In this document: positions 1-64,000 of the stretch, in pieces | How the letters are laid out: every line of letters begins with the position of its first letter | How positions within the stretch are numbered: position 1 is the stretch's first letter | Assembly: GCF_038725785.1 (NCBI RefSeq) | Contig: NZ_CP109796.1 | Coordinates: 6,262,501 to 6,326,500, forward strand | Origin: Termitidicoccus mucosus | GTDB taxonomy: Bacteria > Verrucomicrobiota > Verrucomicrobiia > Opitutales > Opitutaceae | Direction of reading: 5' to 3' | Length of the DNA stretch: 64,000 bases | The notes under the pieces: model-generated | Told to the model about the DNA's origin: nothing | The model's database searches: none | The model's input: the letters and a program-made list of their open reading frames with translations, nothing else | Translations under genes and position numbers: made by a program

Positions 1-306
1 GAACATGAGCTGGAAGCCGGAGCCGTCGGGATGAAAACGCCAGCCGCAGAGCATCAGGCGAGCGGTCTCGACCGGGCCGCCTTGGTAAAGGGGCACGTCC
101 GCGAGTTTCGTGAGCGCGAAGGCGGGGTCGAGCTGGCCGAGATTTTTGCCGAGCGGGCGGTTGAGCACGACGCCCATCGCGCCGTTCTCGTCATGCGCGG
201 AGAGGAGCACGACCGAGCGGCGAAAATTGCCATCCGACATCGCGGGATGCGCCAGCAGAAGCGAGCCGGCGAGGGCGGAGTGTTCGGATGATGAGAAATC
301 GCGCAT
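1..306 (-). CDS. yqgE: YqgE/AlgH family protein (UPF0301), C-terminus cut off by window edge
   Basis: The minus strand reads in frame from an ATG at 306 to base 1, giving 102 residues of the N-terminal part of the YqgE/AlgH (UPF0301) family, whose members are usually about 185 residues. Family hallmarks are visible: a start resembling SLLLAHPAMSDGNFRRSVV (about residues 15-33), the GAMGVVLNRPLG motif in the fifties, and the YQGGPV motif near residue 85. The family is cytoplasmic. AlgH has been linked to gene regulation in pseudomonads, but the biochemical role is unsettled. The C-terminal half lies outside the window. The family call is secure and the function is not. Confidence 0.85.
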   Translation of the reverse strand, partial: MRDFSSSEHSALAGSLLLAHPAMSDGNFRRSVVLLSAHDENGAMGVVLNRPLGKNLGQLDPAFALTKLADVPLYQGGPVETARLMLCGWRFHPDGSGFQLMF

Positions 307-439
307 GGCGGGTGGCGGTGGTGGTGTGGCGGCGTGATGGCGTGAACGTGGCCCACTGGATCGGATGGGACGGGGCCGAGGGCAGGTTTCGAGGCTGAAG
401 GCCGACGGTCTGCCATGCCCGCGCTCCCGGGAGAGGCGG

Positions 440-916
440 CTAGAGCTGGAGGATTTTCACGCCGGCCTCGTCAAGGAGCGGGCGGACGAGCGGGTCGTTG
501 TTGTAATCGTTGCGATAACGGATTTCCGCGAGGCCGGCGGCGGCGAGGATTTTGGCGCAGTTGATGCACGGGTAATGGGTCACGTAGGCGATGCAGCCTT
601 CGACGGAGCTGCCGCGGCGGGCGGCGTCGGCGATGCTGTTTTGCTCGGCATGCACGGTCGCCTGCTCGTGGCCGTCGCGCACGCGCGAGATGTGCGGGGA
701 GCCGGGCAGGTAGCCGTTGTAGCCGGCGGCGACGATGCGGTTTTTGCGCGCGCCGCCGCTCACGATCACGCAGCCGACGTGCAGGCGTTCGCAGGGCGAG
801 CGGGTGGAGAGGAGCAGCGCCGTGGCCATGAAGTAGTCGTCCCACGAGGGGCGTTCGTCCGCGGCGGCGACGAGGTCGGCCACGTTGTCGATGAGGGATT
901 TTATGTCGGCGCTCAT
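440..916 (-). CDS. dCMP deaminase family protein (zinc-dependent cytidine/deoxycytidylate deaminase fold)
   Basis: This 158-residue cytoplasmic protein carries the complete deaminase zinc site: H89-A90-E91 (the HAEQN motif, with E91 as proton shuttle) and C117-x2-C120 (the PCINC motif). The AAGYNGYLPGSPH segment (about 63-75) matches dCMP deaminase/ComEB rather than cytidine or tRNA-adenosine deaminases. The expected reaction is dCMP to dUMP, feeding thymidylate synthesis. The start at 916 gives a family-length protein. An imperfect hairpin lies in the 80-nt gap to trpE. The family is certain. Exact substrate is inferred from the motif context. Confidence 0.88.
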   Translation of the reverse strand: MSADIKSLIDNVADLVAAADERPSWDDYFMATALLLSTRSPCERLHVGCVIVSGGARKNRIVAAGYNGYLPGSPHISRVRDGHEQATVHAEQNSIADAARRGSSVEGCIAYVTHYPCINCAKILAAAGLAEIRYRNDYNNDPLVRPLLDEAGVKILQL

Positions 917-996
917 AAAAGGGCTGAAGGGTTGAAATCGTTCTCTTTGCTTGAATCTGAAAAGGCAAAAGAGAACGAGAACGATTGGAAGGGCGC

Positions 997-2517
997 TCAG
1001 AATTGTTCGGCGATGGCGACGGCTTTGAAGAGGGCGGAGGCTTTGTTGATGGTTTCCTGGTATTCGCTGGCGGGCACGCTGTCGGCGACGATGCCGGCGC
1101 CGGCCTGGATGTGCACGAGGCCGTCCTTGATGAGCGCGGTGCGGAGCATGATGCAGGAGTCGAGGTTGCCGTCGTAACCGAAGTAGCCGAGCGCGCCGGC
1201 ATAGAAGCCGCGGCGGGCGGGTTCGTTTTGCGCGATGATTTGCATGGCGCGGATCTTGGGCGCGCCGCTCACGGTGCCGGCGGGGAAGGTGGCGCGCATG
1301 AGGTCGTAGGCGGTTTTCCCGGCGCGGATGCGGCCCTCGACCTGCGAGACGATGTGCATGACGTGCGAGTAGCGTTCGATGACCATCATCTCGGGGACGT
1401 GCACGGTGCCGTAATCGCAGACGCGGCCGATGTCGTTGCGGGCGAGGTCCACGAGCATGAGATGCTCGGCGCGTTCCTTTTCGTCGGCGAGGAGGTCTTT
1501 TTCGAGGGCGAGGTCGTCGGCATGGGTGGCGCCGCGCTTGCGCGTGCCGGCGATGGGGCGGATTTCGACGAGGCCGTCGGTGAGGCGCACGTGCACCTCG
1601 GGCGAGGCGCCGACGATGGCCGCGTCGCCGGTGTCGAGGATGAACATGTAGGGCGAGGGGTTGACGGTGCGAAGCGCGCGGTAGAGGTCGAGCGGGGTTT
1701 TGGTGAACGGGGCGGTGAAGCGTTGCGAGGGGACGATCTGGATGATGTCGCCGGCGCGGATGTATTCCTTCACGTCGTTGACCATGCGCTCGAAGTCGGG
1801 GCGGGTGAAGTTGCCCGGCGGGACGGTGACCGGGCCGGGCTCGACCAGCGGCGCGGGGGAAAGCGTGCTGGGCTGGCGGAGGAGGTCGTGGAGATGGCGC
1901 AGTTCGGCGACCGCGGCGTCGTAGGCGGCCGAGGCGTCGCCGTCGCGGACATGGGCGTTGACGCAGAGGCGGAGGGTTTGTTTCGCGCGGTCAAAGGTGA
2001 CGAGCGAATCGGTGAGCATGAAGTAGAGCAGGGGCGTGCCGAGTTCGTCGGCGGCGAACGGCGTGGCGGCGGGGACGGTGGGCTCGATGCGGGTGATGTA
2101 TTCGTAGCCGACGAAGCCGACCGCGCCGCCGATGAAGCGCGGCAGGCCGGGGAGCGCGACGGGGTGATGGTGGCGCATCTCGTCTTCGATGAGCGCGAGG
2201 GGATCGGCGGGCGTGGGGATGGTCTGGCGGCGCGCGTTGGCGGGGGTGATGGAACCGGAGGCGTCGGGGGTGCGGATTTCGGTGAGGTCGGGTCCGCAGA
2301 CGAAGACTTTGCGCGGGCGGCAGCCGATGAAGGTGTAGCGCGAGAGGTTTTCGCCGCCTTCGACGGATTCGAGCAGGTAGGAGGGGCCGGTGCCCTTAAG
2401 CTTGGCGTAGGCGGAGACGGGCGTCTCGAAGTCGGCCATGAGGTCGGTGTAAACCGGGATGACGTTGCCCTGCCCGGCGAGGCGGATGAAGGTGTCGAGG
2501 TCGGGAGTGAGTTGCAT
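997..2517 (-). CDS. trpE: Anthranilate synthase component I
   Basis: A 506-residue chorismate-utilising enzyme that makes anthranilate from chorismate, with glutamine-derived ammonia supplied by a TrpG partner not seen here. The N-terminal regulatory domain includes the LLESVEGGENLSRYTF segment that binds tryptophan in feedback-inhibited enzymes. The catalytic chorismate-binding domain shows IIQIVPSQRF, RPIAGTRKRG, DLARNDIGRV and GTVSGAPKIRA. I chose the ATG at 2517 (MQLTPDLDTF) because the open frame upstream to 2646 encodes low-complexity basic sequence not found in TrpE. It lies downstream of glmS on the same strand with a gap of about 130 nt, so co-transcription is possible. No leader peptide or attenuator was recognised. 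Confidence 0.95.
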   Translation of the reverse strand: MQLTPDLDTFIRLAGQGNVIPVYTDLMADFETPVSAYAKLKGTGPSYLLESVEGGENLSRYTFIGCRPRKVFVCGPDLTEIRTPDASGSITPANARRQTIPTPADPLALIEDEMRHHHPVALPGLPRFIGGAVGFVGYEYITRIEPTVPAATPFAADELGTPLLYFMLTDSLVTFDRAKQTLRLCVNAHVRDGDASAAYDAAVAELRHLHDLLRQPSTLSPAPLVEPGPVTVPPGNFTRPDFERMVNDVKEYIRAGDIIQIVPSQRFTAPFTKTPLDLYRALRTVNPSPYMFILDTGDAAIVGASPEVHVRLTDGLVEIRPIAGTRKRGATHADDLALEKDLLADEKERAEHLMLVDLARNDIGRVCDYGTVHVPEMMVIERYSHVMHIVSQVEGRIRAGKTAYDLMRATFPAGTVSGAPKIRAMQIIAQNEPARRGFYAGALGYFGYDGNLDSCIMLRTALIKDGLVHIQAGAGIVADSVPASEYQETINKASALFKAVAIAEQF

Positions 2518-2649
2518 TGGAAAAAGGTGCGCGCGGCGATGGCCGGACAGGGAGCAACGCGCTGTCGGGCGGTCTTGTCGAGCCTTTGAGTGGGACGCGT
2601 TTGGGGATTTCACGCAACGCCGCGACGGGCGCAACGCTTCGTTCACTCT

Positions 2650-4500
2650 TCACTCCACCGTCACCGACTTCGCGAGGTTTCTGGGCTTGTCCACGTCGCA
2701 GCCGCGTTCGACGGCGATGTAATAGCTGAGGAGTTGCACGGGGATGGTCGCGACCACGGGGAGGACGGCCTCGTGGCAGTCGGGCAGATAAATGATCTCG
2801 TCCGCCACGCCGGGGGGAAGTTCGCAGCCTTCGGTCGTGATGACGATGGTTTTCCCGTGGCGCGCCTTGATCTCCTGGATCGAGGAGACGAGTTTGTTGA
2901 AGATTTCCCCCCGGGGGGCGAAGAAGACGGCCGGGCATTCCGGGCTCACGAGCGCGATGGGGCCGTGCTTCATCTCGGCGGCGGGGTAGCCTTCGGCGTG
3001 AATGTAGGAAATTTCCTTCAGCTTCAGCGCGCCTTCGAGGGCGATGGGAAAGAGCGAGAGGCGGCCGAGGAAGAGCATGTCCTTGTAGTGCGCGTAGCGT
3101 TTCGCAATTTCGCGGATGCGCGGGGCTTGCTCGAGGACGCGGCGGACGAGGGCGGGGGCGGACTTGACGGCTTTCACGTATTCGACGCCGTCGTTGAAAC
3201 TCATGTCGCGCATGCGCGCGATGTAGAGCGCGATGATGGCGCCGAGCAGGAGTTGCGAGGTGAAGGCCTTGGTCGAGGCGACGCCGATCTCGGGGCCGAC
3301 GTGCTGGTAGATGCCGCCGTCGGATTCGCGGGCGATGCTGGAGCCGACGGTGTTGTTGATCGCGAGCACCTTGAAGCCCTTGCGCTTGGCCTCGCGGAGG
3401 GCGCCGAGGGTGTCGATGGTTTCGCCGGACTGGCTCATCACAAAGAAGAGCGTGTCGCGGTCGAGCGGGGTGTTGCGGTAGCGGAACTCGGAGGCGTAGT
3501 CCACCTCGACGGGGACGCGGGCGAAGCGTTCGATGAGGTGTTCGGCGACGAGGCAGGCGTGCCACGCGGTGCCGCAGCCGAGGAACACGAGGCGATCGAC
3601 CTGGCGGAGTTCGGCGGGGGTGAGGTTGAGGCCGCCGAAGAGCGCGGTGCTGCCGTCCTCGGCGAAGCGGCCGCGCATGGCGTTTTCGAGCGCGGCGGGC
3701 TGCTCGAAAATCTCCTTTTCCATGAAGTGCCGGTAGTCGCCGAGTTCGGCGTCGGCGATATCCCAGGTGATGCGGTCCACGACCGGCGAGACGTCCTCCT
3801 CGTCCTGCGTGATGATGGAAAAGTTGGCCGGGGTGAGGTGAAGCAGTTCGCCGTCCTTCAGGTAAACGACGTTTTGCGTGCGGCTGACGAGCGCGGAGAC
3901 ATCGCTGGCGAGGATGTATTCTTGGTCGCCGACGCCGAGGACGAGCGGCGAGGCCTTGCGGGCGGCGACGATTTCGCCGGGGCAGTCGGTGCAGAGCACG
4001 GCGATGCCATAGGTGCCCTCGACGTGCATGAGCGCGCGGCGCACGCTTTCGAGGAAGCGGCTTTTCCCGTCGGTCTCGGGTTCCTTTTCGTAGTGGTAGG
4101 CGATGAGGTTGACGAGCGCCTCGGTGTCGGTTTCCGACGCGAAGGCGTAGCCCTTGCCGACGAGGAACCGTTTCATGCCGGCGTAGTTTTCGATCACGCC
4201 GTTGTGGATGAGGGCGAATTTGCCGTCGCTGCTGAGGTGCGGGTGGGCGTTGGCGTCGGTCACGCCGCCGTGTGTGGCCCAACGTGTGTGGCCGATGCCG
4301 GTGGTGCCGGTGAAGCGGTGCCGGCCAGCCGCCTTGGCCAGCACGTCCACGCGGCCGGCTTTCTTGGCGACATCGATGCGGGAGCCTTGAAGGACGGCGA
4401 GTCCGGCGGAATCGTAACCGCGGTATTCAAGTCGCTTGAGGCCTTCGATGAGGATGGAAGCCGCCTTCTGTTTCCCGACGTAACCGACGATGCCGCACAT
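2650..4500 (-). CDS. glmS: Glutamine-fructose-6-phosphate aminotransferase (isomerizing)
   Basis: A 616-residue enzyme making glucosamine-6-phosphate from fructose-6-phosphate and glutamine, the entry to peptidoglycan amino sugars. It begins MCGIVGYVG, so Cys2 is the N-terminal nucleophile of the glutaminase domain (about 1-240; GHTRWATHGG near 75). Two SIS isomerase domains follow (FVMSQSGETIDT near 355, EGYPAAEMKHGPIALV near 495), and it ends in the family tail DKPRNLAKSVTVE. Length matches bacterial GlmS. It is divergent from glgC with about 90 nt between starts, so the two promoters share that short gap. No glmS ribozyme is evident in that gap. Confidence 0.97.
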   Translation of the reverse strand: MCGIVGYVGKQKAASILIEGLKRLEYRGYDSAGLAVLQGSRIDVAKKAGRVDVLAKAAGRHRFTGTTGIGHTRWATHGGVTDANAHPHLSSDGKFALIHNGVIENYAGMKRFLVGKGYAFASETDTEALVNLIAYHYEKEPETDGKSRFLESVRRALMHVEGTYGIAVLCTDCPGEIVAARKASPLVLGVGDQEYILASDVSALVSRTQNVVYLKDGELLHLTPANFSIITQDEEDVSPVVDRITWDIADAELGDYRHFMEKEIFEQPAALENAMRGRFAEDGSTALFGGLNLTPAELRQVDRLVFLGCGTAWHACLVAEHLIERFARVPVEVDYASEFRYRNTPLDRDTLFFVMSQSGETIDTLGALREAKRKGFKVLAINNTVGSSIARESDGGIYQHVGPEIGVASTKAFTSQLLLGAIIALYIARMRDMSFNDGVEYVKAVKSAPALVRRVLEQAPRIREIAKRYAHYKDMLFLGRLSLFPIALEGALKLKEISYIHAEGYPAAEMKHGPIALVSPECPAVFFAPRGEIFNKLVSSIQEIKARHGKTIVITTEGCELPPGVADEIIYLPDCHEAVLPVVATIPVQLLSYYIAVERGCDVDKPRNLAKSVTVE

Positions 4501-4592
4501 AAAATAAAAAGGTTTCGAAATTTGAGTTGTTTTGGCTGGCGAAACTATTTGGGCGCGCCAACCTTTCGCAAGGCAATAGCCCCCATTCCATC

Positions 4593-5879
4593 ATGCCAGC
4601 ATATAATGTTATCTCAGTCATCATGGGCGGCGGACGCGGCACGCGTCTGTATCCTCTTACCATGGAACGCTGCAAGCCGGCCGTGCCGCTCGCGGGGAAA
4701 TACCGGTTGGTGGACATTCCAATCAGCAACTGCCTCAACTCCGGCCTGAACCGGATTTTTCTCCTCACGCAATTCCATACCGCGTCGCTGCACCGGCACA
4801 TCCAGAACACCTACCGGTTCGACCCGTTTGGCGGCGGCTTCGTGGACATCCTCTCCGCCGAGCAGACGGAAAAGAGCGCCGACTGGTATCAGGGCACGGC
4901 GGACGCGGTGCGGCGGAATCTCCAGCATTTCCGCAATTTTCCCCATGACATCGTGCTCATCCTTTCGGGCGACCAGCTCTACCGCATGGATTACGCAAAA
5001 ATCGTCGAGCAGCATGTCGCCACCGGAGCGGATGTAACCATCGCGGCGATACCGTTCCCGACCTCGAAGGTCGAGGGGCTCGGCCTCATGCGGGTGAACG
5101 ACGATTTGTCCATCGCGGAGTTTGTCGAGAAGCCGAAGGATCCCGCGGTCATCAACAGCCTTACGCTCAGCCCGACGCTGGAGGCGAGTCTCCGGCACGT
5201 GAACAAGGGCGAGAAACACTGCCTCGCGTCGATGGGCATCTATGTTTTCAACCGCAAGACCCTCAACGATTCGCTCGCCAACACGATGACCGATTTCGGC
5301 AAGGAGGTCATACCGAGCCTCCTCGCCGGCAAGAAACTCTATTCCTACATCTTCGAGGGCTACTGGGAGGACATCGGGACGGTGAAGGCGTTTTTCGACG
5401 CCAACCTCGCGCTCGCGCAGCCGCTGCCGCCCTTCAATTTCTTCGACGAGGAGGACCCGATCTACACGACGGAAAACTACCTGCCCGCCTCGAAGGTCAA
5501 CAAGTGCTCCCTCGACTACGCCGTGATCGGCGACGGCTCGATCATCGAGGACTCGTTCATCAGGCACAGCGTCATCGGCATCCGCTCCTTCGTGCGCAAC
5601 GGCTGCCACCTTGAGGACGTGGTGATGATGGGCGCGGATTTTTATGAGACGCCGGACGAGATGGCGGCCAACGAAAAAACCGGACGGCCCAACATCGGCC
5701 TCGGCTACAACTGCCGCATCTCGGGCGCGATCATCGACAAAAACGCGCGCATCGGGAACAACGTGAAAATCTCGCTCGGCAACAAGGCCGACGGCACCTA
5801 CGCGCACGGCGTGATGATCCGCGACGGCGTGGTCGTGGTGCCGAAGGGTTGCACGGTGCCGGGTGACACGGTGATTTGA
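4593..5879 (+). CDS. glgC: Glucose-1-phosphate adenylyltransferase (ADP-glucose pyrophosphorylase)
   Basis: A 428-residue enzyme making ADP-glucose from ATP and glucose-1-phosphate, the committed step of glycogen synthesis. The nucleotidyltransferase domain opens with GGGRGTRLYPLT and ERCKPAVPLAGKYR. The LSGDQLYRMDY and EGYWEDIGTV segments are typical, and the C-terminal quarter is the left-handed beta-helix that carries allosteric sites in this family. I start at MPAYNV (4593), because the open frame from 4527 would add 22 residues before the conserved N-terminus. A strong hairpin terminator lies 22 nt after the stop, so it is probably a single-gene transcript. Confidence 0.96.
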   Translation: MPAYNVISVIMGGGRGTRLYPLTMERCKPAVPLAGKYRLVDIPISNCLNSGLNRIFLLTQFHTASLHRHIQNTYRFDPFGGGFVDILSAEQTEKSADWYQGTADAVRRNLQHFRNFPHDIVLILSGDQLYRMDYAKIVEQHVATGADVTIAAIPFPTSKVEGLGLMRVNDDLSIAEFVEKPKDPAVINSLTLSPTLEASLRHVNKGEKHCLASMGIYVFNRKTLNDSLANTMTDFGKEVIPSLLAGKKLYSYIFEGYWEDIGTVKAFFDANLALAQPLPPFNFFDEEDPIYTTENYLPASKVNKCSLDYAVIGDGSIIEDSFIRHSVIGIRSFVRNGCHLEDVVMMGADFYETPDEMAANEKTGRPNIGLGYNCRISGAIIDKNARIGNNVKISLGNKADGTYAHGVMIRDGVVVVPKGCTVPGDTVI

Positions 5880-5901
5880 GCCGTCCGCGAAGACGGGCTG
5901 C

Positions 5902-5935
5902 AAAAAAACGCGCGCGATCAGCGCGCGTTTTTTTT
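5902..5935 (+). terminator. Intrinsic terminator after glgC
   Basis: A seven-A run and CGCGCGC pair with GCGCGCG and an eight-T run around a five-base GATCA loop (stem halves 5902-5915 and 5921-5935). The A/T extensions on both sides make it potentially bidirectional, and it separates glgC from the ammonium module. Confidence 0.9.
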
Positions 5936-6029
5936 GGGCGATCACGCGGGGAATGGGAGCATGTCGCCTGCCCTGTATTTGGACTTTGCGCACGATGCGT
6001 GCAGCCCGGCGGCCATGCATTGCCGTGTC

Positions 6030-6045
6030 TGGCATGTGCTTTGCT
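6030..6045 (+). promoter_or_regulatory. Sigma-54 (-24/-12) promoter of amt1
   Basis: The sequence TGGCATGTGCTTTGCT has GG at 6031-6032 and GC at 6043-6044 with exactly ten bases between, matching the RpoN consensus TGGCAC-N5-TTGC closely. It ends 53 nt before the amt1 start. Sigma-54 control through NtrC is the usual arrangement for ammonium transport genes. No NtrC site was identified by eye. Confidence 0.8.
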
Positions 6046-6098
6046 TGAAAATTTTCGTTCCAGGCCTCTCAGGCTTTGCCAATCAAAATTTTATGTTC

Positions 6099-7499
6099 AT
6101 GAAGCATTACCTCAAAATTTCAACCCGTGTTCTGGGAATGGCGTGCCTTCTCGGATTATTGGTATTTGCATGTCCTGCCTTCGCGCAGGATGCCGCACCC
6201 GATTCTTCTCCAGCCGAGGCGCCAAAGTATGCCAGCATGGAGGCGTTCAGTGCGTCTCATGATTATAACCTATTTACAATTAACAATGTCTGGATGATGG
6301 CTTGTGCCGCCGGTGTGTTTTTCATGAATCTCGGCTTCGGTTGTGTCGAATCCGGGCTCACCCGCTCCAAGAACACCGCCAACATCCTGTTCAAAAACAC
6401 GATCGTGCCGTGCATCGGCATCGTGACGTATGCTCTTTGGGGATTCGGCCTGATGTATCCGGGTGGTGATGGCGGAGGCTGGTTTGGTTTTGCCGGATTC
6501 GGGCTCGGTTTTGAAAATGACATCGCCGGCCTCACATCGGTCTATAACGCGGGCTACACCTACTGGACGGACTTCCTTTATCAGGCGATGTTCGCCGCCA
6601 CCGCCGCCACCATCGTCTCGGGCGCGGTCGCCGAGCGCATCAAGCTGGGCTCCTTCATGGTGTTCACGGCCTTGCTGGTCGGAGTCTCCTATCCCATCAC
6701 CGGCATGTGGAAATGGGGCAACGGCTGGCTGAACAACCTCTCCACGCCCTTCTATGATTTCGCGGGCTCGACCGTCGTCCATTCCGTGGGCGGTTGGGCG
6801 GCGCTGGCGGGCATCATCATCCTTGGGCCGCGCCTCGGAAAGTATGTTGACGGGCGCATCCGGCCCATCCTCGGCCACTCGATGCCGCTGGTGATGATCG
6901 GCGTGTTTGTGCTCTGGCTCGGCTGGTTCGGATTCAACGGCGGCTCGGTGCTCTCCGCCGATCCCGGCATGGTCTCGCTCGTGCTCGTGACCACCGCCAT
7001 TGCCGCCGCCGCGGGCGGGCTCGGCGCGACCTTCACCTCCTGGATCTGGCAAAAGAAGCCCGACGTCACGATGGCGCTCAACGGCATCCTCGCCGGCCTC
7101 GTGGCCATCACTGCCGGGGCCGACCAAATGGGGCCGATTTCGTCGATGGTCATCGGTGCCGTCGGCGGCATCATCGTGGTGTTTTCGGTCACCTTCTTCG
7201 ACAAGCTCAAGCTCGACGACCCGGTGGGCGCGACGTCGGTGCACTTGGTCAACGGCATCTGGGGCACGCTCGCGGTGGGCATCTTCGGCAAGCTCGCCGG
7301 CTTCGCGCAGCTTTTCTCGCAGATCGTCGGCATCGTCGCCATCGGGGCGTTCACCTTCGTGTTCAGCCTCGTCGCGTTCAAACTCATCCAGCTCGTCATG
7401 GGCCTCCGCGTTTCCGCCGAGGAGGAACAGGTGGGCCTCGACATCGGCGAGCACGGCAACGAAGCCTACCCGGACTTCCAATCCTCGCTCAAATCCTGA
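6099..7499 (+). CDS. amt: Ammonium transporter Amt, copy 1 (with signal peptide)
   Basis: A 466-residue inner-membrane ammonium channel of the Amt/MEP/Rh family. A signal peptide (MKHYLKISTRVLGMACLLG) and an acidic linker of about 40 residues precede about eleven membrane helices. The twin pore histidines are present in STVVHSVGGW and ATSVHLVNGIW, and the GFGCVESGL segment near the first helix is typical. The cytoplasmic tail contains the Amt end motif GLDIGEHGNEAY. The start at 6099 aligns with the MKHW start of copy 2; an ATG two codons upstream (6093) is the alternative. It has its own sigma-54-type promoter and its own terminator, so it is probably transcribed alone. Confidence 0.95.
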   Translation: MKHYLKISTRVLGMACLLGLLVFACPAFAQDAAPDSSPAEAPKYASMEAFSASHDYNLFTINNVWMMACAAGVFFMNLGFGCVESGLTRSKNTANILFKNTIVPCIGIVTYALWGFGLMYPGGDGGGWFGFAGFGLGFENDIAGLTSVYNAGYTYWTDFLYQAMFAATAATIVSGAVAERIKLGSFMVFTALLVGVSYPITGMWKWGNGWLNNLSTPFYDFAGSTVVHSVGGWAALAGIIILGPRLGKYVDGRIRPILGHSMPLVMIGVFVLWLGWFGFNGGSVLSADPGMVSLVLVTTAIAAAAGGLGATFTSWIWQKKPDVTMALNGILAGLVAITAGADQMGPISSMVIGAVGGIIVVFSVTFFDKLKLDDPVGATSVHLVNGIWGTLAVGIFGKLAGFAQLFSQIVGIVAIGAFTFVFSLVAFKLIQLVMGLRVSAEEEQVGLDIGEHGNEAYPDFQSSLKS

Positions 7500-7522
7500 G
7501 CCACCGGCCAAAAGCCATGCCA

Positions 7523-7560
7523 ACAAACACCGACCCCCGCACAGGGGCCGGTGTTTGTTT
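7523..7560 (+). terminator. Intrinsic terminator after amt1
   Basis: A ten-base stem (7523-7532 with 7549-7558) continues through CCCC/GGGG around a short GCACA-type loop and is followed by a T-rich stretch. The preceding bases CGGCCAAAAGCCATGC recur before the glnK1 terminator at about 9611, suggesting the two blocks share ancestry. Confidence 0.85.
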
Positions 7561-7847
7561 TGTCGTTTTATACGAATACGCGCGGCCGGGAATGATACAA
7601 GAGACGCGCCAAAAGGCGATGCTTCGGCCTGGTTTGTTTACAATGGGTTATATAAATAAAAAAAGGCGGATTTCGAGGCCGATACAACGGGAATGTTTAA
7701 TATAATATGTTTAAACACAATGAATTCAGCAGATATTCTTCGTGCTTGCGTCCTCCCGTTTCATGGTCGGCATGGGACCTGCTTTGTATTTTTGTTTCAA
7801 GTCGGTAGAAGCCGACTTCATTCAAAAACAAAACACCCACAACACCT
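7561..7847. other. AT-rich intergenic region between amt1 and amt2
   Basis: Beyond the terminator, this stretch holds no convincing gene. It includes an AT-rich block (about 7640-7720, with TTATATAA and TTTAATATAATATG words) and, near its 3' end, the sigma-54-type promoter of amt2. The AT-rich part lies where upstream activator or IHF-type bending sites would be expected in a sigma-54 promoter, but I cannot assign one. Confidence 0.5.
7768..7785 (+). promoter_or_regulatory. Sigma-54 (-24/-12) promoter of amt2-glnK1
   Basis: CGGCATGGGACCTGCTTT has GG at 7769-7770 and GC at 7781-7782 with ten bases between. The -24 element GGCATG is identical to that of amt1, while the -12 element is weaker (CTGC rather than TTGC). 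It ends about 62 nt before the amt2 start. Confidence 0.65.
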
Positions 7848-9182
7848 ATGAAGCATTGGCCCATGTCAGTGACCAGAGTTCTCCGGATCGCCTCCGTCCT
7901 GGGACTGTTGGTCTTATTCAATCCGCTCCACGCTCAGGAAGCCGCGGCGCCCGCGCCGTCCATCAATTCCGGCGACACCGCCTGGATGCTCACCAGCACC
8001 GCGCTCGTGCTCTTCATGACGCTGCCCGGTCTGGCGTTGTTCTACGGCGGTCTCGTCCGCAAGAAAAACGTGCTCTCCGTCCTCGCGCAATGTCTCGGCA
8101 TCGCCGGTCTGGCGACATTGCTTTGGTGGGCGGTCGGCTTCAGCCTGTCGTTCAGCGGCGATGGCAAGTTCATCGGCGACTTCGGCGCGACCTTCTTCAA
8201 GGGTCTCTACGGCCCGAATGGCGACGACATTTCCTTCTCGAGCCACCTCGCCGGCGTGCCCGAGTCGGTTTTCGCCATGTTCCAGTTGACGTTCGCGATC
8301 ATCACGCCCGCCCTCATCGTCGGCGCCATCGCCGAGCGCATGAAATACACCGCGGTCCTCGCCTTCATCACTGGCTGGCTGTTCTTGGTTTATTTCCCCT
8401 TCGCGCACATGGTCTGGGGCGGCGGCTGGATCGGCGCCGGTATCGGGGCGATTGACTTCGCCGGCGGCCTGGTGGTCCACATGTCCTCCGGTTATTCCGC
8501 GCTCGTGCTGGCGATCATCCTCGGCCCGCGCCTCGGTTACGGAAAAGAGAAAATGGCGCCGCACAGCATGGTGCTTTGCATGATCGGCACGGCGATCCTG
8601 TGGGTGGGCTGGTATGGCTTCAACGCGGGCAGCGCCGGCGCCGCCAACGGCCTCGCGGGCAGCGCGTTCCTGACCACAACGCTCGCCGCCGCCATCGGTG
8701 GCTTCGTCTGGGCGTTCCTTGAATTTCTCATCAAGAAGCAACCCTCCGTGCTGGGCTTCTGCTCCGGCATCGTCGCCGGCTTGGTGGTCATCACGCCTGC
8801 CGCCGGTTTCGTCAGCCCGAGCGGCGCGGTCATCTGCGGCATCGCCGCCGGTGTGATTCCGTTCTTCGCCGTCGTTTATCTCAAAAAGTGGCTCGGTTAC
8901 GACGATGCCCTTGACACCTTCGGCGTCCACGCCATCGGCGGCACGGTGGGCACCCTTTTGACCGGCCTGCTCGCCGTCAAGGGAATCAACGGACAGGAGG
9001 GCGGCATGGAGCTGTTCTTCAAGCAACTCGCCAGCGTCGGCATCGTGCTGGTCTGGAGCGTGGTCGCCACGATCATCATCGCCTACGTGGTCAAGGTGCT
9101 GATCGGTCTCCGCCCGACCGCCGAGGTCGAGCGCCAAGGACTCGACATCAACGAGCACGGCGAGGAGGGTTATGCGGATTGA
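7848..9182 (+). CDS. amt: Ammonium transporter Amt, copy 2
   Basis: A 444-residue Amt channel with a cleavable-looking N-terminus (MKHWPMSVTRVLRIASVLG, then an AQEAA-type cleavage region). The mature part begins SGDTAWMLTSTALVLFMTLP, the canonical Amt start. The twin histidines sit in GGLVVHMSSGY and TFGVHAIGG, and the C-terminus ends QGLDINEHGEEGYAD, the segment that contacts PII. It is diverged from amt1, so this is an old paralog. glnK1 follows after 62 nt with no terminator between, the classic amtB-glnK pairing that lets the PII protein plug the channel when ammonium is plentiful. Confidence 0.96.
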   Translation: MKHWPMSVTRVLRIASVLGLLVLFNPLHAQEAAAPAPSINSGDTAWMLTSTALVLFMTLPGLALFYGGLVRKKNVLSVLAQCLGIAGLATLLWWAVGFSLSFSGDGKFIGDFGATFFKGLYGPNGDDISFSSHLAGVPESVFAMFQLTFAIITPALIVGAIAERMKYTAVLAFITGWLFLVYFPFAHMVWGGGWIGAGIGAIDFAGGLVVHMSSGYSALVLAIILGPRLGYGKEKMAPHSMVLCMIGTAILWVGWYGFNAGSAGAANGLAGSAFLTTTLAAAIGGFVWAFLEFLIKKQPSVLGFCSGIVAGLVVITPAAGFVSPSGAVICGIAAGVIPFFAVVYLKKWLGYDDALDTFGVHAIGGTVGTLLTGLLAVKGINGQEGGMELFFKQLASVGIVLVWSVVATIIIAYVVKVLIGLRPTAEVERQGLDINEHGEEGYAD

Positions 9183-9208
9183 CGCACCGGCGTTTTCCGC
9201 GACAGTAA

Positions 9209-10181
<973 letters not shown>

Positions 10182-10392
10182 AGGAACTGATTTCGCGGAG
10201 GCTTCATTCTCAGGGGAGAGTCTGGCAGAGGCCTCGGCTCTTCGTCCCGCAACGCATGCATTATTCCCCGCGTTACCGGCCGTCTGCGCGGACGAAATAG
10301 TGTGAATGCTTGGGTTGAATGAGGCTTTTTGGTTAAAAATTTGTTTGAATGAAGCGGACGGGTAGGGCGTGATATGCGGAACTCTTTGCTTC

Positions 10393-12006
10393 ATGAAGCG
10401 ATTCCGTTTTGCGCGTGTCCTCGGCGTGTTCTTTTTGTGCTGGCTGTTCTCTCCCGGCGCATCCGCCGCGAAGGACTGGCAGGTGGTCACCAGCGAACAT
10501 TTCGAGATGCTCAGTTGCACCTCGGAGCGGCATTCGAAAAAGCTCCTCGTGGAATTGGAGCAGTTCCGCGAAATGTTTTTCAGGCTGTTTGCGCGCAGCC
10601 AGGGCAGCGAGCCGCGCATGCGCATCGTGCTGTTCGACTACGACAGCCAGTTCCGTCCCTACAAGCCGCTGCTGCCGAATGGAAAACCCGACGAGAAGGT
10701 CGGCGGACGCGTGTTCCGCCACGAATCGGGCGCCTTGCTGGTGGCGGCCAACGAGGATCTGGACTGGGCGCGGCAGTCGTTGTTTTGGGAATACGAACTG
10801 GCGCTGGTTTACTCGCGCGAACGCGCGATACCGGTATGGCTGGGTGTCGGGCTGGCCGAGGTGTATTCGACTTTTGAGGCCGACAAGGATTCCGTCACGG
10901 TGGGCATGGCCAGCGAGAAAAACGTGCGGAAGCTGGCCGAGCGCTGGCCGCGCATCGAGCTTGGCGATTTGTTCGGCGTGACGAAGCAAAGCAAATTCTA
11001 CACCGACCCGGACCAGCGCGGCATGCTCTACGCGAGGGCATGGCTCTTTGCGCACCACCAGACTTGCGGCGTGGACGGCGACCACGGGCGGAAACTGACG
11101 GCGTTTTATGAATTGCTCTCGCGGGACACGACGCCGATCTCGGAGGCGTTCAAGACAATCTATGGCATGGATTACAAAGCCATGGAGCGGGAGCTGGACG
11201 ATTATTTGCGGGGCGGACGCTATCGCAGCATCATCCTGAAAATCCCGTCCGATGCCATCAGCGCGAAAATCAAGGCGCGGCCGGCGACCGATTTCGAGCG
11301 CGAGTTCGCGTTGCTCGACCTCGACTGGCGCGCGCACGAACGCGGCAACGTGCTTGCCCGGGCGATCGTGCTGTCGGAGGGGCGCCCGGATCGTCCCGAG
11401 CCCTGGCAGTTGCAGGCGGAGCTGGCGATGCGCGAACAGAACGCCACGCAGGCGCAGCAATGCCTGGAGCGCGCGGCGGAGCTTGGCAGCAATTCCTCGT
11501 TTGTGCTGGTGCGGGCGGCCAAGGAAATCATGCGCCAGATCCGTCCGACGCTGGATTACCGGATGCCGGACGAGTTATGCCAGAAACTCCGCGGCTGGCT
11601 GGACCGCGCGCTCGCGCTCGATCCCGGCAATGCCGAGGCATACGAGACCCTGTCCATGGTCGAGGCGCACAGCGGGAAAATACGCGGCCCGGTGGTGAAG
11701 GAAATCGACGCGGCGCGCAGGGACATGAGCGACCCGTCCCGCACGCTCGCCGCCCTGGCCATCGTGCGCTGGCGCATCAAGGATTACGAGAACAGCGAGC
11801 GCATCGCCGACCATCTGATTTCGCAACCCAAGACATCCCCGGCCTTGAAATCGATGATGCAGTCGCTCAAGCGCCGCATCGCGAAGGACACGGGCCGCGA
11901 GGTGGAGCCCGAGGCCAATCGACGCAGGAGGACTCCGCCCGCCGGCATAAAGCCCGCCCCGGTCCGCCCGCAGATCAAACCGCCGTCGTTGCCGGAAACG
12001 CGATGA
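10393..12006 (+). CDS. Secreted TPR-containing protein with degenerate peptidase-MA-like core
   Basis: 537 residues with a signal peptide (MKRFRFARVLGVFFLCWLF, cleavage near ASA-AKDW). The start at 10393 is preferred to 10369 because it sits right at the signal peptide. The segment DWQVVTSEHFEM and the later IPVWLGVGLAEVYSTF resemble the gluzincin peptidase MA-like/DUF1570 group, in which HExxH is followed by PxWLxEGLAEY. Here the corresponding positions read WEYEL and WLGVGLAEV, so the zinc ligands and a glutamate appear lost. The C-terminal half (about 320-490) has helical repeats resembling TPRs, followed by a Pro/Arg-rich tail. Role unknown; probably a periplasmic scaffold or inactive enzyme. 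Confidence 0.7.
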   Translation: MKRFRFARVLGVFFLCWLFSPGASAAKDWQVVTSEHFEMLSCTSERHSKKLLVELEQFREMFFRLFARSQGSEPRMRIVLFDYDSQFRPYKPLLPNGKPDEKVGGRVFRHESGALLVAANEDLDWARQSLFWEYELALVYSRERAIPVWLGVGLAEVYSTFEADKDSVTVGMASEKNVRKLAERWPRIELGDLFGVTKQSKFYTDPDQRGMLYARAWLFAHHQTCGVDGDHGRKLTAFYELLSRDTTPISEAFKTIYGMDYKAMERELDDYLRGGRYRSIILKIPSDAISAKIKARPATDFEREFALLDLDWRAHERGNVLARAIVLSEGRPDRPEPWQLQAELAMREQNATQAQQCLERAAELGSNSSFVLVRAAKEIMRQIRPTLDYRMPDELCQKLRGWLDRALALDPGNAEAYETLSMVEAHSGKIRGPVVKEIDAARRDMSDPSRTLAALAIVRWRIKDYENSERIADHLISQPKTSPALKSMMQSLKRRIAKDTGREVEPEANRRRRTPPAGIKPAPVRPQIKPPSLPETR

Positions 12007-12014
12007 GGCCGCGC

Positions 12015-12037
12015 GTCCTGCTTTTTCTGTGCAGGAC
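12015..12037 (+). terminator. Possible weak terminator after the TPR gene
   Basis: GTCCTGC (12015-12021) and GCAGGAC (12031-12037) form a 7-bp stem just after the stop codon at 12006. There is no downstream T run, so termination efficiency is doubtful. Confidence 0.4.
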
Positions 12038-12112
12038 CGGGCAACAGGGCCGACTCAAAGTGCGCCGACGCGAAGACGACAAGACGCCTGGATGACGCGT
12101 GAGCGACTGGGA

Positions 12113-12133
12113 GCGCCGGCTTCCAGCCGGCGC
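12113..12133. repeat. REP-like palindrome (GCGCCGGC-TTCCA-GCCGGCGC)
   Basis: An 8-bp perfect stem (12113-12120 with 12126-12133) and a TTCCA loop, in the wider phrase GGGAGCGCCGGC...GCCGGCGCG. Short GC-rich palindromes of this phrasing are a familiar dispersed repeat type in verrucomicrobial genomes. Only one clear copy is in the window. Confidence 0.6.
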
Positions 12134-12169
12134 GAAAAGGCCAAATCCCAGAGGGAAGCCGGAGATTTC

Positions 12170-13468
12170 ATGAATAGGTTGCCACGTGACGGCGGCAACC
12201 TACCGATGAAACAAAAAAAGACCGCCTTCACCATCAAGCCGTTCAGGAATCGCAACGGCGTGATTTCATTCCGCGTCGCCGGCTGGCTGCTCGGCGAGCG
12301 CGTTCGTAAAAACTTCAAGACCCGCGAGGACGCCATCGCCGAGCGCGCTGCGCTCGAACTGCGCGTGCTCCAGTCGCAATCCAACCTTCGTGGCGCGAGC
12401 ACGTTTCTGACCGAGGCTCAATTGCGCGAGGCCGAGGCCGCGTTTCTCCGGCTGGAGAAAGCGCGGCGACCGCTCACGTTTTATCTGGACTATGCGCTGG
12501 CCAATTACCGCGAGCCCGAGGCCGCGCTAAAAATCGGCGATGCCATCGAGAGCTACCTGAAGGCGCGCAAGGAGGACGTGCAACAGGCGTTGATGGGCGA
12601 ACGCCAGTTGCGAAACATCCGGCTGGAGCTGACGGAGTTCCAGCGGCATTTCTCAACGCAGACGCTTGCGGAGGTGGGCGCGGAGGCGTTGCCCGCTTGT
12701 ATCCGGCGCGGTAATGGGTCGCTGAAAACGCAGAACAACCGGCGCGCCGTGCTGTTCACGTTTTTCAAATATGCCTGCCAGAAAGGCTGGCTGGTGAAAA
12801 ACCCGTTGGAAGGCACCACCCGCCACCGCATCGACCACAGCCGGGGCGGGGCCGAAGCGCTCACGGCGGAGAGCGCCGCGCAACTCATGGCGCATGTCGA
12901 GAGTGTCCACGGCGGGGCGTTCGTGCCGTTTTTCGTGCTATGCCTGTTCGCCGGCATCCGCCCCGACGGGGAAATCACCAAGCTGCCCGCCGCCGACGTG
13001 CGGCTGGAGAACAACGCCATCACCATCGAGCCGTGGGTATCCAAGGTCAACATGCGCCGGCTGGTGACCATCCAGCCGAACCTCGCGGCGTGGTTGTGCG
13101 CGTATCCGCTGGACGAATACCCCGTCATTCCGCCCAAGGAAAAAATGAAGAGCATCGCAAAAAAACTCACGTGCATCCGCCAAAAGTTCGGCGTCGGGCA
13201 CGATGTGTTGCGGCACACGTTTATTTCGATGCACGTGGCGAAATTCCGTTCGATGGGCGACGCGGCGTTGCAGGCGGGCAACTCGGAAAGCATCATCCGC
13301 CGCCATTACCTGAACGTGACCACACCGCAGGAGGCGGAGGCGTTTTTCAATATCCGCCCCAGGCTGAGGCGGCACGCCGTGCCGCAGCCATTGCCAGCGA
13401 CGCAGCAGGCAAGCGCGCCCGCGCCTGTTCCTGCACCCACACCCGACCAGGATCAACTCGCCGCATAA
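12170..13468 (+). CDS. Tyrosine recombinase / site-specific integrase
   Basis: 432 residues from the ATG at 12170, which has GGAG five bases upstream. An alternative ATG at 12206 begins MKQKKTAFTIKPF, closer to the family start. The N-terminal arm-binding region is followed by a core DNA-binding helical domain (about 110-260) and a catalytic domain. The catalytic set is R in FAGIRPDGE, K in WVSKVNMRR, H and R in HDVLRHTF, and Y in RRHYLNV. The usual GHS before the tyrosine is GNS, an Asn variant of the second-histidine position. A small excisionase-like gene lies 125 nt downstream, marking a mobile-element remnant. No tRNA or obvious att duplication was found nearby. Confidence 0.85.
   Translation: MNRLPRDGGNLPMKQKKTAFTIKPFRNRNGVISFRVAGWLLGERVRKNFKTREDAIAERAALELRVLQSQSNLRGASTFLTEAQLREAEAAFLRLEKARRPLTFYLDYALANYREPEAALKIGDAIESYLKARKEDVQQALMGERQLRNIRLELTEFQRHFSTQTLAEVGAEALPACIRRGNGSLKTQNNRRAVLFTFFKYACQKGWLVKNPLEGTTRHRIDHSRGGAEALTAESAAQLMAHVESVHGGAFVPFFVLCLFAGIRPDGEITKLPAADVRLENNAITIEPWVSKVNMRRLVTIQPNLAAWLCAYPLDEYPVIPPKEKMKSIAKKLTCIRQKFGVGHDVLRHTFISMHVAKFRSMGDAALQAGNSESIIRRHYLNVTTPQEAEAFFNIRPRLRRHAVPQPLPATQQASAPAPVPAPTPDQDQLAA
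12175..12202. repeat. Perfect inverted repeat at the integrase start
   Basis: TAGGTTGCC (12175-12183) and GGCAACCTA (12194-12202) are exact inverted 9-mers around a 10-base centre that includes CACGTG. The element sits between the two candidate start codons of the integrase. It could be a recombination core or binding site, or an mRNA hairpin over the start. Confidence 0.7.
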
Positions 13469-13593
13469 AGCCACTGGGCGAATGCGGTTTCCCTGCCGCA
13501 TCCGCCCGTCTTTTTCGTTTCCGCGACCGCACCTGCGGGTGAACCAACCCACACATTCACGAGAAAAAATCCGCGTGCCATGTGAGCCTTCGC

Positions 13594-13875
13594 ATGAATG
13601 CAATAAACACCACCACTCCCGACACTCCCTCATCCCGCCTCGCTCCCGTGACACCATCCCAAGCCACCCAGCCGCGTCCCGCGCTCACGGACATCAATGG
13701 CCTGCGCCTCGGCGGGATTTTCCCGACCGGGCGCGAACCGTCCGTGCGCACGCTGCGCGAATGGACGCGCGCCCGCCGCGTCCCACATCACCGCGTCGGG
13801 CACTTTGTTTACTACGACCTCGCCGAGGTCTCCATGCACATCCGCACAAGATTGCTCGTGCCCGCTCGCGGATAA
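13594..13875 (+). CDS. Excisionase-like winged-helix DNA-binding protein
   Basis: 93 residues from the ATG at 13594 (a GTG at 13582 is in frame). The N-terminal 40 residues are a Pro/Thr-rich linker. The C-terminal half, with PSVRTLREWTRARRVPHHRV and GHFVYYDLAEV, resembles MerR/Xis-type winged helix domains: a recognition helix, then a beta-wing ending in an F-V-Y-Y-D-L strand. Small proteins of this kind next to integrases direct excision or regulate element genes. The downstream region is AT-rich and gene-free up to the AraC gene's 3' end. Confidence 0.6.
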   Translation: MNAINTTTPDTPSSRLAPVTPSQATQPRPALTDINGLRLGGIFPTGREPSVRTLREWTRARRVPHHRVGHFVYYDLAEVSMHIRTRLLVPARG

Positions 13876-14139
13876 CACAACGCACAATACAGCCGGAATC
13901 CAATGCCCTATGCGTCACACATGTGGCGTTTTTGCATTTATACTTCGGAAGAAGCCATACGAGAAAAATTCGAGCAAATCCACAGCGAATGTATCCCTTT
14001 TGAATTTAATAAACGAAAGCAAGATGCGGAGCTAGGAAACCGCACCTATAAATATAAATAACATAACAAGCCTACGGAATATATCGCACCAACGAAGGAA
14101 CGGGCGGATATATTTTCATCAACCATATTGGCCGGCAGA

Positions 14140-15036
14140 TCAAGCTTTGGCAGGTTCACGGACGTTTTTTTTGGAAAGCAAACGCCCGTAGAACGCCCGC
14201 AGGTTGCGTGACAGGTGGCTTTGATCGGCAAAACCTGCCAGATGGGCGATTTCCGACATGCGCAGGCCGCCACGTTGCAATAGCCCCAAGGCGCAGTGGA
14301 CGCGTTGTATGAGAATGTATCGACGCGGCTGATAGCCGGTGGATGCCTTGAATTTTCTCCCGAAATAGCTTCTGCTGATGCCCGCGACACGGGCCAGCTC
14401 CCGCACCTCAATGCGTTCCGAGATATGCTCGTTTATCCAATCTTGGACACGTTTCAGTTGCGCGTTCTGGAGCCCCTCGGATTCTTGCAGCCGCGCTTTC
14501 GCGCGCGAGCGTATCCGAATGAGTTGCGCCCCTAAAAAAATACCGGCCACCCGTATGTGCAGCGGATGCAGGCGGTCGTGCTGGCAGCAAAGCTCGGCCA
14601 TGAGCAGCACGAGGCTCATGGTCAGCAAATCGCAGGCAAGAAGCTCGCTCCAATGATGAATGACGACATCATTCCAGCTTCGGTTTGGCGATATTTGTGC
14701 CACGAAAGCCTCGCTGATATACAGACACACAAGCGAGGCGGGGGCATCCCAGCGGAGGGAATGGGGTAGATCCTTTTCAATAAAACACACCTGCTGGCCC
14801 GACAGCCGCTGTTTTCCTCGCGAGCCATCGGCCATACGCCATGCGATTTCCGCCTCGGAACAGGTATCCAGCATCAGGATGAATTGATGGCGGTCATGGA
14901 CATGCTCTTCCCAATAGTGCGCGGGATGCATGGCATAGCCGATGTCAACGGATTCATCATTGATGCGGACAAGATGATCGTGAACCTTGTTGGATTGTGA
15001 ATGTAGATGGTGCTTTTCATGAGGTTGATTGAGCAT
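14140..15036 (-). CDS. AraC family transcriptional regulator
   Basis: 298 residues. The N-terminal cupin-like sensor region (about 25-120) begins with AMHPAHYWEEHVHDRHQF, and the C-terminal two-helix-turn-helix domain spans about 205-290. The first HTH is in VRELARVAGISRSYFGRKFK and the second in MSEIAHLAGFADQSHLSRNLR. AraC proteins of this build usually sense a sugar and activate nearby catabolic genes. It is the last gene of a long minus-strand run, just downstream of a URO-D family gene, so it may regulate that run. The ligand is unknown. Confidence 0.92.
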   Translation of the reverse strand: MLNQPHEKHHLHSQSNKVHDHLVRINDESVDIGYAMHPAHYWEEHVHDRHQFILMLDTCSEAEIAWRMADGSRGKQRLSGQQVCFIEKDLPHSLRWDAPASLVCLYISEAFVAQISPNRSWNDVVIHHWSELLACDLLTMSLVLLMAELCCQHDRLHPLHIRVAGIFLGAQLIRIRSRAKARLQESEGLQNAQLKRVQDWINEHISERIEVRELARVAGISRSYFGRKFKASTGYQPRRYILIQRVHCALGLLQRGGLRMSEIAHLAGFADQSHLSRNLRAFYGRLLSKKNVREPAKA

Positions 15037-15135
15037 TCGTTATTGTTCTATAATAATGAGGCGAATTACGCTATTAATGAACATGCGGAGGATTTTTTGC
15101 GCTCCACTGTGTGCATTCTGATTGCTCCTTTGCTT

Positions 15136-16176
15136 TCAACCTTCGCCATGAACGGTTTCTATCATTGCGAGTATGTTTTTGATGGGGGTGCCGGCTTGTA
15201 TATTGTGACAGGAGGCGCAGATGTAGCCTTGCCTGCCCGCGCCGAGCGTGCGCAGGCAATTTTGCACCTCGGTGCGCACATCGACGGGCGTGCCGCGCGG
15301 CAGCGCGAACTGGTTGTCCACGCCGCCGTGAAAAATCACGCGGTCGCCAAACTCTTTTTTTAATTCCGCCATGTCCATGCCGGGACAGACGTGCTGGATG
15401 GGGTTGAGCACGTCCACACCGCAATCAAGAATGGAACGCAGTAGCGGGCGGGCCGCGCCGTCGGTGTGATAGAACACTTTCAGGCCATGCGTGTGGGTGA
15501 GATCGCACCAACGTTTCATGCGCGGGCATAGGTGGCGCTCCCACGCGGAGGGCGAAAGGAGAAGCGATTGTTGCGTGGCGATATCGTCGCTCACGAAGAC
15601 GAGGTCGAGGCAACCTTTCGTGTCAGAGAAAAAGCGTCGCATCATTTTCGTTTGAATCTCCTCGATGCGATCAAGCGCCGCATCGACGAAGTCCTCGTTT
15701 TCCACGAGGTCGCACATGGCCTGCTCAAGGCCGCGCATCTGGCAGTAGATTTCAAAAAACGACACCCACGGGCCGATGACGGCGAAGCGCCGCGCAGCGG
15801 CGCGTGCCTTGTCGGCGGCGGCGGCGTAGTCGAGTTTTTCAATGTCGGGCCACCACGGGTAATCGTCGAGCGCGGCGGGCGTATCGAAGGCGGCCAGCGG
15901 CGCCTCGGCGAACTCGGCGTAGGTGGCGGCACCGGCGCGGACGGTCTTAATGGGCACGCCCCAGAGGTTGCGTTCGGCGGCTTCGTTCGGACCGGGACCG
16001 AGAAAGACCCACACGATTTTATCGAGGCCGAGCGCGGCGTAGGCGTCGAGGTCGTTGTCCACGCCGCAATGGCGGCGCAGCAGCGTGGCGATTTCGTCGG
16101 TATGCCAGAGGTCGACCGGGATGCGGTCGACCGACTGGCGGTTCAGGATGGCGAGGATGCGTTCTCTCGGGGTCAT
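15136..16176 (-). CDS. Uroporphyrinogen decarboxylase (URO-D) family protein
   Basis: 346 residues from the ATG at 16176 (MTPRERILAILNRQSVDRIP, the standard opening of this superfamily; the frame upstream to 16308 is low complexity). Segments such as FFSDTKGCLDLVFVSDD, FYHTDGAARPLLRSILDCG, VLNPIQHVCPGMD and FHGGVDNQF match the URO-D/MtaA/CmuA superfamily, especially the catabolic-cluster branch rather than haem-biosynthetic HemE. In that branch the chemistry is usually methyl transfer or uncharacterised. It lies 53 nt downstream of the GH127 gene, so likely the same transcript. No corrinoid protein gene is visible here. Confidence 0.82.
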   Translation of the reverse strand: MTPRERILAILNRQSVDRIPVDLWHTDEIATLLRRHCGVDNDLDAYAALGLDKIVWVFLGPGPNEAAERNLWGVPIKTVRAGAATYAEFAEAPLAAFDTPAALDDYPWWPDIEKLDYAAAADKARAAARRFAVIGPWVSFFEIYCQMRGLEQAMCDLVENEDFVDAALDRIEEIQTKMMRRFFSDTKGCLDLVFVSDDIATQQSLLLSPSAWERHLCPRMKRWCDLTHTHGLKVFYHTDGAARPLLRSILDCGVDVLNPIQHVCPGMDMAELKKEFGDRVIFHGGVDNQFALPRGTPVDVRTEVQNCLRTLGAGRQGYICASCHNIQAGTPIKNILAMIETVHGEG

Positions 16177-16229
16177 GGCGGAGGATGGCGGTGACGGGCG
16201 GTGACGCTGGTGGCTGGTTTGTGTTGGGG

Positions 16230-18044
16230 TCAGTTGGCGGGCGGCGTGAACCAGACGGAGTAGGCGGAGCGCTGGTCCCACGTGTTGCCGGCGGAGGCGA
16301 AGTCGCACACAGGGATTTCACGTCCGTCGGCGGCGCGCAACGTGAAAGCCATCCAGATGGCGGTGTCGCCGCTCGGGCGCGGGGCGAGCGCGATGGCGTC
16401 CGGCGAAACTTCCGCACGGGCGTCGCCGGCGCCGGCGGTGCCTAGGCGCGCGTCGGTGGCGAGGACAATCGGGCCGCGCGCGATGCCGAATTTTTTGCCC
16501 GCACCGTTCACGCGGAGCGCGCGCGGCGGCAGGGGGAACTCCCACGTCACGCGGTCGCCCGCCCGCCAGCGGCGGTGGATTTTCAGGTAGCCGCCGGGCG
16601 CGCCGGTGAAGGTTTTGCCGCCGACGGTGGCGACGACGGGCGCGGCCCAACTCGGGACGCGGATTGAGACGGTGAACTCCTCCGGCCTTTCCGGCGTGAC
16701 ACGCAGTGCGACCGCGCCGTCCACCGGATAATTGGTTTCCTGCTCGATACTGACAGCGGTGCCGCCGGCGAGCGTGACGCGGTGGGCGCCGCCGCAGAAA
16801 AAGTTGACGACGGGGCCGTCCCCGCCAGCCATGACGGCGAGCGCGGGGAACATCAGCATCACGCGCGGACCGTTGGCGACGCAGCAGTTTTGCGCGATGC
16901 CGACCTGATGGCGCTCCTCGGGGTCGCGGACGCCCTCAAGCGGATTGTGCCGCGCATACCAGCTTCCGTCAGCGGCCATCGAACCGAGGAAGGCGTTATA
17001 AAAAGCCAGCTCAATATCATCGGCGTAACGCGGATCGCCGGTGACGCGGAGCAGTTGCGCGCACAGTTTTATCCAAAGCATCGCGGTGCAGGATTCGAGC
17101 GGGCGCTCCAGCGTCTCGGCCTGGCGTCCCGCGCCGTCGCACCAGCACTCCATCGCGGAACCGGAGCCGACGAGCATCATTTCATGCTTCGCCAGCAGCG
17201 CGTGAAACGCGACCGTGGCGTCGAACCAACGCTTATTGCCGGTGGCACGGTAAAGTTCGCACACGCCCTCGTAGCACGACATGATTTCATACGCCTTCCA
17301 GCCATTTTCCCAAACCCACCACTCGGCGGGTGGTGTCGGAAAAAACGCCGTGACGCTGCCGTTCGTCAGCGCCTTGTTGATCAAATCCGGTCCATCGGCT
17401 TGCGCCCAGCCCCCGACAATGGAGAGTGCAAAATCCATGAAACGCTGTTCGCCGGAGAGGCGTGCGAGTTTCACCAGTGGTTCCAAAACCGACGACGCCG
17501 GCATCCCCCTATATAATCCGAGACGGTGCAGCGATTGTCCTGTTTTTTCAACGGACGCGATGAGGTTGTCGGCGAGACGTTTCGCCGCGCCGAGCGTCGC
17601 GTCGTCGCCACTCGCCTCATAATAACCGAGCAGGCCAAGCAGGGTGTATTTGCGGCCCCACACGTCCCAATTCGCCTCCACGGACGCGTCGGGCTGCGTG
17701 CCGATGTAGCCGTTTTCTGATTGTGTCGCCATGAGGCCGACCACGGCCTTTTTCACCAGCGCCTCCGCCTCGGGCACGCCGGAATAAACCCATGCGTCAA
17801 CGAGCGAGGTGAACCATTTCCCCCAGAACTCGCAGCGCCAAGTTTCGCGCGTGTCGGTTTTCAGGCGGAAGGGCTGCAAAAGCTCGTCCACGTTCTGCTT
17901 GAGAATGCGGTTTTGTATTGTCAGGTCGAGCCGGTGGCCCGCGAAGCCGCGCAGATCAACGCCCGCCAGTGGCGTCGGCAAAAACGCGTCGGGCGCGACG
18001 GTAGTGGCGGTTTGGATGGAGGGAGATTTGTAATAAGGGTTCAT
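16230..18044 (-). CDS. GH127-type beta-L-arabinofuranosidase (DUF1680)
   Basis: 604 residues with an (alpha/alpha)6-barrel hydrolase domain and a beta-sandwich C-terminus. The zinc/thiolate active site of this family is complete: E317-x-C319 in the LESCTAMLW segment and C387-C388 in QNCCVANGPR, with one of the paired cysteines as nucleophile by analogy with HypBA1. There is no signal peptide, so it should act in the cytoplasm on imported oligosaccharides, releasing L-arabinofuranose or a related sugar. GH127, GH142 and GH146 are hard to separate by eye. It is followed on the same strand by the URO-D family gene. Confidence 0.88.
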   Translation of the reverse strand: MNPYYKSPSIQTATTVAPDAFLPTPLAGVDLRGFAGHRLDLTIQNRILKQNVDELLQPFRLKTDTRETWRCEFWGKWFTSLVDAWVYSGVPEAEALVKKAVVGLMATQSENGYIGTQPDASVEANWDVWGRKYTLLGLLGYYEASGDDATLGAAKRLADNLIASVEKTGQSLHRLGLYRGMPASSVLEPLVKLARLSGEQRFMDFALSIVGGWAQADGPDLINKALTNGSVTAFFPTPPAEWWVWENGWKAYEIMSCYEGVCELYRATGNKRWFDATVAFHALLAKHEMMLVGSGSAMECWCDGAGRQAETLERPLESCTAMLWIKLCAQLLRVTGDPRYADDIELAFYNAFLGSMAADGSWYARHNPLEGVRDPEERHQVGIAQNCCVANGPRVMLMFPALAVMAGGDGPVVNFFCGGAHRVTLAGGTAVSIEQETNYPVDGAVALRVTPERPEEFTVSIRVPSWAAPVVATVGGKTFTGAPGGYLKIHRRWRAGDRVTWEFPLPPRALRVNGAGKKFGIARGPIVLATDARLGTAGAGDARAEVSPDAIALAPRPSGDTAIWMAFTLRAADGREIPVCDFASAGNTWDQRSAYSVWFTPPAN

Positions 18045-18100
18045 TTGTAATTCGGATTTTTTTAACCGTGAATGAATGCAAAAAAGTATTCGGCTTTTGG

Positions 18101-18258
18101 GACACAGAGTTCACCGAGCTCAAACACGGAGGGTCGTCCGGCTGCATGAAGGATTTTTTGCGAAGAGGGCTTTTTATTAAAAGATGATTTGCATGGAACC
18201 GAACGGAAACCTGCGGGCCTCCTCGAACTTCGTGTCGGAGCTCCGTGAACTCTGTGTC
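18101..18258. repeat. Intergenic inverted repeat (ACACAGAGTTCACSGAG type)
   Basis: The 21-nt arm at 18101-18121 and its reverse complement at 18238-18258 differ at one base. A third, partial copy of the arm (GACACAGAGTTCACGGAG) begins at about 26655 in another gap. The pair occupies the 231-nt gap between the GH127 and GH5-like genes and could fold into a long hairpin. Confidence 0.75.
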
Positions 18259-18275
18259 TGTTTCATTGGTTCGTT

Positions 18276-20597
18276 TTAATCGAAAACGATTTTATAGCGA
18301 TAGGCGTTTTTCAGGCAGGTAAAGGAAACCATGTCGCCCCCGGCCTTGGATTCTGCGAGGAGTTGATACTCGGCCTTGTCCGGATCCTCCGCAAAGACGC
18401 GGTAACCAGCGTGCGTGCGTTTCCACGAAAGCGACACGGCCAGCGCATCGGCCATGATGGGGGGCTCGCCGCCGTCGCCGTAGTCACTGCCGATGTGAAA
18501 ATCCTTCATCTTCGCCGGCTTTTCGCCGGAGTTGCCGGCGTTCACTCCGAAGAGCACATAAACGGTGCGGGCCGAGGCCAGCTCCTTCGCGTCGCCGGAA
18601 ACGATGGCGGCGGACAAATGCTCGTTGCCGACCGCAAACGCGAGCGTCCCGCCGAGCGCGGCGTTGTCCCCTTGTATAAAACCCGAGCGCACGACCAAGC
18701 GAGGCGTGTCCACGGAGAGCACGCCGTTGGCAAAATCGCGGCGGATTTCGCCGGTATCGCTGGCGATGACGCCGTTTTCAACGGCGGGAATTTTGATATT
18801 GTTTTTCGCGAGTGCGCGCCGGAGCGAGTCATGCGCGGCGGTGAAGTTGGAATTGTCATCCACCGGTAGGTAGGAGATTCGCCAAGGCTTTATGTCAAGA
18901 CGCGGCGCCGATGGACCGCCATCGGCGTTGTATAAAAATCCGCCCGGCCCCGGTGTGAACTCGCGCTCGACTCGGCTGGTGAACGCGAGCAGTTGCGCCG
19001 TGTCGGTCTTGTCGTAGGCGCGCGCGATGGAGATGACCTTTTTGTAGGTCTCCTCGGACGAGGCGAGCAACTGGCGGCTGTAAAAACTGTCCGTCTCCAG
19101 TCCGTCCATTTGCTCCTTTGTATAACGCCGCTCTCGCGTCTCGCGCTTCACCGCCTCGTCGCGGGTGCTGGTGATTCGCAGGCGGTTTTCCGCCGGGCGG
19201 ACCATGCCCTGCCGGAAGGAAAGCGCGAGCGCGGGGACGAGCGGCCAGATTGCCGGGTCCTTCACAAGGTTGGAATGATACCGGAGTTTTTCGTTGGGCG
19301 TTTCCCACGAACCCTGCGCGGGCTTCCCGTTTTTCATGAACTTGGGCCATTCGTCGTGGTAGGAAAATAGCACGAGAGCGTCGAGATCCTGCAAGGCGCC
19401 GTAGGCCATCAGCTCGGGCAGCCCCTCGCTCCGGTATTTGTTGGGATGCGAATAGCTGAATTCGTTGACGATGGCGGGCATCCCGGCGTTGCGCACTCGC
19501 CCGAGCTGCGGCGGTAGCGTCCAAAAATGGTTCAGCGGCGTCTTCAGCGACGACTTGTCGCTGTGCGTCCAGTAAAAATGCGAGCAGGTGTAGTCCATCG
19601 TCCGCGCCAGCGTGTAGAAATCCGCCGGCGAGAGCGGGCAGTTGTGCCCGGTGAGCGGAATCCGCGCGCCGAGCGTGCCGAGAAAGGTTTTCATGCTTCT
19701 ATAATAACGCAGCATCAGCGCGACGGAAAACTCCTTCATCGCCTCGCTGTCATAAACCGACGGGAAGGTGATGTTGCCGGGCGCGAGCGGTTTCGCGGGG
19801 TCGGCAAGGAGCGCCTTATAGTCGGCGGCGGAAATGGCATTCTTTTCCACCCAGGCGATGAACAGTTTTTCCAGCTCGGCCTTCGACTCGCCCGCGCATT
19901 TTTGCAGGGTGTCGCCCCAGAAGGGCGAGTTTTCGTTCAACAATTCCGCGAACGCGATGCCCGACTCGTCCTTGTAGGCACGCTTCGTGTGCGGATTCAC
20001 GTGGTTGAACACCAGCGAGGCATAGTATTTTTGCGCCTCGATGGCCTTCGAATAAAAGAAGAAATCGTTGGGCTTGAAACGCCCGCCGTCGGGAACGATG
20101 CCGGGCGGCGAGATTTGATACAAATCATACAAGTCGAGGTCTATGTAAATGCCGCGCCGGTTGAGGGCGTGGATGAAATAATCCAGCGCCGCGAAATACC
20201 CGTTCGCCCGCGCCTTGTCCTTGGCCAGCAGGTAATTCATAAAAAAGTGGAAGCGCACCAAGTTGACGCCATGGCGGGCGAGGTAGCCAGCGATTTCGTC
20301 GGCCTCCGCGCGGTTAGGAAAACAGAGCGTGCCGACGATGGCGATGCCGACGAATTTCACGCGGCCTTTGTCGTTGGCAAAATGCCCGTCCGGAGTGGCG
20401 CGGATGAAGCCGTGCGCGCCGGCGGGCGCGTTGTTCAGAAACGAGATGTCCATTCCGTTCGCTCTGGACGATTTCACGGGAATATTAACGGGCACGCGCC
20501 CCGAATCGGGGGCAGCTCCAAGGAGCGCGGCGGGAGCAAGCGCGAACGCGAGCAAGGCTGTTATGGATGTGATTTGGCGGAGGCGTTTCATGGTCAT
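18276..20597 (-). CDS. Secreted clan-A glycoside hydrolase (GH5-like TIM barrel)
   Basis: 773 residues with an N-terminal signal peptide (about residues 1-28). A TIM-barrel glycosidase follows: GVNLVRFHFFMNYLLA on an early strand, acid/base E222 in FAELLNEN at the end of strand 4, and nucleophile E379 in AIVNEFSYSH at strand 7. The C-terminal 250 residues look like beta-sandwich domains. The architecture resembles clan GH-A enzymes such as GH5 or its unclassified relatives; substrate cannot be read. Its start is 4 nt from the end of the GH2 gene, so the two form an operon. An ATG two codons downstream (20591) is a possible start. Confidence 0.8.
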   Translation of the reverse strand: MTMKRLRQITSITALLAFALAPAALLGAAPDSGRVPVNIPVKSSRANGMDISFLNNAPAGAHGFIRATPDGHFANDKGRVKFVGIAIVGTLCFPNRAEADEIAGYLARHGVNLVRFHFFMNYLLAKDKARANGYFAALDYFIHALNRRGIYIDLDLYDLYQISPPGIVPDGGRFKPNDFFFYSKAIEAQKYYASLVFNHVNPHTKRAYKDESGIAFAELLNENSPFWGDTLQKCAGESKAELEKLFIAWVEKNAISAADYKALLADPAKPLAPGNITFPSVYDSEAMKEFSVALMLRYYRSMKTFLGTLGARIPLTGHNCPLSPADFYTLARTMDYTCSHFYWTHSDKSSLKTPLNHFWTLPPQLGRVRNAGMPAIVNEFSYSHPNKYRSEGLPELMAYGALQDLDALVLFSYHDEWPKFMKNGKPAQGSWETPNEKLRYHSNLVKDPAIWPLVPALALSFRQGMVRPAENRLRITSTRDEAVKRETRERRYTKEQMDGLETDSFYSRQLLASSEETYKKVISIARAYDKTDTAQLLAFTSRVEREFTPGPGGFLYNADGGPSAPRLDIKPWRISYLPVDDNSNFTAAHDSLRRALAKNNIKIPAVENGVIASDTGEIRRDFANGVLSVDTPRLVVRSGFIQGDNAALGGTLAFAVGNEHLSAAIVSGDAKELASARTVYVLFGVNAGNSGEKPAKMKDFHIGSDYGDGGEPPIMADALAVSLSWKRTHAGYRVFAEDPDKAEYQLLAESKAGGDMVSFTCLKNAYRYKIVFD

Positions 20598-20600
20598 GGG

Positions 20601-23513
20601 TTAATTATTACTGAGGAATTGGGTGAAAAGGTTGTCCGCATACGCGTCGGCAACGCCGTCCTCGTCGAGACGGCTGAACACATCAACGCACGACACGACA
20701 AGCGCGCCACTGCCGATTTTTTTATACGTAAGCGACATGCCGAACGAACTGCTCCCGACGCTATATTTGTGCAGCGCGGAGAGCACGATGGTATCCGCTT
20801 GCATGGGATATGCGACGGTTTTTGAAATGACGCCCGCGTTGGCATTGAAGTAATCCCAAAAGCGCTGGTCATTGATGCCTTGCAGGAAGGGACTTTGCCC
20901 GGCGACGATTTCGTTAAAAGTCACCCCGTGCGTCACCCCCTGCACGGGGGCCAGCGAAAGCCCTTCGACAAGCGGCGCGTCCGACTTTAGTGTTTGCTGC
21001 TCCAGAATGAGCAGCTTTCCGCCACCGGCAAGCCATGCGTTCAATTCCCCGCCGCGCAACGCAAGCGTGTCGTCGGCGGTCGCGAATGTGTTTTCCGAGA
21101 CAACCACGTGCGAGTATTTCGGCGCATCTTGCAAAGAGCGTATCACGTCGCATAAAATACCAAGCGACGCGAGCCAACGCTCCGACGCCTTTGCCACCGC
21201 CCCTTCTTCCTTCAAATACGCGACCGCGCGCGGCCGGGTTGCAAGCACGGGCACCTTCCGCGCTGGGCAAAGCACCGCGTCGTAGGTGTTCGTGACCGAG
21301 CGGGACACGCCGGATTGCGCATATTCATAAACTATAAAAATCCGCGCCGCGGCAAACGCATCAACGCCGGGCGCCTCAAACGAAAACTCGCGCGCGACCG
21401 GCGAAAACGGCGCGATTGCCATGTTCCTCGCCTGATAAAGCGTTTTCGATTCCGTGCCGGACTCCATTTTGACGCTGATGCTGGAAATCGTCGCGTCAAA
21501 GGATGAGTGATTGACGATTTCCAGCGTGCGCTTGTAGGTTTTGCCCGACGAAAAGTGCATGTCGTGCTCCTTGATGCGCGCATAAACCGGAGTATAAGCC
21601 TGCGAGGTCCACTCGGTCGCGCGCGCATCCAGCAGCCCCTGCCACGGGGCGAACCCCGCGACCGAATCAATGCCGTCGAAGCGCAGTATTTCCGAGATGC
21701 GCTTGAGGTTTGTTTTGAACCCATGCGCCACGCCCTTTTCCTTGTCGGCAAGATTTTTGAATCCGATTGCGGCGGGAAAGCTGCCGCCGATGCCCCAGCC
21801 CCTTTTGGCGAACGCGTTTAACTCCTCCACATACACGCTTGGATTTGAAACAATCGCGGGATATTTCTCCGCTTTCTTATAGCCGCCCCACGAAAATCCG
21901 ATGCTCTCCCAGAACACCATCGGCAAATCCTTGACACCGAGCACCGCCTCCGCCTTGTCGCGCATTTGCGCGATCACCTCGGGCATGGTCGCCCAGTCGC
22001 CGGCAACGCCGGTGTAGGGGTGGAAGTCGAGGAAGTCCACCTTCAGCCATTCGTCACCGCTGTCGGCCACCGCGTTGGAGAATTTGTCCTTGCGCGACAC
22101 CACCCCCATGATTCCGCTCGCGGAGACGGGGCGGTTCATGCGGTCGAGCGCCTTTATTTTCGCATACGGCGAGAAGAGCGCCTTCTGCACGGGCACCTCG
22201 TTGCCCAGCGCATACATCACCACCGAGGCGCGATTATAATTCATCTTGAACCACTCCTCCACCTCGCGCTCGTTTTGCGCGTAGAACTCGTCGTGCGCCT
22301 TGCGGGTGAACGCGTTCGCCCATTCGTCGTATATCAAAACACCCACCTCGTCGGCCATGCGGTAGAACACTTCCGGCATGGGCGCGTGCGGCGTGCGAAA
22401 CGTATTGTAACCCTTTGCCTTTTGACTGGCAAGCGAGCGGACAAGCGCCGGTAGTTGCCGCCGGCTGCCCTCCGGGTTTTTGAAATACCCCGCAGAATAC
22501 ATGTTGCCTCCGAAGAGATACACCCGCCGTCCGTTCAGGTAAAAGTTGCGCCCATTCGCCTCGAAACGTCTAAAGCCAAACGTGTCCTGATAGATGTCCG
22601 CGTTTCCGTCAATGCGCACGCGGAGCGTGTAGAGTTGCGGGTTGTCCATGTCCCACAGCGTCACGTCGTCATACGCAAGCGTCACGACGGCGGTCCCATC
22701 CGGAGCCAGTCTCACCCTCCGCGTCATCGTGGCGACCTCCCTGCCAGTCTTGTTGTCCGTGAGCGTGAAAGCCAGCGTCGCGTCGCGCTCGCGGTCGGCG
22801 TAAAAGGTGAGATCCAGCGTCACGGATTTTTTGTCGATGTCCGTCGAGATGAGACACTCCGCGATGGAATCCCGCGAGGTTTCGATCAGGCAAACGTCCT
22901 GCCAGATGCCGCCGCGCAATTCCTGCATTCCCCACAGGGGGCCATAGACATGCTTCAACGGGGTTTCAGGGTTCCAGTTCACCGGGCCTGGCTCGATGTC
23001 GTTAATCACTTTCACCACAACCGTGTTCTCATCGTTTTTCAACGCGCGCGTGACATCGAGGCAAAACGGCGTATAGGCCCCCTTGTGAGAGCCGACATTC
23101 ACGCCGTTGACATGCACCTCGCCGTAATACGCCACCGCACCGAAGCGCATAAGATAGCGCCTGTCGTTTTTCTTGGTGACGGTGAACACGCGTTTCACGT
23201 GGAGCGCGAGGAAACGCTTATCCTTTGTGAAATCGGCGGTTACTTTTTCCTTCGACATGTGCGCCCACAAATCCTCGGGAACGTTATACGTGCCCGTAAA
23301 CGCCGCCGCGTCATTGGCGGCGAGCGCATTCGAATAAGCGTCGGCTTCATTGGCAAAAAGCCGTATCGCCGTGCGCTGCCATTGCCCGTTCAGGTATTGC
23401 ACTGACGAATATTTTTTATACGAATTGATAACCAGCACATTCGCATCGGCATGCGCATGCGCGCGCGCCGTAAAAAGCGTGAGTATGGCGAGGAGGTATC
23501 GTAGTCGTCCCAT
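20601..23513 (-). CDS. Secreted GH2 family glycosidase (beta-galactosidase/mannosidase-like)
   Basis: 970 residues from the ATG at 23513, which begins a signal peptide (MGRLRYLLAILTLFTARAHA); the upstream frame to 23624 crosses the operator and is not coding. GH2 layout: an N-terminal jelly-roll sugar-binding domain (VHVNGVNVGSHKGAYTPF near 160), an Ig-like domain, and a TIM barrel with acid/base E439 in YALGNEV and nucleophile E536 in MVFWESIGFS. C-terminal domains include a glutamine-amidotransferase-like fold often found in large GH2 proteins. A GTTAGCGTAAC palindrome lies 57 nt upstream. It is the first gene of a two-gene operon with the GH5-like enzyme. Confidence 0.88.
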   Translation of the reverse strand: MGRLRYLLAILTLFTARAHAHADANVLVINSYKKYSSVQYLNGQWQRTAIRLFANEADAYSNALAANDAAAFTGTYNVPEDLWAHMSKEKVTADFTKDKRFLALHVKRVFTVTKKNDRRYLMRFGAVAYYGEVHVNGVNVGSHKGAYTPFCLDVTRALKNDENTVVVKVINDIEPGPVNWNPETPLKHVYGPLWGMQELRGGIWQDVCLIETSRDSIAECLISTDIDKKSVTLDLTFYADRERDATLAFTLTDNKTGREVATMTRRVRLAPDGTAVVTLAYDDVTLWDMDNPQLYTLRVRIDGNADIYQDTFGFRRFEANGRNFYLNGRRVYLFGGNMYSAGYFKNPEGSRRQLPALVRSLASQKAKGYNTFRTPHAPMPEVFYRMADEVGVLIYDEWANAFTRKAHDEFYAQNEREVEEWFKMNYNRASVVMYALGNEVPVQKALFSPYAKIKALDRMNRPVSASGIMGVVSRKDKFSNAVADSGDEWLKVDFLDFHPYTGVAGDWATMPEVIAQMRDKAEAVLGVKDLPMVFWESIGFSWGGYKKAEKYPAIVSNPSVYVEELNAFAKRGWGIGGSFPAAIGFKNLADKEKGVAHGFKTNLKRISEILRFDGIDSVAGFAPWQGLLDARATEWTSQAYTPVYARIKEHDMHFSSGKTYKRTLEIVNHSSFDATISSISVKMESGTESKTLYQARNMAIAPFSPVAREFSFEAPGVDAFAAARIFIVYEYAQSGVSRSVTNTYDAVLCPARKVPVLATRPRAVAYLKEEGAVAKASERWLASLGILCDVIRSLQDAPKYSHVVVSENTFATADDTLALRGGELNAWLAGGGKLLILEQQTLKSDAPLVEGLSLAPVQGVTHGVTFNEIVAGQSPFLQGINDQRFWDYFNANAGVISKTVAYPMQADTIVLSALHKYSVGSSSFGMSLTYKKIGSGALVVSCVDVFSRLDEDGVADAYADNLFTQFLSNN

Positions 23514-23570
23514 GAAAAGGTTCTGAAAAAGATTTGGGACTAATTTGGAGGAGCGCGGCACAAAAGAGAT

Positions 23571-23581
23571 GTTAGCGTAAC
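23571..23581 (-). promoter_or_regulatory. Predicted LacI-family operator upstream of the GH2 operon
   Basis: GTTAGCGTAAC, with GTTA and TAAC half-sites around GCG, lies 57 nt upstream of the GH2 start. On the transcribed strand it reads GTTACGCTAAC, the same core as the two sites bracketing the lacI gene at 46841-47863. Confidence 0.65.
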
Positions 23582-23667
23582 GCGGGTGCGGCCTTTTCCA
23601 AGGGTGCGGCGGGAGTTGGAGCATTTTTGTTTATTCTTTCGCATTAGAGAGATGGCGCGGCAGCGCC

Positions 23668-23772
23668 GGTAGGGAAGGCCTCTCCGAGGCCTCCGCCAGT
23701 GTGCGCGGGGCATGGTGAAATACATAGGTAATCGAGACGTTCTCACGGAGGCCTCGGAGAGGCCTCCCTACC
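23668..23772. repeat. Intergenic inverted repeat (GGTAGGGAGGCCTCTCCGAGG type)
   Basis: Arms at 23668-23695 and 23746-23772 are inverted copies differing by one inserted base. Each arm itself contains the internal palindromes AGGCCT and GAGGCCTC. The element sits between the GH2 operator and the end of the TonB-receptor gene and may act as a bidirectional terminator or be a small non-autonomous element. Apart from it and the operator, the 311-nt gap holds no gene. Confidence 0.75.
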
Positions 23773-23824
23773 AGACGTTTGCGACCAATTAAATGAACAA
23801 TGCTCCAATCCGCACCCGGTAAAA

Positions 23825-26605
23825 TCAGAACTGATAGACAGCGGAAAAGGTGATTTTCCTCGGATCGAGATAATTGTAATCGCCGGAGGCGGTCAGGCGG
23901 GGGTTGGCCGCTAGGCCATACATGCGGTAGGCGAACACGCCATAGACAATCTTGTCGTCATTATCGAAGAGATTGGAAACATTCACTTGCAGGCGGAGCG
24001 GGCGCTTATTGCCAAAGCGAAGCCGGTAACTCGCGTGGGCACTGTAAGTTTGGTAGGCCTTGGCGTAGGAGTAATCAAACGGATGGTCGGGATCGGCCAC
24101 ACCGATGTTGCGCTTGCCGCGAATATTGGCGCCGAAGCCGATTTCGAGGCTGCGAAGCGGGCCGGAGGTGAAGGAATAGGTTCCGTAGATATTGGCGCTG
24201 TATTTGATTGTGTGGGGCAGCACAGTGCCCTTGGCAGCGGCCTTGAGGGCGTTCTCAATGCTTTCAATATAAGTGAGCATCTGATTTTTCACGGATATGT
24301 CCTCGGGCGTGTCCGTCAGGTTGCCAATCGCGGACTGCCATGTGGGCAGACTCTCGTAAAAGTATTTTCTCAGTCCCGGACGGAGATTCACCGCCTCGGT
24401 TTCGGGAAGCGCGAGATTGAACATGACACGCAGGTTTTTCGTGGGATTGGCGGTGATGTCTATTTCATAGCCGGTGCCCTTGTAGTCGCGCGTGTCGCGG
24501 TAAAGGATGGTTTCTTGGTCGGGACGCCCGGAATGTTGCCAGAGATACTGCAACTGGGTGTTGTAGGCATTTGTGTAACTGTCGTTGGGGTTCTTGTTCT
24601 GCGTGTTGTCATAGTAACTGGCGGAACCGGTGATTTTCTTGTTGAAAAACTCGAACCGGAGTCCGAGGTCCATGCCCTCGTTTCTCACGATGTCCGGGTA
24701 GGAACCGTCAAGCAGGTTGGGGCCGTTGCGCGGCGCATTGAAACTCTCTGAATAGTTGCCGAACACACCGACATTTTCGAGGAAATACCAGACCGCGCCC
24801 AGACTGCGGCTGACAGGGGAGACCTTTTGGACATCCCGACCGGTTGGCTCGACCACGGGTACAGCGGCGGCGGCGGCGGTGCGATTCTCGTAATCGTCGT
24901 AGCGGATGCCGTAAAGCAAGGTCACGCGCTCCCGCAAAAACTGGGTGGTGCCGAGAATTTGGGCTGATTTCACCCAGCGGTCGTTGTAGGCGACGTTCAC
25001 CCGCTGCCAGACCAGGTCGAGATTCGGGTTTGTGATCTCCGGGATTTCTCCGGCGGCGACCGCCGGCTCGTCCCAATAATAACGCTCCCACAATTTGTAA
25101 TTCGCACCGTTGGTCTTGTTTATAAGACGCGGGCGGGAGTGGATTTCATAACTGGTTTCCTCGCGTCCGCCCACGATGGCGGTCACGCGCTGGCGGATGC
25201 GGCGGGACTCGAACAGGCTGGTCGCCATGAACCTGACCTCGTCTACCAGGTTTTTGCCGTCTTGCGTGCCTCGGGTCTGGTCAGTGTAGGGGGCGCCGAA
25301 CTTGGGATTGGGGTCGCCGTTGGGCAGCTTCCGGTTGATGTCTATATGATATTCTTCCCAAAGCGCGCTGTTGTCCCACGCGTCGTTGTTGCGCTCTGAG
25401 TGGTTGAAGGAAAGCTCCATGAACAGCCAGTCGCCAAAGTGCTTGTCGAGGTAGCCAGAAAACGTGTAATATCTATTGTGAACAATCGAGTCGAGCGGCT
25501 GGATGTTAAACTCACGATAAGGCAGCATGGGGACGCGGTCGCTGATTTCGGAGGCGATGTCCGTCCGTTGCTCGGCCATGAGTGGCGCGCCGGTGCCGTT
25601 GGTCTGACACAGATTGCCCCAGTTGGTGACATTGAGACCAGCCATCGAGGGAACCCAGAGGAAATAACTGCCGTTGGACATGCTGCTTAACCGTTGCAAG
25701 CCGTGTTCTTGGCCGGGCGGCGGGCGGTCAATGATATTGGTATTCGCATCATTACCGTTGGTCGTGGTGTAGCCGTTCCAGTAGGAGGCGTAATCCTTGA
25801 AATTCTGCTTGTATATATAACGCTCCATGTCGCCATATTCGCCCTCGAAGCGGAAATTCATGCTCGGCAGGACGCGCCACGTGCCGGCCAGATGCAGCCC
25901 GTCGCGGTCGGACTCCGCGAAATCGCGCCAGCCTTCGGCGCGGTTGAGGAGGCCGTTGACGCGGAGCGCGAATTTTCTGGAGACCAGCGGCTGGTTGGCG
26001 TCAAATGCCATGCGCCAGCCGCCGTAGGAGTCCATCCTGAGCGAGGCGACATGCCGAGGCTTGTATAAATTGGCGCGCTTGGTCCAGGTGGTGGCGATGC
26101 CACTGACGTTGCCGTCGCCGAACAGCACGCCGTTGGGGCCGCGGGCGAATTCGAAGCGCTCGGTGTTGTAGTCATCGCTGTCCACATACCAGACAAAATA
26201 ATTGCGGGTGGGAAAGCCGGCGCCCATGCCGCGAAAGCGGACTTGATACTCGCCCTGCACGGCCTCGGCATTGCCGTCCATCGGCATGGCATTGGTCGCC
26301 CACTGGGAAGCCTCGGCGAGCGTGGTGGCAGCGATGTCGTCGAGAAATTCACGCGTGAGGACGGAGACGACGGCAGGCGAGTCGCGCAGGTCCATGCTCG
26401 TCCGTCCGCCGGTGAGCGAACTGGCGGCCATGTAACCGACATCCTTCGAGGTGGAGACCTCGAACGGGGACATCTCGACGATTTCCTCCGCCTCGCCGGC
26501 GGATATTTTGACGGATTGCGCGGGCAGCGCGAGGCTGACGGCGCCGGCAAGAGCCGCCCCCAGCAGGCAAAGGCGGGCGCGGCACGGGTTGGTTGTGGTG
26601 TTCAT
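23825..26605 (-). CDS. TonB-dependent outer-membrane receptor, copy 1
   Basis: 926 residues: signal peptide (about 1-29, ending in ALPAQS), a TonB-box-like EEIVEMSPFEV segment, a plug domain (ASSLTGGRTSMDLRDSPAVVSVLTRE, FARGPNGVLFGDGNVSG) and a 22-strand barrel with a terminal Phe (KITFSAVYQF). The plug and SPFEV motif are typical of the large Opitutaceae receptor family. The probable substrate is an oligosaccharide, given the glycosidases on both sides. It is the least similar of the three receptors here: its plug starts ASSLTGGRT instead of ASALTGTRTDSL. An ADP-ribosylglycohydrolase gene lies upstream. Confidence 0.93.
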   Translation of the reverse strand: MNTTTNPCRARLCLLGAALAGAVSLALPAQSVKISAGEAEEIVEMSPFEVSTSKDVGYMAASSLTGGRTSMDLRDSPAVVSVLTREFLDDIAATTLAEASQWATNAMPMDGNAEAVQGEYQVRFRGMGAGFPTRNYFVWYVDSDDYNTERFEFARGPNGVLFGDGNVSGIATTWTKRANLYKPRHVASLRMDSYGGWRMAFDANQPLVSRKFALRVNGLLNRAEGWRDFAESDRDGLHLAGTWRVLPSMNFRFEGEYGDMERYIYKQNFKDYASYWNGYTTTNGNDANTNIIDRPPPGQEHGLQRLSSMSNGSYFLWVPSMAGLNVTNWGNLCQTNGTGAPLMAEQRTDIASEISDRVPMLPYREFNIQPLDSIVHNRYYTFSGYLDKHFGDWLFMELSFNHSERNNDAWDNSALWEEYHIDINRKLPNGDPNPKFGAPYTDQTRGTQDGKNLVDEVRFMATSLFESRRIRQRVTAIVGGREETSYEIHSRPRLINKTNGANYKLWERYYWDEPAVAAGEIPEITNPNLDLVWQRVNVAYNDRWVKSAQILGTTQFLRERVTLLYGIRYDDYENRTAAAAAVPVVEPTGRDVQKVSPVSRSLGAVWYFLENVGVFGNYSESFNAPRNGPNLLDGSYPDIVRNEGMDLGLRFEFFNKKITGSASYYDNTQNKNPNDSYTNAYNTQLQYLWQHSGRPDQETILYRDTRDYKGTGYEIDITANPTKNLRVMFNLALPETEAVNLRPGLRKYFYESLPTWQSAIGNLTDTPEDISVKNQMLTYIESIENALKAAAKGTVLPHTIKYSANIYGTYSFTSGPLRSLEIGFGANIRGKRNIGVADPDHPFDYSYAKAYQTYSAHASYRLRFGNKRPLRLQVNVSNLFDNDDKIVYGVFAYRMYGLAANPRLTASGDYNYLDPRKITFSAVYQF

Positions 26606-26665
26606 TATTTTAGGGTTCAGGGTTGGGCTGATGGGAAAATGGTTGGTTTGTTTTAGACACAGAGT

Positions 26666-28186
26666 TCACGGAGTGCGGGCACGGAGGGGAGCCCCTTCCA
26701 CGCGGCCTTGCGCGCCGAAGGCGCCGGGCAGCCATTGGTGGGTGGCAGCGTCGGCGAGGGCGAACACGCAATCTGTCGCGGTTTGCGGGCGACGCAGGCG
26801 GAGGCGCAGCGTGTGCGCGCCGGTGCCAATCCGCACCTCGGCGCGGAACGGTCCGGCGCGGTGCGGGGAGGGTGCCGCATATATATTACGGCGGGTATCG
26901 TCTGCCGGCACGGCCAGCACGGGCTGGTCGTCCAGCGCGCAGGTGATGTCGCCATCCGACCAGGCCATGACGGCGTAATCGCCGGGCGCGGGGAGATAGA
27001 ACGGAATAACAATGTCCAGCGCCTTGTTCATAAACGACTCACGCTGGAAGCGGAGCCATTGGCCATGGATGGTTGTTTTGTCACATTTGTCCGGGGGTGG
27101 TGTTTTTTCAAAACCCATTGTATAATCGTGTCGGTGTTCGATTAAAACCGGCTGATGGAAAAATGCGGTGTCGCGCGTGGCGGGCCGGCATTCGGCAATC
27201 TCTCCGATCACCGGCGACGCCGCCCGCAGTTGGCAGCCCAACTCCATGACCTGCGAGGTCAGTTCCGCGAGAGTGGCCGGCGGCTCGATTCCTATGATTG
27301 GCGCGGAAACGACCACGCCCTCGCCAATCGGCGCGAGCCAGCGGTTGTCTATTCCCTCCGGGTTTATGATGCCCAGCAGGGCGCCGAGCGTCGCGCCGGT
27401 ACAATCGGTGTCGTAGCCGCAGTTGACCGCGATGCAGATGGATTTCCAGAAATCGCCGCCGCCGGCCAGCCAGCCGAGGATGGTGAAGCACACGTTGGCG
27501 GTGACGTGGGTGAAATTGGTCCGCGCGTAACGGGCGATTATATATTCGCGCACACCGGGCCAGTCGCGCGTCCGGTCCCACTCGGCCACCGTGGCGAGGA
27601 CGGCCCGGCGGATTTCACTGGCTTCGGGCAGGCGGGCGAGCGCGTCGGCAAGCAGCGTTTGCGTGCCGGTTTCGACAAACGCGAGGGATTGCAGCGCGGC
27701 GAAAAATACTTCCGCCCAAACACCCTCGCCCGAGTGGTCATTGACCGCGTCGGCCCAGGCGAAGCCGGCCGCCCGGGCGGGGTTACCGGGAGCCACGCAG
27801 GCCCAAATCTCGCTGCGGATGGCGGCGCCCATACACTCGCCGAAAAAATTGTCCGTCGCGCCGCGGGCCGGACCGGACAGACCGCAAGCCGCGTTTCTTA
27901 GCGAGATGGCGTATTCATCGTAGGGGAACGTGACATGCCGCGTCCATGCCTCGCCGAGGATTTCCGGCGTCACCTGCGTCGCGCCGGTTTTTAGCAAGTG
28001 GTGCAGCCAGACAAGCTGGAGGTCGAGGTCATCGTTAGGCAGGACGCCGTCCGGCACCGGATCATAAAACGAAAGGGCTAGCGGGCCGGGCTTGCCCTCG
28101 TGCGGCCCGCCGAGCGTGCCGCCGATGTTCTTCCCCAACCAGCAGGCGTGGATTTTGCGGGGGAGATCGTTTATCGGGGGGGACAT
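26666..28186 (-). CDS. ADP-ribosylglycohydrolase family protein with C-terminal beta domain
   Basis: 506 residues. The N-terminal about 330 residues have the ARH/DraG fold: the first metal motif PNDDLDLQ (51-57), EYAI and GATDNF segments, and the second metal motif GYDTDCTGATLGALLG with D259 and D261. The remaining 170 residues look like a beta-rich domain not found in DraG. Family members remove ADP-ribose from proteins or act on related N- or O-glycosides. In carbohydrate clusters of Bacteroidetes and Verrucomicrobia such proteins are common but unexplained. There is no signal peptide. It lies between the symporter and a TonB receptor, separated by repeat-bearing gaps. Confidence 0.85.
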   Translation of the reverse strand: MSPPINDLPRKIHACWLGKNIGGTLGGPHEGKPGPLALSFYDPVPDGVLPNDDLDLQLVWLHHLLKTGATQVTPEILGEAWTRHVTFPYDEYAISLRNAACGLSGPARGATDNFFGECMGAAIRSEIWACVAPGNPARAAGFAWADAVNDHSGEGVWAEVFFAALQSLAFVETGTQTLLADALARLPEASEIRRAVLATVAEWDRTRDWPGVREYIIARYARTNFTHVTANVCFTILGWLAGGGDFWKSICIAVNCGYDTDCTGATLGALLGIINPEGIDNRWLAPIGEGVVVSAPIIGIEPPATLAELTSQVMELGCQLRAASPVIGEIAECRPATRDTAFFHQPVLIEHRHDYTMGFEKTPPPDKCDKTTIHGQWLRFQRESFMNKALDIVIPFYLPAPGDYAVMAWSDGDITCALDDQPVLAVPADDTRRNIYAAPSPHRAGPFRAEVRIGTGAHTLRLRLRRPQTATDCVFALADAATHQWLPGAFGAQGRVEGAPLRARTP

Positions 28187-28205
28187 GGGGAAAAGGTTCG
28201 TTTTT

Positions 28206-28320
28206 TTAATCGCGGAAACACGGAAGGACGGAAGCCCTGAAAAAAGGAGAAGATTGGCTTGCTTCCGTGTTGGCTGATGTCGCTTCGCTCGGAACCGAAA
28301 TTTCGTGCTTCCGCGGTTAA
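28206..28320. repeat. Intergenic inverted repeat (TTAATCGCGGAAACACG type)
   Basis: Outer arms 28206-28222 and 28304-28320 match in 15 of 17 positions. An inner pair (AACACGGAAG at about 28217 with CTTCCGTGTT at about 28262) gives a second hairpin. It fills most of the 222-nt gap between the ADP-ribosylglycohydrolase and symporter genes. Confidence 0.65.
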
Positions 28321-28408
28321 TTTAATGGTTCGGTTTTAATGGCCACAAAGAGGCACAAAAAGGAGTGCTTGTTTTGTGCGTCTTTTCGGCTATTTTAATG
28401 GTTGTTTT

Positions 28409-29854
28409 TTAATTGGTGGCTTGGCTTAGGTCTCGGGGTTGAGCGCGGCGTGCCTCCAGTTTGGTGCGGATAGCGTAGGCGTCCTTTTCATCAATCGGGA
28501 AGCGCAGCACGATGAAGATCGTGAGCGCCAGCGCGGTGGCGGGGACGAGCATATACAGCAGGCGCATGATGACGAGCGCCTCCGCCGCCTGGCCGCCGCC
28601 CAGCTCCGCCTTGAAGCCGGAGAACGCGACCGCGAAGCCCGACAGCAGCAGCGCCAGCGTCAGCCCGAACTTGAAGGCCCAGGCGAACACCGCGTTCAAC
28701 GTGGCCTCGCGGCGGACGCCGTGCTCGAACTCGTCCACGTCGCAGACATCGGCGACCATCGAGCCGAGCAGGGTCCAGAGGGCGGCCATGCCGGAGCCCA
28801 TCAGGAGCACGGGGACGAGCTGGAGGTAGGGATAAGCCGGGTTGTAGCAAACCCACTTGAGCAGGGTGCCGGCCAGCGGGAAACACAGGGCGGCGGCGAG
28901 CGTGCGGCGTTTGCCGAAGCGGGTTGACGCCCAGGTGATGAGCGGCAGCGCGGCCATGCTGCTCAGGCAGTAGGTCGAGCCGGACCAGCCCTGCACCGCG
29001 GACGCGGCCCGCATGTCGCCGCCGTGGACATAATAAATGTTTATATAATAGCCCAGGCTGTTCACCATGAATATGCCGACGGCCATCAGCGCCACTGAAT
29101 ACAGCAGCTGCCGGAAGGGTTTCACGCCGACGGCCTCTTTCAGGCTTTTTATAAGGGGCAGTTTTTTCTGGCGCGTGACGGCGGCCTGCGCACGCTCCTT
29201 GATAAACAAAGCCGGCAGAATGCCGAGGAGCGCGATGGTCAGACCGATGCCGGCGCCGACCCAGCGCATGCCGTCGAGCGTGTCGGAAAAGCACGGGCGC
29301 TGCGAGAGCCAGAGCATCCAGGCCGTCGAGATGCCGGAGACCGAGCCGAAGAAGGTCTTGTAGGCCATGACGCGCGTGCGCTCGTGGTAGTCGGGGCTCA
29401 TTTCCATGCCCAGCGCGCCGAAGGCCATGGCGAAGACGGCGTAGGCGGTGTAGAACAACAGCGACATGGCCAGGAAATGGGAAAAATATCCCCATTGCGA
29501 CCAGCCGTGTGGCACCATCCAGACCAGCGCGAACAATAATCCGCACAGGATCGAGCCGGTGACGATAAACGGCTTGCGCCGGCCCCAGCGGGTGCGGGCA
29601 TTGTCCGAGGCACTGCCGACAAACGGGTCCACGATGGCGTCCCACAACCGGGGCAGCGCGAGCGCGGTGCTGACCATGCCGGGGTCAACCGCGAGCGTCA
29701 TGTTGAACACCGGGTTGGCCATGGTGTTGATGCCGTTCTGCATGGTGTTGTCGGCGAAGGCCCCGCCACCGTAGGCGAGCTTCTGCGCGACGGGCACCCG
29801 GTCCTCCGGCGCAGTTTGGTGCGGCTGGCTTTTGTTGTTCACGGGGTCGGGCAT
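28409..29854 (-). CDS. GPH-type sugar:cation symporter (MFS), copy 1
   Basis: 481 residues with about 12 membrane helices, of the glycoside-pentoside-hexuronide:cation symporter family. It begins with KLAYGGGAFADNTMQNGINTM and has LWDAIVDPFVGSASDNARTRWGRRKPF, the D-x-G-RRKP-type loop 2-3 signature of the family. It probably imports mono- or disaccharides released by the surrounding glycosidases. Bases 28445-29815 are repeated almost exactly at 38695-40065, where only four amino acids differ. The N-terminal 15 residues and the last 9 are unique to this copy. Confidence 0.93.
   Translation of the reverse strand: MPDPVNNKSQPHQTAPEDRVPVAQKLAYGGGAFADNTMQNGINTMANPVFNMTLAVDPGMVSTALALPRLWDAIVDPFVGSASDNARTRWGRRKPFIVTGSILCGLLFALVWMVPHGWSQWGYFSHFLAMSLLFYTAYAVFAMAFGALGMEMSPDYHERTRVMAYKTFFGSVSGISTAWMLWLSQRPCFSDTLDGMRWVGAGIGLTIALLGILPALFIKERAQAAVTRQKKLPLIKSLKEAVGVKPFRQLLYSVALMAVGIFMVNSLGYYINIYYVHGGDMRAASAVQGWSGSTYCLSSMAALPLITWASTRFGKRRTLAAALCFPLAGTLLKWVCYNPAYPYLQLVPVLLMGSGMAALWTLLGSMVADVCDVDEFEHGVRREATLNAVFAWAFKFGLTLALLLSGFAVAFSGFKAELGGGQAAEALVIMRLLYMLVPATALALTIFIVLRFPIDEKDAYAIRTKLEARRAQPRDLSQATN
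28445..29815. repeat. Duplicated symporter segment, copy A
   Basis: A 1371-nt segment inside the symporter gene, matching 38695-40065 base for base without insertions or deletions and with only scattered substitutions. Similarity stops abruptly at both ends, inside the coding region. Confidence 0.9.
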
Positions 29855-29960
29855 CGGGTTTTTGTATGATTATTTGTGCCTTCGTCTGTTTTTTAACCGC
29901 GAAGGGCGCGAAGGATGCGAAGAGAAGGACTTTTCGAATAGTGCCGTCGGGAGCCGAAGG

Positions 29961-30917
29961 CTAGGCACGGAGGATGAAAGGGTTTTTTCTAAAACAGGCA
30001 TCCACCAAATCATCCAGTCGGGCCTCGGCGAGGCCGATGCAGGTGTCGGAGGCGCCATAGTAGATTTTCACCGTCTTGTCGTCCTCCACAATGGCGTTGC
30101 AGGTGAAGACGACATTGCCCACACGACCGGTGAGCTCATAATCATGCTCGGGCCAGAGCACGGCGTCCTCGCTGCGGGCGATGACGCGCGCCGGGTTTTG
30201 CAAGTCCAGCAGGCAGACGCCCAGGCGGTAAACCATGCCGACGCCGGTGGACGCGACGCCGTGGTAAAGTTCCAGCCAGCCCTGGTCGGTTTTAATGGGC
30301 ACGGCGCCGGCGCCGACCTTCAGGCTGTCCCACAGGCCGGAGCGCGGTCCCATCACGGGCTCGGACTTCCCCCAAAAAACAAGGTCGGGCGAATAGCTCA
30401 CCCACATGCCGCAGGTGTCGTTGGGATCGCCGAAGGGCCGATCGAGGCGTACGTAGAGACTGTTGATTTTCTCGGGGAATAACACCCCATTGCGGTTCCC
30501 CTGTTCGCTGGCGATGGAGACACGCGTGAAGGTTTTGAAATCGATTGTTTTCACGATGCCCAGCCTGACGCCGCCGGCTTCGGAACTGCTGGCGTAGATG
30601 ATAATATACTCGTTGCCTATTTTAGTAATGCGCGGGTCATAGACACAATCCTCCCGATGGGCGGGATCAGGTGCGGGCCAGTTCACCGGCGCGGAATCCG
30701 TCCGCCAGGAAACGCCGTCGCGGCTCCGGGCCAGCCAGAACACGATCGGCTGTGCCTCTGTCGCCGCGTCGACCATCATTAGGTATTCGCCGTTGAATTT
30801 AATCGCGCCCGGATTGAAGGCATACATGACGCCGGGCGGAAAATTACCGGGGGCGAGCACGGGATTGAGCGGGTGCTTTTTGAAGACGCGGGAGTCTGGA
30901 TTGTTTGGAATCATCAA
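29961..30917 (-). CDS. GH130 family beta-mannoside phosphorylase/hydrolase-like protein
   Basis: 318 residues, a five-bladed propeller typical of GH130. Family segments are visible: the N-terminal KKHPLNPVLAPG, YAFNPGAIKF, EDCVYDPRITKI (the Asp is the general acid in this family), YHGVAS and YYGASDTCIGLA at the C-terminus. There is no signal peptide. Known members phosphorolyse or hydrolyse beta-1,4- or beta-1,2-mannosides, so this gene points to mannose-containing oligosaccharides in the cytoplasm, feeding mannose-1-phosphate if it is a phosphorylase. It sits 106 nt upstream of the symporter on the same strand. The phosphate-binding basic residues would have to be modelled to separate phosphorylase from hydrolase. 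Confidence 0.88.
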   Translation of the reverse strand: MMIPNNPDSRVFKKHPLNPVLAPGNFPPGVMYAFNPGAIKFNGEYLMMVDAATEAQPIVFWLARSRDGVSWRTDSAPVNWPAPDPAHREDCVYDPRITKIGNEYIIIYASSSEAGGVRLGIVKTIDFKTFTRVSIASEQGNRNGVLFPEKINSLYVRLDRPFGDPNDTCGMWVSYSPDLVFWGKSEPVMGPRSGLWDSLKVGAGAVPIKTDQGWLELYHGVASTGVGMVYRLGVCLLDLQNPARVIARSEDAVLWPEHDYELTGRVGNVVFTCNAIVEDDKTVKIYYGASDTCIGLAEARLDDLVDACFRKNPFILRA

Positions 30918-30934
30918 ATGAATGGTCTGTTTTT

Positions 30935-31010
30935 ATTCACCGCAAAGGCGCAAAGAGCACAAAGGAATGAATTTTATAAAGAACAGCTATTAATATCCTT
31001 TGTGGTGAAT
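30935..31010. repeat. Intergenic inverted repeat (ATTCACCRCAAAGG type)
   Basis: ATTCACCGCAAAGG (30935-30948) faces CCTTTGTGGTGAAT (30997-31010), with one mismatch in 14. The intervening GCGCAAAGAGCACAAAGG is characteristic of a dispersed repeat phrase seen in many Planctomycetes-Verrucomicrobia genomes. Confidence 0.65.
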
Positions 31011-31027
31011 TTATTTGTCCGGTTTTA

Positions 31028-31102
31028 CTGTCCACAGATTACACAGATTCGCACAGATTGTTTTTAATAATTTGTTTTTTAATCTGTGCAATCTGTCGAC
31101 AG
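31028..31102. repeat. Intergenic inverted repeat (CACAGATTACACAGATT type)
   Basis: The 22-nt arm starting CTGTCCACAGATTAC at 31028-31049 faces its inverted copy at 31081-31102 with two mismatches, separated by an AT-rich centre. It lies just downstream of the GH5-NHL gene (stop at 31116) and may serve as its terminator. Confidence 0.7.
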
Positions 31103-31115
31103 TTTAATGGGTGGT

Positions 31116-34100
31116 TTATTTCAGGCGGAAGCGGCGGGCGAGGAGGAGGAGGAGGGCGACCAGGGCGGGGAGGAGCGGGGTGGGCGCTCCGCCGCCGCCG
31201 TCCTGGCTCTTGGTCGGCAGCGTGTAGGACGGGATGGGCGGAACCGGCGAGGCGACAGCGACGGGGGCGAGCGTGGCCACCTTGTCGTCCGCGCCGATGA
31301 CACGGATGGCGCGGTTGCCGGTGTCGGCTATATACAAGGTGCCGCTCGCGGACAGCGTGATGTCGCGCGGCTGGTTGAACCACGAGGTGGTTCCGCCGGC
31401 ATCTTTGAAGCCGGACACACCAGGCGCGCCGGCGACGATGCTGACGACGCCAGCAGGCGTGATTTTGCGAATGAGGGAGTTGCCGGTGTCGGCCAGGTAA
31501 ATGTCGCCATCGCCGTCCACGATGAGGCCGCCGGGACTGTTAAAACGCGCGTCCGCACCGGCGCCGTCGGCGAAGTCCGGCTCCTCCGCCTTTCCGGCGA
31601 GGGTATCTACCGCGCCGCTGGCGAGCTCGACAACGCGGACGGTGTGGTTGCCGGTGTCGGCGACATAAAGAAAATCATTCGCACCGCCTGCCTCGAACAG
31701 CGCCACGCCAGCGGGGCCATTGAACTGGGCAAGCGTGCCGGTGCCGTTCGCCGTGCCTGACACGCCGCTGCCAGCGACGATGCTCACCTCACCGCCGGCT
31801 GTGATCTTGCGGATTTGGTGGTGGTCGCGGTCGGCGATATAAACAGTGCCGGCGGTGTCGGCGGCAAGGCCGACAGGATGGCTGAGGACGGCGGCGGTGC
31901 CGGATATGAAAGTCTTGATGGAGGCACCGGTGTCGGAGACGCGCAGCGCGGAGTTTCCGGTGTCGGCTATATACAAGGTGCCGGAGCGCACGGCGAGGCC
32001 AGAAGGGTTCCTGAAGCGCGCCTGCAGCCGGTCGTCGTCAGTCACGCCCGCAGTGCCGCTGGCGCCGGCAAAAGTATAGACGGCGCCAGCAGCGGTGAGT
32101 GCATGGAGGATATGTTTTTCAGAGTCCGCTATATAAATCTCGCCTGAGTCCACGGCGGCAAGCGCGGCGGGGGTGCCGAAGGGGCCGGAGGTGGAAGGCA
32201 GGATGGTAACGGTGGCAGGCGCACTTTCGGCGAAGCCGTCGGGGCCGGTCACTTTCACCATATAAACGCCAGCGTCGGCGGGGGAACCGGCGAGCACGAG
32301 GTCGGAGGCGGTGCCGCTGGCGACCGGCTCGCCGTCCTTGAACCATTGCCAGGACTGCGCGCCGGTGCCCGCCCTGACACCAACGGAGAGCGTGGACGGG
32401 ACGCCGACCTCGGCGGATTGCGGCTGGGGCTGGGTGTCTATAATCGGGATGACGAGGGTGCTGGCAGTGGCGGTGACCACGGTGCCGGGCGCGCTTTCAC
32501 CATAGGCGTTGGTCGCTGAAATCCTGTAATGATAAACCGCGCCGGGAGACAGCGGAGTGACGGTGCCATCTGTGTAGCCCACCCTGTAGGCACCGCTGAC
32601 GATTGTTTCCACCGCGGGCTGGTCAATGGCAACAAGGTCGGTGAACGGGCCGGATGTCCCTGTGGTGGAATACTTGATTTTATACTTTTCCGTACGTGAT
32701 GCGGCAAGCCACGTGAGGTCAATCATACCGCTGCCGAGCGGGGTGGCGGCGAGGCCGTAGGGCGGCGGCGGCGGGGTTGCGGGGATGGCGGCGTCGGGCA
32801 GCGTGTCATCATAAGCGGGCGGGGTGACGGTATCGTTGGTCGGGTCCACATAGTGTTTATAGAGGCGAATCTTATTGGTGTCCGCATAACGCATGGTGCT
32901 GTCCCGGTTATTGTCGTATTGCAATCCGGTATAAAGATCATTCGCGGAAAATTGGAAGGCGTGAATCGTCCAGTCCCAGTTTGGATAACTGACGGTGGGG
33001 TTTTCGTTATGGAACAACGAGAGGTAGTCCCGTAAAAATGTCCAGGTGCTGTCCTGCCCGGTGAGGTTTATGGGGGCGTGGCGAACGGCGCCGAACTCGC
33101 CGATGAAAATCCGGGCCTCCTTGTGTGTGTTTTGAAACTCCAGAATCGGGGCGACCCGCTCGCGCAGATAATTTTTATCGAGCACGATTGTCTCATAAGT
33201 AGGGGGATTGGCGTAACCGGTGGTGAAGTCAATCGGTCCGGGATAATAGTATCCCGAGCCGACGGCGGTGCCGTTGACGATGATGCCATCGAAGCCGTAT
33301 TTCCAGAGGGGCTGGATGTTGACGGTGCCTTGCTCGGCGTATTCGTGCGGGGAATAAATGTGAACACTATAAATGATGCCCGGCGTCTCCTCCGGGTCGA
33401 AGTATTTCAGGCGCTTGAGGTATTTTTGGTTGGCGTAACCGACCGGCTCGATCACAATGGCGTGGTAACTGTCTATCGTGCGAATGGCTACGATGACGTC
33501 GGTGACGATAGTGTTCCAAGCGTCGGCGCCATCGAGCGGGGCCACGCCGTTTTCCTTGTCCGCGTCCGGGTTTCCACCGGCATTCGGCTCATTGAATATT
33601 TCATAGCCAGCGATAGTGCCGCGCTCGTTTTTGTAGCGGGTGGCGATGGTCTTCCAGAGGCTGACGAGTTTGTTCTTGTTGGCGATGCCCGGCGCGCCGG
33701 GCTCCTGTGACCATGTGCTGTAGTTGCCGTCCGGGAAAAAGTGTGCCCCCCCGTGGAAGTCGAGAACCACCTTCATGTTGTTGCTTCTTGCCGCATCCAG
33801 AAAATTATCAATGGCAGTCCAGCCAGCGGCGGGGAAGGTCCACTCGCCGCTAATTCCATCCAACTCGGGCGTGAATGCGGGGGACGAGCCTAGGAGCTGC
33901 AACCGCATGAGTCTGGTGCCCCACGGAATGAGTGTGTCATTCATTGTAAAACTGGTCAGCCAATTGCCGGCGTTCACGCCACGCTGCGCGGCGGCGGGCC
34001 ACGATGGGGGTTCGACGACGCCGGGATCGGTCTCCAATCTTATATTGTCAATGGTCATGGGAGAGCCGGTGATCGCATTGCCGCCGGTGCGGGCGACGAT

Positions 34101-34808
34101 TCTTATGGCGAGGCCATCCTTGAAATCAATCTTCGCGCCGTCGCCCGGCGTACCGTTGTAGATGACTATGCCGCCCGGCGGCACCGCGGCACCGTCTTTG
34201 GAATTGACGGGCCGGTAGGCGCCAGCGGTCTGGGTGATGGTGACTTTCCCGTTGAGGTGCTCGTATTTGATTTTGAACGCGGCTTTCCCGTATGTCGTGG
34301 AGGCCGCGACCGGACGGGGATACGAACTCCCGCTCAGATTGATGGTGGTACCATTATATATAAGCGTGGCACCGGGGACGGTGCCTCCGTCCAAGTCATT
34401 GCCGAGGCCGGTGGGGGAAAGGCAAAACATCAATTTTTGCCCCGCCGCGCCACCACCCACCTCAAAAAGCCCGATTTCATATTTCGTGCTGTTGACACTT
34501 GAGGTGGTGTTCGGCCCGTGGAAACCGTCAAAGGAAAGTTCAAACGTTTCGGTCGCAATAAACTTGTTTTTGCTGATGACAAAAACGTTATAAGTGGAGT
34601 AACCGTTTAATATCTTGAACTCACCGCCTTCGGCGATGAAGTAGTTGCCGACCTGCGCCCCATAGGAGGGGACTTCGGTTTGCCAGTTGTCGAGGTTTTC
34701 GGCGGTGTCGAGGAAGACCGCGGCGGGGGATGGTGCGGACAGGCAGACCGCGGCCAAGGCGAGGGAGGAAAACAGCCGGAGGGCGGCCGGTGGAGTGTGT
34801 GTTTTCAT
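31116..34808 (-). CDS. Large secreted GH5-Fn3-Ig-NHL enzyme with C-terminal sorting-like tail, copy 1
   Basis: 1230 residues from the ATG at 34808, the start of a signal peptide (MKTHTPPAALRLFSSLALAA); the frame upstream to 34901 is not homologous to the paralogs. Domain order: carbohydrate-binding-like jelly roll (about 30-265), GH5 barrel (268-680) with acid/base E in GYEIFNEPN (about 406) and nucleophile in IFIGEFGAVR (about 571), Fn3 (683-785), Ig-like (790-872), six NHL repeats (about 876-1190; LYIADTGN, VYIADRDHHQIRKI) and a tail GGGGAPTP plus hydrophobic stretch plus RRFRLK. It probably acts at the cell surface on a beta-1,4-glycan, cellulose or mannan. It is divergent from the FAD oxidoreductase gene. 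Confidence 0.88.
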   Translation of the reverse strand: MKTHTPPAALRLFSSLALAAVCLSAPSPAAVFLDTAENLDNWQTEVPSYGAQVGNYFIAEGGEFKILNGYSTYNVFVISKNKFIATETFELSFDGFHGPNTTSSVNSTKYEIGLFEVGGGAAGQKLMFCLSPTGLGNDLDGGTVPGATLIYNGTTINLSGSSYPRPVAASTTYGKAAFKIKYEHLNGKVTITQTAGAYRPVNSKDGAAVPPGGIVIYNGTPGDGAKIDFKDGLAIRIVARTGGNAITGSPMTIDNIRLETDPGVVEPPSWPAAAQRGVNAGNWLTSFTMNDTLIPWGTRLMRLQLLGSSPAFTPELDGISGEWTFPAAGWTAIDNFLDAARSNNMKVVLDFHGGAHFFPDGNYSTWSQEPGAPGIANKNKLVSLWKTIATRYKNERGTIAGYEIFNEPNAGGNPDADKENGVAPLDGADAWNTIVTDVIVAIRTIDSYHAIVIEPVGYANQKYLKRLKYFDPEETPGIIYSVHIYSPHEYAEQGTVNIQPLWKYGFDGIIVNGTAVGSGYYYPGPIDFTTGYANPPTYETIVLDKNYLRERVAPILEFQNTHKEARIFIGEFGAVRHAPINLTGQDSTWTFLRDYLSLFHNENPTVSYPNWDWTIHAFQFSANDLYTGLQYDNNRDSTMRYADTNKIRLYKHYVDPTNDTVTPPAYDDTLPDAAIPATPPPPPYGLAATPLGSGMIDLTWLAASRTEKYKIKYSTTGTSGPFTDLVAIDQPAVETIVSGAYRVGYTDGTVTPLSPGAVYHYRISATNAYGESAPGTVVTATASTLVIPIIDTQPQPQSAEVGVPSTLSVGVRAGTGAQSWQWFKDGEPVASGTASDLVLAGSPADAGVYMVKVTGPDGFAESAPATVTILPSTSGPFGTPAALAAVDSGEIYIADSEKHILHALTAAGAVYTFAGASGTAGVTDDDRLQARFRNPSGLAVRSGTLYIADTGNSALRVSDTGASIKTFISGTAAVLSHPVGLAADTAGTVYIADRDHHQIRKITAGGEVSIVAGSGVSGTANGTGTLAQFNGPAGVALFEAGGANDFLYVADTGNHTVRVVELASGAVDTLAGKAEEPDFADGAGADARFNSPGGLIVDGDGDIYLADTGNSLIRKITPAGVVSIVAGAPGVSGFKDAGGTTSWFNQPRDITLSASGTLYIADTGNRAIRVIGADDKVATLAPVAVASPVPPIPSYTLPTKSQDGGGGAPTPLLPALVALLLLLARRFRLK

Positions 34809-34958
34809 GCGAGAGGTGAGTTGGTGTTGAGGTTTTCGTGATACGCTGAGGCAGAAAAGCGTCAGTGGGCAGGCAGGGAGAAACAGGAGGGGTTGCGCCA
34901 ATGGTGAAAGTGTTGCTGAATGAAGACTGGACTAGTGCAATAAAAAATGAAATCAAGA

Positions 34959-34972
34959 CGAAACTGTTTCAG
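34959..34972. promoter_or_regulatory. Predicted LacI-type operator in the GH5-NHL/FAD oxidoreductase divergent gap
   Basis: CGAAACTGTTTCAG contains the palindrome GAAAC-T-GTTTC. It ends two bases before the FAD oxidoreductase ATG (34975), covering its ribosome-binding region, and lies 151 nt upstream of the divergent GH5-NHL start. It matches the site upstream of the lacI gene at 36470-37492 in 13 of 14 bases. Confidence 0.6.
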
Positions 34973-34974
34973 AT

Positions 34975-36333
34975 ATGAAGAAAATTTCTTTCCCATCTCA
35001 TGATATTCCTGTCTGCCACGAGGCGGATATCGTAATCGCAGGTGGCAGTTGCACAGGCGTTTTCGCAGCAGTGCGTGCAGCGAGACTCGGAGCCCGGGTC
35101 GCCCTGATCGAACAGGCGAGCCTGCTGGGAGGCACGGCAACCGCCGCGCTGGTCAACCACTGGCACCGCCTTGACGACTCCGCCCGCAATAATCGCGTCA
35201 TCGGGGGGCTTACGTGGGAAGTCGTGGAACGGCTCACGCGACGCGGCGCATGCCTCGCCGTCGCCGGGCATGAGCGCATCCGTTATAAATTGAACGCCGC
35301 CGAACTCGCGATCGAGCTTGACGAGCTTGTCCGCGAGGCGGGAACGATCCGTCCGTTTCTGGCGGCAAGGGTGGTCCAGCCGGTGGTCTCCGGGGACCGG
35401 TTGACGGCGGTGGTGATCGAGGACGAATCGGGGCGGCGCGCGATAACCGGCCAGGTATTCATCGACGCGACCGGCAACGGGAACCTCGTCCGCCGGGCGG
35501 GCGGACGGGCGGCGCAGCACGCGCCCTTGCAGCCGGTTTCCCACCAATTTCTCGCCACGGGAATCCAGCGCGTGCTGGAACAAAATCCGGGGGCGCGGCT
35601 GTGGCCGGAAATCCGCGACGCCGCGCTCGCGCTGGGCCTGCGGGATAGCAATCCGTGGGTGGACATCGTGCCGGGCGCGTCCCACGTGCAAACGGTGTTT
35701 GGTGCCCGGCTGAACGGCGTCGATGGAAGCGACGCCGATCAACTGACCCAGGCGCATATCGAGGGCCGCCGTCATGCGCGGGTATTTCTCGATTTGATAC
35801 GCCAGCACTATGGTGCGACCGCGGCGGACGTGGCGCTGCTGGCCCTGCCGCACCAGATTGGAATACGGGATTCATGGCATGCCTGCTGCCTACACCGGGT
35901 CACGGCTGACGAGTTGCTGCGCGGGGAGAAATTTCCAGATGCAATTGGCAACGGGACTTATCCGTTGGACATCCACGGCCCCGAGGGGACGAGCATCCGT
36001 TACCTGGACGGGAAGGAGGAGAGGGTGTCGAAACAAGGGGAAACCAGCGAGCACCGCTGGAGAAAAGAGGGGGAGCCATGCCCCCGGTTTTACCAGATTC
36101 CTTTCCGCGCGCTCGTGCCTCAAGGTTTTTCAAACCTGCTGGTCGCGGGCCGCATTCTGGACGCCGACCGGTCCGCCTATGGCGGGCTGCGAGTGATGGT
36201 GAACACCAACCAGACCGGGGAGGCAGCCGGTGTCGCCGCCCATATCGCGCTCACCGAAAACACACACGTGCCTCAGGTTAATGCCGCCTCGCTCCGTTCT
36301 TTGTTATCCGCAGGAGGCTCCATCATGTTATAG
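34975..36333 (+). CDS. FAD-dependent oxidoreductase (FAD_oxidored family)
   Basis: 452 residues. The N-terminal dinucleotide fold is HEADIVIAGGSCTGVFAAVRAARLG, with the variant GGSCTG glycine motif and an acidic end to strand 2 (VALIEQAS), then GGTATAALVNHWH. Later segments include FIDATGNGNLVRRAGG and the C-terminal FAD motif NLLVAGRILDADRSAYGGLRVM. There is no signal peptide. Related proteins are frequent in sugar clusters of Planctomycetes and Verrucomicrobia and may oxidise or reduce a sugar intermediate; the substrate is unknown. It is the only plus-strand gene between 14 and 48 kb, with its own divergent promoter. Confidence 0.82.
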   Translation: MKKISFPSHDIPVCHEADIVIAGGSCTGVFAAVRAARLGARVALIEQASLLGGTATAALVNHWHRLDDSARNNRVIGGLTWEVVERLTRRGACLAVAGHERIRYKLNAAELAIELDELVREAGTIRPFLAARVVQPVVSGDRLTAVVIEDESGRRAITGQVFIDATGNGNLVRRAGGRAAQHAPLQPVSHQFLATGIQRVLEQNPGARLWPEIRDAALALGLRDSNPWVDIVPGASHVQTVFGARLNGVDGSDADQLTQAHIEGRRHARVFLDLIRQHYGATAADVALLALPHQIGIRDSWHACCLHRVTADELLRGEKFPDAIGNGTYPLDIHGPEGTSIRYLDGKEERVSKQGETSEHRWRKEGEPCPRFYQIPFRALVPQGFSNLLVAGRILDADRSAYGGLRVMVNTNQTGEAAGVAAHIALTENTHVPQVNAASLRSLLSAGGSIML

Positions 36334-36469
36334 CGCAATCCCTCCCCTGGATCGCATTGGCCTTACCGAAGGCTGCCCTCCTTCCTCGTTCTCCCGCCAG
36401 CGGCACCGGCCAGAGGAGAAAGAAGAAAGATTCCGACCATATACCCCCGCTTTGAACGGATCATTGGCC

Positions 36470-37492
36470 TCACTCGACAGCCTGAGTGGAGTGTCGGGCC
36501 ACAAGGGAAATGGGGAGATGAATGGAATGCGTCGGGATGGGCGTTTTTTGTCCGGTGTCCTCCGATTTCGAGGTCATTTGGCCAAAGACCATCTTGGCGG
36601 CCTCCATGCCCATCGCCTGGGCCGGAATATGCATCGCCGTCATGGGCGTGTCGAGATAGGCAAGCGTGTCAGACTCCTCAAACCCTATGATGGAGAGGTC
36701 GCGAGGCACGCGGATGTCCATGTTGCGCGCCTCGCTCTGGAAGCCGACCGCCAAATCCTCGTTGGTGATGATGGCCGCGGTCGGACGGTCGGGCAGCGAG
36801 AGCAGGCGCCGCGCGGCGCTGCGTCCGTCCTCCACCGTCGCGGAGTCAACCTCCACGCACACGGGCGGATTTGCGTCCACCTCGTCACGCAGCGCGGCCG
36901 CATACCCGGCGAAACGTTGCTGATGCCCGTGGTCAACGTGCTTGAACGACACCATCGCAATTTTCCGGTGGCCGAGCGAAAGGAGATAGCGTGCGGCATT
37001 CATCCCGGCTTGATAATCATCCAGAAGAATCTGATGCACCCCGTCGTCTTGGCTTTTATAGCCGACAATGGCATGGGGAGTTTGTGTCAGGCCGAGTTTT
37101 TCCGCCATCGCATAGCCCTGAAACATCGTAATGATGATGCATCCGGCAACCCCCTCGCGCATTACCAACTGACGCAATTCCTTGTTGTTGCGTATCTGCG
37201 GAATAAACGGCTGCATCTGGATGCCGAAGCCGGAGGCGAACGTCACGTCGCAAATCCCGCTGAGAATTCGCGATATGTAGCCGCTTTCCAACGCGCCGCG
37301 ATGCTCCGGCAAAAGCACGAGCAGGCGGTTGCGGTCGATGGCCTTCCAACGAGGCTGGAAGGCCGAGGAATCCATGATCTTACGAATGCGCTGGATGGTT
37401 TCCTCGCGCACGCCCGGACGCCCGTTGATGACACGGGACACGGTGGCGGGGGAAACCTTGGCCGCCTTTGCCACATCGTAGATGTTTGCCAT
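36470..37492 (-). CDS. LacI family transcriptional regulator, copy 1
   Basis: 340 residues from the ATG at 37492. The N-terminal HTH and hinge are NIYDVAKAAKVSPATVSRVINGRPGV. The periplasmic-binding-protein-like sensor domain spans about 60-335 (VAGCIIITMF, LGHRKIAMVSFKHVDHG, GFEESDTLAYLDTPMTAM), so it probably binds a sugar. It differs from the two other LacI regulators here, which belong to another subfamily. A palindromic CGAAACTATTTCAG ten bases upstream of its own start suggests autoregulation, and a near copy precedes the FAD oxidoreductase. Confidence 0.93.
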   Translation of the reverse strand: MANIYDVAKAAKVSPATVSRVINGRPGVREETIQRIRKIMDSSAFQPRWKAIDRNRLLVLLPEHRGALESGYISRILSGICDVTFASGFGIQMQPFIPQIRNNKELRQLVMREGVAGCIIITMFQGYAMAEKLGLTQTPHAIVGYKSQDDGVHQILLDDYQAGMNAARYLLSLGHRKIAMVSFKHVDHGHQQRFAGYAAALRDEVDANPPVCVEVDSATVEDGRSAARRLLSLPDRPTAAIITNEDLAVGFQSEARNMDIRVPRDLSIIGFEESDTLAYLDTPMTAMHIPAQAMGMEAAKMVFGQMTSKSEDTGQKTPIPTHSIHLPISLVARHSTQAVE

Positions 37493-37501
37493 ATACACGG
37501 G

Positions 37502-37515
37502 CGAAACTATTTCAG
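37502..37515 (-). promoter_or_regulatory. Predicted autoregulatory operator of LacI copy 1
   Basis: CGAAACTATTTCAG lies ten bases upstream of the lacI start at 37492. It shares 13 of 14 bases with the site at 34959-34972; the single difference (A for G) weakens one half-site. Confidence 0.55.
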
Positions 37516-37585
37516 CGATGTTTCGGCGCAAGGCATTTATGGGGGCGTTCTCTTTACGCAGCCCCTCCGGATGGCGCCCCGGCGT

Positions 37586-38650
37586 TCAGGCGAAACGAAC
37601 GCAGCTTGGCGCGGGCAGCGGTTCCGCGCAGGCAGAGCGGAGCCGGCCCGTGTCCGGGGCGATATGGAAGAGCGCAAGCCCGCCGCCGTCCTGATTGGCG
37701 GCCAGCAGAAGGCGGCCCGATGGATCTAGGGCGAAATGACGCGGAGTCGCGCCTCCCGTGGAGACGTTTTCAACAAACGTTGGATCGCCTGTTGCCTCAT
37801 TTATATTAAACAGCGAAATACAATCCGCGCCACGATTGGACACATACAGAAAACGGCCCGCCGCATCCGTCTTCACTTCGGCGGGCGCGTTACGCGTGGC
37901 ATCCTCCCGCCTGCCTGTTGCCGGTGCCGTCCGGAGTCCGTCGATTTCGCCTGTTTCCTGATTGTAATCAAAGACGGCAATCTCGGATGACAGTTCGCAT
38001 GCCACATATAAAAAACGCCCCGAGGGATGAAACACGCCGTGCCGGGGGCCGGAATATGGGGCAATCCGGGTGCGGCGTATGCCAAATTCCGAAAGCGCGC
38101 CCGTCCCCGGATTATAATCATAGCGGATTACTTCGTCCGTCCCAAGGTCGGATACAAACGCCGTGGTTCCGGCGGGCGCGGAAATTATAGAGTGCGGATG
38201 CGGCGTCCGCTGGCGGGTGGGATGCGGGCCGGAGCCGGTGTGATTTATCCTTGAAACCAGCGGCCCGACACCGCCGTCGGAGGCCAGCCGGAACACGCAG
38301 ACGCCGGGGCCGTTGTAGTTGGCGAGCAACAGGTGTTTACCGGCGGCGTCCACCATCAGGTGCGCGGGCGACCTGCCTCGGGAGGGTGCGCGGTTTATCA
38401 GGCGGAGGCCGCCGCCATCCTGTCCCGTCGCGTAGGCGCTGACCGAGCCCTCCGCGCCGCCGGCGGCGGAAACCTCGTTCACCGCGTAGAGAAAACATCC
38501 CGACGGGTGGAGCGCGATGAATGACGGGTCCTCGGCGCGCGCGACAAGCCGCGTCCGCAGAATGCGGCCGTTCTCGCAATCAATGTCCGCTCGGTAAATG
38601 CCCTCCCCTCCCTGGCGGGTGTAGGAGCCGATGAAGGCGTGGGTTTTCAT
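37586..38650 (-). CDS. Lactonase family protein (7-bladed beta-propeller, 6-phosphogluconolactonase-like)
   Basis: 354 residues of the PF10282 lactonase family, starting MKTHAFIGSYTRQGGEGIY. Repeating propeller strands show PSFIALHPSGCFLYAVNE, HLLLANYNGPGVCVF, RHGVFHPSGRFLYVACEL, RFLYVSNRGADCISLF and PRHFALDPSGRLLLAANQ. There is no signal peptide. The family opens sugar lactones to aldonic acids. With dehydratase, SDR and aldolase-like genes just upstream, a role in an oxidative sugar-acid pathway is likely. It follows the symporter copy 2 by 29 nt on the same strand, so they are probably one operon. Confidence 0.88.
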   Translation of the reverse strand: MKTHAFIGSYTRQGGEGIYRADIDCENGRILRTRLVARAEDPSFIALHPSGCFLYAVNEVSAAGGAEGSVSAYATGQDGGGLRLINRAPSRGRSPAHLMVDAAGKHLLLANYNGPGVCVFRLASDGGVGPLVSRINHTGSGPHPTRQRTPHPHSIISAPAGTTAFVSDLGTDEVIRYDYNPGTGALSEFGIRRTRIAPYSGPRHGVFHPSGRFLYVACELSSEIAVFDYNQETGEIDGLRTAPATGRREDATRNAPAEVKTDAAGRFLYVSNRGADCISLFNINEATGDPTFVENVSTGGATPRHFALDPSGRLLLAANQDGGGLALFHIAPDTGRLRSACAEPLPAPSCVRFA

Positions 38651-38679
38651 TTTTCGGAGGCGCGCGGCTTTTATATAAA

Positions 38680-40119
38680 CTACGCGGCCCCGGCGCGGCG
38701 TGCCTCCAGTTTGGCGCGGATGGCGTAGGCGTCCTTTTCATCAATCGGGAAGCGCAGCACGATGAAGATCGTGAGCGCCAGCGCGGTGGCGGGGACGAGC
38801 ATATACAACAGGCGCATGATGACGAGCGCCTCCGCCGCCTGGCCGCCGCCCAGCTCCGCTTTGAAGCCGGAGAACGCGACCACGAAGCCCGACAGCAGCA
38901 ACGCCAGCGTCAGCCCGAACTTGAAGGCCCAGGCAAAAACCGCGTTCAACGTGGCCTCGCGACGGACGCCGTGCTCGAACTCGTCCACGTCGCAGACATC
39001 GGCGACCATCGAGCCGAGCAGGGTCCAGAGGGCGGCCATGCCGGAGCCCATCAGGAGCACGGGGACGAGCTGGAGGTAGGGATAAGCCGGGTTGTAGCAA
39101 ACCCACTTGAGCAGGGTGCCGGCCAGCGGGAAACACAGGGCGGCGGCGAGCGTGCGGCGTTTGCCGAAGCGGGTTGACGCCCAGGTGATGAGCGGCAGCG
39201 CGGCCATGCTGCTCAGGCAGTAGGTCGAGCCGGACCAGCCCTGCACCGCGGACGCGGCCCGCATGTCGCCGCCGTGGACATAATAAATGTTTATATAATA
39301 GCCCAAGCTGTTCACCATGAATATGCCGACGGCCATCAGCGCCACTGAATACAACAACAGCCGGAACGGTTTCACGCCGACGGCCTCTTTCAGGCTTTTT
39401 ATAAGGGGCAGTTTTTTCTGGCGGGTGACGGCGGCCTGCGTGCGCTCCTTGATAAACAAAGCCGGCAAAATGCCGAGGAGCGCGATGGTCAGACCGATGC
39501 CGGCGCCGACCCAGCGCATGCCGTCGAGCGTGTCGGAAAAGCATGGGCGCTGCGAGAGCCAGAGCATCCAGGCCGTCGAGATGCCGGAGACCGAGCCGAA
39601 GAAGGTCTTGTAAGCCATGACGCGCGTGCGCTCGTGGTAGTCGGGGCTCATTTCCATGCCCAGCGCGCCGAAGGCCATGGCGAAGACGGCGTAGGCCGTG
39701 TAGAACAGCAGCGACATGGCGAGGAAATGGGAAAAATATCCCCATTGCGACCAGCCGTGCGGCACCATCCAGACCAGCGCGAACAACAATCCGCACAGGA
39801 TCGAGCCGGTGACGATAAACGGCTTGCGCCGCCCCCAGCGGGTGCGGGCGTTGTCCGAGGCGCTGCCGACAAACGGGTCCACCACCGCGTCCCACAACCG
39901 CGGCAGCGCGAGCGCGGTGCTGACCATGCCGGGGTCAACCGCCAGCGTCATGTTGAACACCGGGTTGGCCATGGTGTTGATGCCATTCTGCATGGTGTTG
40001 TCGGCGAAGGCCCCGCCACCGTAGGCGAGCTTCTGCGCGACGGGCACCCGGTCCTCCGGCGCAGTAACGTGGCGGATGCCCGGCGGTGGCGGTGGAGTTG
40101 TTCGGGGCGCGGTTTTCAT
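38680..40119 (-). CDS. GPH-type sugar:cation symporter (MFS), copy 2
   Basis: 479 residues from the ATG at 40119 (MKTAPRTTPPPPPGIRHV); an in-frame ATG at 40224 would add a Lys/Ser-rich leader that overlaps the upstream RraA-like gene and is unlikely. From TAPEDRVPVAQ to KLEARRA it is almost identical to copy 1, with four substitutions: Thr/Ala in KERTQ, Leu/Gln in KPFRLLL, Val/Ala in LSGFVVA, and Ala/Thr in AIRAKLE. It has about 12 membrane helices and the same VDPFVGSASDNARTRWGRRKP loop. Its neighbours differ from those of copy 1, so the two copies may be expressed under different sugars. Confidence 0.93.
   Translation of the reverse strand: MKTAPRTTPPPPPGIRHVTAPEDRVPVAQKLAYGGGAFADNTMQNGINTMANPVFNMTLAVDPGMVSTALALPRLWDAVVDPFVGSASDNARTRWGRRKPFIVTGSILCGLLFALVWMVPHGWSQWGYFSHFLAMSLLFYTAYAVFAMAFGALGMEMSPDYHERTRVMAYKTFFGSVSGISTAWMLWLSQRPCFSDTLDGMRWVGAGIGLTIALLGILPALFIKERTQAAVTRQKKLPLIKSLKEAVGVKPFRLLLYSVALMAVGIFMVNSLGYYINIYYVHGGDMRAASAVQGWSGSTYCLSSMAALPLITWASTRFGKRRTLAAALCFPLAGTLLKWVCYNPAYPYLQLVPVLLMGSGMAALWTLLGSMVADVCDVDEFEHGVRREATLNAVFAWAFKFGLTLALLLSGFVVAFSGFKAELGGGQAAEALVIMRLLYMLVPATALALTIFIVLRFPIDEKDAYAIRAKLEARRAGAA
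38695..40065. repeat. Duplicated symporter segment, copy B
   Basis: The partner of 28445-29815, offset by exactly 10250 nt with no indels. Flanking sequences on both sides are unrelated. Confidence 0.9.
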
Positions 40120-40126
40120 GGACAAT

Positions 40127-40870
40127 TTAGAAGTACCCGCCTTTTTGGGTGATTTGGTTGATGGACTGGCCTTCGGCGACCCAAGAGAAGATTTTTTTCT
40201 CGTTACGTTTGATTTCCTCGGCACGGAGCAGCACCTCGTGCGCGATGTCGCGGGGAACGCATACCACGCCGTCTATGTCGCCAAGGAGAATGTCGCCGGG
40301 TTTTATCACCACGTCGCCGATTAATATGGGAATTTGATAATGCGTGATGAGGCAGCGGCCGAGGCTGCCGTTCGGGATGCGGTGCTTGTAGAAGACGGGG
40401 AAGTCTTTTTCGAGAATCTGGTGGGTGTCGCGGATGCCGCCGTCAATCACGGCGGCGCGGACGCCGAGGCCGGCGGCGGTGGCGGTCATGACGCCGCCCC
40501 AGAGGGTGGCTTTTTCGTCACCGGAGGTATCCCAGACGACGAAGCTGTTCTGGGGGAGCGCGGCGAGCATCTGGGTGCGGAAGGCCATTTCACCGGTGAT
40601 TTTGACGTTGGGCGCGCTTTTGACGGTGAAGGCAAGGCCGGCGACGGTGCGCTCGGGGCGGAGCGGGTGGAGGTGGCCGGGGAGTGCCTGGTCGAGGAGG
40701 GCGTGCTCGCGGAGCACGTCGCTGATCGCGCCAGTGTAGAGTTGCTCGTAGCGGGCGAGCAATTCCTCCTCGGGAATCGGAAACGGCGCGGCAGATACGT
40801 GCTCGCGCGCGGCGATGAGTTTTTCGAGATTCATCATCCCGACTTCTTTTTTGTAGGCGTCAATGGACAT
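40127..40870 (-). CDS. RraA-like protein (possible class II pyruvate aldolase)
   Basis: 247 residues of the RraA/HMG-CHA aldolase family. Diagnostic segments are GAISDVLREHALLDQALPG, TLWGGVMTATAAGLGVRAAVIDGGIRD (the family glycine-rich metal/pyruvate site: WGGV...AVIDGGIRD) and GDILLGDIDGVVCVP. Members either cleave 4-hydroxy-4-methyl-2-oxoglutarate-type compounds or inhibit RNase E. In a sugar cluster with dehydratase and SDR genes the aldolase-like role is more plausible. It lies 7 nt upstream of symporter copy 2 on the same strand. Substrate is inferred only. Confidence 0.85.
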   Translation of the reverse strand: MSIDAYKKEVGMMNLEKLIAAREHVSAAPFPIPEEELLARYEQLYTGAISDVLREHALLDQALPGHLHPLRPERTVAGLAFTVKSAPNVKITGEMAFRTQMLAALPQNSFVVWDTSGDEKATLWGGVMTATAAGLGVRAAVIDGGIRDTHQILEKDFPVFYKHRIPNGSLGRCLITHYQIPILIGDVVIKPGDILLGDIDGVVCVPRDIAHEVLLRAEEIKRNEKKIFSWVAEGQSINQITQKGGYF

Positions 40871-40925
40871 GGCGGAAAAGTTTGAGTTGAGAGTTTAAGT
40901 TTAAGCGGCGGCGGCGCGAACGGCG

Positions 40926-41708
40926 TCAGAGCGACATGCCGCCGTCCACGAAAAGGGTCTGGCCGGTGATGTAGCGGCCGGCATCGGAACAAAGGAGGAG
41001 GGCGGCACCAGCGCAGTCGGTGGGCTCGCCGAAGTAGTCGGCGGGGATGGAGGCGAGGACTTTCGCGGCGTAGGCGGAGTCGGCGAGGCGGACGGTGTTG
41101 CGATCGGTGAGGATGACGCCGGGGGCGAGGTTGTTTACGGTGACGCCGCACGGGGCGAGCTGGCGGGCAAGATTTGTGGCGAGGGAGGATTGGGCGCATT
41201 TGGTGCCGGCGTAGACAATCATGTGCGGATGAGGGTGCGCCTCCTGCACGCTGCCGACAGTGAGGATGCGTCCCCAGCCGGCGGCTTTCATTGCGGGCGC
41301 GGCGAGTTGGCAGAGTTCGAGGGTGGCACGCCAGTTGACGGCGACTTGTTTGTCGAAGTCGGCGCGGGTCACGGCGAGCCAGTCGGCGGGGATTTGGAGG
41401 GAGGCGTTGCAAACGAGGATGTCAGGCGCGCCGCCGAGTCCGGCGACGGCCTGCTCGTAGGCGCGGCGCGGACCATCGGCGTCGGCGAGGTCGGATTGGA
41501 CGAGGCAGGCTGCGCTGGCGGCGCGTGCGGCGGCGGCAGCTTGCAGACCGCCATCGCGTCCGTGCATGGCGACGGAGGCGCCGGCCTGCGCGAAGGCAAG
41601 TGCGAGCACGCGGCCGATGCCGCGAGTCGAGCCGGTGACCAGGGCGCGGCGTCCGGTGAGCGAGAGGCTTTGGGGAAGCGCGGCAGGTTGCGGTGTGTCA
41701 GTTTTCAT
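40926..41708 (-). CDS. SDR family oxidoreductase
   Basis: 260 residues from the ATG at 41708, which overlaps the upstream UxuA-like gene's stop by four bases (ATGA type). Classical SDR motifs are present: the cofactor loop TGSTRGIG (T-G-x3-G-x-G), DILVCNASLQ (NAG-like), the catalytic YAGTK (Y-x3-K), and LAPGVILTDRN near the C-terminus. It is an NAD(P)-dependent alcohol or sugar-acid dehydrogenase, possibly a fructuronate/mannonate-type or 2-keto-3-deoxy sugar acid reductase given its partner. Its coupling to the dehydratase gene indicates a joint pathway. Confidence 0.9.
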   Translation of the reverse strand: MKTDTPQPAALPQSLSLTGRRALVTGSTRGIGRVLALAFAQAGASVAMHGRDGGLQAAAAARAASAACLVQSDLADADGPRRAYEQAVAGLGGAPDILVCNASLQIPADWLAVTRADFDKQVAVNWRATLELCQLAAPAMKAAGWGRILTVGSVQEAHPHPHMIVYAGTKCAQSSLATNLARQLAPCGVTVNNLAPGVILTDRNTVRLADSAYAAKVLASIPADYFGEPTDCAGAALLLCSDAGRYITGQTLFVDGGMSL

Positions 41709-42835
41709 CGGGAAATGGGTGTGCTTGGTCCGGGAGCGGCGGGCTCCGTTCCGTCGTGTTTGGGATGTGACCGCCGTTCGGCGACGAGTTGGCCCCCGTC
41801 GCTCTCGGATGGCGCGGGGCGCGGCGGTGCCGATAACCATTCGGCAGGCGAGGTGCGGAGGCCGAGCGCATCCATCAGGCCGAGCAGGTAGCCGTCGGCG
41901 AAGAGGCGTCCAAGCGTGCCGTAGCCAGGCGTGTGACCGGCGTTTTCCTCGCCGGCCAGCGTCGGCACATGGTCGCAGCGCACCGGGCCGCGAAAACCGT
42001 TTTTATGATATTCAAGCATCATCGCGACCAGTTCGTCCGAGCCCTCGTCGTGAAACGTCTCCGTGAAGTGCGAAGCGGTGCCGGTGACGTGACGCAGGTG
42101 CACGAAATGCACACAGCCCGCCGCGGTGTGCTTGCGTATCGCGGCGGAAAGCGCGGGCAGGCCGCCTCCGCACATGAGTTTCCAGTTGGCCTGGCAAAAG
42201 GTGAGGCCATGCGCCGGCGACGGCGAGAGGGCGAGCACGCGCTCGAATTGTTCCGGCGAATTAAAAACGCGTCCGATGCCGCGCAGGGCCGGGAGCGGCG
42301 GATCGTCGGGATGCGCGCCAAGACGTACGCCCGCTGCCTCGGCGACCGGCAGGACGGCGTTTAGGAAATAGATATAATGATCCCAGATTTTCTCCGCCGG
42401 CACCTCTCCCGCCGGGGGCGGTTCCGCCGATTCCGCCGACAAGTCGAAGCCGGAAACCAGCGCCCCGCCGCGGCCGGGCAACGCGGCCTGCGAACGGTGC
42501 CAGCCGATGCCAGCCATAAAATTATAACAAAGCAATCGCAGCCCCAGCCGCCCCATTTCGCGCAGCATGGCTTGATAGCGGACGATGTCTTCGTCGCGGC
42601 CGGGCAGGCCGAGTTTGATACGGCCCATGTCAAAGGGATCGCCCTCCAGCCCGAGCAAAGTCACGCCCGCCTCCGACAATTCTTTTTTTATCCGCGCGAG
42701 CACACCGGGTTCGTCCGGCGGAGGCAGCCCGGTCAACTCGGGCGCGGCTTTGACCACGCAATGCGTGACACCCATCTGGCGCACCAAGGCCCAGAGCTGA
42801 TGTGGTCGCGGAGAGAGAAATTCGATCAGAAACAT
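41705..42835 (-). CDS. Mannonate dehydratase-like (UxuA family TIM barrel)
   Basis: 376 residues from the ATG at 42835 (MFLIEFLSPRPHQLW). TIM-barrel segments include VRLGAHPDDPPLPALRGIGRV (the family HPDDPP motif), GLTFCQANWKL (the conserved metal-ligand Cys in the UxuA FC motif) and FVHLRHVTG (HLR motif). UxuA dehydrates D-mannonate to 2-keto-3-deoxygluconate using Mn2+. Sequence divergence around CQAN (CVGS in typical UxuA) means another aldonate is possible. Overlap with the downstream SDR gene shows tight coupling. The final 40 residues are Pro/Ser-rich and probably disordered. Confidence 0.82.
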   Translation of the reverse strand: MFLIEFLSPRPHQLWALVRQMGVTHCVVKAAPELTGLPPPDEPGVLARIKKELSEAGVTLLGLEGDPFDMGRIKLGLPGRDEDIVRYQAMLREMGRLGLRLLCYNFMAGIGWHRSQAALPGRGGALVSGFDLSAESAEPPPAGEVPAEKIWDHYIYFLNAVLPVAEAAGVRLGAHPDDPPLPALRGIGRVFNSPEQFERVLALSPSPAHGLTFCQANWKLMCGGGLPALSAAIRKHTAAGCVHFVHLRHVTGTASHFTETFHDEGSDELVAMMLEYHKNGFRGPVRCDHVPTLAGEENAGHTPGYGTLGRLFADGYLLGLMDALGLRTSPAEWLSAPPRPAPSESDGGQLVAERRSHPKHDGTEPAAPGPSTPISR

Positions 42836-42848
42836 GATTGCCGGATCA

Positions 42849-43871
42849 TTATCTGTCCTGCCGCCCATACCAGCGGCGCATTACCTCCGCCGCCGGCTTG
42901 TTCCAAACAGTGAAACCCTTGTCTCCCCGCGGATCGTCACGAAGCCAAGGCCGGTCATTTTGCTCATCCCATTTCCACCAATACAAGCCCATCCACCATG
43001 GTTCCTGCCAAAACGCACCGAGCAGAATTTCGAGGAAACGCGCCTGTTCCGCGCCATTGTAGCCGCCGTTGTTGTCCCAACCCCAGGGTTTCATGAGTGC
43101 GCCGGCAGTCGCACAGCAGCCTGCCTCCGCAAAGTAGAAGGGTTTGCCAAGCAGGGCCGCGACTTCCCGGTAATATTCCACATCCGGCAGGATCTTGGCG
43201 CGCATCTGCCCGTCGGTTGCATTGGGCGCATCAGCCAGCGGAGTGTAGAAACTCGAACCCAAGGAATCGAGCTGCTTGAACCAATGATCTTCGCGCGTCC
43301 TTAGCTCCGCGCGAAAATCAACCTGCCGCGTGTGTCCGGTCGTGAGATGCCCTTTATATACACTGCGCGCGGCGGAAATCACGCGCAGCCAGTGTTCCTG
43401 CTGGCCGACCGTGTGGTCCAGCTCGCTGTCCAGGCCGAAGGCTTCGCAGCCTGTCTTTTGGGCGAGCCGTCCGTAATGCAAGGTGCGTTCCGCCAGACTG
43501 TCGAACCATCGTGTCCAGTGGTTGATGGGACGCCCCGGAATAATCAGGTTTTCCGCTGGAAACCGAATATGGACGCGCTGGGTGCCATCCCAGCACTCCA
43601 GCATTGGGCGGAGCTGCACCTTCATGCCCTTGCTGTGAATATAGTCCACGATGCCCATGATTTCGTCCTCGCCGGGAGTCTGCGCAAAATCGCGATACAT
43701 CCGCGTGCTGGCAAAGGTGTCCTGCATGACCGTGACCACGAGGCACACCCAGTCAATATTGAGCGTCGCCATGCGGTCCACGTCTGTTTTCGCGGCGGCG
43801 GAGCCGTAGTAGCCGTTGCGCGCGTAATAACCATAGGTCATCCCGCGATGAATGGGAATAGATGCTGACAT
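42849..43871 (-). CDS. GH113-like beta-mannanase
   Basis: 340 residues without signal peptide, a TIM-barrel glycosidase. The first strands read RGMTYGYYARNGYYGS and LNIDWVCLVVTV. The acid/base is E150 in CEAFGLDSELDHT and the nucleophile is E249 in PFYFAEAGC, matching the spacing of GH113 endo-beta-mannanases such as AaManA. The C-terminal WMGLYWWKWDEQ is typical of that family. It probably hydrolyses short beta-1,4-mannan oligosaccharides in the cytoplasm, which fits the GH130 gene in the same cluster. It lies 13 nt upstream of the UxuA-like gene. Confidence 0.82.
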   Translation of the reverse strand: MSASIPIHRGMTYGYYARNGYYGSAAAKTDVDRMATLNIDWVCLVVTVMQDTFASTRMYRDFAQTPGEDEIMGIVDYIHSKGMKVQLRPMLECWDGTQRVHIRFPAENLIIPGRPINHWTRWFDSLAERTLHYGRLAQKTGCEAFGLDSELDHTVGQQEHWLRVISAARSVYKGHLTTGHTRQVDFRAELRTREDHWFKQLDSLGSSFYTPLADAPNATDGQMRAKILPDVEYYREVAALLGKPFYFAEAGCCATAGALMKPWGWDNNGGYNGAEQARFLEILLGAFWQEPWWMGLYWWKWDEQNDRPWLRDDPRGDKGFTVWNKPAAEVMRRWYGRQDR

Positions 43872-43932
43872 AAAGAGTTTCTTACCGGGAATCGTGATGC
43901 TGTGATTTGTTCAAGCGGCGTGACACCGTTTG

Positions 43933-46779
43933 TCAGAACTCGAACGACGCGGTGAACGTGATTTTTCTTGGGTCATTGTAACGATAATAACCGCGTCCCG
44001 TGCCGATTGGTCCGGTGACCGTCCCGTCCACCCGGTAATCAAGCGAACTGGTGTAGATCACATCGTCATTGTCCAAGATGTTGGCGACGTTGATCTGGAA
44101 ACGCGCGCGGGTCGGGCCGATGCGGCGGCTGTAGGAAACATGGCCGCTGAGAACATAGTAGCTGCCGCTGTAAATATAATGAAACGGCTCGTTGTAATGG
44201 TTGCCGATTTTATTGCGTCCGCGGACATTGACACCAAGACCCACCCCGAGGTTTCTGAACACGCCGCCCTGCACGGTGTAAGTGCCATAGAAATTCGCGC
44301 TGTAATTGACCGTGTTGGTGAGTTTGGTGCCGGGGGTGAGCCCGGTCAGCGTGCTTTGAATTGCGGTAATGTCGTCGTTGATCTGCTGCGTTTTCGCAGG
44401 GTCGGTCGCCGGGTCATTGGTCGCCGCCTGCCAGACGGCAAGGTTGTCATAAAAATATTTCCGCAATTGCGGCATCAGATTCACCGCCTTGGTTTGCGGC
44501 AGGGCGAAGTTTGCCATGATTCGAATGCTCCTGGTGGGATTTGCCGTAATATCAATTTCATACCCGGTTCCCTTGTAATCCCGCGTGTCCCGGTAACTGG
44601 GCATCATAAAATCCGCATACTGATCGCTGGTGTTCTGCCAAAGCCTCTGCAACTCCGATCGGCGTGTGTTGTCATAGCCGGGGACGCCCTCCTGAATTGA
44701 ATTGTAATAATTGATTCCTCCGGAGAGTTTTCCCTTGAAGAAATCGAATTTCACGCCGAATTCCCTTGCCGAGTTGATCGCCACGTCCATGGGCTTCCCG
44801 TAAATGTCGCCATTTCCAGGGAGAGGAATGGCGAATGACTCGGAGTAACCGGCATACACGCCGATTTCCTGCGTGGCTCGAAAGACCACCCCGGCGTTGT
44901 AGCTCGTGGGGGAAATGTCCACATTGGGATCATCCAGCACGATGGGATAGCCCGTGTCATCGTAGCCATATTTGCCCGATGTGGCCCCGCTCTGTTGTCT
45001 TCCTTTATATTTGTCATGTCGCGCGCCAAGGGTGATAATCAGACGCTGCCCGATGAGCTTGGTCGAGCTCACGGCCTGGAGATACTGAAGATCCTGCGAC
45101 GAATAGGTAATGCCGGATGGGCGCCACGCATACGGCACCCCGGTTAGCTCCGGGATTATGGTTTCAAGCGCGCTGGTGTCATGTTGCTGGGGCTCGTCCC
45201 AATACATGCGCGCACGCACGTATGAAAAACCGGGTGAACGATTGTCAACCATCGCGTAAACATAATGCCGGGTATATGCGTCATTCCAACGGGAGCCGGC
45301 CAGCACACTGAGCGACTCGGAAATAAGCCGCCGGTTAAGCTGCCAGTTGACGGCCAGACGGAGGTCCTTGGTGAGGTTTCCCGACTCGGTCCGACCAAGC
45401 ATCTGGTCGGAGAACGGAATACCGTATTTCGGATTAAGGACAAACATCTCGGACGAATTGTTCCTTGGCAGATATTTATTTAGGTCAATTTTGTAATCGC
45501 CAAAGACCGCAAACTCCGCCGGTCCCTCCTTGTCGGTTTTATATTGGTTGTAGGCCAGCTCAATGGAAATGCCATTCTTGAAGCGATGCGTCACATAGGA
45601 GGTGTAGGTATAATACTCGCCTTCGATCACGTCATTTGTCGGCTCGATATTTATCTCCTTGTAAGGCAGCAGCGGCACGTTGGGAATCTCGGCGCCAGGC
45701 TCCGCCTGCATGGAGGCGCCGGAGCCCCGCGTCTCAAAGGTGCTTGACCAATTCCGGTAACCCGCCTCGGGCACGCCGGGAATCCAAAGCCAGTGCCGGT
45801 CGCTCGAATTCAAACCGGAGCGGGTGATGCCCCTGGCATTCATCTGGGCGGTGGTGCTTATTTGGCCCCATCCATACTGGGCATTCAGCGGATCGGACGA
45901 GTCCGCCACATAAACCGAAGTTCCGTCCCAATAAGAGACCCGCTCGGCATAGGTGCCTGCATAGATCGGCCTTTTCCTCTTACCATATTCCGCCTCGGCG
46001 CGTATGTTGGTATCTTTCGTGATGCGCCATGTCGCGGCGAGGTGTAATCCATCCCGCCTAGCATCGGAGCCGTCCCGCCATGTTTCCAACTCCTGAGTCA
46101 TGCCATTCAGGCGGAACGCGACATTTCTGCCGATGGCTTGATTAACATCAAAGGACGCCCTGAAGCCGCCATAGGAATCGGCAAGAAATGAGACGCGCCG
46201 CTCGTTTTTTCCGAGCTTCGCCCGTTTTGTCCACGTCGTGGCAATGCCGCCCAGATAGCCGTCGCCGAAAAGGACACCGTTTGGCCCGCGGGCAAGATCA
46301 ACACGCTCGATGTTGTAGCTGTCGGAATTGTCATACCACAGAAAATAATTCCGCGTCGGGAGGGACAATGACACGCCGCGAAAGCGCACTTGGATGTCGC
46401 CGCTAAACGTGGATTCGGTCGCATAAGAAGGCATCGTGTTGTTGCCCCACTCCGCCTGGGTGGTGTTGTCGAGCAGAACCAGATCGTCGAGAAACTCCCG
46501 CGTCAGAACCGAAACCGACACGGGGCTTTCCTTGAGCAGGCTGTCGGTGCGGGTGCCGGTGAGCGCGCTGGCGGCGGCATAGCCGACATCGCGCTCGCTT
46601 TTCACCTCGAAGACCGAGAGTTCGACTATTTCTTCCGAGGCGGGTACAGGTGCGGTTTGTTGTGCGTTTGCGGCAAGCGCGAACACTTGGAACAGGATTG
46701 CGAACCGACTCAGGCAGCGGAATGGCTGCGCGGCGGCGCCGGCGGATGTCGGATGGGGGAAACAGGGGAACGGGTTCAT
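43933..46779 (-). CDS. TonB-dependent outer-membrane receptor, copy 2
   Basis: 948 residues: signal peptide within the first 40 residues, TonB-box-like EEIVELSVFEV, plug with ASALTGTRTDSLLKESPVSVSV and LARGPNGVLFGDGYLGG, and a barrel ending KITFTASFEF. It resembles receptor copy 3 (ASALTGTRTDSLIKETP) much more than copy 1. It probably imports oligosaccharides for the GH113 operon immediately downstream (61-nt gap). A perfect palindromic operator (46827-46839) lies 47 nt upstream, next to the end of the lacI gene. Confidence 0.94.
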   Translation of the reverse strand: MNPFPCFPHPTSAGAAAQPFRCLSRFAILFQVFALAANAQQTAPVPASEEIVELSVFEVKSERDVGYAAASALTGTRTDSLLKESPVSVSVLTREFLDDLVLLDNTTQAEWGNNTMPSYATESTFSGDIQVRFRGVSLSLPTRNYFLWYDNSDSYNIERVDLARGPNGVLFGDGYLGGIATTWTKRAKLGKNERRVSFLADSYGGFRASFDVNQAIGRNVAFRLNGMTQELETWRDGSDARRDGLHLAATWRITKDTNIRAEAEYGKRKRPIYAGTYAERVSYWDGTSVYVADSSDPLNAQYGWGQISTTAQMNARGITRSGLNSSDRHWLWIPGVPEAGYRNWSSTFETRGSGASMQAEPGAEIPNVPLLPYKEINIEPTNDVIEGEYYTYTSYVTHRFKNGISIELAYNQYKTDKEGPAEFAVFGDYKIDLNKYLPRNNSSEMFVLNPKYGIPFSDQMLGRTESGNLTKDLRLAVNWQLNRRLISESLSVLAGSRWNDAYTRHYVYAMVDNRSPGFSYVRARMYWDEPQQHDTSALETIIPELTGVPYAWRPSGITYSSQDLQYLQAVSSTKLIGQRLIITLGARHDKYKGRQQSGATSGKYGYDDTGYPIVLDDPNVDISPTSYNAGVVFRATQEIGVYAGYSESFAIPLPGNGDIYGKPMDVAINSAREFGVKFDFFKGKLSGGINYYNSIQEGVPGYDNTRRSELQRLWQNTSDQYADFMMPSYRDTRDYKGTGYEIDITANPTRSIRIMANFALPQTKAVNLMPQLRKYFYDNLAVWQAATNDPATDPAKTQQINDDITAIQSTLTGLTPGTKLTNTVNYSANFYGTYTVQGGVFRNLGVGLGVNVRGRNKIGNHYNEPFHYIYSGSYYVLSGHVSYSRRIGPTRARFQINVANILDNDDVIYTSSLDYRVDGTVTGPIGTGRGYYRYNDPRKITFTASFEF

Positions 46780-46826
46780 GCACGCCTCGAAATATCAACC
46801 GGGCGATGCGCGCAAAGTCACGGTCC

Positions 46827-46839
46827 TGTTAGCGTAACA
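46827..46839 (-). promoter_or_regulatory. Predicted LacI copy 2 operator upstream of TonB receptor copy 2
   Basis: TGTTAGCGTAACA is a perfect palindrome (TGTTA/TAACA) except for its GCG centre, 47 nt upstream of the receptor start and one base from the lacI stop. On the receptor's coding strand it reads TGTTACGCTAACA. Confidence 0.75.
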
Positions 46840-46840
46840 G

Positions 46841-47863
46841 TCACTTGGACGACGGACGCCATGCACATTCGACCAGCGTCACCTTCGGTACCGCCGGGAC
46901 GCCCGTCTGGTTGGCGTTTAATTGCTCTATGACCAAGTCCATGACCGCGGCGCCGAGCTCGCGCATGTGGTGGTTCACGCCGATGGAGTTTTTATCCCCG
47001 TCCTCAATGTTGATTAGCGCGATTTCGCACTCCCCGGGCACCCGTATCCCCTCCTCGCGCAGCCAGTCGCATGCATCGGGAAACCCAAGAACGGCGTCGG
47101 GCCGGTGCTGATTATACCATTTCAAAAAAACCTCCTTGGTAAGGGTGACCGCGACCAGCGGCGGCACACGCAAACTACCGCGCACGCTTCGCTGCTCGCG
47201 CAAAAAACCGGCGAGCAGCAATCCGTCGAGCTGCTCGTCCCATTCCTCGGAGAAGGCCAGCCCGATACGCCTGCGGCCCATACACGTGAGATTTTGCCAC
47301 GCGATCCGCGCCGCGTGAAACTGATGGCTGCACGCCCGGTGCAGATTCGGCTGCCTCAGCAAATACCCGCAGGTGGCGCAGGCAAACCGCTCCCACGCCA
47401 GGTCAATCGGCATGCCCGCCGCGGGCGGCGGCGGGATGATGATGCCGCGTATGTTCCGGTGCCAGAGAATGTCGCTCATGCGATGCCCCGTCATGCCGGG
47501 CTCGCCCAGCCAGAATTCCTCCAGCCGGTAGCCCAGGTGCGCGGCCCGCTCGCTGGCGCCGCGAAAAATGTCCATGTTGGTGGGAAACTTTCGCCAGCCA
47601 TTCTTGGTGGCATGAATGGTCAGCCACCCGATCGGTGTGGTTCCCGCCGTGCGGCTGGCGCGCAGCCGGGCCATTAACTGCGACACCACCGGATCGGGCC
47701 GGTAGCCCAGTTTCTCCGCCAGTTTCTTGATGCGCTGTCGCTCCGCCGCCGATACCGCCGGGTCGTCACGCAGCGCCCGTGAGACGGTCATGAGGCTCAC
47801 TCCCGCCGCGTTTGCCACACTGGCCATGGTGATCCGAATTTGATTCGCAGGGGTATTCTTCAT
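46841..47863 (-). CDS. LacI family transcriptional regulator, copy 2
   Basis: 340 residues. The HTH is ITMASVANAAGVSLMTVSRAL (about 11-31), the YRPDPVVSQLMARLR linker is unusual, and the sensor domain spans about 70-335. A CATCGYLLRQPNLHRACSHQFHAAR segment (split by family-typical cysteines) is shared with copy 3, so both belong to one subfamily distinct from copy 1. Reverse-complement operators lie just after its stop (46827-46839) and 65 nt before its start (47928-47940), so it probably controls the receptor on one side, the GH5-NHL gene on the other, and itself. The cysteine-containing sensor part suggests a specialised ligand. Confidence 0.94.
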   Translation of the reverse strand: MKNTPANQIRITMASVANAAGVSLMTVSRALRDDPAVSAAERQRIKKLAEKLGYRPDPVVSQLMARLRASRTAGTTPIGWLTIHATKNGWRKFPTNMDIFRGASERAAHLGYRLEEFWLGEPGMTGHRMSDILWHRNIRGIIIPPPPAAGMPIDLAWERFACATCGYLLRQPNLHRACSHQFHAARIAWQNLTCMGRRRIGLAFSEEWDEQLDGLLLAGFLREQRSVRGSLRVPPLVAVTLTKEVFLKWYNQHRPDAVLGFPDACDWLREEGIRVPGECEIALINIEDGDKNSIGVNHHMRELGAAVMDLVIEQLNANQTGVPAVPKVTLVECAWRPSSK

Positions 47864-47927
47864 TCGGGTGCTTCATGCCCGTCCCATTTTGCCGGCGCAA
47901 GCTGTTTCATGGCGCGCGCCCAAGGAT

Positions 47928-47940
47928 TGTTACGCTAACA
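47928..47940 (+). promoter_or_regulatory. Predicted LacI copy 2 operator upstream of GH5-NHL copy 2
   Basis: TGTTACGCTAACA is the exact reverse complement of the site at 46827-46839. It lies in the divergent gap, 65 nt from the lacI start and 124 nt from the GH5-NHL start at 48065. Confidence 0.75.
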
Positions 47941-48064
47941 GAAAATCTCCCTCCACAGTCCCGCAGCGGTTGCCTACATGGTGTCCGACATTACGGCTCA
48001 CGCCTTGGTTTCCCCCACCCGAAAATCACATCTCGCCACACCGACACCACCCGGTCGCGATCCC

Positions 48065-51000
48065 ATGAAAACCCACTGTGCAACAAATCCTCTCTTCCCG
48101 CCCATGAACACACGCCACACCTCCACCGTCGGACGACGAATCCTCCCGTTCGTTGTCATGTCAGCCGTCACCTGCGCGCTTGCGTCGCCCATCCTGCGCG
48201 CCACGGTCGTCTTCAACGATACCGCCGAAAACAAAGACAACTGGGTGGACAATTATCCCAGCGGCGGCGGCGCGGCCTCGTTCGCGCGGTTCATCGCCAC
48301 CGGCGGGGAATTTCAATACACCGGGGGCAACACCGAAACTAATCTCGTGGCTGGCACCAGTGAATTTTTTTCGGCCAACGACAACCTGGAACTGTCATTC
48401 GACGGCTTCTTTGCCACCGCCTCCAATGGCAGCGCGCTAATCGTTGACATCGGTCTCGCCACCAATGCCATCGCCACCGCCAATGTGAAACTGGGGCTGA
48501 AGTTCACCGCAAGCGGATCAAATGCCAAGCTGGTGTATAATAACACCGAATACTCCCTTGCCGGCAACCGCCCTGTCGCCGGCAGCGCCGCAAACGGGAA
48601 GGCGTCCATCAAAATCGCCTACCAAATCGACGGCGGCGGCACCGTGACCGTCACCCAGCTTGCCGGGACTTACCTGCCCGCCGGTTCTTCCACGGCAACC
48701 GCCGTGCCGCCGGGCGGCGTGGTTTTATATAACGGCAGCCCGAGCGGCTCGCCGATTGATTTCGGCACCGGTTTGCGCATAAGGCTTGTCGGGCGCAATT
48801 CCGGCAGTGGCGGCATCACCACCCCCGTGACCATTGACAACATAAAACTGGCGATGGACGAGGGCGGCGGTGACGGCGTGACCTCCTCCTGGCCGGCCGC
48901 CGCTCAGCGTGGCGTGAATGCCGGCAACTGGCTGACCTCTTACGAAATGGGCCAGACTCTTGCCCCCTGGGGCACAAAACTCATGCGCTTGCAGCTCCTC
49001 GGCTCGGCCCCGCAATTCACGCCCGAGCAGGACGGTGTCAGCGGCGAGTGGACTTTTCCCACCGCCGGCTGGACCGCCATTGATACTTTTCTGACCGCAG
49101 CAAAAAGCAACAACATGAAGGTCGTCCTCGACCTCCACGGCTGCTCGCACTTTTTCCCCAACAGCAACTACAACACATGGTCGCAGGAGCCGGGCGCGCC
49201 GGGCATCGCCAACAAGAACAAACTCGTCAGCCTCTGGAAAACCATCGCCACCCGTTACAAGGACGAGCGCGATGCCATCGCCGGCTACGAAATCCTCAAC
49301 GAGCCGATCGCTGGCGGAGACTTGGACAAGGAAAACGGCGCGGCTCCGCTCGACGGCGCCGACGCGTGGAACACCATCCTCACCGAGGTCATCGCGGCCA
49401 TCCGCGCGATAGACACTTACCACGCCGTCGTGGTCGAGCCGGTCGGCTACGCCAACCAAGCCTACCTCAAGCGCCTGAAATACTTCGATCCGTCAACAAC
49501 GCCGGGCATTGTCTATAGTGTCCACATCTATTCCCCGCACGAATACGCCGAGCAGGGCACTGTCAGCATCCAGCCCCCTTGGAAATTCGGCTTCGACGGC
49601 ATCATCGTCAACGGCACCGCCGTCGGCTCGGGCTATTATTATCCGGGGCTGGTTGACTTCGTCACCAAATACACCGTGCCTTACGAATACGAGACGACCG
49701 TGCTCGACAAGGACTACCTGCGCACCCGAGTCGCCCCCATCCTGGAATTTCAAAACCAGCACAAGGGGGCGCGTATTTACGTCGGCGAGTTCGGCGCCGT
49801 CCGCCACGCCCCCATCAACCTCGCCGGACAAGACAGCACCTGGACATTTCTGCGGGACTATCTTTCCTTGTTTTATAACGACACCCCGTCCGTCAGCCAT
49901 CCGCATTGGGACTGGACGATCCACGCCTTCCAGTTTTCCGCCAACGACCTCTACACCGGCCTGCAATATGACAATATAAAGGAAAGCACCACGCGGCATG
50001 CCGACACCAACAAGATTCGCCTGTATAAACATTATCTGAACCCGGAAAACGACACCGTCGCCCCGCCCGAGTATGTTGATACGCTGCCGGACGCGGCCAT
50101 CCCGGAGACACCGCCGCCCACGCCCTACGGGCTCACCGCCACGGCCCCCGGCTCCGGCCAGGTCGAGCTCGCATGGATCCCCTCCTCCCGCGCCGAGAAA
50201 TACAAGATATGTTATTCCACCTCCGGCAGCGGCGGTCCCTTTGCCGAGCTCGCCGTGGTTGACCAACCGTCCGCCGCCGCGCTCGCCAGCGGTTCCTACA
50301 CCATGGGATACATCGACGGCGAGGACTCGCCGCTGCCCACGGACGCCGTCTATTATTATACTGTTTCCGCCACCAATGCCCACGGGGAAAGCGCCCCCTC
50401 CGCCCCCGCCGGCGTGACCGTCAGCGGCGTGTATATACCGGTGATAAACGAGCAGCCCCAATCGGTCTCCCCCCCGCTGGGCGTCTCCGCGACGCTCTCC
50501 GTCACCCTCAAGTCAACCGTCGGCGTGACCGGTTATCAATGGAGCAAGGACGGCCAGCCCGTCGTCAGCGGCACCAACGCCACCCTCGTGCTCGCCGGCA
50601 CCCCCGCCGACGCCGGTGTTTACACAGTGACCATCACCGGGCTGGACGGTCCGGCTGTCAGCACTTCCGCCACCGTCACCATCCAGCCCGACGCCGCCAG
50701 CCTTTTCAACACCCCCGTCGCGCTCGCCGCCACCGACGCTGGCGAAATCCACGTGGCCGACTCCACGAGGCACATTGTGCAAACGCTCAAGACGGACAAC
50801 ACCGTTTACACATTCCTTGGCGCGCCCGGCTCCACCGGCGCCGTTGACAACAGCGGCACCCACGCCCGCCTCAACGCCCCCTCCGGCCTCGCCGTGTGCT
50901 CCGGCACGCTGTATATAGCCGACACCGGCAACAACTCCCTTCGCGCCAGCGGCGTCGGCGGCTCCCTGAAAACCATCGCCATTGCCCTCAACCGCCCCGC

Positions 51001-51811
51001 CGGCCTCGCCGCCGACAGCGCCGGCAATGTATACATGGCCGACCGAGACAACCATCAGATCCGCAAATTCGCCCCCGGCGGCGCCGTGAGCCTCGTGGCT
51101 GGCAGCGGCACCGCCGGCCATGCCGACGCCGCCGGCGCGCTCGCCAGCTTCAAGTCTCCCGCCGGCCTCGCCCTCTTCGAGACTGGCGGCACGGACGGCT
51201 ACCTCTACGTCGTCGACACCGGCAACCACGCCCTGCGTGTCATCACGCTGGCCACGGGATCCGTCACCACCTTCTCCGGCGCTCCCGGCGAGCCAGCAGG
51301 CCACGCCGACGCTACCGGCACCAACGCCCGTTTCGACTCCCCCGGCGGCCTCGTGGTGGACGCCGATGGCGATCTCTATCTCGCCGATACAGGCAATTCC
51401 GTCATCCGAAAAATCACCCCCACCGGCGTCGTGATAACCCTCGCCGGAGCTCCCGGCCACGCCGGCTTCAAGGACGCCACCGGCACCAACGCCTGGTTCG
51501 ACCATCCCCGCGACATCACCCTCACCGCCACGGGGACACTCGTTGTGGCCGACACCGGCAATCGCGCCCTTCGCGCTATTTCCGCCGCCGATGCCGTCAC
51601 CACGCTTGTTGTCACGAGCGGCACCGCGCCGACTCTTGACCCGCCCGCCTCCGCCGTGCCGGAGATACCACCATTCAACCCGCCGCAAGGCAAACGCGGC
51701 GGCGGCGCGCCAAGCTGGTGGCTCGTCACCGCACTCGCCGTACTCCTCGCCGCCCGCGCATTCGCGAGCCGCCATCTTCACGGGACGCGATTTCAACGCA
51801 TTGGAGGATGA
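48065..51811 (+). CDS. Large secreted GH5-Fn3-Ig-NHL enzyme with C-terminal sorting-like tail, copy 2
   Basis: 1248 residues from the ATG at 48065 (MKTHCATNPLFPPMNTRH; the ATG at 48104 directly before the hydrophobic signal peptide is a serious alternative). Order: jelly-roll module (about 50-275), GH5 barrel from WPAAAQRGVNAGNW (about 276) with acid/base E in GYEILNEP (about 409) and nucleophile in YVGEFGAVR (about 572), Fn3 (681-785), Ig-like (791-875), six NHL repeats (about 879-1190; LYIADTGNNSLRA, LYLADTGNSVIRKI) and a tail GGGAPSWW plus hydrophobic stretch plus basic end. It is a close paralog of copy 1. A LacI operator lies 124 nt upstream. Confidence 0.88.
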   Translation: MKTHCATNPLFPPMNTRHTSTVGRRILPFVVMSAVTCALASPILRATVVFNDTAENKDNWVDNYPSGGGAASFARFIATGGEFQYTGGNTETNLVAGTSEFFSANDNLELSFDGFFATASNGSALIVDIGLATNAIATANVKLGLKFTASGSNAKLVYNNTEYSLAGNRPVAGSAANGKASIKIAYQIDGGGTVTVTQLAGTYLPAGSSTATAVPPGGVVLYNGSPSGSPIDFGTGLRIRLVGRNSGSGGITTPVTIDNIKLAMDEGGGDGVTSSWPAAAQRGVNAGNWLTSYEMGQTLAPWGTKLMRLQLLGSAPQFTPEQDGVSGEWTFPTAGWTAIDTFLTAAKSNNMKVVLDLHGCSHFFPNSNYNTWSQEPGAPGIANKNKLVSLWKTIATRYKDERDAIAGYEILNEPIAGGDLDKENGAAPLDGADAWNTILTEVIAAIRAIDTYHAVVVEPVGYANQAYLKRLKYFDPSTTPGIVYSVHIYSPHEYAEQGTVSIQPPWKFGFDGIIVNGTAVGSGYYYPGLVDFVTKYTVPYEYETTVLDKDYLRTRVAPILEFQNQHKGARIYVGEFGAVRHAPINLAGQDSTWTFLRDYLSLFYNDTPSVSHPHWDWTIHAFQFSANDLYTGLQYDNIKESTTRHADTNKIRLYKHYLNPENDTVAPPEYVDTLPDAAIPETPPPTPYGLTATAPGSGQVELAWIPSSRAEKYKICYSTSGSGGPFAELAVVDQPSAAALASGSYTMGYIDGEDSPLPTDAVYYYTVSATNAHGESAPSAPAGVTVSGVYIPVINEQPQSVSPPLGVSATLSVTLKSTVGVTGYQWSKDGQPVVSGTNATLVLAGTPADAGVYTVTITGLDGPAVSTSATVTIQPDAASLFNTPVALAATDAGEIHVADSTRHIVQTLKTDNTVYTFLGAPGSTGAVDNSGTHARLNAPSGLAVCSGTLYIADTGNNSLRASGVGGSLKTIAIALNRPAGLAADSAGNVYMADRDNHQIRKFAPGGAVSLVAGSGTAGHADAAGALASFKSPAGLALFETGGTDGYLYVVDTGNHALRVITLATGSVTTFSGAPGEPAGHADATGTNARFDSPGGLVVDADGDLYLADTGNSVIRKITPTGVVITLAGAPGHAGFKDATGTNAWFDHPRDITLTATGTLVVADTGNRALRAISAADAVTTLVVTSGTAPTLDPPASAVPEIPPFNPPQGKRGGGAPSWWLVTALAVLLAARAFASRHLHGTRFQRIGG

Positions 51812-52237
51812 GAGTATTGTCGGTATTCAGTTGACCAGCCTTTCGAGCTCCCGCCCGAACATCTCCATCTGGTTTTGCTCCTTTTTTCTTTTCGGTTGCA
51901 TCGCTTTTCCCGGGTTTGTGGGTCATCTGCCTGTTTCCCACGAAAAAACACCCGACATAACTGTGTTAATATATTAATATTAAATGTATTATTAATTTCG
52001 TTATAGGCTGATTATAAACCAAGCAGGCATCTTGCATTTGAGAAATAAAGAACACTTGGGATAACTGGTCCGCTTTGGGGCGGCGAGTTATGAGACGGGA
52101 CCAGGAGTTACTACCTTTGAAGGCGCGGCGCAAGCGCACAACAAGGTCGAAGCGCCCGCAGGGGTTCTCCTCATCTTAAAAACAAGCATGGACCTGGTTC
52201 TCATTGGGAAAATGTTTTCGATCTCGATGCTTTTATA
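51812..52237. other. Gene-free region between convergent GH5-NHL copy 2 and TIM-barrel isomerase genes
   Basis: 426 nt, AT-rich around 51940-52010 with ATTAATATTAAATG-type words, then a GC-rich part (52070-52165). I see no convincing gene, RNA or clear hairpin terminator. Confidence 0.5.
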
Positions 52238-53044
52238 CTACCAACCTTTCAATTTTGCTGCGTCGAGTGCCTCGTTGAGAGAGGGCAGTTCGGAATGCCA
52301 CATTTTTTCCCACTCAAGGCTCACGGAACCCTCGAAGGAAGATTTGCGCAGTGTATTCAGGAGTGTCCGCATGGGGTATTCACCTGCGCCGGGAAGCACG
52401 TATTTGTATTTCCCCTCCGCCGTATCACAAGTGATGCTGTCTTTCACGTGCAGGTGAACGATGTTTGGAGCGATATTTTCCCACGTGGCCTCGGGCGATT
52501 CGCCGCCAATCCGCCAAGTGTGATGGGTATCCCAGAGAATGGAGGTTCCGGAGGGAGCTTCAGCGATAAACTCTTTCAGCTTCGATGAAGTGACCAAGGA
52601 ACTGTGCGTCTCGACCATCACATCGGAGCGCCAGTTGTTCTTCTCGCGCATTTTATGCCACCAATTGAGCGTGGCAACGGACGCGACAAGGTCGGCGACA
52701 CTAACACCGGCGGCGCCGTCGAAGACACGCAGTTTCACGCCGCCGAGCGCCTCGGCCCATGGGATATACTGGAGAAATGCGGCGAGCGCGGCGGCGTCGC
52801 CGGGCAGAAAAAGCGAGGTGTCGAGCGCGATGATGCGGACGGATTGAGCTGCGGCGGCGAAGGCGGCGGGTGTGCCGAACTCGCCGGCGAGCGCGGCGGG
52901 CAGGTCAACGGTGCCGCACGCGGCTCGCAATTCGACCTGACCGATGCCGTGGCGGGCAGCCAACGCGAGAATTTCGCACACCGAAAGCTCCGGACAGCCG
53001 AGACTCGAAAACGCGCGCGGTGGCCCAAGGCGGGGTTGTTTCAT
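52238..53044 (-). CDS. Sugar phosphate isomerase/epimerase family TIM barrel
   Basis: 268 residues of the xylose isomerase-like (AP endonuclease 2) TIM-barrel superfamily. The metal-binding residues are visible in VMVETHSSLV (E), SILWDTHHTW (D, H), IVHLHVKDS (H, K, D) and SVSLEWEKMW (E). Known relatives isomerise or epimerise keto/aldo sugars, inositols or hydroxypyruvate. There is no signal peptide. Its start overlaps the stop of the upstream GH5-NHL copy 3 by four bases, so it is translationally coupled to that enzyme and probably acts on its product. Confidence 0.88.
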   Translation of the reverse strand: MKQPRLGPPRAFSSLGCPELSVCEILALAARHGIGQVELRAACGTVDLPAALAGEFGTPAAFAAAAQSVRIIALDTSLFLPGDAAALAAFLQYIPWAEALGGVKLRVFDGAAGVSVADLVASVATLNWWHKMREKNNWRSDVMVETHSSLVTSSKLKEFIAEAPSGTSILWDTHHTWRIGGESPEATWENIAPNIVHLHVKDSITCDTAEGKYKYVLPGAGEYPMRTLLNTLRKSSFEGSVSLEWEKMWHSELPSLNEALDAAKLKGW

Positions 53045-56000
53045 CGCGCCTTTGTATTATTTCCGCGTCTTTTTCCAGCACGCAGGGCAGACGCGGCGCC
53101 AAGCGCCGCCAGCGCGGCGAGGCACCAGACCGAGGGCGCGCCGCCACCGTGGCCATGGCCGGTTTTATTGCGATGGGTCACTTCGTAAGAGGTATCCACC
53201 TTCGGCAAAGGTGCCGTGCCTGTGGCATAAACCAGTGTCGTCACTTCATTATGTGAACCTATTTGGCGAATGGCTTGATTCTGGGTATCAGCGACATAGA
53301 GGTATTGCCCATCATTGCTGAGGGCAATCCCCTTGGGGTGATTAAACCACGCATTGGTTCCCGTGCCATCCTTGAAGCCGGCCACACCCGAGATGCCGTC
53401 GGTGCCGGGATTGCCGGCGATGGTGGTGACGACTCCGGCGGATGTCACCTCGCGGATGGTTGAATTTCCCGTATCGGCCACATAAATCAGTCCCGAGCCA
53501 TCAACGATAATGCCTTCGGGTTGGTTAAACAGTGCAAATGTTCCAGTGCCATCAAGGCTGCCGGCCAAGCTAGGATTGCCGGCAAGGGTGGTGACTGATG
53601 ATCCTCCATCCAACGCAATTTTTCGAATCGTGTTGTTGCCCGTATCCGCAACGTATAGAAAATTGCCGGAAGCTGCCGAGCCGGATGACTGAAAGGTGAC
53701 TCCGGTCGGCTTGTTAAAGAGGGCCTGCGTGCCGCTTCCATCAGAGACTCCCGCATTCCCGGAAGCTCCGGCAACGATGGTGGCTTGATTTGTCCCCGCG
53801 GCGATCTTCCGAATGACATTATTGTCCGTATCCGCCAGATAGACGTTGCCACCGGGGTCAGTGGCGATGCCCGTCGGGTTGGAAAGGCCCGCCGTGCTTC
53901 CCGAGACAATCGTCGTGGCCGTCATGTTGTCATTGACCGCCCGGACGGCGTTATTGCCGCTGTCGGCTATATAAAGCGTGCCGGAGCGCACCGCGATGCC
54001 GGAGGGTCTTTGGAACTTGGCCATCGTCCCCGAGTCATCGGCAAACCCGCCGATGCCCGATGCGCCCGCGTAAACATACGCGCCATTCGTGGCGGTGATG
54101 GTTTGCACGACATGGAGTGAAGCATCGACAATATACACATCGCCGGCCGCGTCCATCGCGAGCGCCACCGGCCTGGAAAAGATGCCGTCGCCCGATGGCG
54201 TGACGGCGATGGTGGCGGTATCGCTGTCAGTCGTGCCATTGGCGTTGGTGATTTTGACCATGTAATCGCCGGCATTTGCCGGGGTGGCCTCGATGGTGAG
54301 TGTATTGCTTGTGGCGTCTTCAATGAGCACGCCATCCTTATACCATTGGCAAGTCACCGTGGCGCTCCCGGAAACGGTGACGGAAAGCGTGACCCGCGAG
54401 CCATCCGGCACGGTCTGGCTTGCAGGCTGCGCGGTGATTCTCGGCGGCATCGGAGCATTGACGGCGGTGGCATGCGTCTCGTCGCTGTCGGGGCCTTCCC
54501 CGTGCGCGTTGACCGGGGACACAACATAATAATACGTCGTATTGTTCTCCAGATTCTCGTCCGTGTAGCCCATGGTCGGCTCCGTGATGGCGGAAATCGT
54601 GGCGGCTTCGATAAACGGGCCGCCGGACGACAGGGCTCGTTTCAGCTTGTAGTTTGTCGTGCGCGAGGTGGATATCCACGCAAGGCCGATTTTGCCCTCG
54701 CCCTCGACGGTTGACGCAAGGCCATAGGGTTTCACCGGCGCGGTCTCGGGCACCTGCGCGTCGGGCAGCGTGTCAACATAGGCAGGCGGCTCGATCCCGT
54801 CGTTGGAAGAATGCATATAGTGATTATACAGGCGAATTTTGTTTGTATCCGGATAACGTATCGCGGTCTCCCGGTCCTCCTCCTTGATATTGCTGTTTTC
54901 AAGACCGGCATACCCTTCCAATCCACCAAGGCGAAACGCATGCACCGCCCAATCCCAATGCGGATGCGCCACCTCCTCCGCACCGGTATAATGGAAAAGG
55001 TCAAAGCAATCGCGCAGAAAAGTCCATGTGCTGTCCTGTCCGAGGAGGTTGACCGGCGCCCAGCGTTTCGAGCTGAATTCGCCGACAAAAATACGCGCAT
55101 CAGGGTGCGCCGTCTGAAAATCAACGACGGGCACGAGGCGCTCCGCCAGATAATTCTTGTCCAGCAGCATCGGCGTGTATTCGACGGGGGCGTAATTGGT
55201 CAGGCGGTTGAACACCCCGGGATAATAATACCCCGAGACACCGTCGAAGCCGAACGTCCATTTGGGTTCTATAGTCGAGCCTTGCTCCGTGAACTCATGG
55301 GGCGAATAAAAGTGAATGCTGTAGATAATGCCGGGCGTGGTCGCGGGATCAAAGTATTTGAGGCGCGACAGATAGGCTTGGTTGGCGTAGCCGACCGGCT
55401 CGATGACAATATTGTGGTAGTGATCAATCGCGCGGATGGCAGCGACGACCTCCTCCAGTATGGCATTCCAGGCATCAGCGCCATCCAGCGGTTCCGCCCC
55501 GTTGGGCTTGGTTTGGGTCGCATCCGGATTGGGTTCGTTCAAGATTTCATAACCCGCGATGACGCTGCGTTCGTCCTTGTATCTTGTGGCGATGCTCTTC
55601 CAGAGACTGACGAGCTTGTTCTTGTTGGCGATTCCAGGGGCACCGGTCTCCTGCGACCATGTATTATATATACTATTGGGAAAAATGGCTTTTGTGTTGT
55701 GAAAGTCGATGATCACTCTCAGCCCCTTAGACTTGGCTGCGGCGAGGAAATTATCAAGCGTCGTCCAGCCGCTGGAAGGAAATGTCCACTCGACGCCTTC
55801 TTCGATTGGAGTAAACGCGGAACCGGTAAGTTGAGCCCGTACGATTTTGGTTTCCCAAGTCCTCAATACCTCCAAGTCGCCAGAGGTCAGCCATGTGCCG
55901 ACATTGGCACCGCGCTGGGCTTCATCCGGCCATGACATGGAACCGCCCGCCCGTCCCACAAGGCGGAGGTTGTCAATCGTGGCGGGTGGGTCCGCCTGGT

Positions 56001-57336
56001 AGCCGCCGTTGTTGTTGGCACCCGTCGTCATCCGGAAGTGGGTGCCTACGGGGAAGGTCAGCGGAACGCCGGTGGGCATGGCATCGTAAAGCACGATGCC
56101 GCCCGACGGCACCGCAGTCGGCGTGGACGAGCCCTCGGGCAGGTAGGTGCCGGCCAGTTGGGTGATTTTTACGCGGCCTCCGTCGCTATATGAAACATTG
56201 AGCGCCATTTTCCCATTGGACATATCACCGGGGACGGGCCGATTGGCCAATAAATACTCGATATTGTCATACAACAGCGCCGAATTAATACCGGACTGGG
56301 TGAACTTGATGCTGAGCATGGCTTTGTTCGTAGCCTGCGGCGTGTTCAACCCGATTCTAAGGCCCTGTTGGTTCGGATTGGTGCCTGTCTTGTAATAAAA
56401 ATTATCAAAGGAAAACTCGACTTTGCGGTCAGGCTGGAAATCGCGCTTGCTGCCCAAGGCCACATTTGGCGTGCCGTTGGTCAAAGTGAATACAAAACGG
56501 TTCTCTCCGCTGTCGTCCATTACGTTGAAAAAATCCCAGCCGGTTTTGTTGGTGGAAACGGCCTGCCACTTGTCCTTGTTGTCTGCGGGATCGTCGAAAA
56601 CCATCATGTCGGTATCGATGCTTATATTATTGATGGTGGTTGGCGTGCCTTCGTCGAAGCCACCGTTGCCCTGGGTTTCGGCACGGATGACGAACGGGGC
56701 GGCGGCGGGGTCAATCGGAGCGTCAAAGGTTTGGTCGGCCAGTTTTGCGCCGTAAGCGGGGGCGGTCTGCGTCCCACCAGTGTCGCGGTAGCTGCCGCCG
56801 GTTTGCAGGACGACCACGCGTTTCTCGGCGGCGATATAACGGATGCTCAGCGCGACCGATCCGTTTTCGCACACCGGGCCTGCATCGAGCGGATATGCCG
56901 TGCCATTATAATACAAAACTCCGCCATTGCCGCCCGCCGTGACGCCCACGCCCAGCCTGTCGCCGAGGCCTACGACAAAGCGCGCGGCGTCGGGATTCGC
57001 GCGGGATTTCCATTGCAGCGAGTCGAACGAAAGCACGATGTCGCCAAACACACTGAGGCTCGACGAACTCACGAGGTTCACGTTGGGCGCCGTGCCGCCG
57101 GTGTCGCCGCCGGCCGGGTTGGCAAACACGATCCCGCCCACGCCGGCGCTCACTTGGTCGAATCCGGTGGAAAGCGTTTCGGACATTGCCGGGACAAGTC
57201 CCGTGTCGCCATCAATGGCGAGGCTGTCGATCGAGGCGCCCTGCGCGTTGGGCTGGAGGAGCAGGCAGGCTGCGGACAAGACAAGCGCGAACGCTGCCGG
57301 GCGGACGCGGGAATCGGATGCGGTGCGTGTTTTCAT
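53041..57336 (-). CDS. Large secreted GH5-Fn3-Ig-NHL enzyme with duplicated N-terminal module, copy 3
   Basis: 1431 residues with signal peptide (MKTRTASDSRVRPAAFALVL, hydrophobic to about 35). Two successive jelly-roll modules (about 35-250 and 250-465) replace the single one of copies 1 and 2. The GH5 barrel starts WPDEAQRGANVGTWL (about 468), with acid/base E in GYEILNEPN (about 598) and nucleophile in IFVGEFSSKR (about 754). Fn3 (870-960), Ig-like (963-1055), six NHL repeats (about 1060-1365) and a tail GHGHGGGAPSVW plus hydrophobic stretch plus RAGKRRGNNTKAR follow. It is divergent from LacI copy 3, whose operator lies 135 nt upstream. Confidence 0.88.
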   Translation of the reverse strand: MKTRTASDSRVRPAAFALVLSAACLLLQPNAQGASIDSLAIDGDTGLVPAMSETLSTGFDQVSAGVGGIVFANPAGGDTGGTAPNVNLVSSSSLSVFGDIVLSFDSLQWKSRANPDAARFVVGLGDRLGVGVTAGGNGGVLYYNGTAYPLDAGPVCENGSVALSIRYIAAEKRVVVLQTGGSYRDTGGTQTAPAYGAKLADQTFDAPIDPAAAPFVIRAETQGNGGFDEGTPTTINNISIDTDMMVFDDPADNKDKWQAVSTNKTGWDFFNVMDDSGENRFVFTLTNGTPNVALGSKRDFQPDRKVEFSFDNFYYKTGTNPNQQGLRIGLNTPQATNKAMLSIKFTQSGINSALLYDNIEYLLANRPVPGDMSNGKMALNVSYSDGGRVKITQLAGTYLPEGSSTPTAVPSGGIVLYDAMPTGVPLTFPVGTHFRMTTGANNNGGYQADPPATIDNLRLVGRAGGSMSWPDEAQRGANVGTWLTSGDLEVLRTWETKIVRAQLTGSAFTPIEEGVEWTFPSSGWTTLDNFLAAAKSKGLRVIIDFHNTKAIFPNSIYNTWSQETGAPGIANKNKLVSLWKSIATRYKDERSVIAGYEILNEPNPDATQTKPNGAEPLDGADAWNAILEEVVAAIRAIDHYHNIVIEPVGYANQAYLSRLKYFDPATTPGIIYSIHFYSPHEFTEQGSTIEPKWTFGFDGVSGYYYPGVFNRLTNYAPVEYTPMLLDKNYLAERLVPVVDFQTAHPDARIFVGEFSSKRWAPVNLLGQDSTWTFLRDCFDLFHYTGAEEVAHPHWDWAVHAFRLGGLEGYAGLENSNIKEEDRETAIRYPDTNKIRLYNHYMHSSNDGIEPPAYVDTLPDAQVPETAPVKPYGLASTVEGEGKIGLAWISTSRTTNYKLKRALSSGGPFIEAATISAITEPTMGYTDENLENNTTYYYVVSPVNAHGEGPDSDETHATAVNAPMPPRITAQPASQTVPDGSRVTLSVTVSGSATVTCQWYKDGVLIEDATSNTLTIEATPANAGDYMVKITNANGTTDSDTATIAVTPSGDGIFSRPVALAMDAAGDVYIVDASLHVVQTITATNGAYVYAGASGIGGFADDSGTMAKFQRPSGIAVRSGTLYIADSGNNAVRAVNDNMTATTIVSGSTAGLSNPTGIATDPGGNVYLADTDNNVIRKIAAGTNQATIVAGASGNAGVSDGSGTQALFNKPTGVTFQSSGSAASGNFLYVADTGNNTIRKIALDGGSSVTTLAGNPSLAGSLDGTGTFALFNQPEGIIVDGSGLIYVADTGNSTIREVTSAGVVTTIAGNPGTDGISGVAGFKDGTGTNAWFNHPKGIALSNDGQYLYVADTQNQAIRQIGSHNEVTTLVYATGTAPLPKVDTSYEVTHRNKTGHGHGGGAPSVWCLAALAALGAASALRAGKRRGNNTKAR

Positions 57337-57471
57337 GATTGTTGGCTCAGGGTTGTGTAGGGATGGGTGTTGTGCGAATGATGGGCGCTCGAGAAACAGG
57401 AGGGGAAGCGCGGTCAGAGAAGGGTGACGGAAGCCTTACGGACAACGCGCGAAGGATGGCAGTCGATTTTA

Positions 57472-57486
57472 GCGTTATCGTAACGC
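57472..57486 (-). promoter_or_regulatory. Predicted LacI copy 3 operator upstream of GH5-NHL copy 3 and lacI
   Basis: GCGTTATCGTAACGC is a palindrome (GCGTTA/TAACGC) around TCG, in the divergent gap: 51 nt before the lacI start and 135 nt before the GH5-NHL start. In the GH5-NHL direction it reads GCGTTACGATAACGC. Confidence 0.75.
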
Positions 57487-57537
57487 AGCGTGCTTGCGCT
57501 TGCCTTGCTTTCTGTGTCGGATTGAGTCTCTGGCGGC

Positions 57538-58551
57538 ATGAAAAACACCCCAAGAATCACGATGGCCGCAGTCGCGCGGTCGGCTAAAGTTAGCTCGATG
57601 ACCGTGTCGAGGGCGCTGCGGGATGATGATTCTATTCCCGCGAACACCCGGGAGCGGATAAAAAAAATCGCGGAAAAGCTCGGCTATCGTCCCGACCCGA
57701 TGGTTTCGCAACTCATGGCGCGCCTGCGCGTGAGCCGGACCGTCGGCACGATGCCCATTGCATGGCTCACGGCGCATCCCGCGGAAAACACGTGGCGCGG
57801 GCTTCCCACCAGCGGGGAAATTTACACCGGGGCTCGCGCACGGGCTGAGCAACTCGGTTACCGCTTGGAAGCGTTCTGGCTGCGGGCGCCCGGCATGACA
57901 GGGCGGCGCATGAGTGACATTTTATACAGCCGCGGCATTCGCGGCATCGTCATCCCTCCGTTGCCCGCCGGAGGCGGCACGATCGATTTGGCGTGGGAGC
58001 GTTTTGCGTGCGCCACCTGCGGCTATTCGCTCCGGCAGCCCGTGCTCCACCGCGCGTGCAGCCACCAGTTTCACGCCGCGCGCATCGCATGGGACAACTT
58101 TGCCAAACTGGGCAAACGGCGCATCGGCCTCGCGTTTTCCGTGGCGTGGGACCGGCAGCTCGACGGGCATCTGCTCGCCGGATTCTTGCGTGAACAGCAC
58201 GACGCGACCGCCTCACGTCGCGTACCGCCGCTCGTCGCACCGGCGCTCACGCGCGAGGTGTTCATGCGGTGGTTTCGCCAGCACCGGCCCGACGCCATCC
58301 TCGGCGCTCCTCAGGCGCGCGATTGGCTGCGGGATGCCGGAGCGGCGGAAAAATGCGCGCTCGCGCTGATCAATATCGAGGACGGCGACGGCACCTTCCG
58401 GGGCGTCAACCACCATTTGCGCGAACTCGGAGAGTCCGCGGTTGACCTCGTCGCCGTCCAGCTCAGCTCCAATCAGTCCGGGATTCCCGCCGTGCCCAAG
58501 GTGGTGCTGGTGGAATGCTCATGGCACGAGCCGGTGGCGGCGTTACGATAA
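57538..58551 (+). CDS. LacI family transcriptional regulator, copy 3
   Basis: 337 residues, paralogous to copy 2: HTH ITMAAVARSAKVSSMTVSRAL, linker YRPDPMVSQLMARLR, sensor-domain FACATCGYSLRQPVLHRACSH, and the end VPAVPKVVLVECSW are all shared. Its stop codon lies inside the second operator (58540-58554), which is the exact reverse complement of the operator upstream of its start. It probably represses GH5-NHL copy 3, itself and the downstream BNR_4/dehydrogenase/TonB-receptor genes. The conserved paired cysteines in both paralogs may contribute to ligand or metal binding, which is inference. Confidence 0.94.
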   Translation: MKNTPRITMAAVARSAKVSSMTVSRALRDDDSIPANTRERIKKIAEKLGYRPDPMVSQLMARLRVSRTVGTMPIAWLTAHPAENTWRGLPTSGEIYTGARARAEQLGYRLEAFWLRAPGMTGRRMSDILYSRGIRGIVIPPLPAGGGTIDLAWERFACATCGYSLRQPVLHRACSHQFHAARIAWDNFAKLGKRRIGLAFSVAWDRQLDGHLLAGFLREQHDATASRRVPPLVAPALTREVFMRWFRQHRPDAILGAPQARDWLRDAGAAEKCALALINIEDGDGTFRGVNHHLRELGESAVDLVAVQLSSNQSGIPAVPKVVLVECSWHEPVAALR

Positions 58552-58554
58552 CGC
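58540..58554 (+). promoter_or_regulatory. Predicted LacI copy 3 operator upstream of the BNR_4 operon
   Basis: GCGTTACGATAACGC is the exact reverse complement of 57472-57486. It overlaps the lacI stop codon (58549-58551) and lies 40 nt upstream of the BNR_4 start. Confidence 0.75.
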
Positions 58555-58594
58555 AAACACGCCTTTGCCCGCCGGAGCCGGCGCGTTTTTCGTG

Positions 58595-59992
58595 ATGCCA
58601 ATGATGACGCGCACCACCCCGGACGCTCCCGCATCCCCCAGCAACGCCACGGCAGATCGCACCGTGCTGCCCGCCCCGGTCAATGGTTACCGGGGCATCT
58701 GGTATGCCCTCGGCTATGTGTATGAGCACGGCGACAAATACTCCGGCGGACTGGGGACATATACCGCGGACCACGTGCCGATGGCGGTTTACGCCCCGGC
58801 GGTCAAAAAAACCTTTTTCACCTACGGCGGCACGACCGGCGAGACGCAGCGGCAGCTCGTCATCATGGTCTCCTACTATGACCACGCGCGGCACGAGATT
58901 CCGCGCCCGGTGGCGCTGCACACCGACATCGGCGTGGACGACCCGCACGACAACGCCACGCTGCATATCGACGCGGACGGTCATATATGGATTTTCAAGA
59001 GCGGTCGCGCGCTCATGCGGCCCGGCATTATATACAAAAGCCGTGCGCCTTATTCCATTGAAGCGTTTGAAAACGTCTCACAGCAGGAGTTCACCTATCC
59101 GCAGGCGTGGCCTGTTGACGGCGACGGATGGCTGATGCTGTTTACCAAATATCGGCACGCGCAGCCGCCCCACCTGCACCGCGAGCTGTATTGGAAAACC
59201 AGCCGTGACGGCCGCGGCTGGAGCGCCGACACCAAGCTCGCGGGCTTCGGCGGCCACTATCAGGTCAGCGCGCGCGCCGGCCGGAGAATCGGCACGTTTT
59301 TCAACTGGCATCCCGGCGGCGACAATGACCGGCGCACGAATATCTACTATGCGCAGACAGACGATTTTGGCAAAACTTGGACCAATGTCGCGGGCAAACC
59401 CCTCGCGCTGCCGCTCCCGGGGCCGGTCAACGACGCGCTGGTCGAGGATTTGCAATCGCATGGACGACTCGCTTACACCAGCGACCTCAATTTCGACGAA
59501 ACCGGCGCCCCTGTGCTGCTTTTTGTGACAAGCAGCGCCGCCGAACCCGGTCCGAGGGGCGAGCCGCGCGAGTGGACGACACTGCATTGGCGTGACGGCG
59601 CATGGCGTCGTCGCGTCGTCACCACAACGGGTCATAATTACGACATGGGCAGCCTCTACGTGCATGGAAAGAAGTGGGGCATCGTCGCGCCCAGTGAGCG
59701 CGGTCCGCAGGCGCCGTGGGCCGGCGGCGAGATGGCGCTTTGGGTTTCGCCCGACGAAGGCGCGACATGGAAACGCGACGTCCAGATAACAAAAAACAGC
59801 CTGTATAATCATAGTTACGCCCGCCGCCCGATCGGCGCGACGGACCCGTTTTATTCATTCTGGGCCGACGGCGATCCCACGAGGATGAGTCGTTCGCATC
59901 TCTATTTCTGCGACTCCACCGGACGCAACGTCTGGCGGCTTCCCTACAACATGGACGCCGCAACCGCCAAACCGGAAAAGATCCGGACATGA
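58595..59992 (+). CDS. BNR_4 family protein (beta-propeller, sialidase/lyase-like)
   Basis: 465 residues from the ATG at 58595 (further ATGs at 58601 and 58604); the frame upstream crosses the operator and lacI. It begins the family core with NGYRGIWYALGYVYEHGDKYSGGLGTY (split by the GIWY motif), followed by repeated propeller blades with Asp-box-like segments (DFGKTWTN, DEGATWKRD, TSRDGRGWS). PF15892 members include ulvan/rhamnogalacturonan-type lyases and other uncharacterised glycan enzymes; exact activity is not readable. There is no convincing signal peptide, so it may act in the cytoplasm. It is 10 nt upstream of the dehydrogenase gene. Confidence 0.75.
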   Translation: MPMMTRTTPDAPASPSNATADRTVLPAPVNGYRGIWYALGYVYEHGDKYSGGLGTYTADHVPMAVYAPAVKKTFFTYGGTTGETQRQLVIMVSYYDHARHEIPRPVALHTDIGVDDPHDNATLHIDADGHIWIFKSGRALMRPGIIYKSRAPYSIEAFENVSQQEFTYPQAWPVDGDGWLMLFTKYRHAQPPHLHRELYWKTSRDGRGWSADTKLAGFGGHYQVSARAGRRIGTFFNWHPGGDNDRRTNIYYAQTDDFGKTWTNVAGKPLALPLPGPVNDALVEDLQSHGRLAYTSDLNFDETGAPVLLFVTSSAAEPGPRGEPREWTTLHWRDGAWRRRVVTTTGHNYDMGSLYVHGKKWGIVAPSERGPQAPWAGGEMALWVSPDEGATWKRDVQITKNSLYNHSYARRPIGATDPFYSFWADGDPTRMSRSHLYFCDSTGRNVWRLPYNMDAATAKPEKIRT

Positions 59993-60002
59993 TTATATAA
60001 AA

Positions 60003-61046
60003 ATGAAATCCTCCAGCCCCGCATCACCCCGGACAGCACATCGCATTCTTTTCGCGATGTCCGGCGGCGCGTTGACAACGTTCCTGCCCGGTTTCGACCC
60101 GGACGTATTTTCGCCGCGCACCTGTCGCTGCATGCCGACCGACGGAATGGATGCGGAAACGTGGAAAAAACTGCTTTTCGAATACCGTCCGACCATTCTC
60201 GCAAGCTGCTGGGGCACGCCGCGCATCCCCGGTGAGTTCATCGATGCGCCGGAATTTTCGCTGCACTATCTCTGCCACCTCGCAGGCACGGTCCGCTACG
60301 TCGCTCCGCGCCGCCTGCTCGAAAGGGACGTGCTCATATCGAACTGGGGCAATACCATCAGCCACACCATCGCCGAACACGCCGTGCTGCTGACGCTGGC
60401 CGCGCTGCGTTGCACGCCGGAGTGGCGGAAGATCTTCACGCTGCCTGAAAAAGAACAAAATGCCGCCGTGCGCGCGCTACCCACCCGCAGGCTTTGCGGC
60501 AAGCGCGTCGGACTGCACGGCTTCGGGGCTATCGCGCGCGAACTCGTCCCCTTGCTCAAGGCGTTTCATGCGGAAGTGCTGACGCATTCCGATGGCGTGC
60601 CTGTCGAAGAACTCCGACGCTGCGGCGTGCGGCCCTGCGCCACCATGGAGGAATTGTTTGCCAGCAGCGACGTGCTCATCGAATGCAAGGCGCTCACCGA
60701 GCGGACGCGCAACCTCGTCACCGGCCGCGTGCTTTCGCTGCTCCCGCGGGATGCGGTATTCGTGAACATCGGACGCGGCGCGGTCGTGGACGAGGACGCG
60801 CTCGCCCGGCTTGCCGCCGAAAAACGCATCCGCGTGGCGCTCGACGTGTTCGCGCAGGAGCCGCTCCCGGTGACATCGGAACTGCTCGCCACCGAAGGCA
60901 TTGTACTCTCCCCGCACATCGCCGGTCCCACGCTGGATTCGCTGCCGGATTGCGGACAACTGGCGCTGCAAAACATCCGCCGCTACCTCGATGGAAAGGA
61001 AATCGAGGCCGCTGTCACCCCTGCCGTCTATGACCGCGCCACGTGA
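60003..61046 (+). CDS. D-isomer-specific 2-hydroxyacid dehydrogenase family protein
   Basis: 347 residues. The substrate-binding domain lies at both ends and the NAD-binding Rossmann domain is central: VGLHGFGAIARELVPLL (G-x-G-x2-A), CKALTERTRNLV, FVNIGRGAVVDEDAL, DVFAQEPLPVT (catalytic Glu) and SPHIAGPT (catalytic His). It is expected to interconvert a 2-hydroxy acid and 2-oxo acid with NAD(P)H. The N-terminal 45 residues are more divergent. It overlaps the region leading into the TonB receptor by a few bases and probably belongs to the BNR_4 operon controlled by LacI copy 3. Confidence 0.9.
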   Translation: MKSSSPASPRTAHRILFAMSGGALTTFLPGFDPDVFSPRTCRCMPTDGMDAETWKKLLFEYRPTILASCWGTPRIPGEFIDAPEFSLHYLCHLAGTVRYVAPRRLLERDVLISNWGNTISHTIAEHAVLLTLAALRCTPEWRKIFTLPEKEQNAAVRALPTRRLCGKRVGLHGFGAIARELVPLLKAFHAEVLTHSDGVPVEELRRCGVRPCATMEELFASSDVLIECKALTERTRNLVTGRVLSLLPRDAVFVNIGRGAVVDEDALARLAAEKRIRVALDVFAQEPLPVTSELLATEGIVLSPHIAGPTLDSLPDCGQLALQNIRRYLDGKEIEAAVTPAVYDRAT

Positions 61047-61108
61047 TGTTTAAGGCGCGCGATGCGATCATAATTTTCTCCAAGAACCCAATAAAACGCC
61101 CATCCCAA

Positions 61109-63946
61109 ATGAAAACTGTTGAAATATCTGACACACGTTACCCTACTGCCGCATGCGTTGAAATGCCCCGCGCGATGCGTCTTCATCTGCCCTTCTGGCT
61201 TGGCTTGGTCATGATTTTTGCCGCGACGTTGCGTGCCCAGCAAGCGCCGGCGAATGCAGCGGATGACGACGAGCTTGTCATCCTGTCACCCTTCGAGGTA
61301 AGGACGGACCGCGATGTCGGCTACGCCGCTGCCAGCGCGCTGACCGGCACGCGCACCGACAGCCTCATCAAGGAAACGCCCATCGCCATTTCCATCGTCA
61401 CACGCGAGTTGCTGGACGACCTGAATCTAACCGACAGCATGGCCATCGCCGAGTGGGCCAACAACACCCTCCCTGCGGACTACAGTTCCAACGAATCCTT
61501 CGCCGCCAACGACATGCAGGTGCGATTCCGCGGCGTCGGCGCCACGCTGCCCACGCGCAATTATTTCCTCTGGTATGATAATTCCGACAGCTACAACACC
61601 GAGCGCGTGGACTTTGCGCGTGGCCCCAACGGCGTGCTCTTCGGCGACGGCAACCTCGGCGGCATCGCCACCACGTGGACAAAGCGCGCCAAGCTGAACA
61701 AAAACGAGAGAAAACTGGCGTTTGCCGCCGACAACTACGGTGGCTACCGCGCGACCCTCGACGTCAACCAGGCCATCGGCAAAAACGTCGCCGTGCGGGT
61801 GAACGCGCTCACACAGCACACGGAGAACTGGCGCGACGGCGTGGAGGGAAAGCGCGAGGGCGCGCACCTCGCTGCCACTTGGCGCATCACGCGCAACACC
61901 AGCGTCCGCGTCGAGGGCGAATGGGCGCAGCGCAGAGTCCCCCTGTATGCAACCACGTATGCGGAAAGGATGTCCTACTGGGACGGCACCTCCTATTACG
62001 ACGCCAAGGACAATGCCAGCTTCAAACCCGGCACAGCGCAGGGTGCGCAGCGCACCGGCTCCGTCTCCTCCGACCGCCACTGGCTCTGGGTGCCCGCTGT
62101 CCCCCAGGCCGGCTACAGCAACTGGTCGCAAACCTACCGGAGCAACGGCACCGGTGTCCGCATGGACATCAATCCAAACCCATACATAGCCGGTGTGCCC
62201 CTGCTCCCCTACGTCGAATACAACCTGCAGCCGACCAACGACGTGGTAAACGCCAAATACCACACCTACACCGCCTACATCAGCCACCGCATCACGCCGG
62301 GCCTGTCCGTCGAACTGGCCTACAACCAGCTCAGAACCGACAAGGACGGCACCAGCGACCAGGCCGTGCAATGGAACGAAGGCAATGAATACAGAATCGA
62401 CCTGAACAAATACCTGCCGAACAAGGACGCCGCCGGTAATTTCATCCTCAATCCCAAATTCGGCAAACCTTACTCCGACCAGCGTCTCTCCCAGTTTGAG
62501 TCCGGCTCGTTTGTGCGCGATCTGCGCCTGTCGCTGAGCTGGCAGTTTGACAAAAGACACATCTCGGAAGCCCTCAGCGTGCTTGCCGGCTCCCGCTGGA
62601 ACGACACCTACCAGCGCGGTTACGTCCTTGCGAAAATCGAGAACAACACACCGGGCCTCACCTACGCCCGCATCCGCCTTTACTGGGACGAACCGCAGCG
62701 CTACAATACCAACGCCGCGGCCACCGCGATCCAGGCGGCCGCCGGCGCACCCTACGGCTGGCGCACGACCAACCGCACCGACTCCTCGCAGGACCTGATG
62801 TATGCGCAGGTAGTCAGCTCGACCAAGCTGCTGGCGCGGCGGCTGAACGTCATTCTCGGCGCGCGTTACGACAAATACGAAGGCCGCCAGCGCGCCGGTG
62901 CCACCTCGGGTAAATACGGCTACGACGCCACCGGCTACCCGATCATACAAGACGAGCCATATGTTGACGCCGATCCCGTGAGCTACAATGCCGGGCTGGT
63001 CTTCCGTGTCACGCCAAGCATCGGTGTTTACGGCAGCTATGCCGAGTCCTTCTCCATCCCGGTCGCCGGCCCTGGAAACATTGATGGCAGCCCGTCGAAA
63101 GTCGCCACCAGCGAATCCCGCGAGTTCGGCGTCAAGTTCGAATTTTTCGACGGCAGGCTCTCCGGCGCGATCAATTATTATAATTCGCGGCAGGTCGGAC
63201 GCTACGCCTATGAAAGCCAGCGGCGCACGGAAATAAACCAAATATGGAATATCATGGGGCTTCCCGACAACGAAATTCCTTCCTATCGCGACACGCAGGA
63301 TTACGTGGGCAACGGCTACGAGTTGGATCTCGTTGCCAATCCCTCCAAAAGCCTCCGCATCATGGCCAATCTAGCCCTCCCCGAGACCGAGGCTGATGAC
63401 CTGATGCCCGGCCTGCGCAATTATTTCAACACCCACGTGACGGCGTGGCAGGCGGCGGCGGACGACCCATCCATGCCGGTCACCGACGCGGACCAGATCA
63501 GGACGCACATCGACTCCATCCGTACCACGCTCAACACGCTCACGCCGGGCACCAAGCTCAACAACACCGTCAACTACAGCGCGAACCTCTATGGGACCTA
63601 CACATTCCAAGGCGGGTTTCTGAAGCGCCTTGCCATCGGTCTCGGTGCGAACATCCGCGGGCGCAACAAAATCAGCGCCTACAGCAACGATGCCTACAAT
63701 TATATCTACGCCGACAGTTATGTTGTGTATAGCGGACACATTTCCTACAGCAAACGCTTCGGCAAAGTGAACGCGCGCTTCCAACTCAATATCGCCAATT
63801 TGCTGGACAATGACGACCGGGTTTACACCGGCAGCCAGAATTACCGCGAGGGCGGAATAACGGCCAATCCCATCATCACGGTGCCCGGCGCGTTTCGTTA
63901 TATTGATCCGCGAAAAATCACCTTAACGGCCTCGTTTACCTTTTAA
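61109..63946 (+). CDS. TonB-dependent outer-membrane receptor, copy 3
   Basis: 945 residues from the ATG at 61109 (MKTVEISDTRYPTAACVEM); an ATG at 61163 or 61175, closer to the hydrophobic signal sequence LHLPFWLGLVMIFAATLRA, is possible. TonB-box-like DDELVILSPFEV is followed by a plug with ASALTGTRTDSLIKETPIAISIV and FARGPNGVLFGDGNLGG, and a barrel ending KITLTASFTF. It is closely related to receptor copy 2 across the whole length. It is the third gene after the LacI copy 3 operator and should take up the oligosaccharide recognised by that system. Confidence 0.93.
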   Translation: MKTVEISDTRYPTAACVEMPRAMRLHLPFWLGLVMIFAATLRAQQAPANAADDDELVILSPFEVRTDRDVGYAAASALTGTRTDSLIKETPIAISIVTRELLDDLNLTDSMAIAEWANNTLPADYSSNESFAANDMQVRFRGVGATLPTRNYFLWYDNSDSYNTERVDFARGPNGVLFGDGNLGGIATTWTKRAKLNKNERKLAFAADNYGGYRATLDVNQAIGKNVAVRVNALTQHTENWRDGVEGKREGAHLAATWRITRNTSVRVEGEWAQRRVPLYATTYAERMSYWDGTSYYDAKDNASFKPGTAQGAQRTGSVSSDRHWLWVPAVPQAGYSNWSQTYRSNGTGVRMDINPNPYIAGVPLLPYVEYNLQPTNDVVNAKYHTYTAYISHRITPGLSVELAYNQLRTDKDGTSDQAVQWNEGNEYRIDLNKYLPNKDAAGNFILNPKFGKPYSDQRLSQFESGSFVRDLRLSLSWQFDKRHISEALSVLAGSRWNDTYQRGYVLAKIENNTPGLTYARIRLYWDEPQRYNTNAAATAIQAAAGAPYGWRTTNRTDSSQDLMYAQVVSSTKLLARRLNVILGARYDKYEGRQRAGATSGKYGYDATGYPIIQDEPYVDADPVSYNAGLVFRVTPSIGVYGSYAESFSIPVAGPGNIDGSPSKVATSESREFGVKFEFFDGRLSGAINYYNSRQVGRYAYESQRRTEINQIWNIMGLPDNEIPSYRDTQDYVGNGYELDLVANPSKSLRIMANLALPETEADDLMPGLRNYFNTHVTAWQAAADDPSMPVTDADQIRTHIDSIRTTLNTLTPGTKLNNTVNYSANLYGTYTFQGGFLKRLAIGLGANIRGRNKISAYSNDAYNYIYADSYVVYSGHISYSKRFGKVNARFQLNIANLLDNDDRVYTGSQNYREGGITANPIITVPGAFRYIDPRKITLTASFTF

Positions 63947-63948
63947 TC

Positions 63949-64000
63949 ATGCGTTACCTATCAGCCTTCATTTTTGCGATTGGGATCCCGTTGTCATCCG
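63949..64000 (+). CDS. Start of an exported protein, cut by window end
   Basis: An ATG three bases after the receptor stop opens MRYLSAFIFAIGIPLSS, the beginning of a signal peptide. Only 17 residues are visible. The tight spacing makes it part of the BNR_4-TonB receptor operon; the product cannot be identified. Confidence 0.6.
   Translation, partial: MRYLSAFIFAIGIPLSS

Follow-up and report, generated by a model that had tools for sequence, protein, structure and literature searches.

Operator-like sites around two paralogous lacI genes suggest a local glycan regulon in Termitidicoccus mucosus

Two paralogous LacI-family regulators of Termitidicoccus mucosus lie in a glycan-related gene cluster together with five exact copies of the pseudo-palindrome GTTACG(C/A)TAAC, each preceding a structural gene. 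We consider it likely that these five words are the operators of the two paralogs, where repressor dimers would hold the structural genes down until an oligosaccharide releases them. The sites were found in a stretch of 64,000 nucleotides, hereafter the window, and were followed through the whole genome and through lacI loci of other genomes.

Results

Five operator-like sites in the window

Four sites had been predicted, forming an inverted pair around each lacI gene, and all four are present exactly at the positions proposed (Table 1). That list was incomplete: a fifth exact site (23571-23581, minus strand) lies 5' of a GH2 gene and its likely ATG. All five give GTTACG(C/A)TAAC when read in the direction of the structural gene, and the single orientation proposed for the asymmetric centre accordingly holds throughout. 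The 3-bp centre is CGC or CGA with its CG off centre, and none of the five sites is a canonical even palindrome with a central CG. Types A and B differ at the central base, as had been noticed, but not there alone, as the outer pair is T...A in type A and C...G in type B. The GH2 site (CGTTACGCTAACA) is mixed, with a left half of type B and the remainder, centre included, of type A; both regulators may therefore act there, by a putative cross-recognition between LacI1 and LacI2. The last site (core 58542-58552) contains the TAA stop codon of lacI2.

With start codons chosen by inspection, sites end 42-164 bases before the structural genes, as for ordinary operators; more than 75% of LacI-family sites lie at 30-140 bp (PMC4052901, section 9). 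Scans of three places returned no sigma-70-like promoter in any of them and 1, 1 and 0 terminator-like sites, not above shuffles. A terminator-like stem with a T-rich tail is located at 58570-58583, in the intergenic stretch from lacI2 to BNR_4, in a region where the number of such stems does not exceed that of shuffles.

Table 1 Operator-like sites and associated genes in the window (distance, bases from site end to likely start codon)
Feature	Positions	Strand	Distance	Evidence or context
Fifth operator-like site, mixed type GCGTTACGCTAACA	23570-23583	-		exact core GTTACGCTAAC at 23571-23581
Operator-like site, type A	46827-46839	-		between lacI1 and TonB receptor gene; core GTTACGCTAAC at 46828-46838
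Operator-like site, type A	47928-47940	+		between divergent lacI1 and GH5-NHL; core GTTACGCTAAC at 47929-47939
Operator-like site, type B	57472-57486	-		between divergent GH5-NHL and lacI2; core GTTACGATAAC at 57474-57484
Operator-like site, type B	58540-58554	+		over lacI2 stop codon; core GTTACGATAAC at 58542-58552
GH2-family glycosidase, signal-peptide-like start, putative target	20601-23513	-	57	Pfam Glyco_hydro_2_N, _2, _2_C on frame 20601-23624; start picked by inspection
TonB-dependent receptor, putative target	43933-46779	-	48	Pfam
lacI1, LacI-family regulator, helix VSLMTVSRAL	46841-47863	-	65	Pfam PF00356 and PF13377; fold search
GH5-NHL gene, putative target	48065-51811	+	125 or 164	start 48065 or 48104 (two possible starts); Pfam on frame 47978-51811
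Xylose-isomerase-like TIM barrel	52238-53044	-		Pfam PF01261; frame overlaps end of second GH5-NHL gene
Second GH5-NHL gene, putative target	53041-57336	-	137	Pfam
lacI2, LacI-family regulator, helix VSSMTVSRAL	57538-58551	+	53	Pfam PF00356 only; 68% identical to LacI1
BNR_4-family gene, first of putative operon	58595-59992	+	42	Pfam on frame 58442-59992
2-hydroxyacid dehydrogenase-like gene, putative BNR_4 operon	60003-61046	+		NCBIfam sub-threshold matches
TonB-receptor-like gene, putative BNR_4 operon	61043-63946	+		NCBIfam sub-threshold matches; 58% identical to first receptor

Clustering and pairing of the sites

The genome (7.92 Mb, two contigs, 96.5% complete) contains five copies of GTTACGMTAAC (2 forward, 3 reverse), all of them in the window and within 35 kb. 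The genome-wide number by itself is not unusual, as the pattern read backwards also has five occurrences; what stands out is the clustering within 35 kb. With one mismatch allowed, there are 57 matches compared with 157 for the backwards control. The looser pattern GTTANNNTAAC is found at 14 places, five of them in the window; the other nine, inspected with 1.5 kb on either side, look unrelated; none is an exact window word, and none was accepted as a regulon member. Several fall within long frames, L236 has no frame of 150 aa around it, and L237, L239 and L241 lie 6-143 bases 5' of a frame.

The pairing around each lacI gene was corroborated by a strict matched-palindrome test of the sequences before and after lacI, in which the two window genes score 15 and 13 against a maximum of 6 among 879 mismatched up/down pairings from 74 LacI loci. 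L026, the only other of the 74 loci above zero, scores 6, a value reached by 0.2% of mismatched pairs. The strict test missed looser pairs at L067, L070 and L038/L071 and is therefore no proof that bracketing is unique.

Two LacI paralogs and the question of looping

Both proteins possess a LacI-type helix-turn-helix (PF00356; 55.3 and 53.8 bits, cut-off 27). LacI1 also has a periplasmic-binding-like effector domain (PF13377; 26.7 bits, cut-off 26.5), and its model (pLDDT 93.9) finds CelR, RbsR, CcpA, SghR, LacI and PurR as best Foldseek matches. LacI2 yields no Pfam match in its effector-domain region; an identity of 68% to LacI1, which agrees with the paralogy originally proposed, makes an equivalent domain probable. 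LacI1 reaches 23.4 bits against the GntR equivalog cut-off of 433 and is therefore not the same protein as GntR, and LacI2 has no match to that model at E 0.001. The recognition helices of the two paralogs differ at one residue, Leu or Ser before Met, and among 30 own-genome LacI loci examined (of 36 matches) they alone carry the MT-x-x-R helix. Both regulators have candidate palindromic operators near their own gene. The 36 genome matches to one LacI query imply that these bacteria appear to run much polysaccharide use via LacI regulators. A first-look search gave 188 LacI candidates in the related genome G005 (7.4 Mb) and, run in the same way, 52 in the own genome.

The inverted pairs had been interpreted as looping cassettes, in which a tetramer or paired dimers bridge the two sites and a ~1.1-kb loop over lacI co-represses or insulates both sides. 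The centre-to-centre distances of 1101 and 1068 bp match the spacing given for such loops, and sites on both sides of lacI recur at 6 of 41 regulators. E. coli LacI, however, tetramerises through a C-terminal helix that is absent from the LacI1 model (a monomer), where the chain ends after strand 334-336. Every site, moreover, already has its own gene to control, the fifth is solitary, and most regulators with a site have it on one side only (26 upstream, 7 downstream and 6 both, of 41). Looping or insulation is thus improbable. We favor operators of a local regulon, where the bracketing reflects a regulator gene flanked on both sides by units that it controls itself; a regulon of this kind also accommodates the fifth site, at a distance of more than 20 kb, better than two closed cassettes would.

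Gene content and ancestry of the cassettes

Cassette A has the order TonB receptor, lacI1, GH5-NHL, and cassette B the inverted order GH5-NHL, lacI2, BNR_4, dehydrogenase, TonB receptor. Protein identity between the two is 68% for the regulators, 58% for the receptors and 50% for the GH5-NHL proteins, and the TonB, lacI and GH5 parts still align as DNA (65-69% over stretches of ~0.9-2.7 kb), as would befit diverged copies of one ancestor. This residual alignment also lends something to the idea that the matching sites are functionless leftovers of the duplication. The DNA alignments nevertheless end short of the sites, which yet have an exact 10-base frame in common; the fifth site lies outside the duplication and the motif is retained at comparable places in relatives, so that leftovers are the remotest of the explanations considered here.

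The TIM-barrel gene is probably co-transcribed with the second GH5-NHL gene. No exact site precedes the third GH5-NHL gene (31116-34901), which shares 61% identity with the first. Further window genes encode GH113, GH130, a UxuA-like protein and two MFS sugar transporters, neighbors that suggest beta-mannan as the substrate, whereas the solved structures nearest to the GH5 domain are those of endoglucanases and not of mannanases. Also within the glycan cluster, adjoining a TonB receptor gene, is a protein of the ADP-ribosylglycohydrolase fold (PF03747; 26666-28186).

For operators of a local regulon, the following course can be envisaged. In the absence of inducer, LacI dimers would occupy the sites and keep the TonB receptor, both GH5-NHL genes, the BNR_4 operon and the GH2 gene low; a beta-glycan breakdown product, perhaps a manno-oligosaccharide (a guess), would then bring about release. 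The site upstream of each lacI, within a divergent promoter region, probably also serves autoregulation, and the downstream site would allow the next gene to be controlled separately from lacI despite the same reading direction.

Recognition helix and motif co-occur across genomes

The LacI genes compared came from the own genome, from its family, order and phylum, and from named genomes; none of those counted had been chosen by operator sequence. With duplicates and frames lacking a readable recognition helix excluded, 181 LacI frames were retained, 101 of which have the core M-T-[VA]-[STG]-R. Within -300/+30 of the lacI start or -40/+300 of its stop, GTTA-N3/4-TAAC is present at 52 of these 101 MT-x-x-R regulators (49 have none in the intervals searched), compared with 1/22, 0/11 and 0/47 in three other helix groups (1/80 in total). 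Spacers 3 and 4 account for 60 of the 64 near matches over spacers 0 to 9 (29 and 31), and the same loci contain 60 N3/N4 sites in 67 kb near lacI versus 23 in 676 kb further out. A count with other intervals, keeping unreadable helices in the last group, gave an upstream site at 26/41, 1/15 and 0/74 regulators.

A hold-out set was assembled solely with a DNA pattern encoding the helix; many of its downstream stretches, with a 1.5-kb flank to the helix, are short. Sites are present at 11 of its 27 regulators. Of all 256 arms GTTA is the commonest here, and the eleven remaining permutations of its letters yield 0-3 regulators apiece. The anticipated link between LacI subfamily and motif thereby extends to other genomes, and with the helix-to-operator rule holding in the hold-out, part of these regulons would become predictable from sequence.

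The motif also changes with the helix. Where Leu replaces Arg, TTTA-N3/4-TAAA is found at 9 of 20 regulators (spacers 3 and 4, 8 and 1; 5 more with spacer 2) and GTTA at none of the 20, while the TTTA arm occurs at 5/101 Arg regulators and 0/58 remaining helices. Genome G053 harbors a near-minimal pair, L068 (VSQMTVSRSL) and L072 (VSQMTVSLSL), 57% identical, with CGTTAGCCTAACG just 5' of the former and TTTTAGCCTAAAA just 5' of the latter. No consistent relation links the outermost base of the arm to the residue preceding Met, as Ser goes with C...G in lacI2 and with T...A in L212. These data bear on the notion that a different DNA-binding protein uses the sites, whose position next to lacI would then be accidental; examples would be an AraC-type regulator with its gene in the window (14140-15036; NCBIfam sub-threshold matches) or some factor from another part of the genome. 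Since the motif tracks the LacI recognition helix across genomes and the Arg to Leu change is accompanied by a change of the arm, we judge this very unlikely and retain LacI1 and LacI2 as the probable binders.

The suggested scan of relatives succeeded only for the looser motif. Among five related genomes, the counts of exact GTTACGMTAAC are 1, 5, 0, 0 and 3. No more than two of these nine copies are at a relative of a window lacI, and another (L231) falls within a lacI gene of a different helix type. As a mark of the lineage the exact word fails; what is conserved is GTTA-N3/4-TAAC. At L097, L098, L102, L103, L196 and L207, the ATG within GTTATG(A/T)TAAC words coincides with the predicted lacI start or lies close to it, and the operator-like word may overlap the regulator's own start codon in these cases.

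Bracketing in other genomes

The six regulators with sites on both sides are the two window genes and four in other genomes: L067 (G005), L070 (G053), L038/L071 (G134) and L092. In L067 and L070, GTTACCCGTAAC precedes lacI, and GTTACGCTAAC stands between lacI and a long gene without Pfam match. L085 has only a downstream site, before a gene similar to that of L067 and L070; the gene after lacI in L067 and L085 belongs to no Pfam family at E 0.001. G134 displays GTTAACCTAAC near the lacI start and an inverted copy at the stop, then a BNR_4 gene as in cassette B, and a third copy in the same orientation precedes another gene. Beside the upstream copy in G134 there is no divergent gene; by inspection, the place is taken by an AraC-like frame on the same strand. 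When the count is restricted to sites that face a gene (three in cassette A, two in B and two in G134), orientation is uniform within each set, which is expected by chance in 1/16 and is suggestive only.

Hinge, spacer and central CG

The predicted hinge helix of LacI1 spans 15 residues (58-72) compared with 7 (52-58) in a canonical control modelled identically, in blocks with pLDDT of only ~65 and ~54. Val occupies the position of the conserved hinge Ala in LacI1, and the hinge Leu is kept; among long-hinge proteins, Val, Leu or Ile is found at this position in 78 of 83. Hinge classes were assigned with regular expressions in which Ala or Gly helped to define the canonical class, leaving 17/101 unclassified; on this basis, 4-bp sites have a central CG at 16/16 canonical-hinge regulators and at 1/13 long-hinge regulators. 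Long-hinge regulators of both helix types account for 33 sites with a 3-bp spacer, 10 of these with any CG step, and canonical ones for 1. Counted as regulators, N3:N4 is 21:12 for the long hinge versus 1:16 for the canonical hinge, a link confounded with lineage because canonical-hinge regulators come mostly from other phyla. Within the same phylum, L197 and L206 combine a canonical hinge with 4-bp CG sites, and L205 a canonical hinge with a 3-bp site. Asp versus Asn or His at the hinge start gave spacer counts of 19:3 versus 2:9 (raw p = 2.5e-4), and was rejected as a switch between 3- and 4-bp spacers, with only about one independent informative pair on the tree.

The long hinge, the lost Ala and the off-centre CG suggest a changed hinge-DNA contact, on evidence that is correlative and confounded with lineage; the link of long hinge and 3-bp spacer is unproven because the tree shows too few independent changes. 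We tentatively raise the possibility, which we regard with some doubt, of a verrucomicrobial LacI class with its own DNA-binding mode: a hinge helix about twice the usual length, without Ala, needing no central CG, with half-sites possibly 1 bp closer and the helix code kept, so that half-site choice and spacing or bending would evolve separately. If the long hinge does alter spacing and remove the central CG, these proteins would be a natural test of DNA bending by the hinge helix, of value in what is among the best-studied repressor families.

Comparison with known LacI systems

E. coli GntR, a gluconate repressor also of the LacI family, resembles the window regulators in its helix (VTKMTVSRFLR) and its GTTA/TAAC half-sites. 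Published GntR sites are ATGTTACCGATAACAG and ATGTTACCCGTAACAT (passage in PMC10450161), and upstream of gntK two GTTA-N4-TAAC sites (L225:2626-2650) overlap with starts 13 bp apart, an arrangement described for the gntK operon in section 9 of PMC4052901. The spacer is 4 bp in GntR sites and 3 bp in window sites, and the target genes differ. In the LacI-family code of Camas, Alm and Poyatos 2010, a recognition-helix Arg goes with G (PMC2978694, section 6); this link, and the local regulation of a regulator's own neighborhood treated in the same section, parallel the present case. Half-site, Arg-G link and local regulation are already known.

The binding mode described in PMC2978694 depends on a central CG and on two conserved hinge residues, Ala and Leu. 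The LacI-family regulons of Ravcheev et al. 2014 resemble the window in having palindromic sites close to the gene of the regulator, and a passage there gives autoregulation in 72% (PMC4052901). According to section 9 of that paper, 1251 of 1303 LacI motifs are even, 1173 have a central CG, and odd motifs (17, 19, 21 nt) make up 4%; the window sites, odd with an off-centre CG, depart from this majority. E. coli lac operator O1 is likewise an odd pseudo-palindrome with an asymmetric centre, but has one base more than the symmetric site, as a passage of PMC2978694 states, whereas the window sites are one base shorter than the 4-bp form. Sections 6, 9 and 11 and further passages of PMC2978694 make no mention of an operator shortened by one base, and a 3-bp spacer with a long hinge does not appear in those sections or in section 9 of PMC4052901. 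The main text of PMC4052901 contains neither 'Verrucomicrob' nor 'Opitut', and no paper on LacI operators in Opitutaceae or Verrucomicrobia was found by title or abstract among the matches listed.

Repeated words upstream of the GH2 gene

At 23676-23765, 5' of the GH2 gene, two words of the GAGGCCTCGGAGAGGCCT type stand in inverted orientation ~55 bases apart. A longer version, GGAGGCCTCTCCGAGGCCTCC, has 13 copies genome-wide against none for its backwards control; with several close inverted pairs among these copies, it represents a REP-like dispersed element.
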